From positions 1 through 39,465 of the forward strand of contig VGRX01000008.1 of the NCBI GenBank assembly GCA_016875215.1: a stretch of 39,465 nt of DNA, written 5' to 3'. The notes below the pieces were generated by a model, which saw only the letters and a list, made by a program, of their open reading frames with translations, was not told where the DNA came from and made no database searches. A program made the translations under genes and the position numbers. Positions 1 to 39,465 of this stretch are shown piece after piece; the stretch's first letter is position 1, and every line of letters begins with the position of its first letter. The stretch comes from Deltaproteobacteria bacterium. GTDB taxonomy: Bacteria > Myxococcota_A > UBA9042 > CAIXZC01.

Positions 1-273
1 TGGCTGCTTGGGCGTCGTGCCCCCCGAGCTCGTGCCCCCGGAGCTTCCCCCGGACGGGGTTGCCGGGTCGGTCCGCATGACCAGGCGGCACTTCTGCCCC
101 GGCATCAACCGGTTCGTCCAGGTCTCCTTGCCCCCCTTGAAGCAGACGTAGAAGTCGGCGAGCACAACGGCCGGCGCAAGCACCAGCGTCAAGGCTGCCA
201 GGAGCGCCGGTCCCAGGCGCGTGACCAGCCGCAGCCCTCTTCTTCCCATGGTGTCCGCAACGGATGGCTTCAA
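1..273 (-). CDS. Exported protein with DUF4124-like start (partial, runs off the left edge)
   Basis: The 5' part of a gene read leftward; the 3' end lies outside the window. A TTG at 273 is preceded by GGAGG at a 5-nt spacing, so I prefer it to the ATG at 249. The N-terminus is a signal peptide (Arg-rich, then LLAALTLVLAPAVVLA) followed by a short DFYVCFKGGKETWTNR segment and a Ser/Gly/Thr-rich linker. The Y-x-C...TN pattern resembles the small DUF4124 domain that precedes lytic transglycosylase domains in many deltaproteobacteria. A peptidoglycan-acting enzyme is therefore possible, but the catalytic part is not visible and this is inference. Confidence 0.55.
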   Translation of the reverse strand, partial: MKPSVADTMGRRGLRLVTRLGPALLAALTLVLAPAVVLADFYVCFKGGKETWTNRLMPGQKCRLVMRTDPATPSGGSSGGTSSGGTTPKQP

Positions 274-357
274 CACTACCTCCCTGTGCGCCATTGTACG
301 AACAATTCCTGGTCGCGCAAACTTCCCGGGTCCGTCTCCTCCGTCGGGGCTGCAGAC

Positions 358-1773
358 TCACACATCCAATGCTACATCATGGTGTGGTGCGGGTAAGGCC
401 GCGCGGGCCTTCACGAACACCGCGGCGAAGAAGCAGTCGGAGTCGAATCGGGACGGGGGGAGGAAGAGGGAGCCGGGCTGCTGCGACGGAAGGGAGGGGG
501 CTGCCGAGAGGAGGACCGTCTCCGGGATGCCCACTCCGCGGGCGGGAAGCTCGGAGGCCTGGACGAGCCGGAAATCAGGGTGAGCGGCCAGGAATCCGGC
601 GGTCACGCCAGTGGTTTCCTGTGGGGTGAAGGTACAGACCGTGTAGACCAGCGTGCCGCCCGGGGCCACCAGGTCTGAGGCCGCCGCGATGAGCCGTGCC
701 TGGATCTCGGAGTTGGAAGCCACGTCGGCCGGCGTGCGACGCCACTTCAGCTCCGGGTGACGTCGGACAGTGCCCAGGCCGGTGCACGGGGCATCTACGA
801 GCACCGTGTCGAACGAGCCGGGAGGGTAGGGGGCAGCGAGCAGGTCGCATGCCACAGGGGTCACGTTGGAGATCTCCAGCTCTTCCAGGCGCTGCGTGAG
901 CAGCTTGATGCGCGGCTCGGACAGGTCGAGTGCCACGATCTCCGTCCCTGGCGGCGATGCCAGTGCCAGTCCGAGGCTTTTCGTCCCGTTGCCGGCGCAC
1001 GCGTCGAGAATCCGCCCCGAGGTCTTGGGCCGGGCAAGAAGGGTGACCATCTGCGACGCCGGGTCCTGCGGCCAGAAGAGCCCCTGCGCGAACTGGAGGG
1101 TCTGGTACGGAGGCTCGTCGGGAGGAAGGACCAGCCCCGCCGGGGCGAAGTCGACGGCAGCAGGGTGCAGTCCCACCTGGCGCAACGCGGCCGACAGGGC
1201 GTTGCGGTCGGTGCGTCCCGTGTGTACGGTCAGGCCGATGGGTGCAGGGCGGTTCATCCAGGCAAGCTGGTCCGGAGCTTCGGGGCCGAACACCTGCTCT
1301 GCCGCGTCCGCCACATGGTCCGGGAAGGACAGGCGGTCGGCCAGAGGAAGCGCCTCGGCCCTGGCCAGCAGGACGTCACGGCCGAGGGCAGCGGCCTTCC
1401 GGAGCAGAGCGTTGACGAACCCGGCGACCCGGGGACCCTTGGTCTTTCGGGCCAGGGTGACGTAGCTGCTCAGCGTGGCATAGTCGGGCACCGAATCCAT
1501 GAACAGGTACTCGTGCAGAGCCAGCCGGAGCAGGTCCATCAACCGCTCGTCCTTCTTCGGCAACCCTCGCTCGGCCAGGGGCGCCAGCAGCGCGTCGAGG
1601 AGCCGGCGGTTCCGCAGCGTCCCGAGGGCCGCCCGGTTGGCGGGAGCGCTGGTCCTGGGGTCGAGGTCACGGCGGAACAGCTCGTGGCGCAACGCAGCAG
1701 TGAGCAACACGTCCTGCCGGCGCACGGCATCCAGGAGGGAGAGAGCGACGGAACGGGAATCCCCCGCACCCAT
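358..1773 (-). CDS. rsmB: 16S rRNA (cytosine-967-C5)-methyltransferase RsmB
   Basis: Transfers a methyl group from S-adenosylmethionine to C5 of C967 of 16S rRNA. The 471-residue protein has the family layout. An N-terminal NusB-like helical domain (about 1-150, starting SRSVALSLLDAV) is followed by a Rossmann methyltransferase domain with the SAM loop ILDACAGNGTKSLGLA, the motif IV DAPCTGLGTVRRHPELKWR and the catalytic-cysteine motif VYTVCTFTPQE. I chose the ATG at 1773 because it puts the NusB-like domain at the N-terminus. The open frame extends further upstream to 2088, but into the divergent gene and without family similarity. It is probably transcribed from the promoter at 1866-1893. 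Confidence 0.9.
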   Translation of the reverse strand: MGAGDSRSVALSLLDAVRRQDVLLTAALRHELFRRDLDPRTSAPANRAALGTLRNRRLLDALLAPLAERGLPKKDERLMDLLRLALHEYLFMDSVPDYATLSSYVTLARKTKGPRVAGFVNALLRKAAALGRDVLLARAEALPLADRLSFPDHVADAAEQVFGPEAPDQLAWMNRPAPIGLTVHTGRTDRNALSAALRQVGLHPAAVDFAPAGLVLPPDEPPYQTLQFAQGLFWPQDPASQMVTLLARPKTSGRILDACAGNGTKSLGLALASPPGTEIVALDLSEPRIKLLTQRLEELEISNVTPVACDLLAAPYPPGSFDTVLVDAPCTGLGTVRRHPELKWRRTPADVASNSEIQARLIAAASDLVAPGGTLVYTVCTFTPQETTGVTAGFLAAHPDFRLVQASELPARGVGIPETVLLSAAPSLPSQQPGSLFLPPSRFDSDCFFAAVFVKARAALPAPHHDVALDV

Positions 1774-1865
1774 GCAGAACCCGCCATCCACCGCGGGTCG
1801 AGTCGGACGGCAGGGGGGCCGAGGCGGTGGTCCGGGGTCCCTGCCCGGGTTGACATCCGGGGCGG

Positions 1866-1893
1866 ATTCTATCATGCTCGGGGCCGATTTCAA
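1866..1893 (-). promoter_or_regulatory. Promoter for rsmB
   Basis: Reading the minus strand, TTGAAA (1893-1888) is separated by 16 bp from TAGAAT (1871-1866); each hexamer matches 5 of 6 consensus positions. Transcription would start near 1859, leaving a leader of about 85 nt. On the opposite strand TTGACA (1850-1855) and TATCAT (1870-1875) face the membrane-protein gene, but only 14 bp separate them, so that second promoter is doubtful. Confidence 0.5.
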
Positions 1894-1906
1894 CCGGAGG
1901 TGCCCG

Positions 1907-2965
1907 GTGTCGGCCCGGCAGCACGGAAAGCTGGGGAAGACCCTGAGAAGGCTGTTGCCCTGGGCCGGAACCGTGCTCCTGCTCGGGTACCTCGGGTGGA
2001 CCACCGACCTGGATGCGGTGGGACACGCCCTGTCGGAGGTCAGCATCCTGGCAGCATTGGCCGTGGCGCTGGTCGGTACTCTGCTCACCTTCCTGGCCGA
2101 CAGCTACTGTGTGGGGCGCGTCTTTTCCCGGTTCGTGCTCCCGGTCGGGTTCCGCGAGGCACTGCCGATCAAGGCCACCTCGTACTTCCTCAACATCCTC
2201 AACTACAACGCAGCGCTCGTGGGGATGGCATTCTATCTCCAGGCGAGCCGCAAAGCCCCGTTCTGGAAATCGCTGGGCGCCCTGTTCTTCCTGAACCTCG
2301 TCGATATCCATGCCCTCTGCGTCCTGCTCGGCTGCGGGCTCGTGCTCAACCTGGGGGCCGAGTTCCTTTCTGCCGGGGAATTGACCGTCGCCTGGGGGGC
2401 CGTTGCCGGCGGGATTGGCGGCTTCTGGCTGCTCGTGCTGACCTGCCGGTTCGACATCCGGCTGCCCGTGATCTCCCGCGTGCTGCGGCTCGACCTGCTC
2501 CGTCCCCTGGCCGAGGCCCGTGTGGCCGACGTGCTGGTCCTCACTGGCCTGCGCATGCTCTTCCTGCTGCTCTACATCGGGTCGCAGTACCTGTTCCTCC
2601 GGCTTTTCGGGGTCGCTGTTCCCGCGCTCCGCCTGCTGGTCTACATGCCGCTGTTGACCTTCATCCAGATCATCCCGATCTCGGTGTCCGGACTGGGAGC
2701 ACCCCAGCTCGTGATGCGTCATTTCTATGCTCCATACGTGAAGTCGCCAGCGGGTGGGGCAGAGGGGGTGATCGATGCATTCTCGACCACCTCGATCTTC
2801 GGCTTCGTCATGTTTCGGGTGCTCGTGGCCTACCTGTTCCTGGGCGAGTTCTCCCGAGAGGTGATCGAACGGGCGGGCCGTGCCGCGGAGAACGGGGAAA
2901 CAGAGCCTACTTCTTCCCCTGGCGCTCCTCATACTTCGCCACCACGGCCCGAACGAACTTCGTGA
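1907..2965 (+). CDS. UPF0104/LPG-synthase-TM-like integral membrane protein
   Basis: A 352-residue polytopic inner-membrane protein with about eight hydrophobic spans. It resembles the flippase-like membrane domain found in lysylphosphatidylglycerol synthases and UPF0104 proteins: an early GYLGWTTDLDAVGHALSEVS stretch, then repeated long hydrophobic helices and a late PISVSGLGAPQLV motif similar to the family's P-I-S-x-x-G-x-G signature. No aminoacyl-transferase domain follows, so this is the stand-alone membrane form. The GTG at 1907 has GGAGG six bases upstream and is a better start than the ATG at 1874. Its last 59 bp overlap the convergent pgsA gene, so both genes share terminal sequence. 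A role in moving phospholipids or lipid-linked sugars is inferred from family and from the adjacent phospholipid gene. Confidence 0.75.
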   Translation: MSARQHGKLGKTLRRLLPWAGTVLLLGYLGWTTDLDAVGHALSEVSILAALAVALVGTLLTFLADSYCVGRVFSRFVLPVGFREALPIKATSYFLNILNYNAALVGMAFYLQASRKAPFWKSLGALFFLNLVDIHALCVLLGCGLVLNLGAEFLSAGELTVAWGAVAGGIGGFWLLVLTCRFDIRLPVISRVLRLDLLRPLAEARVADVLVLTGLRMLFLLLYIGSQYLFLRLFGVAVPALRLLVYMPLLTFIQIIPISVSGLGAPQLVMRHFYAPYVKSPAGGAEGVIDAFSTTSIFGFVMFRVLVAYLFLGEFSREVIERAGRAAENGETEPTSSPGAPHTSPPRPERTS

Positions 2966-3548
2966 AGTAGAACGAGGCCGAGATCAGCGAGAAGAAGAGC
3001 GATATGACGATGAGGATCTTGCCCAGCATCTGGGCATCCAGCGGCAGTGGGGGCAGAAGCTCAGCGAACGCACAATGGAAGAGAAGGGCGACGATGCCGC
3101 AGAGCTGGAAAACGGTCTTGAGCTTCCCCATTTCGCTGACTTCAATGGTGAGCTGTTCGGCCGTGGCCAGTGCCCGCAACCCGGTGATCGCCACCTCCCG
3201 CAGCAGGATGAGCACCACGATCCATGCCTCGATGACGCGCAGCTCGACGAGCGTGACGAGCGTCGCGAGGACCACCATCTTGTCCGCGATGGGGTCCATG
3301 AACTTCCCGACAAGGCTGTGCTGCTGGTAGGCCCGGGCAATCCATCCGTCCAGGTAGTCGGTCACCGCGGCAAGGGAGAACAGCAGCAGCGCCAAGAAGC
3401 CGTACCACCGTCCGTCCTGTCCGGTCACGGCCTTCTCCGACAGCATCAGGAAGAAGACGGTGAAGGGGATGGCAACGATGCGGGCGTACGTGAGCAGGTT
3501 CGGCAGCCCGAGGAACTCCTTCACCAACGCGGGCGGAATGCGCTTCAC
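2907..3548 (-). CDS. pgsA: CDP-diacylglycerol-glycerol-3-phosphate 3-phosphatidyltransferase
   Basis: Makes phosphatidylglycerol phosphate from CDP-diacylglycerol and glycerol-3-phosphate in the inner membrane. The 213-residue protein has the complete CDP-alcohol phosphotransferase signature D-x2-DG-x2-AR-x8-G-x3-D-x3-D (DYLDGWIAR then GKFMDPIAD), opens with the usual LPNLLTYARIVAIP, and has several membrane helices. The GTG at 3548 sits 2 nt after a strong purine run (GGAGGGGGAGGGGG). ATG codons at 3578 and 3599 are in frame, but would place the likely promoter inside the gene. The 3' end overlaps the convergent membrane-protein gene by 59 bp. Confidence 0.88.
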   Translation of the reverse strand: MKRIPPALVKEFLGLPNLLTYARIVAIPFTVFFLMLSEKAVTGQDGRWYGFLALLLFSLAAVTDYLDGWIARAYQQHSLVGKFMDPIADKMVVLATLVTLVELRVIEAWIVVLILLREVAITGLRALATAEQLTIEVSEMGKLKTVFQLCGIVALLFHCAFAELLPPLPLDAQMLGKILIVISLFFSLISASFYFTKFVRAVVAKYEERQGKK

Positions 3549-3576
3549 GACCCCCTCCCCCTCCAAAATCCCCCAC

Positions 3577-3605
3577 ATGCTGATTCCGACGGACGGCATT
3601 GTCAA
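3577..3605 (-). promoter_or_regulatory. Candidate pgsA promoter
   Basis: A perfect TTGACA (3605-3600 on the minus strand) lies 17 bp from a weak CAGCAT (3582-3577). The start point would be near 3570, giving a short leader that contains the purine-rich ribosome site before GTG 3548. This supports the GTG start. Confidence 0.35.
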
Positions 3606-3689
3606 GCGCTTTGGCGCTAAACCCCGCAAGGCATCACTCCTGGGTTGACTGCGGGGCGCAGCAGGCCTGCTCGTCAACCCAGCAGTGAT
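3605..3689. repeat. Nested inverted repeats in the divergent pgsA/sulfatase spacer
   Basis: The gene-free stretch 3549-3927 contains a 17-bp inverted repeat with one mismatch: arms 3633-3649 (ATCACTCCTGGGTTGAC) and 3673-3689. The 23-bp centre contains the palindrome GCAGGCCTGC (3661-3670). A second pairing, CCCCGCA (3622-3628) with TGCGGGG (3650-3656), would compete with it. A small AGCGC/GCGCT hairpin lies at 3605-3618. The block lies between the two outward promoters rather than inside either leader. I see no convincing gene in the rest of this spacer. Confidence 0.6.
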
Positions 3690-3716
3690 CGGTTGCCTGG
3701 GGGAATCCAACCATGC

Positions 3717-3745
3717 TTGACGGATGGCCGTGGGTGGCCCAGAAT
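3717..3745 (+). promoter_or_regulatory. Candidate promoter upstream of the membrane sulfatase gene
   Basis: TTGACG (3717-3722), a 17-bp spacer and CAGAAT (3740-3745) match consensus at 5/6 and 4/6 positions. The resulting leader to the sulfatase gene would be about 175 nt, longer than the other leaders here. Confidence 0.35.
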
Positions 3746-3927
3746 GCACGCCCGGAAGGTCGCGCCGGCGCTGGGCTTCATGAGCTGGCTGCAAGGGAGA
3801 CTGGTTCTGGCAAGGGCCCGTGACGGCACGGGGACCGAAGCCGGTGACGGGGGGGAGCGGGGGGCTTGAACATCGTTGCGATGAGCGACGACCAGGCGTG
3901 GTCGATTTGGCCGTCGAGTGACTGGGG

Positions 3928-6822
3928 TTGCGGACGGATGCGGAAGTGGGCGAGCGACCGAGTGTGGAGGAGAAGGTGGACGAAGCGAAGAGGCCGGCTG
4001 CAGCCGTGACCTGGGCCGGGCTTGGGCTGGTGGCCCCGTTGATCCTGGTGTTTCTGATCGAGACTGGGGCGTTCAAGGCGCTCGAGCTTCGTGCAGTGAC
4101 GGGGGAGCTCTCGGTCGTGCAGTTCGTCCAGGCCTGGTCGTCCGACGTCGCTTTTGCGCTGGTGTTGGGCCTGCTGTTCGCGGTTCCGTTGTCCAGTCGG
4201 CTGCGGGTCGTGGCGGTACCTGCGGGCATTGCCTGGTTCCTGCTGCTGCTGGTGACGCTGTTCCTGACCGGTGTGAGCCATGGTTTCTTCCTTGCCACGG
4301 GGGCGACGTTCTCATACAGCAGCCTGGAGTTCTGGCTGCGGAACTTCGGCTCGACGGCAGCGGTGGTTGGCAGCGAGCTGACGGTGGGGCGCTGGCTGCT
4401 TGCGCTCGGGCAGGTTGCACTCGCCGTTCTGGGCATGGCCATTCCGCTGCTTCCTCCGGTTCGCAGGCGGCTGGTGGCGCTGGGCGGGTGGTCCGGGCGA
4501 AGGACGATTGCCGCCGGCATCGTCGGGGCTCTTCTTGTCGTGGGCCTGTGGCTGCTTCCTCCTCCGTCCGGTCAGGCCATGGTCGTCTCCCGCTGCGTGG
4601 TGCTGGACATCGCAGCGGACATGCTGCAGGAGAGCCTCCTGCCCGAGGAGACGGTGGCCATCACGGAGCAGGAGCGGCTCGACAGCTCGCTGGAGCTCCG
4701 CTCGGTTCCGGACAAGCCACGGCTCAACATCGTGCTGGTCATGTTCGAGTCGCTCAACTGGAAGTCCTCGGACGTGTACGTCAAGGGGGTGAACACGACG
4801 CATTTCCTTGCCGAGCTGGCGCGTGACGGGTGGGTCGTCGAGCACCAGTACTCAGTGGTCCCTCACACAACCAAGGCGCTTGTGTCCGTCGTCTGCGGCA
4901 TCTACCCGTACCTGGACACGGAGCCGCTGGAGACCACTCCGGACATCCTTCCCAGGCGCTGTCTGCCGCACCTCCTGCGCAGCGCGGGGTACAGGACCGG
5001 GTTCTTCGCACCGGTGGCCAACTTCGAGCATCGCAACCAGCTCATGGCGAATACGGGATTCGACACGATCCGGCTGCTCGACGACATGCCGGTGGAGGGG
5101 TTCGAGGAGACCAACTACTTCGGCCGGGAGGAGAGGGTCATGCTCCAGCCCTCCCTGGACTGGGTCGAGTCGGTCCGGGGGCAGCCGTTCCTGCTGACCT
5201 ACCTGACCCTCATGAGCCACCACAACTACGTTGTCCCGCAGTCCTACCCGTACACGATGTATCCCACCGAGGACCTGGACCAGCGCAACTACCTGAATGC
5301 CGTCAAGTACACGGACGAGTTCCTGCGGGACGTGTTTGCCGGGTTCGAGCGGATGGGGCTGCTGGAGGACACGGTGTTCATCATCGTGGGCGACCATGGC
5401 GAGGCGTTCGGCGAGCACGGCCGTCGCCAGCACGATCTGATCATGTGGGAGGAAGGGCTTCGCTCTGCTGCGGTGCTTTACAATCCCAGGCATCTGGGGG
5501 GGCCGGGCGTGATCAAGGGGTTCCGGTCGCACCTCGACCTGGTGCCGACCGTGCTGGAGCTTGCCGGGCTCGAGCTGGACAAGGGGGAGTTCCTGGGCCG
5601 GAGCCTGCTCCAGGCGGTCCCCGAGGACCGCCAGCTCTTCTTCTCCTGCTGGTTCAAGCGGCGGTGCATGGCGATGCGGGAGGGGCCGATCAAGTACATC
5701 TACCACTTCGGTCTCAAGCCGATGGAGGTCTACGATACCAGCGTCGACCCTTTCGATACCGACAACCTGGCGTTTACCGGTCCCTACCAGTCTGCGCTCC
5801 TCGACGAGAAGGAAGAGGCCATGCAGCGGTGGAATCGGGTGGTGAACCAGCAGTACGAGGAGTGGGGGAGCAGGCTCACCGAGGGGGTGGTGTCCGATTC
5901 CGAGCCCGAGGTGGCGCGCCGGCTGGAGGCCGACTTCGCAGGGAAGATCCGGCTCGTGGGATGCGACGTCACGCCTCCCACCGTTCGTGCCGGCGAGGAC
6001 ATCCAGGTCCGCTACGTCTTCCAGGCCCTGGCAGAGATGCCCGCGTCCACCGCGTTCTTCGTCCACTTCACCATGCCCGGCGAGAAGTTCTTCAACGCGG
6101 ACCACGTCCCGGGCCGAGGTGCGTGGCCGCTCGAGAAGTGGGAGGCCGGCAAGTACTACGTCGACGAGCACGTGATCCACGTGCCCGGTACCTGGCGCGG
6201 AGGGGAGGCCCGGCTTCTGGTCGGGTTCTGGGACAAGGCCAGCCGCAAGCGGCTCTCCGCCCGGTCGGAAGGCCCTGTGGAAGACGACCGCGTCGAGGTG
6301 GCCCGCATCCGCGTCAAGGCCGGACTCGTCAGGACCGGCCTTTCCCTCGACGAACGGAGGGCAAAGGCGGGGCGTTTCATCAGCTTCGACAAGCCGCCGA
6401 TGGACGACGCGCTCTCGGCCACGTTCGGCGGCAAGGTCGAGCTGTTGGGAATCAACCGCTCCCGGATGGATGTCAAACTGGCCGGAACGGTCGAGATGAG
6501 CTACCTGTTCCGGGCAGTCACCGAGCTCCCCAAGGGATGGCGCCTGACCGTGAAGCTCCGCCAGGAGAGCGGGGCCGAGGTGGACGGAGACCACGTTCCG
6601 ATCGGCGGACTGTACCCGCTCGGGGACTGGCGGGAGGGGGAGTATGTCGTGGACCGGCACCCGATCCACATCGACATGCATCGCACCAGGCCGGGGACCT
6701 ACGGCGTCTGGCTCGGGATCACGGACGGCCGCAAGCCGGTAACGGTGGAGGCCCAGGGGCTCGATGTCGATTCCACGCAGCGGGTCCGGCTCGGCACCGT
6801 GACCATAGCGAACACCGAGTGA
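3928..6822 (+). CDS. LTA-synthase-like membrane sulfatase/phosphotransferase with two C-terminal beta-sandwich repeats
   Basis: A 964-residue protein. Residues about 25-215 carry four or five membrane helices. Residues about 270-560 are an alkaline-phosphatase-superfamily (PF00884) domain of the LtaS/phosphoethanolamine-transferase kind. It has the metal-site start NIVLVMFESLN, a PHTTKAL segment (T314 or T315) where LtaS has its nucleophilic threonine, and the GDHGEAFGEHG metal motif. There is no C/S-x-P-x-R formylglycine motif, so it is not a true sulfatase. The C-terminal 300 residues hold two repeats of one fold (about 675-770 and 830-950), each with G-K-(I/V)-x-L-x-G, a D-H-V-P element, P-L-x-x-W and a final LVGFWD or VWLGITD. 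It probably transfers a phospho-headgroup to an envelope glycan or lipid (inference). The TTG start directly follows a stop and lacks a clear ribosome site, so the true start may be a few codons downstream. Confidence 0.8.
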   Translation: MRTDAEVGERPSVEEKVDEAKRPAAAVTWAGLGLVAPLILVFLIETGAFKALELRAVTGELSVVQFVQAWSSDVAFALVLGLLFAVPLSSRLRVVAVPAGIAWFLLLLVTLFLTGVSHGFFLATGATFSYSSLEFWLRNFGSTAAVVGSELTVGRWLLALGQVALAVLGMAIPLLPPVRRRLVALGGWSGRRTIAAGIVGALLVVGLWLLPPPSGQAMVVSRCVVLDIAADMLQESLLPEETVAITEQERLDSSLELRSVPDKPRLNIVLVMFESLNWKSSDVYVKGVNTTHFLAELARDGWVVEHQYSVVPHTTKALVSVVCGIYPYLDTEPLETTPDILPRRCLPHLLRSAGYRTGFFAPVANFEHRNQLMANTGFDTIRLLDDMPVEGFEETNYFGREERVMLQPSLDWVESVRGQPFLLTYLTLMSHHNYVVPQSYPYTMYPTEDLDQRNYLNAVKYTDEFLRDVFAGFERMGLLEDTVFIIVGDHGEAFGEHGRRQHDLIMWEEGLRSAAVLYNPRHLGGPGVIKGFRSHLDLVPTVLELAGLELDKGEFLGRSLLQAVPEDRQLFFSCWFKRRCMAMREGPIKYIYHFGLKPMEVYDTSVDPFDTDNLAFTGPYQSALLDEKEEAMQRWNRVVNQQYEEWGSRLTEGVVSDSEPEVARRLEADFAGKIRLVGCDVTPPTVRAGEDIQVRYVFQALAEMPASTAFFVHFTMPGEKFFNADHVPGRGAWPLEKWEAGKYYVDEHVIHVPGTWRGGEARLLVGFWDKASRKRLSARSEGPVEDDRVEVARIRVKAGLVRTGLSLDERRAKAGRFISFDKPPMDDALSATFGGKVELLGINRSRMDVKLAGTVEMSYLFRAVTELPKGWRLTVKLRQESGAEVDGDHVPIGGLYPLGDWREGEYVVDRHPIHIDMHRTRPGTYGVWLGITDGRKPVTVEAQGLDVDSTQRVRLGTVTIANTE

Positions 6823-6831
6823 TCCCCGCCT

Positions 6832-6860
6832 TTGCCTCAGCGGCTTTCGCTTGATAGTAT
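6832..6860 (+). promoter_or_regulatory. Candidate promoter of the radical SAM operon
   Basis: TTGCCT (6832-6837), exactly 17 bp, then TAGTAT (6855-6860); each matches 4/6. It lies between the sulfatase stop and the first radical SAM gene and would give a leader of about 11 nt containing GGGGGAGG. Confidence 0.35.
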
Positions 6861-6877
6861 TCCCCGGGGGAGGCGAC

Positions 6878-9085
6878 ATGTCCGAGCGCCGCAAGATCCT
6901 GATCCTCAATCCGCCGCAGGAGGTCGATTCCGACTTTATCGACTACCCGCATTTCACCGGTCTGCCCGCCTGGTACCTGGCGGAGAGGCTGACGGGCTGC
7001 GGACACCACGTGCACGTCCTCGACGCGCTCGCCGTGCGCGGTGCGGACTACTTCCCGCTCAGGAACGAGCGGGGGTTGTTCGGTGTTCCCCACGTGTCGT
7101 TGCTCGAGCCGTTGCGGGACGCGGATTTCGACGTGGCCGTGATCCACTTCACCCCGTTCGTCCTTTCCCGGCGAAGCGAGGGGCTCGCCTACCTCCTGCG
7201 CCGGATGCGGCAATGGCGTCCGCACTCACTCCTGGTCGGAGCGGAGCTGTACACCGGGGGCATGCACCGCGTCCCGACCGAAGGGGTCCGGCTGCGGTCC
7301 GACTACCCGGAGCTCGACCGGTTCGTGAGCCTGGAAGGGGAGCGGACCCTGCCCAACGTCGTGTTGGAGACGAAGAACGCGGTTCCCTTCCTGGTGCCGG
7401 GCGAGGTACCGGACGCAACGCTTCTGGCCGAATGCTCGGTTCCTTCCTTCTCATCGGACTGGCTTGCCGGCTCACGAGCCTTCCTCGATCGGGTGGGTCG
7501 GCTTGCCAAGCTCCGCCAGTACGCAGTGGACGGCAGCGCCTTGCCCGTGCACTTCTCCAGGGGCTGCCCGTTCTCGTGCTCCTTCTGCACCAGCCCGTAC
7601 CGCAACTACAGGGCCGTTCCGCTGCCGCAGGTCGAGACGTTCCTTGCAAGGGCCAGGGTAGCGGGCATCGAACGCCTCTTCGTCCTGGACGACGCTGCCA
7701 ACGTGCGAAAGGACTTCCCCGAGCTCCTGGCGATGGTCGACAACGCGGGGATGAGGCTCGTTCTTCCCAACGGCCTGCGGGCCGACCTGCTCGACCGGGA
7801 GACCGTGTCCGCACTGTCCCGGGTGACCGGGGAGCTGACGGTGTCCGCAGAGAGCGCGTCCCCGCGAGTGCAGCGGGAGCTGGTCGGCAAGAGCGTCACG
7901 GTCGACCAGGTGCGGCAGGTCGCACAGTGGTGCAGCGAGGTATCGCTGCCTCTTTTGGTGCACTGGACGGTCGGTTTCGAGACCGAGACACGGGAGGAAG
8001 CCCTGGCAACGCTCGAGGTTGCCCGCACGATGCTCGACGACTATGGCGCCCGGCCTCTCGTCCAGTTCCCCACCCCCCTGCCCGGGACGCGCCTGGCCGC
8101 GGCCACCGGGACCGGACGCAGCACGAAGGCCATGCAGCACGAGCCGACCTGGACCCCCATCGGCGTCGAACCGGACGAGTTCGTCCGGGCCGTGTCGCTG
8201 CTGAGGGCTCGGGCCAGCCAGTCCCGAGCGGCCAAGGTCATCGTCAACGTCACCTACCGCTGCAACAACCACTGCGTGTTCTGCGCAGTCGGCAACCGGA
8301 GCCAGCAGGACCTCCCCGCAGACGAAATCCGGAGGATTCTCGAACGCCATTGGGACCAGGGAATCCGGCAGCTCGACCTGGACGGCGGAGAGCCTACGCT
8401 GCATCCTGATCTGTTCGAGATCATCCGTTTCTCCGTGGACAAGGGGTTTGCCCCGATCAACGTGACGACCAACGGGCGCCGCATGGCCTACCCCGAGTTT
8501 GCCCGGGCCCTGCTGACGTCGGGAATCACCGGCCTGCTCATCTCGCTGCACGGTGCCAGCGCCCAGGTGCACGATGGAATCACCGGGTCGCCGGGCAGCT
8601 TCGCAGAGACCGTGCAGGGGCTCCGCAATGCCGTCCGCCTTGCTCCGAAATCGGTCGACTTCGGCGTCAACACGACCTTGAGCACCCGGAACTTCGAGCG
8701 GCTGGACGCGCTCGTCGAGCTGCTGGCCGGCCTGTCGGTCCCGCGGCTCAACATCCAGTTCCTGACCCCGTTCGGCCGGGCGGCAGCCGAGCTCGTGCCC
8801 GATCCGGACGAGGCGGCAGCGGTGGTACGTCGGGTCATCGAGAGATGGCGGGACCGGATGGCATTCCAGGTCGTCAACCTCCCCTACTGCCACCTTCCCG
8901 GGCTGGAGGAGTACGTGGCCCAGGACCTGGGCAAGCTGTCCCGCACCATGGTCTTCGTCACCCGGGAGGAGGTGAACCTGTATCGCTACCTGGCGCAGAC
9001 GCGGCGGTACGACGACTCCTGCCGGGGCTGCCTCTACCGGGTTGCCTGCGACGGCCGCTACGACTTCGCGGAGGTGCAGGATTGA
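6878..9085 (+). CDS. Double-headed radical SAM protein (two complete radical SAM domains)
   Basis: A 735-residue protein with two separate 4Fe-4S/S-adenosylmethionine domains. Residues 1-200 look like a B12-binding-type Rossmann region (KILILNPPQ, then VAVIHFTPF) but lack the usual D-x-H-x-x-G cobalamin signature. The first radical SAM domain has C230-PFS-C234-SF-C237. The second starts near residue 455 with C462-NNH-C466-VF-C469 and has the SAM-contact motif DGGEPTLHPD and the strand VTTNGRRMAYPE. The C-terminus has a SPASM/twitch-like cysteine cluster, SCRGCLYRVAC, that could bind another cluster. The ATG is preceded by GGGGGAGG. The next gene overlaps by 4 bp, so the two proteins are made together. 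The substrate is unknown. Confidence 0.85.
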   Translation: MSERRKILILNPPQEVDSDFIDYPHFTGLPAWYLAERLTGCGHHVHVLDALAVRGADYFPLRNERGLFGVPHVSLLEPLRDADFDVAVIHFTPFVLSRRSEGLAYLLRRMRQWRPHSLLVGAELYTGGMHRVPTEGVRLRSDYPELDRFVSLEGERTLPNVVLETKNAVPFLVPGEVPDATLLAECSVPSFSSDWLAGSRAFLDRVGRLAKLRQYAVDGSALPVHFSRGCPFSCSFCTSPYRNYRAVPLPQVETFLARARVAGIERLFVLDDAANVRKDFPELLAMVDNAGMRLVLPNGLRADLLDRETVSALSRVTGELTVSAESASPRVQRELVGKSVTVDQVRQVAQWCSEVSLPLLVHWTVGFETETREEALATLEVARTMLDDYGARPLVQFPTPLPGTRLAAATGTGRSTKAMQHEPTWTPIGVEPDEFVRAVSLLRARASQSRAAKVIVNVTYRCNNHCVFCAVGNRSQQDLPADEIRRILERHWDQGIRQLDLDGGEPTLHPDLFEIIRFSVDKGFAPINVTTNGRRMAYPEFARALLTSGITGLLISLHGASAQVHDGITGSPGSFAETVQGLRNAVRLAPKSVDFGVNTTLSTRNFERLDALVELLAGLSVPRLNIQFLTPFGRAAAELVPDPDEAAAVVRRVIERWRDRMAFQVVNLPYCHLPGLEEYVAQDLGKLSRTMVFVTREEVNLYRYLAQTRRYDDSCRGCLYRVACDGRYDFAEVQD

Positions 9086-9957
9086 TCGACATCATCATGG
9101 GATACGAGTGCAACGTGCAGTGCGACTACTGCACGGTGACGCGGGAGATGCGGACCCGGAACCTGGACGGCAAGGCCATTGCCGCCGCACTCGAGAGAGG
9201 TGCCCGGGAAGGGCTCACCGCCGCTGCTTTCGGCGGAGGCGAGCCCACCATCCGCAAGGACCTTCCGCGTCTGGTCAAGCTCGGGCGCACGCTGGGATAC
9301 ACGACGGTGAAGATCTCCTCGAACGGGCTGATGTACGCGTATCCCGAATACGTGGAGCGCCTGCTCGAGGCCGGAGCGAACCTGTTCCACCTGGCTCTGA
9401 TGGGGTGGAACAGGGCCATGTACGCTCGGATCATGGGTCGTGAGGAGTACTATGACCTGGTCAGGACCGGTGTTGCGAACCTGGTCTCCCGGGGGGCCGT
9501 CGTCGTGGGCGACGTCATCATGAAGGCCGACACGTACGAGGCGCTTCCCGATACCGTCGAACACTGGGCCGAGCTTGGAATCGAGCGGTTCGTGTTCTGG
9601 CTGATGTCGCTGACCGACCGCGTCCGGGATGCCCGGGACAGCCTGGTTCCGGTCAGTACCATGCGGCCGTTCATGTTCGAGGCTTTCGAGGTGGGACGGA
9701 GGCGGGGGATCCCGGTCTTCTCGCGGCACGTCCCCCGGTGCATGCTGCCCGGCTACTGGGAGCACCTGTGGGACGTGCGGGAGGACCGCGTGCTCGTCGT
9801 GACGCCGGAATCGACCTTCTGGCTGTCCGAGTCGCGCATTACGGCCAACACCCGCGTTGAAAAGTGCGAGGCGTGCGTGGTAAAGGGGGAGTGCATGGGG
9901 ATCCGGCGGGACTACCTCGAGAACGTCGGCGATCACGAGGTCTCTCCCATCTCCTGA
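9082..9957 (+). CDS. Radical SAM protein with C-terminal CxxCx5C cluster motif
   Basis: A 291-residue enzyme whose cluster ligands come very early: C10-NVQ-C14-DY-C17. It has the SAM motif FGGGEPTIRKD and the strand ISSNGLMYAYPEY, both close in sequence to the second half of the preceding protein. The C-terminus CEACVVKGECMGIRRDYLE resembles SPASM/twitch auxiliary-cluster sites, and a further cysteine lies in RCMLPGYWEH. The start is TTG 9082, overlapping the previous stop (TTGA) and preceded by GGAGGTG. An ATG at 9097 is also in frame but has poorer spacing. It is presumably co-translated with its neighbour. No function can be named from sequence. Confidence 0.82.
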   Translation: MIDIIMGYECNVQCDYCTVTREMRTRNLDGKAIAAALERGAREGLTAAAFGGGEPTIRKDLPRLVKLGRTLGYTTVKISSNGLMYAYPEYVERLLEAGANLFHLALMGWNRAMYARIMGREEYYDLVRTGVANLVSRGAVVVGDVIMKADTYEALPDTVEHWAELGIERFVFWLMSLTDRVRDARDSLVPVSTMRPFMFEAFEVGRRRGIPVFSRHVPRCMLPGYWEHLWDVREDRVLVVTPESTFWLSESRITANTRVEKCEACVVKGECMGIRRDYLENVGDHEVSPIS

Positions 9958-9989
9958 GCGGGACCGCTTCGAACGGGGGCGTTGGCAGC

Positions 9990-11378
9990 ATGCGCGTGGC
10001 ACTTGCCCGATACGTCCGGACCTCGGACAACTACTTCTTCGACCTGTTCGATGCGGCTGCTGCCGGGGCCCTGAACCGGGCCGGGCATTTCGCCGTCGTG
10101 GCGGAGCGCACCGCACTGGCCGGGTTCGACGAGGACGACCTGGTCGAAGGGCTCGTCTCGTTTCTTTCGGATTTCGCCCCCCGTCTCGTGCAGCTCTCCT
10201 ACCTGCCGAGCCAGGTGCTGGCCCGCCGGGTCAAGGAGGCCACCGGGGCAGCGATCGTGGCGGTCGGCAGCCGCCTCCTGCTGGAGTGTCCCTGGGTCGA
10301 CTACGTGCTGTCCGAGCCGGACCCTCTGGCCCTCCTCCAGCTCGTCGAGGTGCTCGAGGGGAAGCGCAGCCCGGGCGAGGTCGCTGCGCTTTCCTGGCGT
10401 GACGGAGAGCAGGTCCGGACCTCAGAGACGGGGCTGCACGCCATGCACGAGATCTTCTCCCGCTGCCCCGTCGACTACGATGCCTTCTTCCGCATGGGAC
10501 CCGGCCGTCCGGCCGAGATCCGCAAGCACATCGCCGGAGACTGGGGGTGCACCTACCGGCATGCCCGAGGACCGGTGCTGCCTCCCGGGTGTCCCGCCGG
10601 CCAGGTTCATTCCGGAGGCTGCACGTTCTGTCTCAGGCCGGCAGCGCACCCGCTCGAGTGGGAGCTCAAACGCGACATGCTGGCCGGACAGATCGATGCG
10701 GTCGTGTCCGCCTTTCCCGCAATACGGAAGCTCATCCTGATCGACGAGCATGCCCTGAGCTTTGCCGACGACCTGGCCCGCCTCGTGCTGACCCGGCCGC
10801 TCGATGGAGTCGACCTGCTCCTGTCCGGCCGCCTCGACCACGTGGCCCGCTACCGGGGGCCGCTCGAGACCGCACTCTCCATGCTCGAGGGAAGGAACAC
10901 GCTGAGGCTGTACCAGTTCGGGATCGAGAACCTGGCCGACTCGGTCCTCGAACGCTACAACAAGGGAATCCGGTTCGAGGACATCCTCAGGGCCTGCGCC
11001 ACGATCCGCGAGCTGTCCTCCGCTCATCCGAACCTCTGCATCGAGCCGTCGTTCGGGTTCATCCTGTTCGACCCGTGGACCACCCTGGACGAGCTGAGAG
11101 AGAACGCAGAGCGCGCCCGACTCGTCGATCTCGTCCGCCTGCGCGGGGATGCCCCGCACACGTCGCTTCGCCTCTTCCCGGAAACGCCGCTCTACTGGAA
11201 GGCCGTCCACGACGGGCTCCTGACCGGCACCATCGATGACAACGACTTCGGTTACTCGGTCGAGTCGGGATGGCAGTTCCGCCACGCCGACACCGCCGCG
11301 GTGTTCGACCGCCTCAACCGCTACGAGGGGGACGACGAGCCGTGGGACGTCCTGGCGAGGCTGGTGGACCGAGGGTGA
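9990..11378 (+). CDS. Radical SAM-like protein with atypical Cx9CxxC cluster motif
   Basis: A 462-residue protein. The N-terminal ~150 residues form an alpha/beta region like the B12-binding-type domain of B12-radical SAM proteins (ALARYVRTSDNYFFDLFDA, LVQLSYLP, IVAVGSR). The cluster region reads C201-PAGQVHSGG-C211-TF-C214, a C-x9-C-x2-C spacing instead of the usual C-x3-C-x2-C; Elp3 uses the same spacing. C187 is another nearby candidate ligand. The downstream radical SAM barrel features (YQFGIENLADSVLERYNKGI, SFGFILFDPWT, LRLFPETPLY) match those of B12/MiaB-like radical SAM proteins. It lies 32 bp after the preceding radical SAM gene in the same direction. The substrate is unknown. Confidence 0.75.
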   Translation: MRVALARYVRTSDNYFFDLFDAAAAGALNRAGHFAVVAERTALAGFDEDDLVEGLVSFLSDFAPRLVQLSYLPSQVLARRVKEATGAAIVAVGSRLLLECPWVDYVLSEPDPLALLQLVEVLEGKRSPGEVAALSWRDGEQVRTSETGLHAMHEIFSRCPVDYDAFFRMGPGRPAEIRKHIAGDWGCTYRHARGPVLPPGCPAGQVHSGGCTFCLRPAAHPLEWELKRDMLAGQIDAVVSAFPAIRKLILIDEHALSFADDLARLVLTRPLDGVDLLLSGRLDHVARYRGPLETALSMLEGRNTLRLYQFGIENLADSVLERYNKGIRFEDILRACATIRELSSAHPNLCIEPSFGFILFDPWTTLDELRENAERARLVDLVRLRGDAPHTSLRLFPETPLYWKAVHDGLLTGTIDDNDFGYSVESGWQFRHADTAAVFDRLNRYEGDDEPWDVLARLVDRG

Positions 11379-11451
11379 CCGGACCCGAGTAAGGCCCTGA
11401 AGCACGATCACGCCTCCGTGACGACGGTTGCAACCCGCCAGGTGCTGTTGC

Positions 11452-11967
11452 TCAGTAGGTCACGAGGCATCTCACCGGGGCGCCGGTGAGCTTCTTTCGA
11501 CCCTGGAGGAAGGCCAGCTCGATGACGAACGCGTACTCGACCACCCGGCCGCCCAGGCCGGAGATCAGGCTGGAGGCCGCTGCCATGGTACCCCCCGTGG
11601 CCAGCAGGTCGTCCACGAGCACCACGCTCTGCCCCGGCTTGACCGCATCCTCGTGCACCTCGATCGCATCCGTTCCGTACTCCAGCGCGTACTCGGCCCG
11701 GCGGGTCTTCCACGGCAGCTTCTTCGGCTTGCGGATCGTCACGAACCCGCACCCCAGCTTGTAGGCCATGGCCGAGCCGAACAGGAACCCCCGCGACTCG
11801 ATCCCCGCGACCAGGTCGGGCGGACTCGCCAGGTGCGGCGCGCAGAGCGCATCGATCGCAGCCTTCAGCCCCTCCGGGCTCTGCAGCAGCGGCGTGATGT
11901 CTCGAAAGAGAATGCCGGGCTTGGGGAAGTCGGGAATGTCGCGGATCCACTGCTTCAGGTCGGTCAT
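11452..11967 (-). CDS. apt: Adenine phosphoribosyltransferase
   Basis: Salvages adenine to AMP using PRPP. The 171-residue protein is of normal length. It begins with the family motif IPDFPKPGILFRDITPLL and has the PRPP-binding loop VVLVDDLLATGGTM and the GIESRGFLFG segment. I took the ATG at 11967, which lies 6 nt after GGAG, rather than the GTG one codon upstream. It starts 9 bp after the surE stop, so the two genes form an operon. The gene converges on the radical SAM operon with a 73-bp gap. Confidence 0.93.
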   Translation of the reverse strand: MTDLKQWIRDIPDFPKPGILFRDITPLLQSPEGLKAAIDALCAPHLASPPDLVAGIESRGFLFGSAMAYKLGCGFVTIRKPKKLPWKTRRAEYALEYGTDAIEVHEDAVKPGQSVVLVDDLLATGGTMAAASSLISGLGGRVVEYAFVIELAFLQGRKKLTGAPVRCLVTY

Positions 11968-11976
11968 CACGTTCTC

Positions 11977-12750
11977 CTATTCCTTGGAATGCCCGTTTGC
12001 GAGTCCCTGCGCCCAGCCCCGGCACTCGATGTCATCCGGCAACGAGAGGTTCCACGTCAGAGGCGTCAGCGTCACGTATCCTTGAGGCAGATGGCGGCAA
12101 TCCGAGTCGCCGTTCCCCTCGAGAGCGAACTCCCGGCCCCCGATCCAGCCGTGAAGGTTCCCCATGGGATCCTTCCAGAGCGCCGTCTTGTTCGCGAACA
12201 CCCGCGTTCCGAGGCTCGCAAGGCGGTACCCCTTGATCTCCCCGAACATCTCCCGGGACGGGATGTTCACGTTGAGCATCATTCGCTGCGGGAACGGCCG
12301 CTCCATGCAGTGAGCAAGCACCTTCTCGATGACCGGATCGGCCTGCTCGAACGATACGGGGCGGGTGGCTGCCAGCGAGAAGGCAACCGCCCGGATGCCA
12401 TGCATGAGCCCCTCCCGAGCACCGGCAACCGTCCCCGAATACACCGTGTCGTATCCCATGTTCGGTCCCAGGTTCACCCCGGAAAGGACGAAATCGGGCG
12501 CGACATCCAGGAGCTGCCTCATCGCAAAGAACACGCAGTCCGCGGGGAGCGCCTCGACCGCATACACGTCCGGCTCCTCCTGCGGAAAGACCCGGAACGT
12601 CTTGTTGATCGTGATCCCGTGACTGACCGCGCTGGTCTGACTCCTCGGGGCCACGACAACCACCCGGTCGAAGAGCTTTCGGGCCACGCGGATCAGCGGC
12701 TGGATTCCCGGCGCATTCAGTCCGTCGTCGTTGGTAATCAGGGCCAGCAT
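11977..12750 (-). CDS. surE: 5'/3'-nucleotidase SurE
   Basis: A metal-dependent nucleoside-5'-monophosphate phosphatase that can also act on 3'-nucleotides and short polyphosphate. The 257-residue protein has the metal-binding NDDG near the N-terminus, the VVAPRSQTSAVSHGIT segment and the SGVNLGPNMGYDTVYSGTV signature that completes the active site. The ATG at 12750 places NDDG at residue 7, as usual. It is first in an operon with apt, a sensible pairing in nucleotide salvage. Confidence 0.92.
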   Translation of the reverse strand: MLALITNDDGLNAPGIQPLIRVARKLFDRVVVVAPRSQTSAVSHGITINKTFRVFPQEEPDVYAVEALPADCVFFAMRQLLDVAPDFVLSGVNLGPNMGYDTVYSGTVAGAREGLMHGIRAVAFSLAATRPVSFEQADPVIEKVLAHCMERPFPQRMMLNVNIPSREMFGEIKGYRLASLGTRVFANKTALWKDPMGNLHGWIGGREFALEGNGDSDCRHLPQGYVTLTPLTWNLSLPDDIECRGWAQGLANGHSKE

Positions 12751-12814
12751 GCGACCTTCGGACCTCCTCTGCATGCCGCTTGACGCAGCCGTCCAAAGCG
12801 GCGAAACTCACGGC

Positions 12815-12843
12815 ATGATAGCCCGAGTAAAAGCGCAGCGCAA
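12815..12843 (-). promoter_or_regulatory. surE-apt promoter overlapping the rnhA start codon
   Basis: On the minus strand TTGCGC (12843-12838), a 17-bp spacer and TATCAT (12820-12815) form a good promoter (4/6 and 5/6). Its -10 box contains the ATG of the divergent rnhA gene. The surE leader would be about 58 nt. Confidence 0.5.
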
Positions 12844-13252
12844 TGCGATCATCATCTACACCGACGGTGCCTGCAGCGGCAACCCCGGCCCCGCTGCCTG
12901 CGCCGCAGCGCTGAGCTACCAGGGAAGGGAGAAGAGGGCCTCCCGATACCTGGGCATGGGCACCAGCAACATAGCAGAGCTCGAGGCCGTGCGCCTTGCC
13001 CTGCGGATGCTCAAGCGCAAGGACCTGCCCGTCGACCTGCACACCGATTCCAAGTACGTCATCGGCGTCCTCTCCCTGGGGTGGAAGGCCAAGGCGAACC
13101 AGCAGATCATCGCCGACCTCAAGGCGATGCTGGCGCAATTCGCAGACCTCAGGCTGATCAAGGTCCCGGGACACGCCGGCGTCCCACTCAACGAGCTCGT
13201 CGATCAGATGGCCCGGGACGCGATTCTGCTGCGCAGCGGAACCGAATCCTGA
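12815..13252 (+). CDS. rnhA: Ribonuclease HI family protein
   Basis: Cleaves RNA in RNA-DNA hybrids. The 145-residue protein has the four acidic positions of the family: YTDGACSGNPGP (Asp), IAELEAV (Glu), HTDSKYV (Asp) and NELVDQMARDA (final Asp). VPGHAGVPLNE supplies the conserved histidine loop. No ribosome site precedes the ATG. A weak promoter (TTGACG at 12780, GAAACT at 12803) would start transcription at or next to the ATG, so the message may be leaderless. Divergent from surE. Confidence 0.88.
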   Translation: MIARVKAQRNAIIIYTDGACSGNPGPAACAAALSYQGREKRASRYLGMGTSNIAELEAVRLALRMLKRKDLPVDLHTDSKYVIGVLSLGWKAKANQQIIADLKAMLAQFADLRLIKVPGHAGVPLNELVDQMARDAILLRSGTES

Positions 13253-13303
13253 TGGTTCTTCGCGCGGCGACGGCCGCATGAGAGGTCGAGGGGAGATGCC
13301 GGC

Positions 13304-14281
13304 TCAGCTAGCGGTGCATGCCTGGTACTCGTCAATGCACTTCTGCTGGACGCAGGTCTGGTAGCACTGCTGGTCGTTGCCGCACTGCGAGCAGTTGGCC
13401 TCGAGGCACGCCTGGAGGTCCCACAACGCGACCGTCGCCTTCTGGCTTCCCTTGAGCAGGCAGTCGAGCTGGCAGTCCGCGTTCATCCCACACCCGTTGG
13501 CGCACTGGATCATGGCCACGCATCCGTCCGTGCCCCAGGGGCCCACGCATCCGGACCACTCGTTGGCGCAGTTGTTCATGATGCAGGCCTGGCTGGCAGC
13601 GGGCTGCGTCTGCGTTCCGCACGCTCCGGCACCGCACTGGTTGAGAGCAAGGAACGCATCCTGGCCCGCCTTGGATGCCTTCTGCATGCACCCCTCGATA
13701 CATGCCTGGTTCTGGCAGGTCTGCGAGCAAACGATGATGCCCTTGCAGTCGGTTGCCCCGGGATTGCCGCCGGCGCACGCACCGTCGACGCACGCGGCCG
13801 GGGCCTGGCATGCTTCCGCCACGGACAGGTGCTTGCACCCGTCCACGCCCACCTTGCACTCCATGACCGACAGGCCGTCCTGGCTGCACGACTTCACGCC
13901 GACCGTGGTGCAGTCATCGGTGCACCCCACGACGCAGGCACCGGTCGCGGTATCGCACTTGGCCGTTCCGGGGCAGGGCTCGACCGGTCCCCACACCAGG
14001 CAGGCTTCCTGGTTCGGCCCACAGGCACGGAACGTGGTATCCGACAGGCACTCCGTCTTGCCAACGAGCGGGCACTCGTTGGTGCACCCCTCGACCTGCT
14101 CCTCCTGGGTGGAGATGTCGCCCGGAGGGGTCGTCGTGGCGTCCTCCTCGGTCTTGGAATCCTCCCCCGTCTTCACATCCTTGCCCGGCGTCTTGTCTCC
14201 TTCATCTCCGCTGTCGCAGCTCGCAAAGACCAGCCCGGCCACCACCAGCACCGCCAGCACCATCAGCTTCATGCGCACCAT
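13304..14281 (-). CDS. Cysteine-rich lipoprotein
   Basis: A 325-residue secreted lipoprotein. The signal peptide MKLMVLAVLVVAGLVFASC ends at a lipobox cysteine. A charged, low-complexity Lys/Glu/Thr linker follows (about 25-65). The rest is dense in cysteine. Residues about 65-190 show repeats of the C-x3-C...C-x(6-9)-C...C-x5-C type, seen in surface proteins of Myxococcota-like bacteria. Residues 190-325 contain paired cysteines in a helical pattern (CSQTCQNQACIEGCMQ, QCYQTCVQQKC). The ATG has GGAGGG eight bases upstream. It is probably surface-anchored and disulfide-bonded; the function is unknown. Confidence 0.8.
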   Translation of the reverse strand: MVRMKLMVLAVLVVAGLVFASCDSGDEGDKTPGKDVKTGEDSKTEEDATTTPPGDISTQEEQVEGCTNECPLVGKTECLSDTTFRACGPNQEACLVWGPVEPCPGTAKCDTATGACVVGCTDDCTTVGVKSCSQDGLSVMECKVGVDGCKHLSVAEACQAPAACVDGACAGGNPGATDCKGIIVCSQTCQNQACIEGCMQKASKAGQDAFLALNQCGAGACGTQTQPAASQACIMNNCANEWSGCVGPWGTDGCVAMIQCANGCGMNADCQLDCLLKGSQKATVALWDLQACLEANCSQCGNDQQCYQTCVQQKCIDEYQACTAS

Positions 14282-14456
14282 CGTAGTATCCCTCCGTTCT
14301 TCGTTTGCAGGTACTGACAACAGACTCTCAGCGCAACCCCGGAACCTTACTCCGACGGAAGCGCAAGTCAACAGGCTCGACATTCGATGGGGTGCAGGAC
14401 CGGAACGGCAGTCAGCCGACGGGACCGAACGAGCGGAAGCCCCGTCGTTGGCGTTT

Positions 14457-15032
14457 CTAGTAGCTGGGGATGTCGTAGGTCGCGGAGGCGCCCACCTTCT
14501 GGCCGCCCACGGTGCCTGCGTACTCGATCTTCCCGGGGGACATCTTGATCGTCAGATCGAACGTCACCGAGCCGACGACCTTGCCCGACGACTGGATGTC
14601 ACCGGAGTATGTCATCTCGTAGTTCTGCTGCGAGCCCGCAAACGACATCTCCAGCACGCCGTCCAGGACGATGCCCTGCGACGCATAGGCGTTGAACGTC
14701 ATGCTGAACTCGAACGAAGCCGACTGGCCGGCCGCATCCCACGTACCGGAACCCTCCACGGTTGCGGAACCACCCTCTGCGCTTTCCACGGTCCCCGTGA
14801 ACGTGAAGGACGTGTCCGTCCAGCTGTAGGTGAAGTTGCCCACCGTGATCTCGTCGGCAGCCGGAGCCTGAGCCATTCCCGAGAACACCTGGCCCTGGAC
14901 CTGCCCCGCAGCGCCCGAGGCCGCTCCGAACACCTGCCCGGCCTCTTCCTTGGTCAGGCTTTCGTCGCTGCCGCAGGCCTGTGCGAAAACCAACACCGCC
15001 GCCACCAGAAGTCCCGAAAGTACTCTGCGCAT
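14457..15032 (-). CDS. Lipoprotein of unknown function
   Basis: A 191-residue lipoprotein. The signal peptide ends VFAQAC (lipobox cysteine). A short Gly/Ala/Gln-rich region is followed by a beta-rich domain made of alternating Thr/Ser/Val strands (SWTDTSFTFTGTVE, KVVGSVTFDLTIKM), consistent with a small beta-barrel or sandwich. I recognise no named family. The ATG at 15032 has GGAGG at a 5-nt spacing, whereas the ATG at 15044 overlaps that site. It is transcribed divergently from the radical SAM gene at 15135 and has its own strong promoter. Confidence 0.75.
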   Translation of the reverse strand: MRRVLSGLLVAAVLVFAQACGSDESLTKEEAGQVFGAASGAAGQVQGQVFSGMAQAPAADEITVGNFTYSWTDTSFTFTGTVESAEGGSATVEGSGTWDAAGQSASFEFSMTFNAYASQGIVLDGVLEMSFAGSQQNYEMTYSGDIQSSGKVVGSVTFDLTIKMSPGKIEYAGTVGGQKVGASATYDIPSY

Positions 15033-15076
15033 CTTCTCCTCCATGGTTGAGTTGTCTGCTCGAGTCAACGGTCGAA

Positions 15077-15105
15077 ATCATAGTGGATTGCTGCGGGTCT
15101 GGCAA
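15077..15105 (-). promoter_or_regulatory. Lipoprotein promoter
   Basis: Minus-strand TTGCCA (15105-15100), 17 bp, TATGAT (15082-15077): 5/6 matches in both boxes, one of the strongest promoter matches in the window. Confidence 0.6.
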
Positions 15106-15128
15106 GTCTCACGGCAGCGACCTATAAT
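15100..15128 (+). promoter_or_regulatory. Perfect -10 box just upstream of the radical SAM gene
   Basis: TATAAT at 15123-15128 lies 6 bp before the ATG at 15135. A poor -35 (TGGCAA, 15100-15105) is 17 bp upstream and overlaps the -35 of the divergent lipoprotein promoter. The start point would fall at or next to the A of the ATG, and no ribosome site is visible, so a leaderless message is likely. Confidence 0.45.
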
Positions 15129-15134
15129 GGCGGC

Positions 15135-16232
15135 ATGAGGCGGGTCGACACGACCGGGGTAGTCCCCATTTTCGACAAGGGAGAATCGAGCCGGGTGGAC
15201 GTGCGGCTGCTGGTCGAGCCTCCCCCGTGGATCGAGCCGGCACCGGGGCTGCGGTCCCTTGCCCGAAAGCTGGCTCCCGCGTTCTACCTGGATGTCGGCA
15301 ACGTCTGCAACCAGCGCTGCCTGTACTGTGCGGTCCCGCGGGAGAAGCTGTACCGCACGACGCTGACCGCGGCGCTCGACCCCCCGAAAGGCGCCGTGCT
15401 CCGCGGGTTCTCCACGGTGGCGCTCATCGGCGGAGAGCCGACGATCTGGCCCCACCTCCATGCTGCCTTGAGTCGGCTGCCGGAGCTGGGCGTGTCCCAG
15501 GTGATCGTGACGACGAACGGGCTCATGCTGGCCTACGAGGCGGAGCTGGACCGCATGCTGGCTTCGGGGGTGAGCGTGTTCGGTGTGTCGCTGGACGACT
15601 TCGACCCGCAGCGGCAGCGACGTCTGAGCCTTCGGGAGGACAACCCGGAGCTGCTGGAGCGGGCCGTGGGCCACCTCTCGACGGCCGATGCCGACACGTA
15701 CTTCTACACCGTGGTCACGTCCGAGCTGTGCGGCCGGGGGGAGTGGTTCGGCCGGCAGGCAGCGTCGGTCGCTTCCCGCTTCAAGCGAACGCCGGCGTTC
15801 TTCCTGGCAGCGCTCAAGCCGCTCGAAGAGGCGGCACGGCAGGCAGATCGGCTCGAGCTGTCCCTGGGCGATGCGATCGCCGAGGTCCGCGGAGTGGCCC
15901 GGGGATTGCGGCGGGACGACGGCCCCGCCCCGACCGGACAGGACGGTCGTGGCGGGCCGGAAGGTCGCGGGCGAGGCGCGGCGACGTTGGCTGTCCGGGA
16001 CTTCCCGCTCTGCACCCTGGGCGAGCTGCTGCCGCATTCGATGGATCTGCTGCACCGGAACGCCCCGCTGGACCTGGACAGCGGGCGGGTCGAGCCGTCG
16101 TGTCTGGCTTCGGACCGTACGTTCGTGGAGGCGTGCGGGCAGTGTGCCGTGCAGGCCTGGTGCCCCGCGATCTACAGGACCTGTCTTGCCCGTTTCGGCG
16201 CGGGCGGCTTTCGCTCAGTGGAGATCCCATGA
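15135..16232 (+). CDS. Radical SAM protein with C-terminal auxiliary-cluster motif
   Basis: A 365-residue enzyme. The 4Fe-4S motif is C-NQR-C-LY-C at about residues 59-66 (DVGNVCNQRCLYCAVPRE), the SAM motif is LIGGEPTIWPH, and the strand VTTNGLMLAYEAE follows. The C-terminus CGQCAVQAWCPAIYRTC resembles a SPASM/twitch cluster site, and FPLCTLGELLP supplies another cysteine. A Gly/Arg/Pro-rich insert (about 265-285) interrupts the C-terminal half. The CNxxCxYC, GGEPT and TNGxM-AY elements resemble the radical SAM proteins at 8.2-10 kb, suggesting paralogy. Its stop overlaps the epimerase start by 4 bp (ATGA). The substrate is unknown. Confidence 0.83.
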   Translation: MRRVDTTGVVPIFDKGESSRVDVRLLVEPPPWIEPAPGLRSLARKLAPAFYLDVGNVCNQRCLYCAVPREKLYRTTLTAALDPPKGAVLRGFSTVALIGGEPTIWPHLHAALSRLPELGVSQVIVTTNGLMLAYEAELDRMLASGVSVFGVSLDDFDPQRQRRLSLREDNPELLERAVGHLSTADADTYFYTVVTSELCGRGEWFGRQAASVASRFKRTPAFFLAALKPLEEAARQADRLELSLGDAIAEVRGVARGLRRDDGPAPTGQDGRGGPEGRGRGAATLAVRDFPLCTLGELLPHSMDLLHRNAPLDLDSGRVEPSCLASDRTFVEACGQCAVQAWCPAIYRTCLARFGAGGFRSVEIP

Positions 16233-17257
16233 AGGCCGTGGTCGTGGGGGGCTCGGGGTTCCTGGGGCGGCACGTGGTGAAGCAGCTTGCCGTTGCGGTC
16301 GGGGGAGGTCCGCTCGATCTCGTCTGCGCAGGGCGGAGCCTCCCCGACGAGCCGTTGCCGGGAGCGTTCGTCCAGGGAGATCGAACCGACCCGGACGTCG
16401 TGCGGGATCTGATGGAGCGCGGGCCCGACATCTGGATCGACCTGGCGCTCTTCGAACCGGCCGAGATGGAGCACCTCGTCGCTGCCTGGGAGCGGGCGGG
16501 CCGTGCGGTGAGGCGCTTCGTGGTCGCAGGCAGCATCGCGGAATACGGGCTGTCCCGCCGACACCGGCTGCCCGTGGCCGAAGATGTCCCTCTGGATGCG
16601 GAAGGAAGCTATGGCCGGGGCAAGGCCGAGGCGTGGAAGGTGGGCGAGCGGGCGGCAGCGAAGCGGGCCTTCCCGTTGAGCTGGGCCGTGCTGCCGCAGC
16701 TCTGGGGTTCCGGCGACCCGCACGGCCGGGACGCCCGCTGGATTGCCGCTCTCCTCCGGGGGGAGGCGATCCTGCTTCGCGGGAACGGACGGACCCTGCT
16801 TCCGGACGGATACGTGGAGACAGCCGCCGCCGCCATCGTGCACCTGGCATTCGCTCCGGGAGCGGACGGGGCTCGGGTGAACGTGGCCGGCCCCGCGACT
16901 CTCACCCCACTCTCCTATCTGAAGTGGGCTGCTTCGGCCCTCGGCCGCTCTCTGCGGGTGCTGCATGCCCATCCCGACATCGTTGCGGCAGCCGAACGGG
17001 TGACGTTCTCCTCGTTCCGGCCACCGTTCGGAGACTATGACTTCGGCCTCGACCTGTCGCACCTCTCCGCCCTCGGTTTTGCTGCCGGCATTCCGCCTGC
17101 CGAGGGGGTCCGGCGGACCGCACTCTGGCACGCATCCGCAGCCGGCAGGCGACTCGCCGAGCGAGCCGGCTGCCCTGCCGCTCCCGACTACGGCGCCGAC
17201 GAGCGTCGCATCCGGCAGGTCCTGGCCGGCGCGGTGGAGAGGCTCCATGCTGTATGA
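16229..17257 (+). CDS. NAD-dependent epimerase/dehydratase family protein
   Basis: A 342-residue short-chain dehydrogenase of the extended (nucleotide-sugar epimerase) type. It has the cofactor loop GGSGFLGRHV at the very N-terminus, VVAGSIAEYG as the serine strand and SYGRGKAEAW as the YxxxK catalytic pair. Sequence beyond the cofactor half is divergent, so the substrate cannot be assigned; a nucleotide sugar or other small hydroxy compound is likely. It overlaps the upstream radical SAM gene by 4 bp and the downstream TatD-like gene by 11 bp, so the three are translationally coupled. Confidence 0.82.
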   Translation: MKAVVVGGSGFLGRHVVKQLAVAVGGGPLDLVCAGRSLPDEPLPGAFVQGDRTDPDVVRDLMERGPDIWIDLALFEPAEMEHLVAAWERAGRAVRRFVVAGSIAEYGLSRRHRLPVAEDVPLDAEGSYGRGKAEAWKVGERAAAKRAFPLSWAVLPQLWGSGDPHGRDARWIAALLRGEAILLRGNGRTLLPDGYVETAAAAIVHLAFAPGADGARVNVAGPATLTPLSYLKWAASALGRSLRVLHAHPDIVAAAERVTFSSFRPPFGDYDFGLDLSHLSALGFAAGIPPAEGVRRTALWHASAAGRRLAERAGCPAAPDYGADERRIRQVLAGAVERLHAV

Positions 17258-18026
17258 TGTGCACTTCCATCCCACCGACGAGCCGCTCGTCCGGGACGTC
17301 CCGGCCGTGATGGAGCGTGCTCGTGCGGCAGGCGTCTCGGGCGGTCTTGCCGCAGGGTACGACCCGGATTCCTGCTGCCGCGTGCTGGAGCTGGCGGAGG
17401 CCGTTCCCGGCCTCGACGCCGCCGTCGGGTTCCACCCGTGGTTCATCCGCCCCGATCTGGACGTGCGGCAGCTCCGCCCCTGGCTCGCGCACCCGCGCAT
17501 CGTGGCCCTGGGCGAGATCGGCCTCGACGGCAAGGTCGAGGTCGACCCCGGGCTCCAGCGCAGGTACTTCGTGGCCCAGCTCGAGCTGGCTCGAGAGCTT
17601 CAGCTCCCCGTGGTCGTGCATTCCCGACACGCATTCCAAGCCACCCTGGACGCTGTGCGGGAAGTGCCCGGGGTCACCGGCATCCTGCACAGCTTCGGAG
17701 GCGCACCGGAGGTCGCGTCCCGGTTCCTCGACCTGGGGTGGTACTTCTCCCTCTCCGGCTCTGCCACCCGCCCCAATGCCCGCCGGGTCCACCGGCTCGT
17801 CCGCTTTCTCCCCGACGAGCGGATCCTGCTGGAGACCGATGCCCCGGCAATCGGCCTGGAAGGTGTGCCGCCCGAGCAGGTGGAGCCGGCCCACGTGCGC
17901 CACGTGCTGGTGGCGGTCGCTGCACTGCGAGGCCAGCCCCCCGACGCACTGGAGGCCCGCATCGCAAAGAACCTGAGCACGCTCTTCAAGGGCGGAATCG
18001 GCCGCACTGCACTCGGGGCGGAATAG
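17247..18026 (+). CDS. TatD-family metal-dependent hydrolase
   Basis: A 259-residue TIM-barrel amidohydrolase-fold protein. The metal ligands are visible: DVHFHP (HxH), LGEIGLD (Glu), VVVHSRHA (His), ILHSFGG (His) and LLETDAPAI (Asp). The length matches TatD DNases (3'-5' exonucleases), but here it is the third gene of an operon with a radical SAM protein and an epimerase. A hydrolytic step on a small molecule is therefore as plausible as DNase activity. The ATG is preceded by GGAGAGG inside the end of the previous gene. Confidence 0.85.
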   Translation: MLYDVHFHPTDEPLVRDVPAVMERARAAGVSGGLAAGYDPDSCCRVLELAEAVPGLDAAVGFHPWFIRPDLDVRQLRPWLAHPRIVALGEIGLDGKVEVDPGLQRRYFVAQLELARELQLPVVVHSRHAFQATLDAVREVPGVTGILHSFGGAPEVASRFLDLGWYFSLSGSATRPNARRVHRLVRFLPDERILLETDAPAIGLEGVPPEQVEPAHVRHVLVAVAALRGQPPDALEARIAKNLSTLFKGGIGRTALGAE

Positions 18027-18074
18027 CGCTTGCACAGGGCAGTCCGAGCCGTCGGGGAGCGCCCGGCGGTGCGG

Positions 18075-18701
18075 TCATTCCTTGTCGAGCTTGTCTCGTG
18101 GGAGGGCGATGGTCGAGGTCATCCCGACCCGCTCGCGGAGTGCCGTCATGTCGGCCAGGTCCAGCCGCCTCAGATCCGTCACGTCCTGTCCCCGGGCTGC
18201 GGGCCCGCGACCATCCCCGCGGGCGGCGTCCACCCGCCGGGGAGACATCAGCCGCTGCACGAAGTCGTACTCGGTCCCGGTCTGGAAGTCCTCCTCTCGC
18301 AGACTCTCTGCCGGCTGCGGGAGCACGAACCCGTAGTACTCCTCGATCGCCTTCACGAAGCCAGTCGGCGCAAGGGGCGAGATCCCCCGCAGCCAGGCAA
18401 CCCGGATGAGGGGGAACGGAGACTGCTCGAGCGACCGGATCCTGCCGATGAGCCTCACCTGGCAAGGAGCCTCGTCCGTCCCGAGCGCCTCGATCACCGC
18501 CAGGGCGTTTGCGCGCAGCTTGAGCGATCCCACGAAGATCCCCTCACTGCCGTTGAGCTCGAGGCACTCCAGCATCGACCGCGCACTCTCGGAAAAGAAG
18601 ACGAAATCCCGGATCGGCGGCGAACGGTAGGGACCACCGTCCTCCGGATGCGTGATGGCGCGACCTGCACGCGACCTCGGATCGTCCTGCTCAGGAGCCA
18701 T
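18075..18701 (-). CDS. Hypothetical protein, possibly divergent PilZ-like
   Basis: A 208-residue cytoplasmic protein with no signal or membrane segment. Residues about 30-150 alternate strands with small loops (RDFVFFSESARSMLECLEL, IFVGSLKLRANALAVIEAL, LIRVAWLRGISPLAPTGF). The V-x-W-x-R...TGF pattern recalls the second half of PilZ domains, but the RxxxR and (D/N)xSxxG c-di-GMP motifs are missing, so that resemblance is weak. It starts 19 bp after the stop of the NTF2-like lipoprotein and probably shares its transcript. Confidence 0.6.
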   Translation of the reverse strand: MAPEQDDPRSRAGRAITHPEDGGPYRSPPIRDFVFFSESARSMLECLELNGSEGIFVGSLKLRANALAVIEALGTDEAPCQVRLIGRIRSLEQSPFPLIRVAWLRGISPLAPTGFVKAIEEYYGFVLPQPAESLREEDFQTGTEYDFVQRLMSPRRVDAARGDGRGPAARGQDVTDLRRLDLADMTALRERVGMTSTIALPRDKLDKE

Positions 18702-18720
18702 TCGTCCCCTTCGACTCCGC

Positions 18721-19191
18721 CTACAGTCCGGCGATGATCTTCCAGCGGCCGTCCTCGAGAACGAAGTCCAGCCGGTTCTTGTCCTTGCCGGTGGCCCACC
18801 CTTCCAGCCCCCCTTCCACGTACTGGAAGGTCAGCTCGTACTCGAAGAATGCGCTGGCCTGGCCACCCTTGATGGATACCTTCTCTACCGAGATCTTGTA
18901 GAGGACTTTCTTGACGTTGTCCTGGAGGACCGGCATCACCTTGCGAATGAGCTGCTCGAACCCGTAGTCGTCCTTGGCGTCCGCGGTCGTGGAGGCATTC
19001 TCGAAGTAGCCCCTGGCAATCAGCTCGACCAATGCACCGGCGTCCCGCTGCTCGACGGCCAGGCGGTACTGCTCCACGGCATCGAGCAGATCGCGGTTCT
19101 CCGCCGTGTCCGGAACCGTGGTTCCCTGGATGTACGCAGGGCCGCAGGACAGCATCACGGCCCCCAACGCGGCGACAACTAGCAGTCTCAT
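18721..19191 (-). CDS. Small lipoprotein with NTF2/SnoaL-like fold
   Basis: A 156-residue lipoprotein. The signal peptide MRLLVVAALGAVMLSC ends in a lipobox. The mature part has a helix (LLDAVEQYRLAVEQRDA), the ALVELIARGYF turn and then a curved-sheet pattern ending LDFVLEDGRWKIIAGL. This is the layout of NTF2-like DUF4440/SnoaL domains, whose last strand reads W-K-I. The ATG is preceded by GGAGGGACGA. It is upstream of, and probably co-transcribed with, the gene at 18075. Confidence 0.75.
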   Translation of the reverse strand: MRLLVVAALGAVMLSCGPAYIQGTTVPDTAENRDLLDAVEQYRLAVEQRDAGALVELIARGYFENASTTADAKDDYGFEQLIRKVMPVLQDNVKKVLYKISVEKVSIKGGQASAFFEYELTFQYVEGGLEGWATGKDKNRLDFVLEDGRWKIIAGL

Positions 19192-19272
19192 TCGTCCCTC
19201 CTGGCGGCCGTGCAGGCCGGAAGCAGACCCGCAAGGCCAACCCACTATAGCCCGAATTATTCCTAGGGGCAA

Positions 19273-20796
19273 TCAGAACGAGAACGATGCGCCGAGGCCG
19301 AACTGGAAGCTGTCGTCCGATTCGTACGTCTTGAACCCGTCGGCATCCTCGCTCTCCTGCCACGCGATGGAGTAGATGCCATACGCGAACATCGGACCGA
19401 AGAAGCGGTAGCGGCCCTCCGCAACCAGGAGGGCGTCGTCCAGGCTGAAGAACTCGGAGAAGCCGTCGAAGTTGCGACGGGTGTAGTACGCGGCCAGCTT
19501 GAGCCCCGCGATCTCGGGAAGGTCCGTCCGCAACGTCACGCTCGCGTTGTCCGCTCCCTGGTAGTCCTCGTAGATCCCGCCGATTCCGAACAGCCCCACG
19601 ATGTTGGCAAACAGCTCTCCGTAGAACCCGTTGCGGAGCTCGAGCCCCTCCGCCTTCTCGAAGTAGAACTTCTTGGGAACCGCCGGATTGGCCGCCGCCC
19701 CGTCAAACTGCGGGAGGGGAAGGAAGCTGACACGCTCGATGTCATACATCGTGTTGAAGTAGCTCGGTGCATACCGGGCCGACAGCAGGCGGTACTCCAG
19801 CCTCACCTCGAAGGTGCTCTTGAGCGCGGACAGCTCGTTGAGGACGCCCACGTGCCAGCCGGTTCCGTTCGTCGCGAAGAAGTTCACGTCAGTATAGGGG
19901 GTCAGCGCATAGATGTCGGTCCGGACCGCCTCGAACTCCGCATCCACGCCGACAAACCATGCCACCTCCGAGGGCTGCTTCTCGTCCGCCGTCGTCTCGG
20001 TCGATGCCCGGGTCGGTGCCAGGAAGTCCGCAGCGAACGTGGTCCCGAACGCGAGCTTCCGCAACAGCGGATGCGGGTCTTCCATGGCCAGCAGGAACGG
20101 GCGGACGTAGCCGCGCACAGCGACCAGGTTCCACACCAGGATGTCGTTGGTGAGTACCTCCGCTCCCCCTTGCTCCAGGTTGAGCTTGGTCGAGAGCCCG
20201 GTGTGATAGGTATCCAGCTCGAGCGTGTTGTAGTAGCGCCCGACAATGGTCCCATGTCCCACCGTAGAGGAGACCAGCTCGCCCAGCCGCAGGTAGAAGA
20301 GATCGCGCGGCTGCCCGTACTGAAAGAATCGGAGGATCCGGGTCCAGTCCGACGGCTCGTCCCAGTCCTCCTCCCGATACCATGGCTGGCCGTCCGGAGC
20401 ATTGTCGATCACCCGGATCTTGAGAGGTGCCTGGATTCCGAACGCGAAGTCGCCGAATGCCAGCGTGGTCCCCACGCCCAGGGTCAGGAAGTAGTCCTCC
20501 GAGAACTTCCCGAACGTGAGCATCCCCTCCATCCCTCCGGAAACGCCGGATGAGGGCGTCTCGAGCGGTGGCACCGCACCCGGTGCCTGGGCCAGGACCG
20601 GGCTTGCCACAAGCAGCAGCAGGAACACAGCCGCTGCCGGCCATGGACGTCCTGGAAAGCCGATCACTGCCGGGGCAGGATGTCCGCATCGATTGCAGCT
20701 CCGGCGATCATCGACCATCCGCCTTCGCACAAGGCTACGGCGGGACTTCTTCGACCATCGACCATTCCCGTCCCGGTTCCGACGCATTGCAGGCAT
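19273..20796 (-). CDS. Outer-membrane beta-barrel protein
   Basis: A 507-residue protein with a late signal sequence (AAAVFLLLLVASPVLAQA, residues about 53-70), then alternating amphipathic strands with Gly/Tyr/Phe turns throughout. It ends FQFGLGASFSF, a terminal-phenylalanine BAM-recognition strand. No plug domain or porin family is recognisable. The ATG at 20796 has AAGGAG at a 5-nt spacing but gives an unusually long basic N-region. The ATG at 20718 would give a more ordinary signal peptide, so the start is uncertain. The role is unknown; transport or a surface function is possible. Confidence 0.75.
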   Translation of the reverse strand: MPAMRRNRDGNGRWSKKSRRSLVRRRMVDDRRSCNRCGHPAPAVIGFPGRPWPAAAVFLLLLVASPVLAQAPGAVPPLETPSSGVSGGMEGMLTFGKFSEDYFLTLGVGTTLAFGDFAFGIQAPLKIRVIDNAPDGQPWYREEDWDEPSDWTRILRFFQYGQPRDLFYLRLGELVSSTVGHGTIVGRYYNTLELDTYHTGLSTKLNLEQGGAEVLTNDILVWNLVAVRGYVRPFLLAMEDPHPLLRKLAFGTTFAADFLAPTRASTETTADEKQPSEVAWFVGVDAEFEAVRTDIYALTPYTDVNFFATNGTGWHVGVLNELSALKSTFEVRLEYRLLSARYAPSYFNTMYDIERVSFLPLPQFDGAAANPAVPKKFYFEKAEGLELRNGFYGELFANIVGLFGIGGIYEDYQGADNASVTLRTDLPEIAGLKLAAYYTRRNFDGFSEFFSLDDALLVAEGRYRFFGPMFAYGIYSIAWQESEDADGFKTYESDDSFQFGLGASFSF

Positions 20797-20810
20797 CCCG
20801 TCTCCTTCCC

Positions 20811-20838
20811 TTGCCAATGGATGCAACACGGCTATGCT
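20811..20838 (+). promoter_or_regulatory. queE promoter
   Basis: TTGCCA (20811-20816), 16 bp, TATGCT (20833-20838); 5/6 and 4/6 matches. The leader to queE would be about 28 nt and contain GGAGG. It overlaps the divergent barrel-protein promoter. Confidence 0.4.
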
Positions 20839-20843
20839 TTCGG

Positions 20844-20873
20844 ATGATACACGAACCGGGAGGGTTTGCCCAA
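20844..20873 (-). promoter_or_regulatory. Promoter for the outer-membrane barrel gene
   Basis: Minus-strand TTGGGC (20873-20868), 18 bp, TATCAT (20849-20844). The -10 is the same TATCAT hexamer seen at surE. It supports the ATG at 20796, since the start point would be about 20837. Confidence 0.4.
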
Positions 20874-21532
20874 TGAAGTGCAGAGTCAACGAGAGCTACG
20901 GGTGCCTGCTGGGAGAATCGCTCGCGGTCGGGCTTCCCGCGTACCTGGTCCGATTCTCGGGCTGCAATCTCGACTGCCGGTACTGCGACACGGCCTATGC
21001 CCGCACCGAGCCGGGCGAGGAACGGTCCGTCGACGACATCCTGGCGCAGGTCCGCTCCTCGGGGCTGGGCCGCGTGCTGCTGACAGGCGGCGAGCCCATG
21101 CTCCAGGCCGACGCCGTGGTCGCACTGTGCCAGAGCCTGGTCCGTGACCGCGTCGAAGTCCTTGTCGAGACCAACGGGACGCTGCCGCTCGATCGGCTGC
21201 CGAGCAAGGTGGTCAAGGTGGTGGACGTCAAGACTCCGGGGGCGCTCCCTGGAGCCTCACCTCCGCCTTTTCTCGATGCCAACCTGGAGTGCCTGGGCGG
21301 GGCGGACCAGCTCAAGGTGGTTCTCTCGAGCATCCAGGACTACGACTGGGCCGTGGCCTTCCTGGCAGCCCGTTCCCCTCTTCCCCTGCCGCCTGCCAAC
21401 GTCCTCTTCTCCCCTGCCTGGGGGCAGCTCGGCCCCGCAGAGCTGGCCGACCGGATGCTGCAGGATCGACTTCCATTCCGATTCCACCTCCAGGTGCACA
21501 AGGTCGTCTGGGGGGAACGGCGGGGTACATAG
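20873..21532 (+). CDS. queE: 7-carboxy-7-deazaguanine synthase QueE
   Basis: A radical SAM enzyme that converts 6-carboxytetrahydropterin to 7-carboxy-7-deazaguanine in the queuosine/preQ0 pathway. The 219-residue protein starts with the substrate-side NESYGCLLGES segment and has the radical SAM motif RFSGCNLDCRYCDTAY (C-x3-C-x2-C), the SAM motif LLTGGEPMLQ and VETNGTLPL, all typical of QueE. The ATG is preceded by GGAGG. No other queuosine gene is in the window. Confidence 0.9.
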   Translation: MKCRVNESYGCLLGESLAVGLPAYLVRFSGCNLDCRYCDTAYARTEPGEERSVDDILAQVRSSGLGRVLLTGGEPMLQADAVVALCQSLVRDRVEVLVETNGTLPLDRLPSKVVKVVDVKTPGALPGASPPPFLDANLECLGGADQLKVVLSSIQDYDWAVAFLAARSPLPLPPANVLFSPAWGQLGPAELADRMLQDRLPFRFHLQVHKVVWGERRGT

Positions 21533-21649
21533 AACCACTGCGACCGTCGTTGCTGCGGCGCTCTCCCACGCCCGTGCGTGAATACAACGCTTTGAGCCCC
21601 CGTCTCCCGCCCGCTTGTTGCGCCACCTTCTTTCACAGGGAGGCATTCC

Positions 21650-22702
21650 ATGTCGGGCAAGTTGCCGGTCGCTCTGCTGTCCTTCGCCATTCTGCTGGGG
21701 GGCGGTCTGCCCGTGGTCGCGGAGCCGGCGCAGCTCTCCGCCTCGGTATCCGAGGACCACTACCGGCCCCGCAGTCACCGCCATGGTCGTCGCGTCATCG
21801 TGCGTCACCATGTCCACGGCCGGAGCGCCCGGGTCCTGGTGGTCCGTCGCCCCGTGACGGCTGCCCCCTGGTGGGTGGTTCGGGCGCCCGTGGTGGTCCA
21901 GTGGGAGCGCACCGTCATCGATGATGCCGATGTCGACAGCGTCGAGTCCGAGGACTTGGATTCGAGTACCTCTCCGACGGAATCGGACGATCTCGATGAG
22001 GGTGAGCTGGACGGAGCCGACGGTCTGGGTGAGTCCGGCGACAATGAGACGGAGTACGTTCCCGACGGGGGGGAGGAAGAGAACGGCTACGTCTTCCAGA
22101 ACGAAGAGGACACATGGCGGGAGCTGGAGCGCATGGAGGCCGAGGACGATTCCGGGGAGGATGCCGGAGCCGAGGTTCCGGCCGCACCCAACCCGGGCGT
22201 GAACCCGCCGGCCGCCATCCCGCCGTCCCTTCCGGGGCCGCCGGGTTCTTCTGCCGCGGTTCCCCAGCCGATCGCTCCGGCCGATGCGGCTTCCGCCGTG
22301 TTTCTGGCCGACATGGAGCAGCAGATCCTCGAGCTGGTCAACCGGGAGCGGGCAGCCGCCGGTGCCGCGGCCTTGACCAACGACCCGCTCCTCACGGTGG
22401 CAGCCAGGCGGCATTCCCGTGAGATGGCCGAGGTCGGCTTCTTCTCCCACGACTCGCCGACCGACACCAACCGTACGCTCGGCATGCGCCTTGCCAATGC
22501 CGGGTTGTCGAGCTACGGCTGGTCCGGGGAGAACATCGCCCTCTCCACCAGCGCCTCCGCCGAGGGCTTTGTCCGGATGTGGATGGACAGCCCCGGCCAC
22601 CGGGAGAACCTGCTGCGCCCCGAGTTCAAGTTCAGCGGAATCGGCGTCTACACCGACGGGCACAAGACCTGGGCAACCCACGACTTCTCGTCCAGCCACT
22701 GA
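21650..22702 (+). CDS. Secreted CAP/SCP-domain protein with acidic linker
   Basis: A 350-residue exported protein. It has a signal peptide (about 1-24), a His/Arg-rich stretch (SHRHGRRVIVRHHVHGRS), an acidic Asp/Glu region (about 90-180), a Pro-rich hinge and a C-terminal CAP domain (about 225-350). The CAP domain shows LELVNRERAAAG, AARRHSREMAE, the Glu motif WSGENIALS and MDSPGHRENLLRPEF with the second histidine, matching the YkwD-like bacterial CAP family. The basic-then-acidic linker is unusual. The ATG is preceded by GGGAGG. The likely setting is the envelope or outside the cell; the activity is unknown. Confidence 0.85.
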   Translation: MSGKLPVALLSFAILLGGGLPVVAEPAQLSASVSEDHYRPRSHRHGRRVIVRHHVHGRSARVLVVRRPVTAAPWWVVRAPVVVQWERTVIDDADVDSVESEDLDSSTSPTESDDLDEGELDGADGLGESGDNETEYVPDGGEEENGYVFQNEEDTWRELERMEAEDDSGEDAGAEVPAAPNPGVNPPAAIPPSLPGPPGSSAAVPQPIAPADAASAVFLADMEQQILELVNRERAAAGAAALTNDPLLTVAARRHSREMAEVGFFSHDSPTDTNRTLGMRLANAGLSSYGWSGENIALSTSASAEGFVRMWMDSPGHRENLLRPEFKFSGIGVYTDGHKTWATHDFSSSH

Positions 22703-22718
22703 GCGCTACCCCGGGGCC

Positions 22719-22737
22719 GTGACTTCTACCGTGTGAA
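22719..22737 (+). repeat. 19-bp direct repeat, left copy
   Basis: GTGACTTCTACCGTGTGAA, identical to 24168-24186 in the same orientation. It begins 17 bp after the CAP gene stop. Weaker similarity continues for about 30 bp to the right in both copies. The pair brackets the Fic gene. Confidence 0.85.
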
Positions 22738-22826
22738 ATTCGAAGGTCGATCCCGCCCGCAGCCGCATTCCAGGCCGTTCCGAGCCAGATCATTGAGCAA
22801 TTCCCAACTGCCAATACCCCGATTCC

Positions 22827-22844
22827 TACCCCTATTCAGGGGTA
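22827..22844 (-). terminator. Terminator-like hairpin directly after the Fic stop codon
   Basis: TACCCC (22827-22832) and GGGGTA (22839-22844) form a perfect 6-bp stem with loop TATTCA, starting at the base after the TAG stop of the Fic gene. There is no U-tract, so termination is uncertain. Confidence 0.4.
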
Positions 22845-23888
22845 CTACCCCTTCTTCCGCCATTGAGCTCCCGGCCCTCGACCAAGGCATTCGACCTGAC
22901 CTGAGGCCTTCAAAGCCCGAAGCACACGGCGCACCATGTGGTGACTCACCTCGGGACAAGCACGCTCCAAGTCGCCCAGCGTGAATTCCCCGGGGAACGT
23001 GCGGACTGCCTCGTGTACGCGGTCGGTCTTGGCGCCCATTGGCTCCCGTATCTCGCCGACTCGGCGCTCGAACTCCTTGTAGGCGGTTCTCAGGACGAAC
23101 AGAACGAAGTGGACGAAAGGCCAGGGGTCGTGCCGGCCCTCGTGCCATCCCTGGGAACTGGCTTCGAGCGACTCGTAGTATCGTTCCTTGTTCGCCTCGA
23201 TCAGTCGTTCGAGACTGATGTACCGGCCGACCTCGAAGCCCAGGTGATAGCACTGGAGCAGAAGCAGCAAACGAGACAAGCGCCCATTGCCGTCTCTGAA
23301 GGGGTGGATGCAAAGGAAGTCCAGGTTGAACGCGGCCAGCGCCACCAGAGCGGGGACGCTTCGCTCACGCAGGCAGTCGTTCCAGCGTGCGACCAGGTCG
23401 GCCATGGCAGAGGGCGTCGCCACTCCCGACACCGTCCGGAAGCGGATGCGCTCCCGGCCGTCGGGGTACCTCTCGATGATGTCGCCGTCCCGCTCCTTGT
23501 AGCGCCCCGCATCCCAGACATGCCCGCGCACCATCTTGTGGAGATCCAGGACGACTTCCTCAGTCAGAGGCAGTCGGCTGCTGCGCTCGTGGATCAGGGC
23601 AAGAGCGTCTCGGTAGCCGCGTATCTCCTCCTCATCGCGACTGCGAAGGGAGGACCGGCCGAACACGACTGTTGCTATCCGCGGGGCATCGACGTGCACT
23701 CCCTCGATCCGGTTCGACGACACGGCGCTTTCGACCAGAGCATGCTCCCGCAAGGATCTGAGCCTCTCAGGGGCCTGCCTGGAGAACAGTTCCTGCCTTC
23801 CCTTGAACTCGGCCAGATCCGTCAGGTACCAGACGGCAGTCGCCGGCACGGCGGGGGCCGACATACTGAACAACTCCAGAGTTTTCAT
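22845..23888 (-). CDS. Fic-domain AMP-transferase with N-terminal inhibitory motif
   Basis: Fic proteins transfer AMP (or related groups) to target-protein hydroxyls. The 347-residue protein has an N-terminal Fic_N-like region with the inhibitory motif SSNRIEG (S/T-x3-E-G/N; self-inhibited class II form). The complete catalytic motif HPFRDGNGR starts at H195, and a C-terminal winged-helix-like segment follows (FTLGDLERACPEVSHHMVRRVL), as in the long chromosomal Fic family (COG3177). The ATG is preceded by GGAGGGAG. It lies between two 19-bp direct repeats, which suggests acquisition as a unit. The target is unknown. Confidence 0.9.
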   Translation of the reverse strand: MKTLELFSMSAPAVPATAVWYLTDLAEFKGRQELFSRQAPERLRSLREHALVESAVSSNRIEGVHVDAPRIATVVFGRSSLRSRDEEEIRGYRDALALIHERSSRLPLTEEVVLDLHKMVRGHVWDAGRYKERDGDIIERYPDGRERIRFRTVSGVATPSAMADLVARWNDCLRERSVPALVALAAFNLDFLCIHPFRDGNGRLSRLLLLLQCYHLGFEVGRYISLERLIEANKERYYESLEASSQGWHEGRHDPWPFVHFVLFVLRTAYKEFERRVGEIREPMGAKTDRVHEAVRTFPGEFTLGDLERACPEVSHHMVRRVLRALKASGQVECLGRGPGAQWRKKG

Positions 23889-23951
23889 TGCTCCCTCCCC
23901 GCAGCCGCCCCCGCCCCAGCCCGGCGCTCGCCCCACGGCCGCACCGCCACA

Positions 23952-24164
23952 TTACCCCCTTTCTTGCCCCGATTCAAGCCAGAGAACCCCCCCGACGCTC
24001 TGAGCAGCGAACCGCACTCCGGGCACAGCCCCATCAACATAGCCGTACCCCGCGCCTGTGGCACATGGCAATGGCACGGCCGAGCGCATGGGTGTCGGAC
24101 GAGTGGGACACGTCGGACACGTCGGACAGGGGCCGTTGAGGAAGTGCCCGCACCCACGGCACAT
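23952..24164 (-). pseudogene. Possible zinc-ribbon gene remnant
   Basis: The 301-bp stretch between the Fic and SUMF1 genes has a short minus-strand frame starting MCRGCGHFLNGPCPTC. After a repeated CPT run it loses its pattern. In another frame of the same strand GLCPECGSLLRASGG appears. Two C-x2-C knuckles in different frames look like a frameshifted double zinc-ribbon, but the stretch may simply be non-coding. Its start lies 4 bp beyond the right 19-bp repeat. Confidence 0.25.
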
Positions 24165-24167
24165 CCA

Positions 24168-24186
24168 GTGACTTCTACCGTGTGAA
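24168..24186 (+). repeat. 19-bp direct repeat, right copy
   Basis: Identical to 22719-22737. It lies immediately past the stop codon of the SUMF1-domain gene and upstream of the zinc-ribbon-like remnant. Confidence 0.85.
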
Positions 24187-24189
24187 GAT

Positions 24190-25062
24190 TCAGTCCCCGT
24201 CCCGGGCGCAGCGGAAGCCGGCCCCGACGTGCTTGGATTCCTGCTCGTCAACGCTGGTTCGAGTGAGCGGCAGCGCATCGGCCGTGTCCGCAAACGAGCC
24301 GCCCGCAACGAACCGCATGGTCTCGTCATCCTCCTCGAGCTCCTTCTCGGTCTTGCCCTCGACAGAGCAGGTCGAGCTCAGGGACGAGGTCCACTCGAGC
24401 ACGTTGCCGGTCATGTTCAGGAGCCCGTACGGCGAGGCGCCGGCAGGCAGGGCGTCGGCCGGCACGGTCCACATGGTCCCGCAGCCGCGGCCCTTGTCGG
24501 AGTGGAAGTCCGCCCGCTCGCAATCGGGAAGCTCGTTGCCCCACGGATAGAGCCGTCCGTCCGAGGCGCCGGCCGCCCGCTGCCATTCGGGGATGGTGGG
24601 CAGCCTGCGCCTGACAAAGCGGCAGTATGCCAGAGCACCGGCCCACTCCACGCAGTTCATCGGGTGGTCCTCCCGCCCCTTGGCCTCCAAGTTGCAGAAC
24701 TCGGAGCGCTCGAACGTATCGAACTTGCGGGGAAGGCAGACTCCGGCATCCACGCACTTCCTGAACTCGCGCACCGTCACCTCGGTCCTGTCGATCCAGA
24801 ACGCGGCGGGCGTCTCGTCCCAGCACTTGTCCAGGTGGCAGATGGATACCCGGCCCTCGGGGACGAAACACTCCTGCGGCCCATCTTCGGCCCGGATCGG
24901 CTGGCAGTGCGCTTCGACCGGCTCCGGCAGCGGAGCCTCCCGGCTGTAGAGCTGCACCACGGCGACCGAAAGGACGATCGTCCCGTGTACCGAGAAGAAC
25001 GGTGCGGTCATGCCCGATGCAAGCGACATAAGGAACATCAGGGGAAGGACACTCACGGCCAT
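24190..25062 (-). CDS. Formylglycine-generating-enzyme (SUMF1/FGE-sulfatase) domain protein
   Basis: A 290-residue membrane-anchored protein with an N-terminal hydrophobic segment (about 1-38) and a C-type-lectin-like FGE domain (PF03781). Family motifs are FWIDRTEVTVREFRKCV, HPMNCVEWAGALAYCRF, RRLPTIPEWQRAAG, YPWGNELPDC, NMTGNVLEWTSS, FVAGGSFAD and the terminal GAGFRCARDG. Extra cysteines suggest disulfides. The true FGE copper-cysteine pair cannot be confirmed, and no formylglycine sulfatase is nearby; the large sulfatase-fold protein at 3.9 kb uses threonine. A structural or binding role is more likely than sulfatase activation. The candidate promoter is at 25089-25117. Confidence 0.85.
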   Translation of the reverse strand: MAVSVLPLMFLMSLASGMTAPFFSVHGTIVLSVAVVQLYSREAPLPEPVEAHCQPIRAEDGPQECFVPEGRVSICHLDKCWDETPAAFWIDRTEVTVREFRKCVDAGVCLPRKFDTFERSEFCNLEAKGREDHPMNCVEWAGALAYCRFVRRRLPTIPEWQRAAGASDGRLYPWGNELPDCERADFHSDKGRGCGTMWTVPADALPAGASPYGLLNMTGNVLEWTSSLSSTCSVEGKTEKELEEDDETMRFVAGGSFADTADALPLTRTSVDEQESKHVGAGFRCARDGD

Positions 25063-25088
25063 GGTTTCACCCCCGTTGCAGGTCCGCT

Positions 25089-25117
25089 ATGGTAACCCTC
25101 GCAGCCCCGCAAGACAA
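25089..25117 (-). promoter_or_regulatory. Candidate promoter of the SUMF1-domain gene
   Basis: Minus-strand TTGTCT (25117-25112), 17 bp, TACCAT (25094-25089); 4/6 matches each. It lies in the gap between lipB and the SUMF1-domain gene. Confidence 0.35.
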
Positions 25118-25200
25118 GACCGGGACGAGTAGGGCATTCCACCCATCCGGCCAGTGACGGAAGGCCGGAACGCGGGGGCGGGCGGACGACAGGCTCCGGC

Positions 25201-25851
25201 TCATGAGGCCGGGACCAGCCCCAGCCTGTCGGCAAGAGCAGCGGCCACGACGGGGGCGAAATCGGCTGGCGACGGAGCGGCCCCGGTCTCGGCAAGCAGT
25301 GAGGTCGCATTCACCCCTCGCAACCCGCACGCGACGATCGCACGGAACCAGGACAGGTCGGTCGCCAGGTTCACGGCAAAGCCGTGGCGGGTGACTCCGT
25401 TCTCGAGGCGCACGCCGACTGCCGCGATCTTGCGACCGCCGACGAAAACCCCCGGCCGGGCAGTATCCGCCTCTGCGCAGATGCCGTGGGTCGAAAGAAC
25501 CCGGGCCAGCACCTCCAGGAGCAGGTCGATGTAGTCGTTGAGAGACAGCCGCAGACGGCCCAGGGCCAGGAGCGGGTACCCGACGAGCTGGCCCGGACCA
25601 TGGAACGTGAGCAGCCCCCCTCGGTCCGTGGCCACGATTTCGGCTCCTCGCCTGCAAAGCGTCTCCGGCGGTACGAGGAAGCCTCCGCCGGCCCTCCGCC
25701 TGCCGGTCGTGTACACCGGCGGGTGCTCCAGCAGGAGCAGGGTGTGCGGGGCCTTCCCTTCCACGACGTTTCGGTGCGTTTCGAGCTGGAGAGCGAGCGC
25801 TTCCGCATACGGAACGGTCCCCAGCCACCGGACAAGGAGATCGGCCGGCAT
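25201..25851 (-). CDS. lipB: Octanoyltransferase LipB (internal start within the longer fused frame)
   Basis: Transfers octanoyl from acyl-carrier protein to lipoyl domains, the first step of lipoate synthesis. From ATG 25851 it is a normal-length 216-residue LipB. It has LLLLEHPPVYTTGRR, DRGGLLTFHGPGQLVGYP, the catalytic lysine in VGGRKIAAVGVR and the catalytic cysteine in IVACGLRGVNATSL. The same reading frame stays open upstream through a 54-bp repeat array into a CAP lipoprotein (ends at 27108). LipB is cytoplasmic, so it must start internally or be released from that fusion to work. No strong ribosome site precedes ATG 25851; a GTG lies one codon before it. Confidence 0.88.
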   Translation of the reverse strand: MPADLLVRWLGTVPYAEALALQLETHRNVVEGKAPHTLLLLEHPPVYTTGRRRAGGGFLVPPETLCRRGAEIVATDRGGLLTFHGPGQLVGYPLLALGRLRLSLNDYIDLLLEVLARVLSTHGICAEADTARPGVFVGGRKIAAVGVRLENGVTRHGFAVNLATDLSWFRAIVACGLRGVNATSLLAETGAAPSPADFAPVVAAALADRLGLVPAS

Positions 25852-27108
25852 CACGGCACGTCTCGACGGACGGCCGCGCCTGCGATATCGACATCGATGC
25901 CGCCCGCGATTGCGCTGCCGATTGCGACGTCGCCTGCGATATCGACATCGACGCCGCCCGCGATTGCGCTGCCGATTGCGACGCCGCCTGCGATATCGAC
26001 ATCGATGCCGCCTGCGATTGCGCTGCCGATTGCGACGCCGCCTGCGATATCGACATCGATGCCGCCTGCGATTCCGCTGCCGATTGCCCCAATACCTTGC
26101 GGTGTGGAACGACCACGTCTTCTCCCAGGCCTTTCCGCCCCGTTCTCCCTTGATGGAGACCCAGTACTTCGTGCCCGCCTCGAGCGGGGAGTGGGCGTAC
26201 ATGGCGATCGTGCTTCCCCCGGCCAGGTTGCCGTCGTTGCTCGGGTCGACCCAGACGTGCGGGATCTCCTTCAGGTCTTTGTCGGCCCACAGTCGATGCT
26301 CGATCACCTTGAAGCCGCCGGGTGACGACCACGTGATTGAGATGATGGTCCCGGACGGGTAGCCCCCCGGGGGAGGCGGCGGCTGCGGGGTCTCCATGCC
26401 GTCGAAGCTTGGGGGGATCCCGCTGCTGCCCGGCGGAGGGTAGATCCCCATCCGCTCCGGCCCCGTGTACTTCTTCCCCTCGGCATCGGTGAAGCCGAAA
26501 TCCATGGTGTCGATCTTGCTGGAGTTCTGCCAGGTTCCGGCGCCCGCCGCGCCGTAGCCGCAGGCCACCATCGTCGCATCCATGAAGGGAATCCGATGGT
26601 AGAGGGTGTTCATCCAGCCGTCCACCGCACCGGTGGGGTTGTGGACGAACGCGATGACCTCGGCCGCGCCGTCTCCGTATCCGAAATGTCCCATCCGGTC
26701 CCACGGCGCCGTTCCCGTAAACCCCGGCGTCCACGAAGGGTTCTCGTCGTGAGGGCTGGTCCCCGTGCTCTGGTACTTGTCCTTGTGGGTCACGTAGTAG
26801 TCGCAGTGCGCCTGGCATGCCTCGTTGATTGCCTCGATCATGTCGAGCGGCGGGAGGTTGCTCTGCCATCGAAACCAGTTGGCCCTCTCCAGCGCTTCGA
26901 CCTGGTCGGACCGGGCGCTTTCCGGTGCGAAGCCGGCCGGCAGCGGATCGAGCTCCCCCGGGGCTTCGAGGATGTCGCCGACCAGCAAGGGATCCACGTC
27001 CCGCTCGAAATCGAGCAACGTCTCGTCCGTCCCTTCGCCGCCACCGCACGAGAGCAGGAACAGAAGCAGGGCGGCGAAGGCAGGGGCCGGCGTGCGGCGC
27101 AGGATCAC
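25201..27108 (-). CDS. CAP-domain lipoprotein joined in frame to LipB (635-residue open frame)
   Basis: This frame starts at GTG 27108, which overlaps the PilZ stop by 4 bp (GTGA). It encodes a lipoprotein signal (ALLLFLLSC), a CAP domain (about 70-215: CQAHCDYYVTHKDKY, GYGDGAAEVIAF, TMVACGYGAAGAGTW) and an Fn3-like domain (about 245-345, ending WEKTWSFHTARY). It then reads through the 54-bp repeats as Arg-rich units (NRQRNRRRHRCRYRRRRR) straight into LipB with no stop. The natural protein should end near residue 345. The stop may have been lost when the repeat arose or expanded, or a frameshift may exist: another frame through the repeat reads as Ser/Ala/Gln-rich SQAASMSISQAASQSAAQ. Whether the full fusion is made is unknown. 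Confidence 0.6.
   Translation of the reverse strand: MILRRTPAPAFAALLLFLLSCGGGEGTDETLLDFERDVDPLLVGDILEAPGELDPLPAGFAPESARSDQVEALERANWFRWQSNLPPLDMIEAINEACQAHCDYYVTHKDKYQSTGTSPHDENPSWTPGFTGTAPWDRMGHFGYGDGAAEVIAFVHNPTGAVDGWMNTLYHRIPFMDATMVACGYGAAGAGTWQNSSKIDTMDFGFTDAEGKKYTGPERMGIYPPPGSSGIPPSFDGMETPQPPPPPGGYPSGTIISITWSSPGGFKVIEHRLWADKDLKEIPHVWVDPSNDGNLAGGSTIAMYAHSPLEAGTKYWVSIKGERGGKAWEKTWSFHTARYWGNRQRNRRRHRCRYRRRRRNRQRNRRRHRCRYRRRRRNRQRNRGRRRCRYRRRRRNRQRNRGRHRCRYRRRGRPSRRAVMPADLLVRWLGTVPYAEALALQLETHRNVVEGKAPHTLLLLEHPPVYTTGRRRAGGGFLVPPETLCRRGAEIVATDRGGLLTFHGPGQLVGYPLLALGRLRLSLNDYIDLLLEVLARVLSTHGICAEADTARPGVFVGGRKIAAVGVRLENGVTRHGFAVNLATDLSWFRAIVACGLRGVNATSLLAETGAAPSPADFAPVVAAALADRLGLVPAS
25878..26087. 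repeat. 54-bp tandem repeat, 3.9 copies
   Basis: Units begin at 25878, 25932, 25986 and 26040, each starting GCCTGCGATATCGACATCGA and nearly identical. Each unit splits into two related half-units beginning GCCTGCGAT. Because 54 is a multiple of three, all six frames stay open with an 18-residue period. The array lies between the end of the CAP-lipoprotein domain and lipB. Confidence 0.92.
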
Positions 27109-27455
27109 GGCAGGCCTCTCTTGCTATTCTCTTCGACCAGTTGGAGCCACCTCTCGCGATCACCGGAGGCGAACGAGAAGAGCCTCACTCCGAAACCGCG
27201 AGGGGCACCGGGCTCGTCCGTGATGATGCGTGCCACGACGCCGCGACACGCCAGCAACCCGGACGGAAGGAAGAGCTGGATGTCGAGCACCGAGTCCACC
27301 TCGAACGGAAAGGCCTTCGGGTCGGACGTGACCAGGGCAAGGCCGCCGAGCGAGACATTGGCAACCTTGAAGTAGTAGTCCAACGTGGCCGCTGGCTCGC
27401 GGGCCATTGCGATGACATCCGGACACTGATATCGCGGGTGTGCTCTCCTTTCCAT
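27105..27455 (-). CDS. PilZ-domain protein
   Basis: A 116-residue single-domain PilZ protein, a likely cyclic-di-GMP receptor. The N-terminal MERRAHPRY provides the RxxxR motif and KVANVSLGGLAL the (D/N)xSxxG motif, both needed for nucleotide binding. The rest is the expected beta-barrel (FEVDSVLDIQLFLPSG, VVARIITDE, RGFGVRLFSF). The stop overlaps the CAP-lipoprotein GTG by 4 bp, so the pair is translationally coupled. It begins about 110 bp after meaB, with a candidate own promoter (TTGCAC 27504-27499, TATCCT 27481-27476). Confidence 0.88.
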   Translation of the reverse strand: MERRAHPRYQCPDVIAMAREPAATLDYYFKVANVSLGGLALVTSDPKAFPFEVDSVLDIQLFLPSGLLACRGVVARIITDEPGAPRGFGVRLFSFASGDRERWLQLVEENSKRGLP

Positions 27456-27507
27456 TCACCACCCTCCTGAGGACGAGGATATTCCACGCCCGCGACGTGT
27501 GCAAGTG

Positions 27508-27537
27508 CGGAGATGACCGGCTCTCCCCGCATCTCCG
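27508..27537 (-). terminator. Hairpin downstream of meaB
   Basis: CGGAGATG (27508-27515) and CATCTCCG (27530-27537) form a perfect 8-bp stem with a 14-nt loop, about 30 bp past the meaB stop. No U-tract follows, so a terminator role is only possible. Confidence 0.3.
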
Positions 27538-27565
27538 ATCCGAATCAAGCGGCTCGACCGTCACA

Positions 27566-28573
27566 TCATACCGATGGGGGGAACAGAGAAGCAAGCAGCT
27601 TCTCGGCAACGTCGTACGGCGAGGTTTTCCGAGAGACAAGCCGTCGGGAGATCCCCGAAGTGCGTTCGAGCTCGGCGAGGCGGCTCTCGAACTCCGCGGC
27701 CATGCGCTCCCGGAGCAGGGCATGGATGATGTCCGCAAGGCGGACCCGCTCGCGGCGTTCCCAGGCACCGGACTGGCGGATGGAATCGCCGTGGCGGTCG
27801 ATGGCCTCGGCCAGCTCTGCAATTCCCTCGTTGCGTGGGGCGACGGTCTTGAGAATGGGGATGCGAGCGGTCGTTTCGGGGGCCTGCTGAACGGGCCATG
27901 GATTGTTGTCAGTCCCGCGGTGATGCCTCAGCTCGGCCTGGGAAACGGTGATTTGCTGGATGGTCTCGAGCTCCGCGATGACTCGCTCGGCGCCGGGGCG
28001 GTCCGCCTTGTTGACTGCGAAGACGTCGGCGACCTCGAGCAGGCCGGCCTTCATGATCTGGATCTCGTCACCGAGCCCGGGCACGAGGACGACGACCGAG
28101 GTATGCGCGTTCCGGACGATGTCGACCTCGTCCTGGCCGACACCGACGGTCTCGATGAGGACCATGTCGAAGCCCATGGCATCGAGCACGGTGACGACAT
28201 CGGACGTGGAGCGGGAGAGTCCGCCGAGGTGACCGCGGGTGGCCAGGGAGCGGATGAAGACACCCGGGTCCGCCGCGTGACGCTGCATGCGGATGCGGTC
28301 GCCCAGGATGGCCCCGCCGGTGAAGGGGCTCGAAGGGTCGATGGCGACCACCCCCACGGTCCGTCCCGTGCTTCGGAATCTCTTGACCAGCATGTCCACG
28401 AGGGTGCTCTTGCCGGCCCCCGGATTGCCCGTGATGCCCACGATGTGCGCCCGACCGGTGTGCGGAAACAGTGCGGCAAGCTGGGCCCGTGCCGACGGAT
28501 CCCGGTCATCCGCAAGTCTCATCAGCCGGGCAGCGGCGCGAATGTCACCGGCAAGTATCTTCTCTACCAGCAT
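27566..28573 (-). CDS. meaB: MeaB/ArgK-family GTPase (methylmalonyl-CoA mutase chaperone)
   Basis: A G-protein chaperone that loads and protects adenosylcobalamin in methylmalonyl-CoA-type mutases. The 335-residue protein has the P-loop GITGNPGAGKSTLVD, the family motifs DPSSPFTGGAILGDRIRM and ETVGVGQDEVDI, and NKAD for guanine recognition. A C-terminal helical dimerisation arm follows. The ATG has GGGGAG just upstream, and a run of nine G (28601-28593) lies 20 bp before it. No mutase gene is in the window. It is 78 bp downstream of the UPF0210 gene in the same direction and may belong to the microcompartment operon. Confidence 0.92.
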   Translation of the reverse strand: MLVEKILAGDIRAAARLMRLADDRDPSARAQLAALFPHTGRAHIVGITGNPGAGKSTLVDMLVKRFRSTGRTVGVVAIDPSSPFTGGAILGDRIRMQRHAADPGVFIRSLATRGHLGGLSRSTSDVVTVLDAMGFDMVLIETVGVGQDEVDIVRNAHTSVVVLVPGLGDEIQIMKAGLLEVADVFAVNKADRPGAERVIAELETIQQITVSQAELRHHRGTDNNPWPVQQAPETTARIPILKTVAPRNEGIAELAEAIDRHGDSIRQSGAWERRERVRLADIIHALLRERMAAEFESRLAELERTSGISRRLVSRKTSPYDVAEKLLASLFPPSV

Positions 28574-28651
28574 GTTCTCCCCAACTTCTGTTCCCCCCCC
28601 CTTCGACCTCTTCGCTTGCCCGGTCCCTCGGGGCAGGCCACCCCCCGCCCC

Positions 28652-30028
28652 CTAGTTCTTCACACTGGTGATGGGCGGCGGGATGCGCCCGGTCAGCCGG
28701 ACAAAACCCGCACAGGAGTATTGCGACACGGGCATGATCACGAGCTGCCCCAGCAGTCCGCCAAGGTCCACGACGTCCCCCGGCTTTGCATCCGGTACCG
28801 GCAGGATGCGGACCGCGGTCGTCTTGTTGTTCACCATGCCGATGGCCAGCTCGTCTGCGATGATTCCAGCGATGGTCTCGACCGGCGTATCGCCCGGAAC
28901 CGCCACCATGTCGAGCCCGACGGAGCACACTGCGGTCATGGCCTCGAGCTTCTCGAGGTTGATGCTCCCCCGCAGCGCTGCGGCCACCATGCCGGCATCC
29001 TCGCTGACCGGGATGAACGCACCGGACAGGCCGCCGACGGAAGTGGAAGCCATGGTGCCCCCCTTCTTGACCGCATCGACCAGCATGGCCAGCGCGGCCG
29101 TCGTGCCCGGGGCGCCGGTGGCCTCGACGCCCATCTCCTCGATGATGTCGGAAATGGAATCTCCGATGGCCGGCGTCGGCGCAAGCGACAGGTCCACGAT
29201 GCCGAACGTGACGGGCTCACCGAGCATGCCGGCAACCTCCCGGCCCACCAGCTCACCGGCCCGCGTGATCTTGAATGCCATCTTCTTGATCGTCTCGGCC
29301 ACCTGCGCCAGGTCGCCGAAACGCCCTTCACGCTTCATGCGCCGCAGCGCTGCCAGCACGACTCCGGGGCCGCTCACCCCGACGTTGATCACCGCGTCCG
29401 GCTCCCCGACGCCGTGGAACGCCCCTGCGATGAACGGGTTGTCCTCGGCCGCGTTGCAGAACACCACCAGTCGGGCGCACCCGGCCCCGTGCGCGGTGAG
29501 CTCCGCTGCCTGCTTGATCGACTCGGCCATCACGAGCACCGCGTCCATGTTGATCCCGGACCGTGTGGTACCCAGGTTGACCGACGAACATACCCGCTTC
29601 GTCGCTGCCAATGCCTGCGGGATGGACCTCATGAAGCGCATGTCACCGGTCGTGGCCCCCTTGTGGACCAGGGCCGAGTAGCCGGCGATGTAGTCCACTC
29701 CCACGTCCTGCGCCACCTGGTCCAGCACCCGGGCGACCGCAACGTACTCCTCGGTGCTCGACAGCCCCTCGCACACCAGCGACATGGGCGTCAGCGAGAT
29801 GCGCTTGTTCACGATGGGGATCCCGTACCGGTCCTCCACCTGAGCCGCACACTCCACCAGGCGGTGGGCCCGCTGGTACAGGCGGTCGTAGAGGAACCTG
29901 CACAGCGCATCCACCGACCCGTGCGGGGCATCCAGCAGCGACACACCGAGCGTGACCGTTCGGATGTCGAGATGCTCGGCCTCGATCATCCGGATAGTCT
30001 CGTGGATCTCGTTCATCGAGAAGAGCAT
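28652..30028 (-). CDS. UPF0210 (PFL-like fold) protein
   Basis: A 458-residue protein of the UPF0210/COG2848 family, described as having a pyruvate-formate-lyase-like fold but no known reaction. Family features are the [20 protein letters not shown] start, [71 protein letters not shown] and the ending [12 protein letters not shown]. The glycyl-radical RVxGY motif is not present; the C-terminal VRLTGRIP is only a faint echo of it. UPF0210 genes typically follow an ACT-domain (UPF0237) gene, as here with a 3-bp gap. Here the pair also follows four microcompartment shell genes, which is not the usual setting as I know it. Confidence 0.9.
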
Positions 30029-30031
30029 CGG

Positions 30032-30748
30032 TCACACCTTGTGCATGGACTTGAAGATGTTCTCGTGCATCACCAGGATCTGGGTCTGGCCGATGCGGAG
30101 CGCCTCGTCCTGGAGCCTCTCCTTGAAGATGCGGAACGACAGGTTGTTCTTCTCCAGCCCGTCGAGGTTCACGATGAAGATCATCGAGAAGTAGTCGGCC
30201 AGGATCACCTGGCTGATGTCGGCCAGGTCTCCACCGCACTCAGCGACGACGGCGGAGATGCGGGCGACGATGCCGGGACGGTTGTATCCCACGACCGTGA
30301 CGATGGCCCGGTTGCCGGTCGATTCCGGTCGAGACAGGTTGAGCATGGTCTCACGGCACTGCGCATCGAGCGAGAGACACACGGACTGGTCCATCGCTGC
30401 ATCCGCCTTGAGGAGCGGGGGGCCCGAGGATGGCTCCGCTGTCGGCGAGGGCGGCGAAACCGCGGGGGCAGCGGCCGCTGGAGGTGCTGCCGCGGCTCCT
30501 GAGCCGGCCGATGCTGCCGCACGCCGCGTCACCTCCTGCACCACGATGTCCTCGATGAGCTTCTCCAGCGCTTCGCTCTTCAGCGGAGCAGCGGCCCTGG
30601 GCGGCTCTTCGACCGCATACTTCAGCGTGATCCCCTTGCGGGAAGCGAACTCCCGGGCCCCGGGTGTCAGCAGCATGTCGCGCACCACCACGAAGGTGCC
30701 GTCCTTCTGCCCCGCCTCGATATCCTTCTCGGTCACTGCCTTCTTCAT
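30032..30748 (-). CDS. ACT-domain (UPF0237) protein with microcompartment-type N-terminal motif
   Basis: A 238-residue, three-part protein. Residues 1-45 (VTEKDIEAGQKDGTFVVV, then MLLTPGAREFASRKGI) match the short 'V-T-x-x-D-v...T-P-x-A-r-x-x-A...G-I' motif found in several microcompartment proteins such as EutT/EutQ- and PduL-type enzymes. Residues about 70-120 are an Ala/Pro/Ser-rich linker. Residues about 145-238 are a UPF0237 ACT domain (VVGYNRPGIVARISAVVAE, DISQVILADYFSMIFIV) that normally senses a small ligand. ACT/UPF0237 proteins I know are about 90 residues, so the N-terminal half is an addition. It lies 12 bp after the last shell gene and 3 bp before the UPF0210 gene, and may tether UPF0210 to the shell (inference). 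Confidence 0.82.
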   Translation of the reverse strand: MKKAVTEKDIEAGQKDGTFVVVRDMLLTPGAREFASRKGITLKYAVEEPPRAAAPLKSEALEKLIEDIVVQEVTRRAAASAGSGAAAAPPAAAAPAVSPPSPTAEPSSGPPLLKADAAMDQSVCLSLDAQCRETMLNLSRPESTGNRAIVTVVGYNRPGIVARISAVVAECGGDLADISQVILADYFSMIFIVNLDGLEKNNLSFRIFKERLQDEALRIGQTQILVMHENIFKSMHKV

Positions 30749-30760
30749 TTCGGCTCCAGG

Positions 30761-31102
30761 TTAGGCTTCATCCTGTGCTGCGGATTCGACATGGTAATGG
30801 TCTACAATCGCCACGACTGCGGCATCGATGGGCCGGGAAGGAAGCTTGCCGTCGGGCAGCTCCGGCTCGACGGCGACGCGGGCCGAGTGACCGTAGGCGA
30901 CGATGACGTCTTCCCCCGGTCCCGCACCGAGGACATCGGCAGCGACGACCCCGTCATACATGGTGTACGGCGTCGGCCGCACCAGCAGATGGGGAGCGAG
31001 ATCGGCCAGGTGGTACGGGCGCACGACCAGGAACTTCAGGCCGTGCAGACCTTCCCACTTGACCGTGGACCAGACCGTTCCGACCACTTTGCCCATGAAC
31101 AT
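30761..31102 (-). CDS. EutN/CcmL microcompartment vertex protein (fourth of four)
   Basis: Forms the pentamer that caps vertices of bacterial microcompartment shells. The 113-residue protein has the family start GKVVGTVWSTVKWEGLHGLK, a central GAGPGEDVIVAYGHSARVA (the G-x-G-x-x-V-x-x-x-x-G-x-x-A-R signature) and IDAAVVAIVDHYHVE at the end. The ATG at 31102 has GGAGG six bases upstream. It begins 1 bp after the stop of the preceding shell gene. It is the most conventional of the four and has no tail extension. Confidence 0.9.
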   Translation of the reverse strand: MFMGKVVGTVWSTVKWEGLHGLKFLVVRPYHLADLAPHLLVRPTPYTMYDGVVAADVLGAGPGEDVIVAYGHSARVAVEPELPDGKLPSRPIDAAVVAIVDHYHVESAAQDEA

Positions 31103-31103
31103 C

Positions 31104-31421
31104 CTAGTCCTCCCGCTCCTCGACTTCCTTACCGTCCTTTTCGACCAAAACGGCGTCCACGATGCGGGCGACGGCCGCGTCGACCAGCGTCCACCGGTTG
31201 TCCGGGGCAGCAAACACCGCCCGGGCACCGCTGCCCCAGGCCACCGCCACAGTATGCCCGATGCGGGCGCCAATGGAATCGAATGCCACGACGACTTCCC
31301 CGGTCGGAGTGCGCTTCTCGCCATCCTGTCCGAGCACGGCGACGAGCAGTGCCTTGCGCCCCTCGATGCGGGGGTTCTTGCGGGTCGCCCACACCTCGCC
31401 GACCACCCTGCCGAGCATCAT
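31104..31421 (-). CDS. EutN/CcmL microcompartment vertex protein (third of four)
   Basis: A 105-residue pentamer protein starting LGRVVGEVWATRKNPRIEGR, with IGARIGHTVAVAWGSGARAV and VDAAVARIVDAVLVE. The ATGATG at 31421-31416 overlaps the preceding stop by 4 bp, so it is translationally coupled. A Lys/Glu-rich C-terminus (EKDGKEVEERED) follows the domain. The R-K-N-P-R-I-E stretch is almost identical to the next gene upstream, indicating a recent tandem duplication. Confidence 0.9.
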   Translation of the reverse strand: MMLGRVVGEVWATRKNPRIEGRKALLVAVLGQDGEKRTPTGEVVVAFDSIGARIGHTVAVAWGSGARAVFAAPDNRWTLVDAAVARIVDAVLVEKDGKEVEERED

Positions 31422-31822
31422 GGCGTCCCCCTTTCCCCGCCGCCCCGTTCCTCGCCCCCTGTCATCCCCTCGTCCGCTCCGACCCGCACCAGGGTCGTCG
31501 GCTTGAACTGCGCTCTGAGCGCGAAGGGGCCGGGAGCAGCATGCTCGCATCCACGCTCGATCTCGACGCGGTCGACGATGGCCATGACCGAGGCTTCGAT
31601 GGGGCAGCGGTAGTCGCCTGCGACCCAGCGCCCCGGCTGGCCGACGCAGACCAGCACGTCCTGGCCCACCTCGGCCCCGACCTGGTCCACCGCGACGACG
31701 TGCTCGACGTCGTGACTCGGGTTGTACCAGAAATAGGGGCGCACGATGGCCAGCTTCAGGTTCTCGATCCTGGGGTTCTTCTTGGTTGCCCACACCGTGC
31801 CGACCAGGCGGCCGAGGATCAT
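31418..31822 (-). CDS. EutN/CcmL microcompartment vertex protein (second of four, C-terminal tail)
   Basis: A 134-residue pentamer protein. The domain (LGRLVGTVWATKKNPRIENL, VGAEVGQDVLVCVGQPGRWV, IEASVMAIVDRVEIE) is followed by about 40 extra residues (FALRAQFKPTTLVRVGADEG, then a Gly/Glu-rich end). The Q-P-G-R-W-V segment departs from the usual G-S-x-A-R loop near the pore, so pore chemistry may differ. Start and stop both overlap neighbours by 4 bp (ATGA). Confidence 0.87.
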   Translation of the reverse strand: MILGRLVGTVWATKKNPRIENLKLAIVRPYFWYNPSHDVEHVVAVDQVGAEVGQDVLVCVGQPGRWVAGDYRCPIEASVMAIVDRVEIERGCEHAAPGPFALRAQFKPTTLVRVGADEGMTGGEERGGGERGTP

Positions 31823-32247
31823 GCTCCACCTCCCTCGCCGTGCGGCGCGGTCCCGGAGGCCGCCGGTCCGGAACAAGCAGGCCTGCCGTTCGACCGGTCC
31901 GCTGGTGCAGTGCCGACGGGCTCATCCGCCAGCAGGTCCAGCTCGACGTGTGCGGAATCGACGATCGCCACGACCACGTCCTTGGTCGGCACTCCCGGGC
32001 CCAGCGTAAGGTCCCGTACCCGGCTCCCATGCGCCACGAGCACGAACTCCCCGATGCCCGCACCGAGCTGGTCGAGCGCGATGATGAGCCCGTCCTGGAG
32101 GTCGGGACGCTCCCCGTCGGCCGCGATGTCCGCAGGGGAGTGCCCGGACGCCACGGCAACCGGCCGCACGGCGAGCAGCTTGCGCCCGCCCAGCGAACCC
32201 GCCTCCTTGGCCCCCCAAACGGCACCGACCACACGGCACAGCTTCAT
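31819..32247 (-). CDS. EutN/CcmL microcompartment vertex protein (first of four, C-terminal tail)
   Basis: A 142-residue pentamer protein and first gene of the operon. The domain start is LCRVVGAVWGAKEAGSLGGR; the core LGAGIGEFVLVAHGSRVRDL and KDVVVAIVDSAHVELDLL complete the fold. A tail of about 35 residues, rich in Gly, Ala, Ser and Pro, follows and looks disordered. The ATG lies after GAGGGCGCGC. A promoter with a 20-nt leader is just upstream. Confidence 0.87.
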   Translation of the reverse strand: MKLCRVVGAVWGAKEAGSLGGRKLLAVRPVAVASGHSPADIAADGERPDLQDGLIIALDQLGAGIGEFVLVAHGSRVRDLTLGPGVPTKDVVVAIVDSAHVELDLLADEPVGTAPADRSNGRPACSGPAASGTAPHGEGGGA

Positions 32248-32273
32248 GCGCGCCCTCGCGAACAGACCGGCTA

Positions 32274-32302
32274 TGTATATCAGGTGGGGGACCAGGGGAC
32301 AA
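32274..32302 (-). promoter_or_regulatory. Promoter of the microcompartment-vertex operon
   Basis: Minus-strand TTGTCC (32302-32297), 17 bp, TATACA (32279-32274); 4/6 matches each at ideal spacing. Transcription would start near 32267, 20 nt before the first shell gene. It lies within the 65-bp gap after the DUF4340 gene, so the shell operon can be expressed independently of the ABC operon. Confidence 0.5.
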
Positions 32303-32312
32303 GCGGGATCGG

Positions 32313-34292
32313 CTACATCCCCATCGGCATTCCCATGGGCATGCCGCCGGGGCCGCCGGGGGGGGAGGGCTTCTTGTCGAAGTCCGGGGTCTTCTTGGTC
32401 AGGTTCTGGACCTTGTACTTGCTGACCAGGAAGATCTTCCCGGCCAGGGGGCCGGCCGACGTGGTGGCGTAGGTGCTGGTATCGTCGACCTCCTCGCTGA
32501 CGGTCACCGAGTGCTCGGACCCGTCCTGGAGCTTGAAGCTGACCGTGATACCCTCCTTGTCCAGGCCGACGTCCTCCGGCTTCTTGTCCTCCAGCGTCTT
32601 CTCCACGTCCAGAGAGGCGAGAGTCGACAGGATGGACGAGACATTGACATCCTCCTTGGGCTTGGGGCCGGAGAGGTTCCACACGTCTTTGCCATCCTTC
32701 TTGGCGGGAGCGAACGACAGTTCCTCGTCCGGGTGCTTGATCGTGAACGACGCGATGTCTTCCTGCTCGATCCGGAAGAGGCGCTTGTCCTTCAGGTCGT
32801 CCACTTCCTTGAGCACGTTCTCCCGGGAGAACTTCTGGATGGAGAAGGCCTGGGAAGTGCCGTCGAGTTTCCCGTAGTACCGCTCCTGGTCGTCCTTGTC
32901 CTTGTACTCCTTCCCGATGAGAAGGGTCGTCGTGCCGCTGCCGGCAGCGGCCGAGAGTTTGACCGTGACCCGGGCAGCGGAGGCATCGAGCCCGGCATCG
33001 TCAGGGACCTTGTCCAGGAAGTCGCCGACGCGGAAGTTGGTCAGGCTGTTGGCCAGCGACTTGACCTTGGAGGCCGCGGCGAATTCGCCTGCGGGTTCGA
33101 TGAACTTCCACTCCGCACCGTCCCGGGCGACGGTCATAGGCGTCTTGCCCGGCACGTTGACCGAGATCTGCTCCACGTCCTTCTCCTCGAAGGAGAAGAT
33201 CTTCTTGCGGCGCATGTCGGACAACGATTTCATGAGCTGCTCAGCGGACCACTTGCCGATGAGCACGATGCCGTCGCGGCCCTCGATGCGGGCATAGACA
33301 CCCTTCTTCCGCCCCGCTCCGATGGACAGGGAGTAGGTTTCCTCCTTGTCTCCGGACTTGACCGTGGCGGTGAGGCGGTAGGCCTTGTCCAGGGCAGCGG
33401 CATCGGCACCGGGAAGCTTGTCGAGGAACGCGTCGGCCCGGACGTTGGCGAAGGAGCCGACGAACCCTTCGACCCCCTCGACGTCGAGGCCTGCCGGCTC
33501 CTTCAGGATCCACTCGTCCTTGGCTTCCCCAGCGTCCCCCTTGTCGCCTTCGGCCTTGGGCGATGCCGGCTTCTTCTCGAGCACGATCTTCGGAGTCTGG
33601 CCCTCCCGGGGATCGGCCACTTCGAGCCGGACCACGTCGTCCTTCTTGAACTCGAAGAGCTTCTTGTCCCTCAAGTCGGACAGATCGACCTCGAAGGGGG
33701 TACGCAAGTCCTTTCCAGGCAGCCGGTAGTAGATGGCCTCGCCATCCGGGACCATCACGAGCGTGTCGGGCTCGTCCCCGTTCATGGCGTCCTTCTTGTC
33801 CACCTTGCCGACATAGAGGTCCACCAGCTTCGTGTCCCCCTGGAGGAGGGTTACGCGCACCCGGCTCTTCTCGTCGAGCATGACGCCGGGAAGGTCCGCT
33901 GCCTCAACCCGGCGGGCGTAGTTGGAGGTAATCGCAGTGTCGAAGGCCCGCAGCATGGAGCGGACCTTGTAGACTTCGGCCAGTGCGGACACCGGCTTCT
34001 CGATGCGCCAGATGTCCTTTTCCAGACGTCTGAGCGCCACCTCGCCCCCGGATGCGGATGTATACACGATCCGGTCGGCGGGGCCGATCTTGGCGGCCTC
34101 GGCCGCTTCCTTCTCGGGGTCCTTCTTCTCCTCCTTGGCGGCTTCGGGGTCCGGCTCCGGCTCGTCGGGGAGCTTGAGCCCCGGGACGGAAAGGTCGGCC
34201 AGCTTTTCCTGCTCCGGCTCACGGGACAGAATGAAGAAGACGGCGCCGAGCACGACGACGGCGGCAAGGGCAATGAGCGTGGTCTTGTTCAT
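32313..34292 (-). CDS. DUF4340-domain membrane-anchored protein
   Basis: A 659-residue protein with one N-terminal membrane helix (about 4-22), an acidic Glu/Lys/Pro linker and three repeats of the DUF4340 beta-domain. Each repeat is announced by a related motif: DLRDKKLFEFKKDDVVRLEV, DMRRKKIFSFEEKDVEQISV and DLKDKRLFRIEQEDIASFTI. It ends in a Pro/Gly/Met tail, GGMPMGMPMGM. DUF4340 genes commonly sit beside GldG-type ABC cassettes, as here with a 4-bp gap. It is probably a periplasmic partner of that transporter. The ATG has GAGGTGA upstream. Confidence 0.88.
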   Translation of the reverse strand: MNKTTLIALAAVVVLGAVFFILSREPEQEKLADLSVPGLKLPDEPEPDPEAAKEEKKDPEKEAAEAAKIGPADRIVYTSASGGEVALRRLEKDIWRIEKPVSALAEVYKVRSMLRAFDTAITSNYARRVEAADLPGVMLDEKSRVRVTLLQGDTKLVDLYVGKVDKKDAMNGDEPDTLVMVPDGEAIYYRLPGKDLRTPFEVDLSDLRDKKLFEFKKDDVVRLEVADPREGQTPKIVLEKKPASPKAEGDKGDAGEAKDEWILKEPAGLDVEGVEGFVGSFANVRADAFLDKLPGADAAALDKAYRLTATVKSGDKEETYSLSIGAGRKKGVYARIEGRDGIVLIGKWSAEQLMKSLSDMRRKKIFSFEEKDVEQISVNVPGKTPMTVARDGAEWKFIEPAGEFAAASKVKSLANSLTNFRVGDFLDKVPDDAGLDASAARVTVKLSAAAGSGTTTLLIGKEYKDKDDQERYYGKLDGTSQAFSIQKFSRENVLKEVDDLKDKRLFRIEQEDIASFTIKHPDEELSFAPAKKDGKDVWNLSGPKPKEDVNVSSILSTLASLDVEKTLEDKKPEDVGLDKEGITVSFKLQDGSEHSVTVSEEVDDTSTYATTSAGPLAGKIFLVSKYKVQNLTKKTPDFDKKPSPPGGPGGMPMGMPMGM

Positions 34293-34296
34293 GGGA

Positions 34297-36825
34297 TCAC
34301 CTCGCCTCGGTCTTGGGGGTCTGCCCCCGGGCGGACTTGAAGCGACGGGCAAGCGACCGGCGCTGCATGACCCTGAGCTGCCACCAGGCGACGCCGAACA
34401 GGATAAACAGGAGCGGCAGCCCGCCGATGGTTGCGTAGCTGATGAGCCTCTGGGTGTCCTCCTCGGTCTTCTCGATGGGGCGGAACGCGTAGTTCTTGGC
34501 CCGGATCTCGGCCAGGGCGGCCCGCTGCACGGCCCAGTCCAGCATGTTGAACATGGCCGGGATGGTCTCGCCGTACGCCGCACGCAGCTGGTTGAGCTTG
34601 ATCTTCCAGTTCTCGAGGCGGACCTGCGGGACGAGGACTTCGCCCTGCGTGATCTGCTGGACGTTGACGTCCTTGAACACCGATTCGAGCGTCAGCGGTG
34701 GAATGCCCAGCGCGCTACCGAGGACCAGGAGGCGGCCCTCCCCCTCGTTGCGCCGCTCCGGCTTCTTCTCCTCCTTCTTCGGGGGCATGCCCTCCTGTTC
34801 CGGCTCCTCCTTCTTCACCTCGGGCGGTTCGTCCTTGCCCTTGAACGCGGAGGGGAACTTGCCGGTGACCATGAGGGCCAGCGTGTGCGGGCCGTTCGAA
34901 GCGAGCGACTGGGCCTGCTCCATGAGCTCGGGGGGCAGCAGCTTGAGCTTCTCGCCCCCCTCCGAGATCGGCAGGGTGGCCGGCTCCAGGATGCCTGCCG
35001 CTTCCGGGCCCGACTTGATCAGCTCGCTTGCCGTCAGCTCAGAGCCTTCCGGTGCAGCGAACTTCATGCTGCTGGAGAAGGGCATGGTGAGGCCGGGCAG
35101 GCTGCGCACGACGATGTTGCTCCGGTCGAACTCCCGGGCAAACGTCAGGAGCGGGTAGTCGAAATCCTTGGTGCCGCGGATGACCATCCTCCCCTTGCGC
35201 ACCGAGTGGGGCAGGGTGATCCTGGCGTTGTTGACCGGGTCCACCACCAGGTCGCGGTTCAGCTCGATGCCATAGGGAGAGAGCAGCTCGTCGAGGTTGT
35301 TGTCCACCGCGGCGAGCGCGTTGAAATCGTTGGTGATGTTCGGGTTGGGGTTGAACGGGCCCATGGCCTTGATCGCCTCTTCGGAGAAGCTGGACAGGGA
35401 CACGTCGAAGTTGTCGGCCAGCACGAGAATCGTCCCGCCCCGCATGAGGAACTGGTCGATCTCGTACAGTTCGCGGGGAGAGTACTTCTCGCGCGGCCCC
35501 CAGATGACGAGGGCGGAGATGTCGTCGCCGATGGTCTGGGATGCGTCGACCTTCTCCACGTCGAAGTCCTTGTCGGTGAACAGGCCGTTGCTGATGCCCG
35601 CAAGGATCTGGTTGACCTGCTGCTGGAGCTGGAGCGCCACGTCGAGGAAGCGCTGGTGAATGGGGTTCTGCTGCCCCATCATGCCCGCGATCTTGGGGTC
35701 GATGACCGGCTTGTCGGACGGGAACGGACAGAACTCGCCGTGACCGCAGACGAACCCGATCTTGCGCTGTCCCGGGGCCTTCTTGAGCATGTCCGTGAAC
35801 GCGTCGGCATCCTCCTTGAGCGCGAGCAGGAGCTTCTTGAGCTCCATGACGCGCTGGACGTCCGGCGGGTCTGCGGCCAACACCTTGGCAAACTCGTCGA
35901 GCACCGTGACGAACCCTTGCAGGCCGCCCACCTGCTCCTTGGGACCGGTTCCCCGGACGATGGCGTCAAAGCGGTGATGCTGCCCGGCCAGCGGCTCGCC
36001 GCTGGTGGCAAAGGCATCTCGGACCTTGTCGCACTTCTCGAGGATCGTCTCCCGGTTCTTGGCCAGGGCCGCAGCCTCCTCCTCCATGTTTTCGATGGGG
36101 GCCAACAGCCCTTCGATGCCGGAGGTCTCCTGCTTCTCGTCCGGCTTGACCTCGAACGCGGTCAGCTCGTCGGTGCACGTTTTGAGCGCCTCGCTGATGG
36201 CGTCGGCTGCGTTGACCAGGTGCTCGATCTTGCGGACGTGCTCGACGCGGTCCTTGAGACGGATGAGCCGCTTCGTGATCTCGAACTCGAAGAAGTTCGG
36301 ATCGAGGGCCTTGCCGAGAACCTCCACCTCCCCGTGCCAGTGCAGGGTCGCACCCACCACGTAGCGGGTCATCTCGAAGCGCCCTTCCTTGACCGTTCCC
36401 TCTTCCGCGACGAACGGCTCGACGCCGGCCTCCTCGGCCTTCTTCTCCACGTCGTCGGCCACTTCGACGACCTCGACCCGGCCTTGCCCCTGCGACCGGA
36501 ACTCCTCGATCTTGTCGCGGAGCTTCTGGTCCACTCCCCGAATCAGCATGTCCTGTCCCCAGTCCCCCTTGACCGAGTCAGGCAGGGTCTTGCTGATGAA
36601 CAGGCGGATCTCCAGCGGTCCCCCCGCTTCCTGGCCCACCATCGACTGGAGCACCTCGACGCTCTGGGGCGACAGCGAGTTCACCTGGTTCTCGGTCAGG
36701 TCAGCCCGGCCGAACACGTACGTCGAAATCAGGTTCACCAGCCCGATGCCGACGAGCAGGGCGACCAGCAGAATGAGCGTGTTGACGAATCGTGCGCCGC
36801 GAGACATGGTCTTCTTGTCCGCCAT
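34297..36825 (-). CDS. GldG-like ABC-transporter auxiliary protein
   Basis: An 842-residue protein of the ABC_transp_aux/GldG family. It has an N-terminal membrane helix (about 12-36), then the family LTENQVNSLSPQSVEVLQ start and IRLFISKTLPDSVKGDWGQD. A long insert follows (about 200-370) with predicted coiled-coil character. The GldG core continues (QTIGDDISALVIWGPREKYS, ELYEIDQFLMRGGTILVLAD, PYGIELNRDLVVDP), and the C-terminal membrane helix is at about 805-825 (GGLPLLFILFGVAWW). The ATG follows GGAGGTG. It is third in the operon, after ATPase and permease. The insert makes it longer than the GldG proteins I know. Confidence 0.88.
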   Translation of the reverse strand: MADKKTMSRGARFVNTLILLVALLVGIGLVNLISTYVFGRADLTENQVNSLSPQSVEVLQSMVGQEAGGPLEIRLFISKTLPDSVKGDWGQDMLIRGVDQKLRDKIEEFRSQGQGRVEVVEVADDVEKKAEEAGVEPFVAEEGTVKEGRFEMTRYVVGATLHWHGEVEVLGKALDPNFFEFEITKRLIRLKDRVEHVRKIEHLVNAADAISEALKTCTDELTAFEVKPDEKQETSGIEGLLAPIENMEEEAAALAKNRETILEKCDKVRDAFATSGEPLAGQHHRFDAIVRGTGPKEQVGGLQGFVTVLDEFAKVLAADPPDVQRVMELKKLLLALKEDADAFTDMLKKAPGQRKIGFVCGHGEFCPFPSDKPVIDPKIAGMMGQQNPIHQRFLDVALQLQQQVNQILAGISNGLFTDKDFDVEKVDASQTIGDDISALVIWGPREKYSPRELYEIDQFLMRGGTILVLADNFDVSLSSFSEEAIKAMGPFNPNPNITNDFNALAAVDNNLDELLSPYGIELNRDLVVDPVNNARITLPHSVRKGRMVIRGTKDFDYPLLTFAREFDRSNIVVRSLPGLTMPFSSSMKFAAPEGSELTASELIKSGPEAAGILEPATLPISEGGEKLKLLPPELMEQAQSLASNGPHTLALMVTGKFPSAFKGKDEPPEVKKEEPEQEGMPPKKEEKKPERRNEGEGRLLVLGSALGIPPLTLESVFKDVNVQQITQGEVLVPQVRLENWKIKLNQLRAAYGETIPAMFNMLDWAVQRAALAEIRAKNYAFRPIEKTEEDTQRLISYATIGGLPLLFILFGVAWWQLRVMQRRSLARRFKSARGQTPKTEAR

Positions 36826-36835
36826 GGTGCACCTC

Positions 36836-37552
36836 CTAGTTCCAGCGGCGGCGGTTCAGAGAGAACGTCGCCACCACGAGGCACAGGGCAATCATCGAGA
36901 GGAAGAACACGAGGTCCCGCGTGTCGATGACGCCCCGGGTGAAGTTGGAGAAATGGGAGCTGAAGCTGAAGTACTCCGCCACCTTCTTGGCGCCTTCCCA
37001 GAACGCACCGAGGATCCGGTCGATGAAGAAGAAGAGGCTCGACAGCACCGCCCCCACGATGTAGGCCACGATCTGGGAGCGCGTCCAGGTCGAGGCCATC
37101 AGCCCGATCGCCAGGAAAGCGGACCCGACGAGCAGGAGCCCGACGTACCCCCCGATGATCGCACCCCAGTCCGGCTCGCCCAGCAGCCCGAGGAGGAGCG
37201 GGTAGACCAGCGTCAACAGCAGCGTGACCTTGAGGAAGCCCACCGCCCCCGCAAACTTCCCGAGCACGATCTCGGCGTCGCTGACCGGGAGGGTCGCGAG
37301 CAGCTCGAACGTGCCCAGCCGCTTCTCCTCGGACACGAGCCGCATCGCAATGGCCGGCAGGTAGAACACGAAGAACGCCGGAACCAGCTCGAAGAACGAC
37401 CGCAGGCTGGCCTCCCCCGTCTTGAAGAAGGTATCGACCACGAAGAACTTGAGCCCCACCACGACGAGGAACACCGCAATGGCCACGTACGCGATGGGGG
37501 ACGCAAAATAGGAGGCGAACTCCTTCTTTCCCATGACCCAGATATTGCCCAT
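36836..37552 (-). CDS. ABC-2-type permease (GldF-like)
   Basis: A 238-residue inner-membrane permease with six hydrophobic segments. It begins with the family MGKKEFASYFASPIAYVAIAV and contains MRLVSEEKRLGTFELLATLP, the conserved cytoplasmic loop of GldF/NosY-type ABC-2 permeases. It lies 3 bp after the ATPase gene and 10 bp before the GldG-like gene. Together they should form an exporter or an extracytoplasmic machine. A gliding role is known only for the Bacteroidota Gld system, so it is not assumed. Confidence 0.9.
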   Translation of the reverse strand: MGNIWVMGKKEFASYFASPIAYVAIAVFLVVVGLKFFVVDTFFKTGEASLRSFFELVPAFFVFYLPAIAMRLVSEEKRLGTFELLATLPVSDAEIVLGKFAGAVGFLKVTLLLTLVYPLLLGLLGEPDWGAIIGGYVGLLLVGSAFLAIGLMASTWTRSQIVAYIVGAVLSSLFFFIDRILGAFWEGAKKVAEYFSFSSHFSNFTRGVIDTRDLVFFLSMIALCLVVATFSLNRRRWN

Positions 37553-37555
37553 GGC

Positions 37556-38521
37556 CTACTCCTGCGTGCTTTTGCGGAAAATCCCCTCGAGATCCAGCAG
37601 CTCCCGCCGCACCTCGAGGAGCCGCCACTTCTGAGCAGTCGTCAGTGCCACCACCCGCTCCCGCAGGTCGTCCGCACCCCTGCCCGCGATCTCAAACTCC
37701 AGCTCACCTGCCAGGCCGACCGGACGCATTCGCACCGCGCCGGCCCACGGCTGCTGCGTGAGCACCGCCGCCACAGCCTCGGAGGCCAGTCCGTCCGCAC
37801 CGATCCGAAGCACCACCGGCGGGTTGGACGCCTGCGCTTCCTGGAGCTCCCGCGGGGTCCCGTTGGCCACGATCTTCCCCCTGTGGATGATCACGATGCG
37901 GTCGCACGTGACCAGCACCTCGGGCAGGATGTGCGTGGAGAGGATCACCGTCCGTTCCTTTCCAAGATCCTTGATCAACGAGCGGATCTCCACGACCTGG
38001 TTCGGGTCGAGCCCCACGGTGGGCTCGTCCAGCACCAGGATCTCCGGATCATGGATCAGCGCCTGAGCCAGGCACAGGCGCTGCCGATAACCCTTGGAGA
38101 GCGTGCCGACCACCTGCCCCAGGACATCGGTCACGCCGCATTGCTCGGCCACGGCCGGAATGCGCTGGGCCAGCTTCCTGCTGGCGACCCCGCGCAGCGC
38201 ACCGACGAACTTCAGGTAGTCGTAGGCCACCATGTCGCTGTACAGGGGCGCGTTCTCAGGCAGGTAGCCGAAGCGCTTCCGAACCGCCCGGGAATGCTCC
38301 TGGACGTCGAGCCCGCCGATGCGGACGCTTCCCGACGTGGGCGGGATGAAGCAGGTCATGATCTTCAGGCAGGTGCTCTTGCCTGCACCGTTGGGACCCA
38401 GGAACCCGACGATCTCGCCCTTGTTGATGGAGAACGAAATCCCCTTCAACGCATCGATCTCGCCATAGCGCTTCCTGAGGTCCGCCACTTCAATCATTGG
38501 GGCCGCAGCGCTGTGAGTCAT
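37556..38521 (-). CDS. ABC-transporter ATPase (GldA-like)
   Basis: A 321-residue ATPase with Walker A GPNGAGKST, signature LSKGYRQRL (K-G-Y in place of G-G-Q), Walker B ILVLDEPTVGLDP and H-loop ILSTHILPE. A C-terminal domain of about 90 residues (VVLRIGADGLASEAVAAVL to the end) follows, as in GldA/CcmA-type ATPases. The ATG at 38521 has GGGAGG upstream. It is first gene of the four-gene operon and has a promoter about 100 bp upstream. Confidence 0.92.
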   Translation of the reverse strand: MTHSAAAPMIEVADLRKRYGEIDALKGISFSINKGEIVGFLGPNGAGKSTCLKIMTCFIPPTSGSVRIGGLDVQEHSRAVRKRFGYLPENAPLYSDMVAYDYLKFVGALRGVASRKLAQRIPAVAEQCGVTDVLGQVVGTLSKGYRQRLCLAQALIHDPEILVLDEPTVGLDPNQVVEIRSLIKDLGKERTVILSTHILPEVLVTCDRIVIIHRGKIVANGTPRELQEAQASNPPVVLRIGADGLASEAVAAVLTQQPWAGAVRMRPVGLAGELEFEIAGRGADDLRERVVALTTAQKWRLLEVRRELLDLEGIFRKSTQE

Positions 38522-38624
38522 TGTCCTCCCTCGACAAATGGCCGCCCTCAACCGGGCAGGCGCAGACAGTCATGTTGGGCCACTTCAACACTCCACCCGT
38601 GCGAATATTCCCGCAGGCCTGATC

Positions 38625-38653
38625 CAAATAAGGGGAGAGCGCGCTCCTGTCAA
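38625..38653 (-). promoter_or_regulatory. Promoter of the Gld-type ABC operon
   Basis: Perfect minus-strand TTGACA (38653-38648), 17 bp, weak TATTTG (38630-38625). The leader to the ATPase gene would be about 97 nt. The tRNA promoter lies back to back, 42 bp away. Confidence 0.4.
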
Positions 38654-38694
38654 GGAGAACGTGCACCGTCCCCCTGGCCGGTTCGACATTCCGC

Positions 38695-38724
38695 TTGACA
38701 ATCTCGGCCGCTGCGGATTACTTT
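38695..38724 (+). promoter_or_regulatory. tRNA-Gly promoter
   Basis: Perfect TTGACA (38695-38700) with a poor -10 (TACTTT, 38719-38724) at 18 bp. The start point would be about 38731, just before the tRNA. Confidence 0.35.
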
Positions 38725-38739
38725 CTGCTCGTTGATATT

Positions 38740-38812
<73 letters not shown>

Positions 38813-38884
38813 CAGACAGGCCGTCATCGAAGCCTCGGCCTGGGCGCATTCACTGTCCATCACGAAGGCTCCGTTCCAAGCGCT

Positions 38885-38945
38885 ACCCAAGCCTGTCTGA
38901 CCCTGAGCGAGGGAGCGCCGGCGACCGAGTCGAAGGGTCTCATGC
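38885..38945. repeat. GACCCT...AGGGTC intergenic repeat-like sequence
   Basis: The stretch around TGACCCTGAGCGAGGGAG and GTCGAAGGGTC has complementary ends (GACCCT/AGGGTC) and resembles short dispersed intergenic repeats seen in many bacterial genomes. Only one copy is in the window, so repeat status is inferred. Confidence 0.3.
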
Positions 38946-39003
38946 CATCACGCCGGTCGAACCATCCTGCTCCTGAACCTGTGCCGCTGATTGTGCGGAT
39001 GTG

Positions 39004-39212
39004 CCGAGGGTGCGGGCTCCCTGACGGCCTGCGAGGGTGCGGCGAGTACCGGCGGCACGGCATGTTTGATGTCTCGCAGTCTGGAGTGCGGCTCCCGAAG
39101 ATCACCCCCTCCACCGCTCGGGGGAGGGTACCGTCGGGCACAGGCCCGACGGGGGGAGGGGGCGTGCCGGGCTGCTCCAGGATCGTAGGTGTGACTGGGC
39201 GTACCGGCCGGA
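39004..39212 (-). repeat. Structured element copy A (of two, head to head)
   Basis: Non-coding region after the tRNA. Copy A aligns with the reverse complement of 39214-39422. Its hairpins are CCCTCC/GGAGGG (39107-39112 with 39123-39128) and a 9-bp stem CCGTCGGGC/GCCCGACGG (39131-39152, loop ACAG). ATCGTAGG (39182-39189) marks the inner end. The translated outer 110 bp (minus) includes GSRTPDCETSNMPCRRYSPH, similar to copy B, but no start, stop or ribosome site suggests a real gene. Confidence 0.6.
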
Positions 39213-39213
39213 G

Positions 39214-39422
39214 AGAGGCCACCGAGTGCCGGATCAGTCCTACGATTCAAGGGAAGCCCGGAAACCCCACCTCGCCCTTGCGCCCCGGGGCGCAAGGGCA
39301 CTCCTCCCGGCGGGAGGAGGGGTATTTCGAGGCCCGCACTCCTGGCCGAGAGACATCAAGCTGGCTTTGCCGACGGTACACGACTCAGCCTCGCAGGCCG
39401 TAGGGTTGCCCGCACCCGCGGC
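39214..39422 (+). repeat. Structured element copy B (of two, head to head)
   Basis: Mirror copy of 39004-39212 about a centre near 39213. Its hairpins occupy the matching places but with different bases: CTCCTCCC/GGGAGGAG (39301-39319, loop GGC) and a perfect 26-bp palindrome (39274-39299). CCTACGAT (39239-39246) mirrors copy A. No gene is visible from here to the window end. Confidence 0.6.
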
Positions 39423-39465
39423 CCTCTCGCTGCATCGGCCGCCGGGGTGCGCCGTGCGACGCTCC

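Follow-up and report, generated by a model that had tools for sequence, protein, structure and literature searches.

A double-headed radical SAM protein and its partner as a probable three-site unit of the HxsA4-type His-Xaa-Ser system in Myxococcota

For years, His-Xaa-Ser (Hxs) systems have been named from their sequences, and the peptides with this motif are said to "putatively rely" on HxsB and HxsC (PMC9062424, after Haft and Basu). In the open literature that we searched, no experimental work on Hxs enzymes turned up, and for this reason the tie of a new enzyme to such a system matters. Proteins with two radical SAM (rSAM) domains are a second point of comparison. The best known of them is FbiC, the CofG-CofH fusion that acts as F0 synthase; our literature search for two-headed or tandem rSAM proteins returned nothing relevant besides an F420 paper. 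The double-headed protein described here, P1, resembles FbiC in carrying two rSAM domains per chain, but its heads are of other subfamilies, HxsC-like and class-B-like, and no CofG/CofH or F420 model was found among its best 25 NCBIfam matches.

P1 is encoded in a window of 39,465 nucleotides (the whole stretch of DNA that was analysed), which belongs to a draft genome of 857 contigs. The initial annotation had described a three-gene rSAM operon at positions 6878–11378, and a re-check reproduced its coordinates, frames and gene order, with all three genes (P1, P2 and P3) on the forward strand. The reported 4-bp coupling of the first two genes is also present: the TTG start of P2 at 9082 lies within the stop of P1 (TTGA), and the same overlap is repeated in two other genomes of this family. 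P1 occurs across Myxococcota, including the cultured Plesiocystis pacifica, Enhygromyxa salina, Nannocystis and Polyangium, and co-occurs with P2. The operon is genuine, and the two-headed protein encoded by its first gene is conserved. Another rSAM gene of the window (15135–16232) was considered as an extra member but was not supported: nothing in the Hxs clusters matches it closely, and it forms a long unplaced branch in the tree.

The surroundings of the operon could be read as a sign that it modifies lipids or envelope polymers. Immediately upstream of P1 lies a gene for a sulfatase-family, lipoteichoic-acid-synthase-like protein (3964–6822), and a flippase-like gene for an LPG_synthase_TM protein (1874–2965) is found nearby, a homologue of which adjoins P1 in one other genome (G002). 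However, in the loci examined outside family f1, P1 never has either of these genes next to it, and we regard this reading as highly improbable.

In P1 (6878–9085, 735 aa), a cobalamin-domain-like Rossmann region and a class-B-type barrel (head 1) are fused to another barrel (head 2), which bears the signature of an auxiliary cluster with four cysteines. P1 matches PF04055 in two stretches with a total of 126.7 bits (Pfam), it has full-length homologues across Myxococcota, and its AlphaFold2 model has a pLDDT of 91.4 and a pTM of 0.87. The two CxxxCxxC motifs and the terminal cysteine cluster noted previously were confirmed, the latter as CxxCx5C. They correspond to C230-x3-C234-x2-C237 in head 1 (7565–7588), C462-x3-C466-x2-C469 in head 2 (8261–8284) and C715-x2-C718-x5-C724 (9020–9049), the latter being the auxiliary-cluster cysteines of head 2. 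All of these residues, along with C671 (8888–8890), which probably serves as the fourth ligand of that auxiliary cluster, are invariant in alignments of 29 and of 49 homologues. A motif scan of 62 full-length homologues also found the two CxxxCxxC motifs and the terminal triad in every one. The two-headed pattern is thus far beyond chance.

The Rossmann region of P1 spans approximately residues 1–205 (6878–7492), as judged from DSSP of the model and from matches to the class-B structures AprD4, MgmA, TokK, TsrM and OxsB. According to the model and the fold search, whose top matches were AprD4, MgmA, BlsE, TokK, SuiB, TsrM and SkfB, it stands N-terminal to an rSAM barrel with CxxxCxxC, the arrangement expected of class B. 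Head 1 has this Rossmann region and barrel in common with the class-B enzymes, but its identity to them is at most 18%, its barrel is fused to a second complete rSAM enzyme, and the cobalamin suggested by the modelled fold is putative. Even AprD4, the best match of head 1, is not known to depend on cobalamin. Head 2 shares its barrel type and conserved terminal cysteines with PqqE, SkfB, SuiB and BlsE, which are rSAM enzymes with auxiliary clusters or related folds; it differs from them in that only four auxiliary cysteines are conserved, and neither head 2 nor P2 has a Pfam match to the SPASM domain.

MiaB was among the structural matches too, which would agree with the two heads acting, like MiaB or RimO, on RNA or on a protein with a housekeeping role. 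We give this option hardly any credence, because Pfam detected no TRAM or MiaB-specific domain and because P1 is patchily distributed and nested within Hxs-positive genomes (see below).

P2 (9082–9957, 291 aa, PF04055 74.6 bits) is a third barrel, of the head 2 type, with one auxiliary-cluster signature. Its cluster motif C10-x3-C14-x2-C17 (9109–9132), C220 and the terminal C262-x2-C265-x5-C271 (9865–9894) are invariant in 13 sequences, and its orthologues adjoin P1 in families f1 and f6. The initial annotation had counted four rSAM domains in 4.5 kb. Three of them stand, namely the two heads of P1 and P2, whereas the fourth, P3 (9990–11378, 462 aa), scores 26.5 bits against a Pfam cut-off of 29.5 for PF04055 and has no CxxxCxxC. 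It is a class-B-like rSAM relative with a non-canonical Cx23CxxC, the cysteines of which (C187, C211 and C214) are conserved in its family. We also considered P3 as a general partner of P1/P2 and rejected the idea: it is the third gene in the two genomes that share the 4-bp overlap, that is, in family f1 only, and elsewhere P3-like domains occur within other proteins. In f6, the third position is taken by a cysteine-module methyltransferase. P3 is therefore a family-specific (f1) addition.

We surveyed 379 Myxococcota genomes and found P1 in 84. HxsB was present in 82 of these, HxsA4 in 82 and at least one of the two in 83; the single exception (G027) is a genome that is 67% complete. Among the 295 P1-negative genomes, 60 carry HxsA4 or HxsB (44 carry HxsB). 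That the operon genes might never co-occur elsewhere, an outcome that the initial annotation had named as speaking against it, does not hold for P1 and P2, since 72 of the 75 genomes that encode P2 also encode P1 and the two are fused in several. At 37 of the 89 non-redundant P1 loci, P2 is no more than 10 kb away. HxsB was found within the same distance in 10 of 65 longer loci, with approximately 0.4% expected for each (P ~1.5e-13; like our other co-occurrence P values, it ignores phylogeny).

Some of these neighbourhoods are particularly compact. In one genome P1, HxsD and HxsB are overlapping genes in this order, and in another the order is HxsD-HxsB-P1. Two full clusters combine HxsA4, HxsB, HxsC4, HxsD and HxsD-like genes with K6 or K4, K1, P2 and P1; in one of them (L096), the HxsA4, HxsB, HxsD, HxsD-like and HxsC4 proteins all score above the NCBIfam cut-offs (NF038313, TIGR03978, TIGR03976, NF038315 and NF038332, respectively). 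P1 and P2 stand apart from the HxsA4 stretch in the genome studied here, in f5 and in most f6 loci seen.

The three heads (H1, H2 and P2) are also reshuffled in nature. P1 and P2 form in-frame three-headed fusions at three loci (L108, L152 and L153), one genome (G054) encodes an H2-P2 fusion and a separate H1 protein, and another (G093) has two paralogues, each of which lacks the cluster cysteines of the opposite head. The heads therefore behave as one three-site unit. The model of a three-headed protein contains a disordered linker of ~75 residues, so we do not claim that P2 sits on P1 in any fixed way. These natural head-swaps (separate, fused and with complementary dead heads) provide a ready-made dissection of a multi-site rSAM enzyme.

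Taken together, P1/P2 is likely a three-active-site rSAM unit of an expanded HxsA4-type Hxs system in Myxococcota, to which P3 is a family-specific addition. The initial annotation could not name the pathway; neighbourhoods and co-occurrence now place P1 and P2, while P3 stays outside this placement. Assignment of all three proteins to a characterised pathway, the other outcome named as adverse, was not obtained, because we found no characterised Hxs enzyme.

P1 and P2 occur in the same genomes as Hxs genes, often in the same cluster, and head 2 and P2 score best on the HxsC4/HxsC models. However, P1 and P2 pass no Hxs cut-off (117.6 and 64 bits, compared with 500 for HxsC4). On these scores they are additional components and not HxsB or HxsC/HxsC4 themselves; the NCBIfam models matched do not cover the two-headed protein, its three-headed fusions with P2 or the extra rSAM set. 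Since the heads score best against HxsC/HxsC4, we considered a common radiation of all heads from HxsC and did not retain it, as the deep forks of the tree do not resolve.

Precursors of the HxsA4 type carry up to five dozen Ser-His-Gly repeats, and their ends differ with the presence or absence of P1. HxsA4 ends with SW in 51 of 51 P1-positive genomes and with QW in 30 of 35 P1-negative ones; in two genomes (G005 and G022), SW-type HxsA4 is present and P1 was not found at E <= 1e-60. P1 tracks one deep branch (SW) of the HxsA4/HxsB system. SW and QW types part essentially once, deep in the HxsB tree. The Ser/Gln correlation may thus go back to a single event, and for this reason we set aside a causal reading of the difference.

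It could be argued that P1/P2 produce or alter some other small molecule or cofactor needed by the Hxs pathway or its hosts, and that HxsA4 is not their target. The nearest solved relatives by sequence, AprD4 for head 1 and BlsE for head 2, are both small-molecule enzymes, in f5 genomes P1 stands on its own with P2 elsewhere, and many Hxs systems, as counted above, do without P1. On the other hand, P1 is coupled directly to HxsD-HxsB and inserted in full Hxs clusters, and in the HxsB tree it follows the HxsB gene lineage and not the species group. We consider a separate product unlikely, and favour P1/P2 acting within the peptide pathway.

The HxsA4-type system appears to rework its SHG-repeat peptide. 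We infer the substrate, its binding and the bond made by each head as follows. HxsA4, a short precursor ending in HC(SHG)nSW, would be bound by the HxsD and HxsD-like proteins and modified by HxsB, by further rSAM proteins (HxsC4-like, K1, K4 and K6, the last of which carries a methyltransferase fused to it) and by P1/P2. Head 1, given its predicted class-B fold, would probably catalyse radical methylation or some other functionalisation of C-H bonds. Head 2 and P2, which resemble single-auxiliary-cluster enzymes of the HxsC/PqqE/SkfB type, would probably act on the side chains of the HxsA4 repeats by oxidative C-C, C-N or similar chemistry. An analogy is offered by the triceptide maturases, which form three-residue cyclophanes: some cross-link His i to residue i+2, as HaaB does between C2 of His and Cbeta of Ala, or Phe to Ser, as MscB does (review PMC11002830). 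Links of the His i/i+2 or Phe-Ser kind would fit His-Gly-Ser repeats, but HxsB and P1 belong to different subfamilies and the likeness is one of analogy only.

What these genes add is a two-headed, in places three-headed, rSAM enzyme tied to the SW branch of Hxs systems with a recognisable precursor type. Through this tie, one can test what bonds form on (SHG)n, which head is responsible and why so many rSAM centres are needed. A more speculative extension, which we put forward tentatively, is that a three-site machine (class-B, HxsC-like and P2 heads, a single chain in some species) and five to seven more rSAM enzymes turn the (SHG)n of HxsA4 into a new, heavily modified repetitive His-rich polymer, perhaps metal-binding. 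If so, few peptide pathways described would be as rich in radical SAM enzymes as this one, and the architecture of the three-headed enzyme would be new.

The initial annotation saw no RiPP precursor in the window, which is correct; one is encoded elsewhere in the same genome. This HxsA4, on contig C42, is 119 aa long, ends in HC(SHG)16SW and scores 105.6 bits against an NCBIfam cut-off of 55. The same contig encodes the rSAM/SPASM maturase HxsB (10762–12165; 552 bits, cut-off 370), HxsD (67.6 bits, cut-off 50) and an HxsD-like protein (46.9 bits, cut-off 41), and two other genomes of this family have the genes in the same order. Orthologues of K4 and K6 lie on contigs C78 and C256, respectively. 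The best HxsC4-like proteins of the genome score 334 and 277 bits, and in a second comparison the protein on contig C168 scores 306, all values under the HxsC4 cut-off of 500; in the tree they group with HxsC4 with a support of 95/99. H2, P2, K1, HxsC4, C4b, K4 and K6 each form one tree group with members from different genomes, and the proteins of this genome fall in those groups, apart from K4, which was placed by BLAST.

The operon comprises three forward-strand genes, exactly where the initial annotation had placed them: P1 (6878-9085, 735 aa), P2 (9082-9957, 291 aa, with a TTG start and a 4-bp overlap with P1) and P3 (9990-11378, 462 aa). Of the four radical SAM domains counted at that stage, Pfam recognized two stretches in P1 and one in P2. 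P3 falls under the cut-off and lacks CxxxCxxC; therefore, counting four requires accepting P3 as a non-canonical member. An alignment of the P3 family revealed conserved C187, C211 and C214, which form a Cx23CxxC pattern in P3. In P1, both motifs (C230/C234/C237 and C462/C466/C469) as well as C671, C715, C718 and C724 are invariant among 29 class-relative homologues and among 49 in a broader set. Alignment showed the same scheme in P2 (C10/C14/C17 plus C220, C262, C265 and C271). The 5.9-Mb draft genome, in which the window is contig C8, carries 84 PF04055 radical SAM stretches.

P1 was present in 84 of 379 Myxococcota genomes (E <= 1e-60), and the named matches include Nannocystis, Polyangium, Plesiocystis and Enhygromyxa. 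Among the best 80 loci of the contig scan, those spanning both heads bear Myxococcota-type or unclear labels, some of them plainly wrong, and archaeal or Patescibacteria-type matches cover the second head only. P2 (E <= 1e-45) was detected in 75 genomes, 72 of which also carry P1, and it lies inside the fetched stretch at 37 of 89 non-redundant P1 loci. Two records (L092, L107) carry this myxococcal locus and match contigs of genomes G026 and G040; their titles, Anaeromyxobacter dehalogenans and Klebsiella pneumoniae, seem wrong.

As for the pathway, which had been left unnamed, clustering of P1-locus neighbours brought up HxsB-like and HxsD-like families of the His-Xaa-Ser (Hxs) peptide-maturation system. 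At locus L096, the precursor HxsA4 as well as HxsB, HxsC4, HxsD and HxsD-like each score above the NCBIfam cut-off, in a single run with K6, K4, P2, K1 and P1. Here K1, K3b, K4 and C4b are our labels for further radical SAM families, and K6 is a radical SAM protein with a fused methyltransferase. A 17.1-kb stretch of G354 (L211) holds HxsC4, HxsA4, HxsB, HxsD-like, HxsD, K6, a peptide-beta-hydroxylase-like gene, P2, P1 and K1. The P1, HxsD and HxsB genes overlap mutually in G363 (L207), and HxsD, HxsB and P1 are consecutive in G216 (L206). HxsB was found within 10 kb of P1 at 10 of 65 longer loci, against 0.4% expected for each, assuming about 1.35 HxsB copies per ~7.5-Mb genome (our estimate). 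Genome-wide, HxsA4 or HxsB occurs in 83 of the 84 P1-positive genomes; among sampled HxsB genomes, HxsC4 was present in 27/40 with P1 and in 2/40 without it. We consider that P1 and P2 are probably working parts of an HxsA4-type system, and we lean towards HxsA4 as their substrate.

Each of the 51 P1-positive genomes examined has an HxsA4 that terminates in SW, and 30 of 35 P1-negative genomes have one that terminates in QW. The other five include two incomplete genomes (G033 and G041) and two that encode P2 (G041 and G290). In the HxsB tree, a single deep, fully supported branch parts SW from QW, with the exception of a long-branch second HxsB copy of L130. The QW side also holds the genomes of family f9, which belongs to the same class as the window. 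Thus, P1 tracks the descent of the SW-type system genes rather than the species group. However, the Ser/Gln difference itself represents roughly a single event and does not prove causation. HxsA4 proteins contain between about 6 and 58 SHG repeats; where a genome has two copies, these may differ in repeat number (L095).

The genome itself encodes HxsA4 (119 aa, ...AGHC(SHG)16SW) on contig C42, together with HxsB, HxsD-like, HxsD and a K1-like radical SAM gene; the order HxsD, HxsD-like, HxsB, HxsA4 recurs in two genomes of the same family. Contig C168 carries an HxsC4-like gene, a second such gene (C4b) and a K1 gene truncated by the contig end, C78 begins within a K4 gene, and C256 holds K6 plus its methyltransferase. 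In the domain tree, head 2 and P2 of the window as well as the genome's K1, HxsC4-like, C4b and K6 proteins each group with members from other genomes. The head 2, P2, K1, HxsC4 and K6 groups include Hxs-cluster members, and the sole other sequence in the C4b group belongs to a four-radical-SAM locus (G008). The tree did not include the K4 protein of this genome, which was placed by BLAST (56%). In several genomes, including this one, K4 is followed by a conserved gene for a ~400-430-aa protein with a hydrophobic N-terminal start (L203:770-1960, L180:7185-8486, L034:4393-5679). This protein has no Pfam match and may serve the system in processing or export.

The three catalytic sites, which behave as a unit, are distributed differently among chains. 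In L108 (1133 aa), L152 (1079 aa) and L153 (1082 aa; three PF04055 stretches), one open reading frame encodes both P1 and P2 and contains three CxxxCxxC motifs. G054 has a 717-aa fusion of head 2 with P2 and a separate 472-aa head 1. G059 encodes a 1021-aa three-headed protein without the head-1 cysteines, and also a separate 470-aa head 1. In G093 (Polyangiaceae ACE_MYX1 contig), a 778-aa P1 paralogue retains the cluster cysteines of head 1 but not of head 2, and a 791-aa paralogue shows the reverse, leaving one live head each (L200:6305-8641, L201:8627-11002); the P2 relative in this genome is distant (28% identical). All of these genomes keep the three sites.

The AlphaFold2 model of P1 (pLDDT 91.4, pTM 0.87) consists of a Rossmann region, barrel 1, barrel 2 and a small C-terminal part. 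The fold search against solved structures matched the first half best to AprD4 and MgmA, and also to TokK, TsrM, CysS and OxsB, so head 1 has a class-B fold and may bind cobalamin. The second half best matched BlsE, SuiB and SkfB; a sequence-profile search concurs for those structures it recovers. In the model of a three-headed protein (pTM 0.72), the linker ahead of P2 is disordered, which fits P2 as a tethered rather than rigid partner.

Head 1, head 2 and P2 may act on HxsA4 in one complex. Judging by its fold, head 1 could perform methylation or a different C-H functionalisation. By analogy with known cyclophane enzymes that link His to (i+2), and Phe to Ser (reviewed in PMC11002830), a His(i)-Ser(i+2) link may be suggested for Hxs maturases in general. 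Any particular bond remains doubtful. NCBIfam already names the Hxs families, and PMC9062424, following Haft and Basu, describes the maturation of His-Xaa-Ser peptides as putatively dependent on HxsB and HxsC. The literature searched yielded no experimental Hxs study, and it seems to contain no description of the two-headed protein, its three-headed forms or the association of P1 and P2 with the system.

Elsewhere in the window, four tandem EutN/CcmL (microcompartment vertex) genes (30761-32247, reverse strand) adjoin DUF711 (28652-30028), ACT-domain (30032-30748) and GTPase-like (27566-28573) genes; no shell hexamer gene was noticed. At 15135-18026 (forward strand), a further radical SAM gene, for which no link to the Hxs set was seen here, is followed by tightly packed epimerase-family and TatD-like hydrolase genes. 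The sulfatase-family gene at 3964-6822 has a full-length homologue (30%) at L078:5075-7987, close to G040's distant homologue of P2. Another two-headed radical SAM protein (992 aa, with SPASM) lies in an unrelated neighbourhood on the genome's contig C61 (L175:7546-10524). A second double-headed kind, which joins a P3-like part with GCPx...GCxFC spacing to a MoaA-like head, was observed in L082, L083, L084, L087, L106 and L215.
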